From the NCBI GenBank assembly GCA_025774205.1, contig JALGWK010000117.1, positions 1-15,634 of the forward strand: a stretch of DNA of 15,634 nt, read 5' to 3'. How positions within the stretch are numbered: position 1 is the first letter of the stretch; each line of letters opens with the position of its first letter. The translations under genes and the position numbers were made by a program. The notes beneath the pieces were generated by a model, which searched no databases, was not told the origin of the DNA, and worked only from the letters and a program-made list of their open reading frames with translations. Below, in pieces: positions 1-15,634 of the stretch. This stretch comes from a bacterium (GTDB taxonomy: Bacteria; Blakebacterota; Blakebacteria; Blakebacterales; Blakebacteraceae).

Positions 1-597
1 CGAGGCGTCGACGAGGAGTATGGTCTCGTCGGCCAGCTGAATCATCCGGCGCTTGATCCGGGCGTGTTCCTCCGTGGCCACGGCCAGTCCCCGTTCGATA
101 TCGAAGGCGGTGCACGACAGGAAGGTCCGGTTGATGGCGAACCGTTCCAGGACCTCCTCGGCCAGGGTGCCGGTGTAGGAGAGGGAGGGGCCATCGAGGG
201 TGCCTCCGGTGGAGACAACCCGTACCCGGGTCCGGTCGAGCAGGGTCGTCGTTACCGCTATGGAATTGGTGATCACGGTCAGGGGCCGGTCGGGTATGAG
301 ACGGGCGATTTCGCGTACAGTAGAGCTGGCGTCGAGGGCGATCACATCCCCCTCCCTCACATATTCGATGGCCGACTGCGCCATCTCCCGCTTCTGCTCC
401 AGGTTCACTACTTCGCGTACGTCGAAAGGGATCTCCCGACGTTCATCCGACACGCGTGAGGCTCCACCGTGAATCCGAACGAGCCGACCTTCAGCGTCGA
501 GCTTCTCCAGGTCGCGGCGGATGGTCTCCTCGGCCACCTTCTCGACGCGGTCCACGATCTCGCGATGCCGTTCGACGGGGAGCATGCCGTTCTTCAT
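1..597 (-). CDS. DeoR-family sugar operon regulator, 3'-partial, with a damaged HTH
   Basis: Transcriptional regulator of the DeoR/GlpR family; 199 codons are visible and the C-terminus (about 50 residues) lies beyond the left edge. Seen: TIRRDLEKLDAEGRLVRIHGGA near residues 25-46, the family's recognition helix and following wing, then a sugar-phosphate sensor domain with ITNSIAV, STGGTL and an ERGLAVATEEHARIKRRMI-type segment. The start is the ATG at 597, which overlaps the E2 stop as ATGA, with GGGAGGAG just upstream. Odd: DeoR proteins have about 14 more residues between RHREIVDRVEK and VAEETIRRDL; that stretch forms the first HTH helix (in GlpR it includes STEELVEHF) and is absent here without a frame change. 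DNA binding may be lost. As the last gene of the catabolic operon it would be expected to repress that operon in response to a phosphorylated sugar; this is inference from position and family. Confidence 0.9.
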   Translation of the reverse strand, partial: MKNGMLPVERHREIVDRVEKVAEETIRRDLEKLDAEGRLVRIHGGASRVSDERREIPFDVREVVNLEQKREMAQSAIEYVREGDVIALDASSTVREIARLIPDRPLTVITNSIAVTTTLLDRTRVRVVSTGGTLDGPSLSYTGTLAEEVLERFAINRTFLSCTAFDIERGLAVATEEHARIKRRMIQLADETILLVDAS

Positions 598-1931
598 GCC
601 GTCTCCTCCCGGTCGGTCTGGTTGTGGATGAATTCCGGAATGTAGCCGGTCGTTTCATCGAGGTGCTCGATGAGTTCTGCCGTGCGCTGGAGAAAGCGGG
701 CCGCCGGCGCGCCATCCACGATCCGGTGATCGAAGACCAGGCTCAGGGTGAGCAGTGGTCGGGGGACGATTCCTTCGTCGGTTACAGCCGGTTTCTCCCG
801 GATGCGTCCGATCCCCATGATCGCCGCCTCAGGCGGGTTGATGAGCGGCGTGAATGCGTCGATCCCGAAGGAGCCCAGGCTGGTGACGGTGAAGGTGCCG
901 CCGGCCAGATCATCGGGGAGCGCGGCGCCCTCCCGCGCTCGAGCGATGAGCTCGCGGGCCCTGGTGCAGAAGGTCCGCAGGTCCATCGAACCGGCATCGG
1001 TGATGACCGGTACCAGCAGACCCCGTTCGGTATCGGTGGCCATCCCCAGGTTGATCGGGGCGATGAGTTCGATCACCTCCCGGTCAGCGCTCAGTCGGGC
1101 ATTCAGGATCGGATGCTCCATCAACGCCCGTACCGTGAGGAAGGCAATCAGTTCGGTGTAGCCGGGGGCGAAGCCCCACACCGATTCGAGTCTTTTCAGT
1201 CGACGCCGCGCCTCCCGCAGTTTGAAGGCGTCGATCTCGGTCGTCAGGGTGACAGCGGGTATCGTGCGGGCACTCACTGCCATCCGTTCGGCGATGATGC
1301 CGCGCGGACCGGTCAGGGGAATGGTCCCGGTCACCGGCAGATTGGGTCGGGGAATGCCATCCCCATCGGCCCCGGGACATGGGCCGGCTGCCGCGGCTGC
1401 CAGGACATCGGCTTCCACGATCCGACCTCCCGGTCCCGACCCGGTGAGCCGGGCGAGATCGACCTTGTGGTCGGCAGCCAGGCGACGGGCACGGGGTGAG
1501 ACGGGGAGACGATCGGTTGAGGGAGGGGGTCCGGAGGAATCGGCGGCGCGGGAGGTGTCATCCGCGGGTGACGCTCCAGGTTCGGCCGGCGCTCCGTCAT
1601 CCGCCGGAACCGCGACCTCATCTGACGATGGAACATCAGGTTCGGTTCCCGTGTGCACGGGAGTCGGGCTCCACCCTTCGATCGATTCATCGGCCTCGGT
1701 GGTGATCAGGGCTACCACGGTGAGGACCTGCACCACCTCGTTGTCGTCGACCAGGATCTTCCTCAACCAGCCCCGGCCGGTGGCTTCTACATCGAGGGTG
1801 GCCTTGTCCGACTCCAGCGTGTAGAGCAGGTCGCCCCGCTTCACCTCGTCGCCTTCGGACAGGTACCACTCAACGACCCGGCCCTCTTCCATCGTCTGTC
1901 CGAGTTTCGGCATGATGACTTCGCTGATCAT
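594..1931 (-). CDS. Dihydrolipoamide acyltransferase (E2) of a 2-oxoacid dehydrogenase complex
   Basis: Core E2 subunit, 445 aa, normal length. Domains in order: an N-terminal lipoyl domain (about 1-80) with the lipoylated lysine K43 in ESDKATLDVEA; an Ala/Pro/Asp-rich flexible linker (about 85-140); a peripheral subunit-binding domain (about 143-180, VSPRARRLAADHKVDLARL then GSGPGGRIVEADV); and the acyltransferase catalytic domain (about 203-430) with catalytic H402 and D406 in DHRIVDG. It transfers an acyl group from lipoamide to CoA in the cytoplasm. It starts with ATG at 1931, overlapping the fused E1 stop as ATGA, so E1 and E2 are translationally coupled. The substrate (pyruvate, acetoin or a branched-chain oxoacid) cannot be fixed from sequence; short-linker E2s next to alpha/beta-type E1s include both acetoin and pyruvate types. 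No E3 is present in the window. Confidence 0.95.
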   Translation of the reverse strand: MISEVIMPKLGQTMEEGRVVEWYLSEGDEVKRGDLLYTLESDKATLDVEATGRGWLRKILVDDNEVVQVLTVVALITTEADESIEGWSPTPVHTGTEPDVPSSDEVAVPADDGAPAEPGASPADDTSRAADSSGPPPSTDRLPVSPRARRLAADHKVDLARLTGSGPGGRIVEADVLAAAAAGPCPGADGDGIPRPNLPVTGTIPLTGPRGIIAERMAVSARTIPAVTLTTEIDAFKLREARRRLKRLESVWGFAPGYTELIAFLTVRALMEHPILNARLSADREVIELIAPINLGMATDTERGLLVPVITDAGSMDLRTFCTRARELIARAREGAALPDDLAGGTFTVTSLGSFGIDAFTPLINPPEAAIMGIGRIREKPAVTDEGIVPRPLLTLSLVFDHRIVDGAPAARFLQRTAELIEHLDETTGYIPEFIHNQTDREETA

Positions 1932-4003
1932 CGGAGGACCTCCCTGATGCCGGCGATGACCGAATCGGTGTTCGGGATGGCGGCGTCTTCGAGCGATTCC
2001 GACATCGGTACGGGGACATCGGCGGCGGCTACCCGCACCACCGGCGCGTCGAGGTAATCGAACAGTTCCTCGGAGACGCGGGCCGAGATCTCGGAGAGGA
2101 ACGATCCTGTCCGGCAGGCCTCGGTCACCCCGACAACCCGTCCCGTCTTCTCAACCGAGTCGCCGATAGTCGCCATGTCGAGCGGTTTGAGGGTGCGCAG
2201 GTCGATGACTTCGACCGAGATGTTCTCGGCGGCCAGGCGGTCGGCCGCTTCGAGAGCCCGGTGGACCATGCGGGACCACGTGATGACCGTCACGTCGACT
2301 CCGGAGCGCTTGATATCGGCAACCCCGAAGGGGATGAGATATTCCTCCTCCGGCACCGGTCCCTCCATCCCGTAGAGCATCTTGTGCTCGATGAACATCA
2401 CCGGATTGTCATCACGGATGGCCGCCTTGAGCAGGCCCTTGGCGTCGAAGGGGGTGGCGGGCATCACGACGTGGATGCCGGGGAAGTGGGTCCAGAGGGC
2501 TTCGAGGCTCTGCGAGTGATGGGCGGCGATGCAGCGTCCGGCGCCCCCCTCGGTACGGATGACCATCGGCACGGTGGTCTTCCCGCCGAACATGTACCGA
2601 TTTTTGGCCCCCTGATTGGCGATCTGGTCCATGGCCAGGGGAGTGAAATCCACGTACATGATCTCGGCCACGGGACGGGTGCCGGCCATGGCCGCTCCGA
2701 CCGCCGAGCCGCCGATGATCGCTTCGGAGATCGGCGTGTCTTTCACCCGCTCCGCCCCGAAGGTCTCGAAGAGCCCTTTGGTGACACCGTAGGCCCCGCC
2801 GTAGAGCCCCACATCCTCGCCCATCACGAATACCCGCTCATCCCGCTCCATCTCTTCGCGCAGGGCTTCCTGCAGGGCCTCTCGATAGAGAAGAGTGCGG
2901 ACCCCGGAATCGGCTGACCGGCAGAGGTTCCTCAGGTGTTCCTCGGCGGCGTGGTCCTCCCCGGTCCAGACCGGCAGGGCGTAGACGTCGTCCTCGACCT
3001 CATCGGGAGAAGGGAGGGGGGAGTCGAGGGCGAATTGAGTGGCGCTCTCGATCGCCTGTTCGCAATCGGTTTCGATGGCCTCGATCTCCGCGGTGGTGAC
3101 GAGATCCTGCTCGACCAGCCATCCGGAAAAGGTCGGGATCGGATCGCGGGCCTTCCACTCGGCCTCCTCATCCCGCGTACGGTAGTCGCGCGGATCGGAG
3201 CGTGAATGGCCGTACCAGCGGTAGGTGCGGCACTCGATCAGGGAGGGGCCTTCGCCGGTCCGAGCCCGTTCCACGGCCCGTGAGACCGCGGCCCGCACCT
3301 CGAGGACATCCATGCCGTCGACAACCTCGCCGGGCATGTCGTAGGCACCGGCCCGTTCCGAGAGAGCGGTCCGGGCGGCGGCCGCGGAGAGGGGCACTGA
3401 CATGCCGTAGAGGTTGTTCTCGATGATGTAGATGACCGGCAGTTTCCACAGCCCGGCCAGGTTCAGCGACTCGTGGAAATTGCCGGTACTGGTGGCTCCA
3501 TCACCGAAGAAGCAGAGCACCACCCGGTCGGAACCCTGCTGCTGCTGGGCTATCCCGGCCCCGGTGGCGACCGGGATGTTCCCTCCCACGATACCGGTGG
3601 CTCCCAGGTTGCCCCGTGCGACATCGGCTATGTGCATCGAGCCCCCGCGTCCCCGGCAGTATCCCGTTTCGCGACCGCACAGTTCGGCCATCATCCGGTT
3701 GTAGTGATCCTGCCGTTCCACATTGTCTGCCACCAGACTCACTCCCCGGGCGTGACAGTGACCGTGGCCGCGGTGCGTGCTGGTGATGAGATCGTCATCC
3801 CGCAGGGCTGAGACAGCTCCGACCGCTACCGCCTCCTGTCCAGCGTAGAGGTGGGAGGCGCCCTTGATGATGTTACGGCCGAGCAGGTCGTAGACCCGAT
3901 CCTCGAACATCCGGATCTCCCACATCTGCCTCAGCAGTTCGATGGCTCCATCGCGTGTGATCCCGTGCGTGGCCAGTGCCCCGTCGGCATTATTCACGGT
4001 CAT
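1928..4003 (-). CDS. Fused E1 alpha-beta 2-oxoacid dehydrogenase (thiamine diphosphate)
   Basis: A single 691-aa chain containing both E1 subunits, which are separate proteins of about 330 aa each in most bacteria. Residues ~1-345 are E1 alpha: SHLYAGQEAVAVG, THRGHGH, GRGGSMH, the ThDP/Mg motif beginning GDG at 167-169 and ending NN at 196-197, and the RWYGHSRSDPRDYR loop near 262-275. A linker near 345-365 leads into E1 beta (~366-691): MGEDVGLYGGAYGVTKGL, TPISEAIIGG, EIMYVDF, AAHHSQSLEALW and the C-terminal transketolase-like domain with VIDLRTLKPLD. It decarboxylates a 2-oxoacid and passes the acyl group to E2 lipoamide. It starts with ATG at 4003, overlapping the kinase stop as ATGA. Fused alpha-beta E1s are known in several phyla, so the fusion is uncommon but not new. 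Substrate unresolved among pyruvate, acetoin and branched-chain oxoacids. Confidence 0.95.
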   Translation of the reverse strand: MTVNNADGALATHGITRDGAIELLRQMWEIRMFEDRVYDLLGRNIIKGASHLYAGQEAVAVGAVSALRDDDLITSTHRGHGHCHARGVSLVADNVERQDHYNRMMAELCGRETGYCRGRGGSMHIADVARGNLGATGIVGGNIPVATGAGIAQQQQGSDRVVLCFFGDGATSTGNFHESLNLAGLWKLPVIYIIENNLYGMSVPLSAAAARTALSERAGAYDMPGEVVDGMDVLEVRAAVSRAVERARTGEGPSLIECRTYRWYGHSRSDPRDYRTRDEEAEWKARDPIPTFSGWLVEQDLVTTAEIEAIETDCEQAIESATQFALDSPLPSPDEVEDDVYALPVWTGEDHAAEEHLRNLCRSADSGVRTLLYREALQEALREEMERDERVFVMGEDVGLYGGAYGVTKGLFETFGAERVKDTPISEAIIGGSAVGAAMAGTRPVAEIMYVDFTPLAMDQIANQGAKNRYMFGGKTTVPMVIRTEGGAGRCIAAHHSQSLEALWTHFPGIHVVMPATPFDAKGLLKAAIRDDNPVMFIEHKMLYGMEGPVPEEEYLIPFGVADIKRSGVDVTVITWSRMVHRALEAADRLAAENISVEVIDLRTLKPLDMATIGDSVEKTGRVVGVTEACRTGSFLSEISARVSEELFDYLDAPVVRVAAADVPVPMSESLEDAAIPNTDSVIAGIREVLR

Positions 4004-5493
4004 ACTCCGGTTCCAGTCTGACGTTGGTCTCTGATGGTGAGGTAGCGATCACTGGTGTCATCCCAGGCCGCGTCGGGCGCCGGCACGTATTCCTCCGGTT
4101 CAACTGAATCACTGACGAGAGCCCGTCCCTCGGCCAGCGAGGCGATATCACCCCGGGCGATCGCCTGCACGATGATGTTTCCCATGGCGGTGGCCTCAGC
4201 GGGGCCGGCCAGGACACGCATGCCGGTCGCGTCGGCGGTGAGCCGGTTCAGCAGTCGGTTCCTGCAGCCCCCGCCGATGATATGGATGGTGTCAGCCGTC
4301 CGGCCGGTGAGTTCGGCCAGGACATCGGCTATCCGGCGGTACTCGCAGGCCAGGCTCTCGAGCGCGCAGCGAACGAGCGCTCCTTCATCGGCTGGTTCGG
4401 GCTGGCCTGTCTCGCGGCAGAAAGCCCTCATCCGTGCGGGCATGTCACCGGGCTGAAGGAAGCGTTCATCGCCGGGATCGACGAGGGAACCGAACGGCGG
4501 GGCTTCAGCCGCCAGAGCGGTCAGGTCATCGTACGACCATTGCCGGCCTTCGCGTTCCCACTCCCGCCGGCACTCCTGCACCAGCCAGAGCCCCATGATG
4601 TTCTTCAGCAGCCGGAAGCGGTCACCGACGCCCCCCTCATTGGTGAGGTTGTGTTCCAGGCTCTGCTCGTTGATCACCGGCTCGGAGACTTCAACCCCCA
4701 TGAGCGACCAGGTGCCCGAACTCAGGTAGATGGCGTCGTCGGAGGTGAAGGGCACGGCCGCCACGGCCGAGGCGGTGTCGTGGGAGCCGGGCGCGATGAC
4801 CGGCAGGGGGCCGCAGCCGGTCCGGTCGGCCAGCCCGGGGAGCAGTTCGCCCGGCGGCACGATCGAGCCGAAGATGCCGGTCGGGATCTCCAGTTGTTCG
4901 AGCATCCCGAACGCCCACGACCGGTTGATCGGATCATAGCACTGGCTCGTGGTGGCGATGGTGAACTCATTCACCGTCCGGCCGGAGAGCATCCAGGCCA
5001 GGAGATCGGGCATGAAGAGCAGGCTTTCGGCCCGTCGCAGGGCCTCGGAACCGGTCTTCACCATGGCCAGCAGCTGGAAGAGGGTGTTGAGCTGCATGAA
5101 CTGGATGCCGGTCCGGGTGAAGATGTCGGCCCGTTCGATGACGCGGAAGGCTTCCTCCATCATGCCGTTGGTGCGGGCGTCACGGTAGTGCCAGGGATCC
5201 TCGATCAGGGTGTCGTCGCTGTCGAGCAGGCCGAAGTCGACCCCCCAGGTGTCCACTCCCACGCCGGCGAGCCGGTCACCGAAGCGCTCTCCCGCCACCG
5301 TGAGGCCGGTGATGATCTCGCGCTGGATCCCTTCGACATGCCAGCGCAGGCTGCCGTCCTCTTCTGTCGGACCGTTCGGGAAGCGGTGGAGTTCCTCGAG
5401 CCGGAGGCGACCATCCCGGATCGTTCCGGCCACGACGCGTCCGCTCTCGGCTCCCAGATCGCAGGCCAGCCAGGTGTCCGCGGTTCCCGGCAT
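4000..5493 (-). CDS. rhaB: Rhamnulokinase-type FGGY carbohydrate kinase
   Basis: ATP-dependent sugar kinase, 497 aa, close to the roughly 490 aa of E. coli RhaB. Seen: phosphate-binding DLGAESGR at 12-19; GVDTWGVDFGLLD at 79-91; YRDARTNGM; RTGIQFMQLNTLFQL; GSHDTASAV at 236-244 with the presumed catalytic base D239; LSSGTWSLMG at 258-266; NEGG; LKNIMGLWL; and the C-terminal GGGCRNRLLN at 407-416. These are RhaB-branch signatures rather than xylulo- or glycerokinase ones. RhaB phosphorylates L-rhamnulose at O1 and is known to tolerate other ketoses. No rhamnose isomerase (RhaA) or rhamnulose-1-P aldolase (RhaD) is present; the upstream neighbours are polyol-phosphate dehydrogenases, so the true substrate may be another L-ketose. 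It starts with ATG at 5493, sharing one base with the SDR stop (TGATG). Confidence 0.9.
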   Translation of the reverse strand: MPGTADTWLACDLGAESGRVVAGTIRDGRLRLEELHRFPNGPTEEDGSLRWHVEGIQREIITGLTVAGERFGDRLAGVGVDTWGVDFGLLDSDDTLIEDPWHYRDARTNGMMEEAFRVIERADIFTRTGIQFMQLNTLFQLLAMVKTGSEALRRAESLLFMPDLLAWMLSGRTVNEFTIATTSQCYDPINRSWAFGMLEQLEIPTGIFGSIVPPGELLPGLADRTGCGPLPVIAPGSHDTASAVAAVPFTSDDAIYLSSGTWSLMGVEVSEPVINEQSLEHNLTNEGGVGDRFRLLKNIMGLWLVQECRREWEREGRQWSYDDLTALAAEAPPFGSLVDPGDERFLQPGDMPARMRAFCRETGQPEPADEGALVRCALESLACEYRRIADVLAELTGRTADTIHIIGGGCRNRLLNRLTADATGMRVLAGPAEATAMGNIIVQAIARGDIASLAEGRALVSDSVEPEEYVPAPDAAWDDTSDRYLTIRDQRQTGTGV

Positions 5494-6332
5494 CAGCGCA
5501 TCTCCTGTCCGCCGGTGATGTTCACCGCCTGCCCGGTCATGTAGGCACCTCCGTCAGATGCCAGGAAGGTGATCACCCGGCAGACATCCTCGTAGGTGCA
5601 GCCCCGTTTGAGCGGCACCTGGTCCACGTATCGCTGACGGACCTCGGCTTCGCTGATCCCCCAGCGTTCGGCATACTGGCCGTAGAGAGAGTCGGTCCAG
5701 AGGGGGGAGTCGAGCAGGTTGCCGGGGCAGACCGCGTTGACCCGGATGCCATGTTCAGCCAGTTCGAGGGCCAGGCTCTGGGTCAGCCCGATGCCGCCGA
5801 ACTTAGAGGCGGCATAGGCCGAGTTGCGATAGCTTCCCTTCTTCCCCGACTTGGAATTGACCTGGATGATCACGCCGCCGCCCTGTTCGATCATGACCCG
5901 CGCCGCGGCCCGCGCGCAGAGGAAGTAACCGAAGAGATTGACGTTCATGACGGCGCGCCACTGCTCGGTCTCGAACTCCTCCACCGGGCCGGCGATGAGG
6001 ATGCCGGCGTTGGAGACGAGAAGGTCGAGTCGGCCGAGATCGGTGATGGCGCTATCGATCATCGCGGCCACCTCTCCTTCGTCGGTCACATCCACTCCGA
6101 TCCCCAGCGCGGGACGGCCGGTCGCACTGGTGATCTCTCCGGCGACCCGTTCAGCCCCGTTGGCGTTGAGGTCAGCCACGGCGACGGCGAAGCCCTCCAC
6201 TGCCAGATGGCGCGCGATTGCTTCACCGAGACCCTGAGCCGCGCCGGTGACGAGCGCGACCCTCTCAGCGGTACCGCTCTGTCGGTCGTCAGCAGTCTGA
6301 CCATTGAGGTCAGGAGCCGGTGGTCCGCTCAT
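5493..6332 (-). CDS. srlD: Sorbitol-6-phosphate 2-dehydrogenase-like short-chain dehydrogenase
   Basis: Classical SDR, 279 aa. The cofactor loop TGAAQGLG is at 29-36, NAG at 108-110, catalytic S160 in VNSKSGK, and Y173/K177 in YAASK. Closest recognisable family is SrlD/GutD: the NSKSGKKGSYRNSAYAASKF stretch, FGGIGLTQSLALELAEHGI, GNLLDSP, VPLKRGCTYEDV and the C-terminal GQAVNITGGQ all match the pattern of enterobacterial SrlD. It is expected to interconvert D-glucitol-6-P and fructose-6-P with NAD(H). The start at 6332 is supported by AGGAGG seven bases upstream; the first ~23 residues are an extra polar extension compared with E. coli SrlD, so a downstream start cannot be excluded. It follows the dehydrogenase gene by 40 bp, the only real gap inside the operon. 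A related ketose/polyol pair is possible. Confidence 0.9.
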   Translation of the reverse strand: MSGPPAPDLNGQTADDRQSGTAERVALVTGAAQGLGEAIARHLAVEGFAVAVADLNANGAERVAGEITSATGRPALGIGVDVTDEGEVAAMIDSAITDLGRLDLLVSNAGILIAGPVEEFETEQWRAVMNVNLFGYFLCARAAARVMIEQGGGVIIQVNSKSGKKGSYRNSAYAASKFGGIGLTQSLALELAEHGIRVNAVCPGNLLDSPLWTDSLYGQYAERWGISEAEVRQRYVDQVPLKRGCTYEDVCRVITFLASDGGAYMTGQAVNITGGQEMR

Positions 6333-6339
6333 CGGTGGT

Positions 6340-6345
6340 CCTCCT
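6340..6345 (-). promoter_or_regulatory. Strong Shine-Dalgarno site for the SrlD-like gene
   Basis: On the minus strand AGGAGG lies seven bases before the ATG at 6332. The other operon genes downstream start by stop/start overlap, so this is the one strong independent ribosome binding site in the operon. It could let the intact lower half be translated regardless of the broken genes upstream. Confidence 0.7.
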
Positions 6346-6372
6346 GTCGGAGATGGAGAAGTCGGTGTCCGT

Positions 6373-7833
6373 TCATGTCGGAAGCATCCGTTTCAGGAAT
6401 TCCCGTTCCGCCGCCACCGTCCATTCCCGACCGTCGCGCAGCAGGACGGCAACCTCCGGCATCGATTCCGCCAGTTCGGAGAGGGGAGTCAGGGGGCAGG
6501 CGCGGATGTGAGGATAGATGACGATCTTGCCGGCGAAACGACCATCCCGCACCGCCTCGAGCCCTTCTTTCGCTGCTTCGAGACTACCGATCGCGGCCAC
6601 CGACCGTCCGGTGTCGAGATCGCCCGATTCGGCGCGTTCAAGGGTCAGGCGCATCTCTTCGATGGTCGAGGCCGAATGCCCGATGATGCGGGTATCCCGG
6701 AGCCAGGCATCGCTCAGGTCGACGGCCGCGGTCGTCTCGCGCGGGACACCGGCGAAGATGTTCATGACCCCTCCCGGCGCCAGCAGGAACGCGGCCTCTT
6801 CAACCAGACGGGGTACCGGGGCCAGCACGATGATGTCGTCGAAGCCGGGGCCGTCATCCGCCCCCTCCGCCGGGGCATGGTTCATGGCCTGTTCGAGGCC
6901 GGCCTCGTATGCGGTCCGGTCATCCGGGTTGAGACAGAGGAACGGTATCCCGCGAGAGGTCGCGTCTCCGGCCAGCGATCGCTCCAGGTCGGCCAGGCGG
7001 GGAGCGCTGGTGTCGGTGCCGACCACTATCGACGGCCCCTCAGGGAGTGAGAGTGCCCGCTGGACATGCATGCGTCCCATCGGTCCCCCGGCTCCCATGA
7101 AGAGGGCCCTGCCGCCTGCTCGCAATCCCGAGCGCACCGGCCGGTCGGCATAGACTGCCGCCAGGTCGGGACCGGGACCGCCGATGAAGAGCCAGCGGTT
7201 ATAGTGGATCCGGCCGATGTCGAGCGCCACCGGGCGAACGAGCGGTTCGGCGTCGATCACCGCCATGATCCCGCCCGGGGCCAGGGCCGGGCTCAACCGC
7301 TCGACCAGATCGGCATCGGCGCCCAGCAGGATGATGTCGTCGATACTCTCATGGGCCACGACCGGCTTCTCGTCGGTGGTGGCAACCTCGACTCCGAGGG
7401 CCGCTGCCTGCTCCCGGAGTATGTCCTCGAATCCGGCCGGGACATCGGTGAGAAGGAGGCGGGCGGGGGCGGAACCGCGATCGAGGCCGCGGCTGATCTC
7501 GTAGCCGGTCTCCCGAGCCCGTACCGTGCCATGGATCCAGGTCGTGCCGCCCTTTCTCAGGGTGGTCCGGTAGCGCAGACCGTAGGCGGCGACGACACAG
7601 GCCCATGGTTCGGTCAGGGCGGCCTCGGCGTACCCGGTCGTGGACTGAACGGGGATCAGGTAGCTGCCATCATCGCCATCGAGCACGCGTGAGTCGAGCA
7701 GGGCATACCCGGAAAGACCTCCGCCGATCTCATAGCCGTAGGCATATCCGGTCCCGTCGACGAAGATGTCGGCCTGGAGGGTGAAGCGATCTCCGATCCG
7801 GTAGTTCTCATCGAGTCCTTCCCCGACGGTCAC
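6373..7833 (-). pseudogene. MDR alcohol dehydrogenase, large C-terminal part, with duplicated Rossmann unit
   Basis: A 486-codon open frame holding the rest of the dehydrogenase whose N-terminus is at 7839-8042. It opens inside the catalytic domain (GEGLDENYRIGDRFTLQADI at 4-23, then YAYGYEIGGGLSGY), continues with the TEPWACVVAAYG helix, and has a classical nucleotide loop FMGAGGPMG at 245-253. The family looks like L-sorbose-1-phosphate reductase/SorE-type MDRs. Unusual: two related segments. IDDIILLGADADLVERL plus APGGIMAVIDA (about 164-195) is echoed by FDDIIVLAPVPRLVEEA plus APGGVMNIFAG (about 331-362), each followed by a similar strand pattern ending in IGG/IGH. The protein therefore carries an extra, degenerate Rossmann-like unit before the normal one, and a C-terminal tail of ~45 residues. 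The in-frame GTG at 7833 is a computed start, not a convincing one. The segment holding the GHE zinc motif is missing at the junction with the N-terminal part. Confidence 0.75.
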
Positions 7834-7838
7834 GACTG

Positions 7839-8042
7839 TCAGACCTTGATGTCGGAGAAACAGAGCCCGCAGGCATCGTGACGCACGAGCAGTTCACCCG
7901 GTCCCGGCTTCGGCAGGGGAGCCTCGATCGGCAGCCCGTCACGACCGAGATTACCAAATCCGGCCCCGTAGAGCGGCCACCGCCGGTAGGTTTCGGGCAG
8001 GGGGGTTCGGCCTTCGATCCAGGCCTGGAAACGATCGTCCAT
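7839..8042 (-). pseudogene. MDR alcohol dehydrogenase, N-terminal fragment
   Basis: A 67-codon fragment that ends in CGLCFSDIKV followed at once by TGA. This is the start of an MDR catalytic domain: PKPGPGELLVRHDACGLC leads to the catalytic zinc cysteine (C61 in CFSD). In intact relatives the chain continues through about 25-30 residues, including the GHE zinc motif, before reaching the VGEGL-type segment that opens the next frame at 7833. Here the two frames are only a few bases apart and offset, so the intervening codons are lost and the frame is broken (net loss of 3n+1 bases). The start codon ATG at 8042 shares one base with the PHP stop (TGATG), as expected of a real operon gene. Together the two parts would have made a protein of about 580 residues, against 340-400 for most MDRs. 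Confidence 0.75.
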
Positions 8043-8632
8043 CAGGCCTCCTCATCCCCGCCGAACTCGGACAGCACCGGGCCGGCAACCTGCTGCTTGA
8101 TGGTGTGGTCCCGGACGAACCTGGCGCCGTCGGCGAAGGTCTCCCGCAGCGGTGCCAGGGCGGGTGAGTCGAAATCATCCACGAATTTCTGTCCCGGGCT
8201 GTTCATCTCGGTACCGGCGATCACCGGCAGGTTCCGTTTCCGGGCCGCTTCGACGATGGCGTGGAGATTGTCGATCTTCATTCGGCGCTCCCCGGGATCG
8301 GCCAGGTTCCAGTTGCGGTCGGGGATCACGTTGAGAACCACGATGCCCAGGTCAAGGAGGAGGTCGAGGAATCGGTCGGGGTCGCGCTCACCCTCCGAGG
8401 TGCCGTCGAGCCAGGCCGCGCAGGGCAGTGCGGAGCATTCCTCGATGAAACGGATGAATGTCTCTGCCGGCGGAAAGGTGTCCGGTCCCGGCCTGAGGTA
8501 ACCGATCCCCCCCTGCTTGACGAGTCGGGCGCGAAGCCAGTTCAGGAATCCGGGATCGGAGGCGGTCGACCACGCGGGACCGTCGGGAACATGGGGAACT
8601 CCGGGAATTTTCGGGACTCTCTCCTCCAGCAT
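8042..8632 (-). pseudogene. PHP-domain protein, C-terminal part (frame-shifted by a 44-bp duplication)
   Basis: 196 residues that continue the PHP protein whose N-terminal part is at 8542-9336. Recognisable pieces: GGIGYLRPGPDTFPPAETFIRF, LPCAAWLDGTSEGERDPDRF, an LGIVVLNVIPDRNWN strand and, near the C-terminus, LPVIAGTEMNSPGQKFVDDF. The last resembles a PHP-type metal-site strand (AGTEMN). The ATG at 8632 lies inside the second-read copy of the duplicated unit and would allow a restart only if ribosomes reinitiate. With one copy of the repeat removed, this frame joins exactly to the N-terminal part to give one chain of 416 aa. It ends TGATG with the dehydrogenase gene. Confidence 0.75.
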
Positions 8633-9336
8633 CCCCGACCAGCCGGGGGAATTTTCGGGACTCTCTCCTCCAGCATCCCCGACCAGCCGGTGGCGGGATC
8701 TGCGAATGCCTCCGCGGCGCGGAGGGCATAGGCCTGCACGATATGCCGTTCGGTCGGGGTGGCCGAGGGGGAGAGGGGGAGTACTTCGCAGTCGTAATCG
8801 ATGGCCACTTCCGGCAGGCGGGTATTGATCCGTTCCACCAGGTTCCGGTTGCGGGCCTGGGCTCCTGAACGGAGCAGCTCAAGTGTCGGTCGGGCCGCGG
8901 CGACCGGATCGGTACCGGTGAAGCCGATCCCCACCATGTAGGCCACGCCTGGTTCACCCGGGGAATTGATGACCACGTCGGCCAGTTCAGGCATCCAGAC
9001 CCGGGTCTCGATCCCTGCCGTGCCGTGCACTCCCGCCATTTCGCAGGCAGCCAGGAATTCGTCAACCCCGTCGAGGAGGTCGAAGTCGACCAGGCCCATC
9101 AGGCCGATCCCCTCCCGCCGGGCGATCCAGGCCAGGGCTGAAGGAGAGAATCCATACGCGTTGTAGGAGTGGAAGGAATGACAGTGGAGATTCGAGTCAC
9201 TGGTGAGGGGAGGGCAGGTGAGCACCCCCTCATCGACCAGTGCGAGCAGGGCCTGAAGAGCATGGCTGCGCACCGCCGGATCGAAACTGTTCAGTTCCGC
9301 TTCAAGCTCCCCGATGCGTTCCTCATGCTGCTTCAC
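8542..9336 (-). pseudogene. PHP-domain metal-dependent phosphoesterase, N-terminal part
   Basis: First gene of the operon. PHP enzymes are metal-dependent phosphoesterases; the substrate here is unknown and a sugar phosphate would be a guess from context. After an N-terminal helix (about 1-40) come the PHP metal motifs: LHCHSFHS at 50-57 with H51, H53 and H56, LVDFDLLDG at 82-90, and TAGIETRVW at 106-114 with E110. The start is the GTG at 9336, the only start codon after an in-frame TGA six codons upstream, with only a weak ribosome site. The authentic coding ends near GMLEERVPKIP; the remaining ~35 residues (PAGRGCWRRES onward) are a frame-shifted tail created by a 44-bp tandem duplication, and translation stops at 8542. 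If translation ended here, polar effects on downstream genes are possible. Confidence 0.8.
8603..8690. repeat. Perfect 44-bp tandem duplication inside the PHP gene
   Basis: Two identical 44-base units, 8603-8646 and 8647-8690, each beginning GGGAATTTTCGGGACTCTCT and ending GACCAGCCGG. Forty-four is not a multiple of three, so the second unit shifts the PHP reading frame. Deleting either copy restores a continuous protein. Identity of the copies implies a recent event, or an assembly artefact. Confidence 0.97.
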
Positions 9337-9387
9337 AGTACGTTCCCATCAACAGATCCACAGGCTGCTTCACGGCCCGTTCTCATC
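9327..9387. repeat. Imperfect 24-bp direct repeat at the operon leader
   Basis: GCTGCTTCACAGTACGTTCCCATC at 9327-9350 recurs at 9364-9387 with 20 of 24 bases the same (period 37). The first copy covers the PHP start codon; the second lies in the leader and overlaps one arm of the inverted repeat at 9375-9398. It may be an old duplication of the translation start region or a pair of regulator sites. Confidence 0.6.
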
Positions 9388-9398
9388 CCTGAACGGGC
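9375..9398. promoter_or_regulatory. Perfect 8-bp inverted repeat, candidate operator or leader hairpin
   Basis: GCCCGTTC (9375-9382) and GAACGGGC (9391-9398) are perfect inverted copies separated by 8 bases. It lies about 40-60 bases upstream of the PHP start, inside the predicted leader of the catabolic operon. It could bind a dimeric regulator such as the DeoR protein at the end of the operon, or fold as an RNA hairpin. No T-tract follows on either strand, so a simple terminator is unlikely. Confidence 0.45.
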
Positions 9399-9423
9399 AG
9401 GCTCCCAAGTTCCCCACGCGAGG

Positions 9424-9448
9424 CGGCAGGCCGGTACATACCCTGCCG
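9424..9448. promoter_or_regulatory. 7-bp inverted repeat in the divergent intergenic region
   Basis: CGGCAGG (9424-9430) and CCTGCCG (9442-9448) flank an 11-base spacer. The centre is about 50 bases from that of the inverted repeat at 9375-9398. A regulatory role is suggested only by position between the predicted promoter and the first gene. Confidence 0.3.
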
Positions 9449-9466
9449 GGCCACCTGGTCAGTCAT

Positions 9467-9500
9467 GCACGATAATGTTGTATTTTGCCCGATAATGTGG
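9467..9500. promoter_or_regulatory. Two direct repeats 20 bp apart over the predicted operon promoter
   Basis: GCACGATAATGTTG (9467-9480) and GCCCGATAATGTGG (9487-9500) match at 12 of 14 positions with a 20-base period, about two helical turns, so both would face the same side of DNA. One copy fills the spacer of the predicted minus-strand promoter and the other lies around its expected transcription start, a good place for a repressor. Confidence 0.45.
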
Positions 9501-9510
9501 ATTCAGTCAA
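9482..9510 (-). promoter_or_regulatory. Predicted sigma-70-type promoter of the catabolic operon
   Basis: Read on the minus strand, TTGACT (9510-9505) is followed after 17 bases by CAAAAT (9487-9482): 5 of 6 and 4 of 6 matches to the consensus hexamers. Transcription would begin near 9475 and give a leader of about 140 bases before the GTG at 9336. Prediction by eye only. Confidence 0.4.
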
Positions 9511-9575
9511 GACCGGTCTGTCGTGATTCCAGTTGTGTTCACTGGGACGGGAAAGCTGAGGTGGAGGCGTCTACT

Positions 9576-11810
9576 ATGATGGATCAACAGGTAGGTCATT
9601 ATAAGATCCTCGAAAAGATCGGCTCAGGCGGTATGGGCGAAGTCTGGCTTGCCGAGGATACCCGCCTGGAGCGTAACGTCGCCCTGAAATTTCTTCCTGC
9701 TGAAGCTGTCTCTGAGGAGGAACAGATCCGGTTCATCCGCGAGGCCAGGGCGGCATCGGCCCTCGACCATCCCAATATCTGTACTATCCATGAAGTCAAT
9801 GAGAGCGATAAGGGCCAGACTTATATCGCCATGGCCTACTGTGATGGTGATACGGTCAAAGAGAAAATCGCCCGGGGTCCTCTGACAATCGAAGACGCCC
9901 TCGATATAGCCATACAGACGGGGGAAGGACTCGCAAGGGCCCACAAGGAAGGGATCATCCACCGCGACATCAAGCCTGCCAACGTGATTGTCACAAAGGA
10001 TGGTCTGGCCAAGATCGTCGACTTCGGCCTGGCGAAGCTTTCGGGGTCCACTCAGCTCACCAGGACAGGTTCCTCGATAGGCACGGTGGCCTATATGTCG
10101 CCCGAGCAGGTGCGGGGAGATGAGGTGGATCACAGGGCCGATATCTGGTCACTGGGAGTAATGCTTTATGAGATGGTGACCGGACAGCTGCCCTTCCAGG
10201 GTGACAAAGAAACAGCCGTGATGTATTCGGCTTTGAACGAGGATCCTCAGAGCCTGGTCTCTATTCGGGAAGATATCCCTCGGGGTCTGGAAGAGGTCGT
10301 TGGCAAAGCCCTCGTGAAAGATCTGACCAATCGATACCAGGGCATACAGGAAATGGTTGAGGAACTGAGCAAAATCTCAACCGATGAGACTGGACAACAG
10401 GAGTGGGAGAAATCGATCGTCGTTCTGCCGTTTGAGGATATGAGTCCGGATAAAGACAACGAATATTTCAGTGATGGTCTGACTGAAGAGATCATCACTG
10501 ACCTCTCGAAGATTCATTCCCTGAAAGTTATTTCACGCAATTCCGCCATGACGCTCAAAGGCACCGGAAAGACCACCAAAACTATCGGACGGGAGTTGAA
10601 TGTGCAGTACGTCCTGGAAGGGAGTGTGCGGAAGGCGGGAAATAACCTCAGAATCACAGCTCAGCTCATAGATGCTACAGATGATGCTCACGTTTGGGCT
10701 GAGAAGTACAGCGGAACACTGGATGATGTATTCCAAATCCAGGAGGAGGTATCACGCTCAATAGTCGATGCTCTCAAACTGAAGTTGAGTCCTGAAGAGG
10801 AGCGAAAGATTATTGAGCGACCGACAGATGATATTCAGGCCTACGAAGTTCACCTCAGAGCCCAGTATGAAATGCTGCGTTTAACAGAGGAAGGATTGGA
10901 GCGTGCGCTGCAGCTTATTACGGATGGATTGGATGCCGTAGGTGACAATGAAATCCTGTATGCAGATATGGGGCAGGTATACCTGTGGTATGTTGATGCT
11001 GCGATCAAGAAAGAAGAAAGTTATTTAGACAAAGCAGAAGAATATGCACAGAAGGTGTTTACTCTCAACCCTGAGTCCTCCCATGGTCATCTCCTGAGGG
11101 GATGGATCCATAAGCGACGAGGGAATATTCCGGATGCGGTCAGAGAGCTTCAACAGGCACTCACCATCGATCCCAATAATCTGGCTTCTTTGCAGCATCA
11201 AGCATGGATTCTTATTTCTATGGGCAAAGGAATGGCCGTCAGGCCGTTAGTGGAGAAGCTGGTGGATATTGATCCATTAACTCCCATGAATCATATGATG
11301 GTCGGAGTGAATGAACTGATGGATGGCAAATTCAGCTCAGCCCTTGAACCATTAGGTAAATCTCACCAACTGGATAGGGAAAATCCGATATTCCGGTTCT
11401 GGTATGCCAAGGGATTCGCTTATGAAAGTCGTTATGATGAAGCGTATACACTTCTTAATAGTATTGAACAGGACGCACCACAGACCTTCTGGGCTCAGCT
11501 CAGCGGATTTTTCAGGAATGCGTTACAGGGCAGGAAAAACGAGGCCCTGCAGTCGGTAACGGAAGAATTCAGGAGTCTGATGCGGGAGGATGAGATATTC
11601 CCTCTCTGGATGGCGGAAAGCTATTCCTTGATCGATGAGAGAGATGAGGCCATCAACTGGCTGGAAAGCGGTACGAAGTATGGTTTTATCAATTACCCCT
11701 TTCTCAACGAATATGATCCGTTTCTCGAGAACATCCGCGGTGAGGAGCAATTCAATAAGCTCATGGAACGGGTAAAACATGAGTGGGAGCATTTTGAGGT
11801 CGTGCTCTGA
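9576..11810 (+). CDS. Cytoplasmic Ser/Thr protein kinase with TolB-like (FlgO) domain and TPR tail
   Basis: 744 aa from the ATG at 9576, chosen because GGTGGAGG lies eight bases upstream and the kinase fold starts at once (HYKILEKIGSGGMGEVWLAE at 8-27). An open frame continues upstream to 9465 but looks non-coding. Kinase domain ~8-268: K38 in VALKF, HRDIKPANV from 129 with catalytic D131, DFG at 149-151, activation segment with several Ser/Thr (LTRTGSSIGTVAY), and MSPEQVRG. It has all catalytic residues, so should be active. Next, ~279-405, comes the TolB N-terminal/FlgO-like domain (SIVVLPFEDMSPDKDNEYFS, GLTEEII, YVLEGSVRK, RITAQLIDA, HVWAEKY), then helical TPR-type repeats (~420-744). No transmembrane helix is seen between kinase and tail, unlike many Hanks-type kinases. 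This architecture is known in Acidobacteria and related phyla. Divergent from the catabolic operon; substrates unknown. Confidence 0.93.
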   Translation: MMDQQVGHYKILEKIGSGGMGEVWLAEDTRLERNVALKFLPAEAVSEEEQIRFIREARAASALDHPNICTIHEVNESDKGQTYIAMAYCDGDTVKEKIARGPLTIEDALDIAIQTGEGLARAHKEGIIHRDIKPANVIVTKDGLAKIVDFGLAKLSGSTQLTRTGSSIGTVAYMSPEQVRGDEVDHRADIWSLGVMLYEMVTGQLPFQGDKETAVMYSALNEDPQSLVSIREDIPRGLEEVVGKALVKDLTNRYQGIQEMVEELSKISTDETGQQEWEKSIVVLPFEDMSPDKDNEYFSDGLTEEIITDLSKIHSLKVISRNSAMTLKGTGKTTKTIGRELNVQYVLEGSVRKAGNNLRITAQLIDATDDAHVWAEKYSGTLDDVFQIQEEVSRSIVDALKLKLSPEEERKIIERPTDDIQAYEVHLRAQYEMLRLTEEGLERALQLITDGLDAVGDNEILYADMGQVYLWYVDAAIKKEESYLDKAEEYAQKVFTLNPESSHGHLLRGWIHKRRGNIPDAVRELQQALTIDPNNLASLQHQAWILISMGKGMAVRPLVEKLVDIDPLTPMNHMMVGVNELMDGKFSSALEPLGKSHQLDRENPIFRFWYAKGFAYESRYDEAYTLLNSIEQDAPQTFWAQLSGFFRNALQGRKNEALQSVTEEFRSLMREDEIFPLWMAESYSLIDERDEAINWLESGTKYGFINYPFLNEYDPFLENIRGEEQFNKLMERVKHEWEHFEVVL

Positions 11811-11828
11811 TCGGCATGTTCCTTCGGG

Positions 11829-11858
11829 TTGACGGTGATGCAGGACTCGACGTAGTAT
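11829..11858 (+). promoter_or_regulatory. Possible promoter for the SnoaL-like gene
   Basis: TTGACG (11829-11834) and TAGTAT (11853-11858) with an 18-base spacer match 5 of 6 and 4 of 6 consensus bases. It lies in the 134-base gap after the kinase gene. Weak: the gap may also be crossed by read-through from the kinase. Confidence 0.25.
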
Positions 11859-11944
11859 GACTCGCTGCCCACCCATCTACGCCACAATGTTATATATCGA
11901 CTGTTGTCAGCTACCACATCTGTATCGACCGGAAGGACTGAGTG

Positions 11945-12328
11945 ATGAGCACAGAAACACGTACTGCCATTGAAGCGGTTGATAACGCATTCATGACCAT
12001 GTTCGGCAACGGTGATGCTGCCGGCATGGCGGGACTCTACACACCTGATGGGCAGCTTCTACCGCCAAATAGTGACTTTGTTACCGGACAGGAGGCGATC
12101 CAGGTATTCTGGCAGGTTATTTTGGATATGGGACTGACGGGAATCAGGCTGGAGACAGCCGAGCTTACCGATTTCGGTGACACTGCTCTTGAAATCGGGC
12201 GTTACACTCTGTTCGCCGGGGATGACAACATCGCAGATTCCGGCAAGTACGTTGTTTTCTGGAAGAACCAGGACGGCGAATGGAAGTTGCATCAGGACAT
12301 GTGGAATACAAGCGCTCCAGCGGAATAG
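11945..12328 (+). CDS. SnoaL-like / DUF4440 NTF2-fold protein
   Basis: A 127-aa cytoplasmic protein, no signal peptide or membrane segment. The pattern is typical of small SnoaL-like/DUF4440 proteins: an N-terminal helix with ...AIEAVDNAFMTMF, the GDAAGMAGLYTPDGQLLPPN segment, a GQEAIQVFWQ helix, and C-terminal strands ending in YVVFWKNQDGEWKLHQDMWN. The NTF2 fold is used by ketosteroid isomerases, polyketide cyclases and many binding proteins, so the family does not give a reaction. The start is ATG 11945, seven bases after GGAAGGA; a GTG directly before it (11942) is the alternative. It follows the kinase gene on the same strand and may be co-expressed. No partner can be named. Confidence 0.85.
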   Translation: MSTETRTAIEAVDNAFMTMFGNGDAAGMAGLYTPDGQLLPPNSDFVTGQEAIQVFWQVILDMGLTGIRLETAELTDFGDTALEIGRYTLFAGDDNIADSGKYVVFWKNQDGEWKLHQDMWNTSAPAE

Positions 12329-12367
12329 TGACTTAGCAGATTTCCTGACAGGTTGTAGTCGGTAACA

Positions 12368-12410
12368 TGCTCATCTGCTCTGAAAAGTAATATTATTCGT
12401 CAGGTGAGCA
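12368..12410. terminator. Hairpin between convergent genes, possible terminator
   Basis: TGCTCATCTG (12368-12377) can pair over ten bases with CAGGTGAGCA (12401-12410), with one G-U pair on the plus strand and a 23-base AT-rich loop. It lies between the convergent SnoaL-like and REC-histidine kinase genes. The lack of a clear T-tract and the large loop make it a weak intrinsic terminator; the rest of 12329-12448 shows nothing else. Confidence 0.3.
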
Positions 12411-12448
12411 GGTCTTTATCAGTGGGTTAAGGGGGCTAGCTTATACTA

Positions 12449-13588
12449 TTAATCGCCCTCCTGCTTCGGCAGAGTGCACATAAAACGGCTTCCCTTGCCC
12501 AAAGTACTTTCGACCCGGATTTTCCCTCCGTTTTTCTCGATAAATTTCTTGCACAATATCAATCCCAGGCCGGTGCCTGTTTCCTCTGACGTTCCCCTGG
12601 TTGTATAGTGAACATCTATCCTGAACAGTTTTTCAATGTCATCTTTTCCCATACCGATACCTGTGTCAGATATGATCAGTTCAACAAATTCGTCGGAGTC
12701 CCGGGCTGATATCCTTACCTCCCCGCCGTCAGGAGTATATTTCAGTCCGTTTGATATCAGATTTCTCACTATTATGTTTATCATGTTCTCATCTGCATAA
12801 ACAAATGATGGCTTTTTGATCTCTGAATGCAGACGCACGTTCTTCTTCAGGGCTGTATCATTTAATATCTCTATATTTTCTTTAACTATATTACGTATAT
12901 CTATTTTACACGGACTCCACTGAATCTGTCCCGTCTGTGATCGTGCCCATTGTACAAGGTTCTCCAGTAAGTTGGAGGCTTGTTTTGTTGAGTCGAATAT
13001 ATGCTGAACAATTTCTTTAATTTTCTCTTCTTCATATTTATCATAGTTCAATAATAATAATTGCGAAAAACCGATCAAAATATTGAACGGATCCTTCAGA
13101 TCATGGTGTACAATAGAAAAAAACCTGTCCTTTGCCGCAATTGCTTCGCGCAATTGTTGTTCTTTCAATCTCAATGATTCATGGGAATGTTTCAGGTCCA
13201 GATGGGTATTAACCCTGACCAGTAATTCCTTTGCATTAAACGGCTTTGTTATGTAATCGACTGCCCCCAGTTCAAATCCCTTGATAATGTCATCTGTTTC
13301 TATTTTGGCAGTAAGAAATATGATTGGAATATCTTTGGTGTCGGGGGACTCTTTCAGGCGCTTACAGGTCTCGAAACCATCGAGTTCAGGCATCATTATA
13401 TCCAGCAATAGTATGTCCGGTTTTACCTCCTCTACAGCACTGAGAGCTTCCAACCCATTTCTGGCGACAGATATCTGGTAATTCTCCTTCATCAGTATCG
13501 ACCCTAATACCTGGATATTCTGCTGGGTATCATCAACAATCAGTATCATAGAATTGTGTTTGTCGAATCCCGCTGTCGTATCAGTCAT
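12449..13588 (-). CDS. REC-histidine kinase (receiver domain fused ahead of a kinase core)
   Basis: 379 aa, soluble. An N-terminal receiver domain (~13-133) has acidic residues D19/D20, phospho-acceptor D63 in LLDIMMPELDG, T93 and K115 (TKPF). A short helical linker leads to a HisKA domain with FFSIVHHDLKDPFN (156-169; presumed phospho-His H162), then HATPase_c (~230-375) with N280 in NLISNGLKYTP, DTGIG at 308-312 and GTGLGL at 338-343. No sensor or membrane domain: its input is phosphoryl transfer to the receiver, so it probably works downstream of the hybrid kinase encoded 59 bases upstream. The start ATG at 13588 has GAGGT upstream. The output partner is not in the window. Two-component proteins with this REC-first layout are common in environmental bacteria. 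Confidence 0.95.
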   Translation of the reverse strand: MTDTTAGFDKHNSMILIVDDTQQNIQVLGSILMKENYQISVARNGLEALSAVEEVKPDILLLDIMMPELDGFETCKRLKESPDTKDIPIIFLTAKIETDDIIKGFELGAVDYITKPFNAKELLVRVNTHLDLKHSHESLRLKEQQLREAIAAKDRFFSIVHHDLKDPFNILIGFSQLLLLNYDKYEEEKIKEIVQHIFDSTKQASNLLENLVQWARSQTGQIQWSPCKIDIRNIVKENIEILNDTALKKNVRLHSEIKKPSFVYADENMINIIVRNLISNGLKYTPDGGEVRISARDSDEFVELIISDTGIGMGKDDIEKLFRIDVHYTTRGTSEETGTGLGLILCKKFIEKNGGKIRVESTLGKGSRFMCTLPKQEGD

Positions 13589-13647
13589 TACTTATTACCT
13601 CAATGCAACATTAATTATCAGGGATAATGATCTCATAAGCTCTACGT

Positions 13648-15318
13648 CTACTCTGAAATATGTTTCTTGATAGCATGGATCAGTCCAGGCAGTTCTTCGA
13701 GTGTTTCGTGAACTTTATCGAGATCAAACATTGTTACATGCTTCTGGAGGAGATTAACCCATGATGTGAAGGGGGCATATTCATGTTTATTGCTTAACTC
13801 GAGGTTCCGCCGGGTAAAGTCGCTGATATCTGTTATTACAGAGCTGTTTTTGAGTTCCTCCCAGATCGGATGGATCTCTGTTTCCAATATCTGAGCCAGT
13901 TCCGGCAGATTTTCTAAAGCAGTGTCAGAATGGACTTCACTCGATGTCACCCCCTCAGGTTCGAGGGATTCAGAAACGGCTGGTACAGGCTCTGGTTCTG
14001 CCACAGTATGGTCCAGGAACTTCATCAGCTCGGCAACCAGATCCATTTTGCTTACCGGTTTTCGCAGGTATCCGTCGCATAATTCCCGGATTGCTTCTTC
14101 TGATTGCTTCATTACAGCAGCAGTCAGCGCAATAACCGGAATGTTACCTGTTTCAGGAGTTTCTTTGCTTATCTTTGCAGCTTCATATCCATCCATAACG
14201 GGCATTTTCATATCCATAAGCACAAGGCCTGGCTTATGTATCCTGATACATGCCAGTGCTTCCTCTCCATTCTCAGCTTCGAAAATGGTAAAATCGTACG
14301 GTTCCAGATATCCGTTTACCAGATTACGGTTAATGGCTACATCATCGACTACCAGGATGGAGGCGTGGTCAAAGACTACTGATTCCACGTCGATTCCCAG
14401 TTCGCGCTCCAGCTCTGATTTTGAAACCGAAGCGACATCAACATGTTTCAATACAACGTTGAATGTACTGCCTTTCCCCACCTCACTCTCGACCGATATT
14501 TCGCCCTTCATCATCTCAATGAGCTTTTTTGTAATGGCCAGGCCGAGTCCCGTCCCTCCGTACTGGGCGAAGCTCTGTCCTTTCTGTTGTTCAAAAGCGT
14601 CAAAGATCTTTTCCATCTGATCCTCCGGTATTCCAATACCGGTATCTGCAATTGAGAAAACCAGGTCCAGTTTGCTCCGGTCCTCTTCCGGGTACCGATT
14701 ATAAACCGAGAGCTTTATATATCCCCCATCGGTGAATTTCACAGCGTTTCCCACCAGATTAAGGAGAACCTGCCGCATACGTACTTCATCGAGGATAAGC
14801 ACGCTCGGCAGGCTCTCATCGATATCAATGATAAAATCGATGCCTTTATCTCTGATCCGTTGCGAAAAAACATGCTTCATTTCCAGGAAAACTGATTGCA
14901 CATCGACGGCCTCATATTCGAGTTCCAGTTTGCCCGTCTCCACCTTGGTCAGGTCAAGGATATCATTGATCAGTCCCAAGAGAGATTTACCACTGGTCTG
15001 GATAGCTGAGAGATACTCCAGGTGCTGTTCGTCATCAATCAAACCGCTCAGAATTTCTGTAAAACCGAGTATCGCATTCATGGGTGTTCGTATTTCGTGG
15101 GACATATTTGCCAGGAAGATACTCTTGGATTGATTTGCTTCTTCTGCTGCCTCCCGGGCTATATCAAGCTCACGGTTCGTTGCTTCAATTTCCTCGTGCA
15201 AGGTCTGGAACAGCCACCTCTGCTCCAGCAATACTCGATTCTCTTTAAGCCTCTCAAATTCATGCTTAAGTACCCGCAGTTCTTTCTGCAGTTGTTTTAT
15301 CTGATCGTCGGCCGACAT
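13648..15318 (-). CDS. Hybrid sensor histidine kinase, FIST-associated (NahK/VpsS-like arrangement)
   Basis: 556 aa, no membrane segment and no PAS domain. A charged coiled coil (~5-66) precedes HisKA with FLANMSHEIRTPMNAILGF (68-86; phospho-His H74), HATPase_c (~170-292; N191 in NLVGNAVKFT, D225 in DTGIGI, GGTGLGL at 254-260), and a receiver domain (~319-437; D325/D326, phospho-acceptor D369 in LMDMKMPVMDG, K420 in RKPV). The last ~95 residues (ELAQILETEIHPIWEELKNS... FDLDKVHETLEELPGLIHAI) form a helical segment often found after the receiver in such kinases; it has no evident HPt phospho-histidine motif. It starts with ATG at 15318, sharing one base with the FIST stop (TAATG), so the two are coupled. 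With no sensor domain of its own, the FIST protein is the likely signal input. Confidence 0.95.
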   Translation of the reverse strand: MSADDQIKQLQKELRVLKHEFERLKENRVLLEQRWLFQTLHEEIEATNRELDIAREAAEEANQSKSIFLANMSHEIRTPMNAILGFTEILSGLIDDEQHLEYLSAIQTSGKSLLGLINDILDLTKVETGKLELEYEAVDVQSVFLEMKHVFSQRIRDKGIDFIIDIDESLPSVLILDEVRMRQVLLNLVGNAVKFTDGGYIKLSVYNRYPEEDRSKLDLVFSIADTGIGIPEDQMEKIFDAFEQQKGQSFAQYGGTGLGLAITKKLIEMMKGEISVESEVGKGSTFNVVLKHVDVASVSKSELERELGIDVESVVFDHASILVVDDVAINRNLVNGYLEPYDFTIFEAENGEEALACIRIHKPGLVLMDMKMPVMDGYEAAKISKETPETGNIPVIALTAAVMKQSEEAIRELCDGYLRKPVSKMDLVAELMKFLDHTVAEPEPVPAVSESLEPEGVTSSEVHSDTALENLPELAQILETEIHPIWEELKNSSVITDISDFTRRNLELSNKHEYAPFTSWVNLLQKHVTMFDLDKVHETLEELPGLIHAIKKHISE

Positions 15319-15634
15319 TACTCTGATCCGATAAATACAGTTAGAAATGTATTATTGTGAAATCTGGTTGGTTTGCCCCGGTTAAGAGGCCCTATCTCAC
15401 CATAAGTATAAAATCCCGCTACCGGGAGGTCGGGGAAATGGCTTTTCAGGATTTGGTATTCTTCTTCAACCCTCGTCCCCAGTACCTGCTTACGTGCCAT
15501 ACATGAAAAACAGATGGCCAGTGACGGTTTCGACCCGGGATAATCAGCTATTGCCGAATCAACCGACATTTTTGCCCCTTCTACGATGTTGTCTCTGGTT
15601 GAATGTGTCATCTGAACTGTAGCGCCCTCAGGAA
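15318..15634 (-). CDS. FIST-domain sensor protein, 5'-partial (C-terminal FIST_C)
   Basis: The last ~105 codons of a gene that enters from the right edge; the frame is open at the edge (PEGATVQMTHSTRDNIVEGAK precedes what could look like a start at 15611, so that ATG is internal). FIST_C signatures are clear: LAICFSCMARKQVLG, RVEEEYQILKSHFPDLPVAGF, FYTYGEIGPL and TRFHNNTFL. FIST (F-box and intracellular signal transduction) proteins are cytoplasmic ligand sensors; the NosP members bind heme and nitric oxide and regulate a histidine kinase encoded next door. The N-terminal FIST domain is outside the window, so ligand class cannot be judged. Start/stop coupling with the hybrid kinase gene supports a sensor-kinase pair. 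Confidence 0.9.
   Translation of the reverse strand, partial: PEGATVQMTHSTRDNIVEGAKMSVDSAIADYPGSKPSLAICFSCMARKQVLGTRVEEEYQILKSHFPDLPVAGFYTYGEIGPLNRGKPTRFHNNTFLTVFIGSE

Follow-up and report, generated by a model that had tools for sequence, protein, structure and literature searches.

The operon described here lies at the right end of the window, by which we mean the whole 15,634 nt stretch analysed (bases 1-15634 of contig C372), in a metagenome-assembled genome (3.09 Mb, 527 contigs) that is 86% complete. Three genes, all on the minus strand, follow one another in the order end of a FIST gene, soluble hybrid histidine kinase and REC-first histidine kinase (REC-kinase). The TAA stop codon of the FIST gene (15320-15318) overlaps the ATG of the hybrid kinase (15318-15316) in a TAATG (15316..15320) that was read directly in the junction sequence ...GGATCAGAGTAATGTCGGCC... 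The hybrid and REC-kinase genes are separated by a gap of 59 nt (13589..13647), within which no promoter-like or terminator-like site is listed. Across the whole region, promoter-like sites were not above the number found in shuffles. The next gene past the REC-kinase encodes a DUF4440 protein (11942-12328) and is convergent; thus, the REC-kinase gene is the last of the operon, which shows no output regulator. The domain content of the operon is not due to chance, as each domain scored above its curated cut-off, and most scored far above.

The FIST protein is represented by its C-terminal part (104 codons plus stop, 15318..15632, minus strand), with a Pfam FIST_C match of 2.8e-19 (70 bits, compared with a cut-off of 28.5). 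The gene is cut by the contig end, and the N-terminal three quarters, including the FIST N domain, lie beyond it. The preliminary description of this DNA had proposed recovering the full FIST gene; a search of the rest of the 86% complete genome for a FIST_N domain gave nothing. Scanning the collection, we identified the nearest complete FIST relatives in Gemmatimonadetes (L124, 54% identity over the fragment) and Mcinerneyibacteriota (L125, 50%). The FIST N domain is present in the L124 ortholog. Sequence search of solved structures gave no true match for the FIST, and a fold search recovered FBXO22 and, more weakly, Toblerone-fold hydrolases, with no hint of a ligand.

The hybrid kinase (556 aa, 13648..15318, minus strand) comprises a HisKA domain with phospho-His H74 in the motif HEIRTP (14926..15138), an HATPase domain (14455..14790) and a REC domain with phospho-Asp D369 (14029..14358), in which D325/D326 and K420 are also present. 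With these catalytic residues the protein is a hybrid histidine kinase. No Pfam sensor domain and no membrane-like segment were detected in it (maximum 19-residue hydropathy of 1.35). In L124, the FIST gene is directly followed by a full-length ortholog of this hybrid, C-terminal tail included (475 bits, 46% identity), and no REC-kinase is encoded beside that pair, which can thus do without the third gene. Judged by gene order, FIST and hybrid travel together and the third gene is not conserved with them. The REC-kinase (379 aa, 12449..13588, minus strand) has an N-terminal REC domain with phospho-Asp D63 (13211..13546) and a C-terminal core of HisKA (H162 in HDLKDP) and HATPase with N/G boxes (12461..13135); all three domains are above their Pfam cut-offs, and the layout is that of REC-first kinases such as ExsG and CheS3. 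The preliminary description is thus borne out as to the TAATG coupling, the soluble hybrid without a sensor domain, the REC-first nature of the third gene and the residue number of D63.

The last 124 residues of the hybrid (13651..14022, minus strand), a tail that the preliminary description had passed over, contain no Pfam domain, and no PDB entry was found for the tail by sequence. An AlphaFold model built from a two-sequence alignment is a helical bundle, with pLDDT of 76 overall and about 79-91 for the C-terminal 85 residues. Among solved structures, its best match is the HPt domain of E. coli YojN (Foldseek probability 1.00, VIA Z 11.6), and other high matches are the HPt domains of a Shewanella hybrid kinase, HptB, BarA and ArcB, with Z of 9.5-11.6 overall, although values of 10-12 fall within the range of unrelated helical bundles and middling Z arises by chance. 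The model suggests that the tail has an HPt-like fold, with which its placement after the REC domain fits, and we regard this fold class as likely. R503 occupies the position of the presumed phospho-accepting histidine, a site placed by hand against the HPt motif, and no histidine occurs there in any of 13 homologous tails. For this reason the tail was rejected as an active HPt. Pfam Hpt was likewise not detected in the hybrid, which therefore does not qualify as a tripartite kinase with a functional HPt.

Hybrids with such tails recur without FIST genes, and REC-first proteins recur behind them. When 386 genomes were searched with a tail profile (A7), 26 matches were found, spread over 16 of the genomes, and in 17 of these matches a REC-first protein lies directly downstream. 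It is a REC-kinase in 11, the window included, a count inflated by the profile having been built mostly from tails near REC-kinases; the remainder are REC-GGDEF, REC-LuxR, REC-PAS or unresolved REC proteins. Among 13 tail matches fetched independently of the REC-kinase search, one has an adjoining REC-kinase and five have another REC protein. When the REC-kinase itself was used as the starting point, close homologs were found directly behind a hybrid kinase in L258 (twice), L259, L265 and L266, and about half of the 20 nearest homologs are encoded immediately behind a kinase, hybrid or otherwise. Of 47 REC-kinases surveyed, 10 are preceded by a hybrid at a distance of no more than 100 nt, and five of these hybrids have the window-type tail. 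All four tail-hybrids that were scanned have PAS or other N-terminal sensor domains, whereas the window hybrid has none and is preceded by a FIST gene instead. As judged from these neighbourhoods, hybrid and REC-kinase are a recurring module of their own, and it is a consistent reading that the REC-kinase fills the slot of a cognate response regulator.

We also considered the REC-kinase as a constant part of FIST operons and rejected this on other FIST neighbourhoods, including L124. A REC-kinase lies beside FIST in L161 (Clostridium), where the gene order is as in the window, and upstream of FIST in L126, L130 and L136.

The REC-kinase could instead be a neighbour with its own input, in which case the hybrid would signal elsewhere and no phosphate would pass between the two kinases. 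Consistent with this, the L124 pair has no adjoining REC-kinase, REC-kinases also occur away from hybrids, and here the gene is set off from the hybrid by 59 nt and does not overlap it. However, it is on the same strand, as the last gene ahead of the convergent one, and the order of hybrid then REC protein recurs in several families. We consider an independent REC-kinase rather unlikely.

The FIST-hybrid arrangement is of the kind seen in NosP-NahK and VpsV-VpsS, as the preliminary description had noted: the gene of a soluble kinase, in which no catalogued sensor domain is present, is coupled to that of a FIST protein. In the NosP-NahK and NosP-NosK-NosR systems of P. aeruginosa, L. pneumophila and B. 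pseudomallei, a stand-alone FIST likewise adjoins a soluble kinase with no recognised sensor domain, and in VpsV (V. cholerae NosP)-VpsS the FIST partner is, as in the window, a cytoplasmic hybrid kinase. The further proposal that the window encodes a NosP/NahK-type pair did not withstand the family tests. The nearest complete FIST relatives scored 85-102 bits (L124 95, L125 102) against the NosP model NF041558, far below its cut-off of 450, whereas strict NosPs found with this model scored 472-602 bits; the window fragment gave no match to it. A second, separate FIST in the L124 genome is nearer to NosP, at 223 bits. The hybrid scored 174.8 bits against the NahK/ErcS model NF041832 (cut-off 400), and belongs to the HEIRTP class. 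Moreover, the visible operon contains no c-di-GMP regulator, unlike the NosP systems, and has the REC-kinase instead.

In a tree of 69 FISTs, in which the window FIST fills only 27% of the columns, it groups in a 15-row clade (branch value 99) with L124, L125 and other FISTs, among them proteins from Gemmatimonadota, Acidobacteriota, cyanobacteria and rhodobacteria; the NosP clade (98) is separate. We picked two NosP-clade residues by their conservation; these are not established heme ligands. The first, a His in column 290, is present in all three strict NosPs and 75% of a wider set of 12, and the position is Gly in 93% of the window's clade. The second, a Cys in column 409, is found in all NosPs with letters there; the position is Gly in L124, and Gly is the commonest residue in the window's clade. 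For both columns, the window's own residue lies beyond the contig end. Comparison with its relatives thus sets the window FIST apart from NosP, the known sensor of nitric oxide.

A true NosP-type heme/NO sensor pair to which a REC-kinase has been added nevertheless has points in its favour besides the matching gene arrangement. Binding of heme or NO has been reported for FIST proteins that include NosP, V. cholerae NosP/VpsV and CdpA (PMC12570481, PMC8846402, PMC11237717), and H92 of the window FIST, in an FHN motif, is a conserved residue both within its clade and within the largest FIST clade. Given the low NosP and NahK family scores, the separate clade, the NosP-clade His and Cys that are not conserved in it, and the different L124 FIST that is nearer to NosP, we regard such a pair as unlikely. 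Heme or NO binding by the window FIST as such is neither supported nor refuted by these comparisons.

The host of the operon may also be misassigned, the segment being foreign to the assembly through a binning or assembly chimera. This concerns the host and not the function of the operon, and is compatible with the other explanations. GC content falls from about 65% (positions 1-9000) to 40-47% (12-15.5 kb), other loci of the genome have 54-62% GC, and FIST was not found in one same-genus genome; based on these observations, it is possible that the operon was acquired horizontally or that the contig is chimeric. However, the fall in GC is gradual, extending over 3 kb through intact genes, and horizontal transfer accounts for it equally well. 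A chimera has, in our view, a low probability.

We searched the 86% complete genome for HPt domains and found none, whereas the same search was positive in 8 of 14 control genomes. Together with the lack of a histidine at the presumed tail site, this negative result makes a histidine-dependent relay inside the hybrid unlikely. A classical multistep relay, in which a free HPt protein would carry phosphate from the hybrid REC to either the REC-kinase or some other regulator, has precedents in NahK and VpsS, which signal via HptB and LuxU (VpsS exchanges phosphate with the HPt protein LuxU), but appears very unlikely in view of the same two observations. The preliminary description had called the three genes a phosphorelay; a strict relay is thus doubtful, and what stands is a plausible step from kinase to kinase.

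How a stand-alone FIST controls a separate enzyme is an open question, and according to a 2022 review little is known of substrate binding and signal propagation by FIST proteins (PMC8846402). The products of genes downstream of other FISTs are plain kinases, hybrids, class III cyclases and GGDEF-EAL proteins. Aligning the N-termini of such proteins, we found that kinases and cyclases encoded after FISTs of the window's clade share a coil of ~45 residues, KEIRILKKKLERSExxRxxLE... (element A). For a profile of this element we used 13 partner enzymes, comprising kinases and class III cyclases and excluding those of the window and L124. When it was run against 8,927 ORFs, a set enriched in FIST loci that also holds thousands of other ORFs, many of them kinases, confident matches were found only directly downstream of FIST, and those outside the seed are L127 (3.9e-13), L149 (2.8e-11) and L124 (1.7e-7). 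Enzymes behind genes of the large FIST clade have a different element of ~70 residues (element B). At E<1e-3, a profile built from five kinases of that clade detected 61 proteins; each is encoded immediately behind a FIST gene, and GGDEF-EAL, GGDEF-HD and cyclase proteins are among them. No Pfam or NCBIfam model matched either element over its cut-off, and 38 of 111 FIST-downstream ORFs have neither.

In the window hybrid, the N-terminal coil (residues 1-50, 15169..15318, minus strand) contains a putative, diverged element A with its core at residues 7-33. It scored 12.7 bits, a value reached by one of 1991 scored shuffles, and the window hybrid was not among the matches listed in a whole-set search with a second profile, built with L124. 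The assignment of a putative docking element to this hybrid thus rests mainly on orthology with L124.

The clade-specific N-terminal elements are probably docking sites for FIST on its partner enzymes. If so, the shared elements offer a concrete candidate binding site, would permit FIST partners to be recognised from sequence alone, and would mean that kinases regarded as "sensorless" in work on NosP have a module dedicated to docking; for NosK, a stretch of about 130 residues at the N-terminus is noted to contain no recognised sensory domain (PMC12570481). In a kinase tree with many weak branches, the hybrids of the window and L124 group with tail-hybrids that have no FIST gene, and the remaining FIST hybrids lie outside this group. 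This tree led us to reject a common lineage of the window hybrid with other FIST-partner hybrids, and makes it probable that the FIST pairing of the window and L124 hybrids arose separately. We find it reasonably probable that FISTs serve as sensor subunits that can be exchanged for one another, each holding its kinase, cyclase or c-di-GMP enzyme by a short clade-specific element at the N-terminus of that enzyme, and that the window FIST was added to a pre-existing hybrid to REC-kinase cascade with a histidine-less HPt-like tail.

For the operon as a whole, the explanation that we favour, at slightly better than an even chance, is a FIST-controlled signalling operon with two kinases, in which control passes from FIST to the hybrid and on to D63 of the REC-kinase. 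The FIST would bind a small ligand and, by docking on the coiled coil at the N-terminus of the soluble hybrid, set the hybrid's autokinase activity and perhaps its phosphatase activity. From H74 of the hybrid, phosphate would go to D369 of its own REC, which may serve as a brake or a sink, and also, in trans, to D63 of the REC-kinase. Phosphorylated D63 would gate the autokinase of the REC-kinase, for which inhibition is our best guess from ExsG (below), and the REC-kinase would signal to an unlinked response regulator. The HPt-like tail may have a structural or docking role and would contribute no relay step. We infer the docking, the direction of phosphate flow, the sign of control, the ligand and the output largely by analogy with known systems.

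The kinase-to-kinase step is plausible because REC-kinases recur directly downstream of tail-hybrids and because transfers from a kinase to a REC-kinase have been published. In the BphP1-ExsG-ExsF system of Agrobacterium, a soluble kinase is likewise encoded with a REC-first kinase: BphP1 phosphorylates ExsG on Asp62, the phosphorylated REC inhibits the ExsG autokinase, and ExsG hands phosphate on to ExsF (PMC3899027). The systems differ in that ExsG is an HWE kinase and the window REC-kinase is of the HisKA type, and in that BphP1 is a phytochrome whereas the upstream kinase here is a hybrid proposed to be controlled by FIST. In the CheA3-CheS3-CheY3 system of Rhodospirillum centenum, one kinase phosphorylates the N-terminal REC of a second (PMC3868531), as proposed for the window, and CheS3 signals onward to a single-domain regulator; its upstream kinase, however, is chemotaxis-type, with no FIST. 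A third published transfer is that from GacS to RetS (PMC5992135). A step of this kind, combined with a histidine-less HPt-like tail, would provide a compact model for cascades without an HPt relay. With reference to the motif cited in PMC12570481, HEIRT of the hybrid would be a phosphatase-type motif, and HDLKD of the REC-kinase, with no T/N, would fit a kinase-biased enzyme.

The order FIST, kinase, REC-kinase found in the window also occurs in Clostridium puniceum (locus L161:5119-8690). There, however, the FIST protein belongs to another clade and the kinase is a plain one rather than a hybrid, and the shared order is an independent recurrence of the arrangement.

Within the window's own FIST clade, three proteins from other genomes (L128:6319-7182, L142:6318-7160 and L138:6325-7173) have class III cyclases as partners. 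The linker of the L138 cyclase matches the HNOBA (heme-NO-binding-associated) coil barely above the cut-off, and this FIST-cyclase pair is possibly an analogue of soluble guanylate cyclase. FIST is also found fused to a SpoIIE-type phosphatase domain (L143:3572-5833), with a weak copy (E about 2) of element A, the putative FIST-docking coil, between the two domains.

The FIST of the Gemmatimonadetes locus (L124:5155-6306) gave a confident structure model (pLDDT 95.5). Its fold matches FBXO22 and, more weakly, two Toblerone-fold enzymes, cyanuric acid hydrolase and barbiturase, which hints that the FIST and Toblerone folds are linked.

Over the last 6 kb of the window (positions 9000-15634) the GC content, about 65% at first, drops to 40-47%; other loci of the same genome have 54-62%. 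This low-GC segment may have been acquired horizontally, or the contig may be chimeric. On the plus strand, a serine/threonine kinase with C-terminal TPR repeats (9465-11810) adjoins the convergent DUF4440 gene. A 44-nt unit is perfectly duplicated in tandem (8603-8690). Because 44 is not a multiple of three and the coding region around the duplication is split into two overlapping minus-strand ORFs (8042-8632 and 8542-9336), this gene appears to be frameshifted, either by the duplication itself or by an assembly error.
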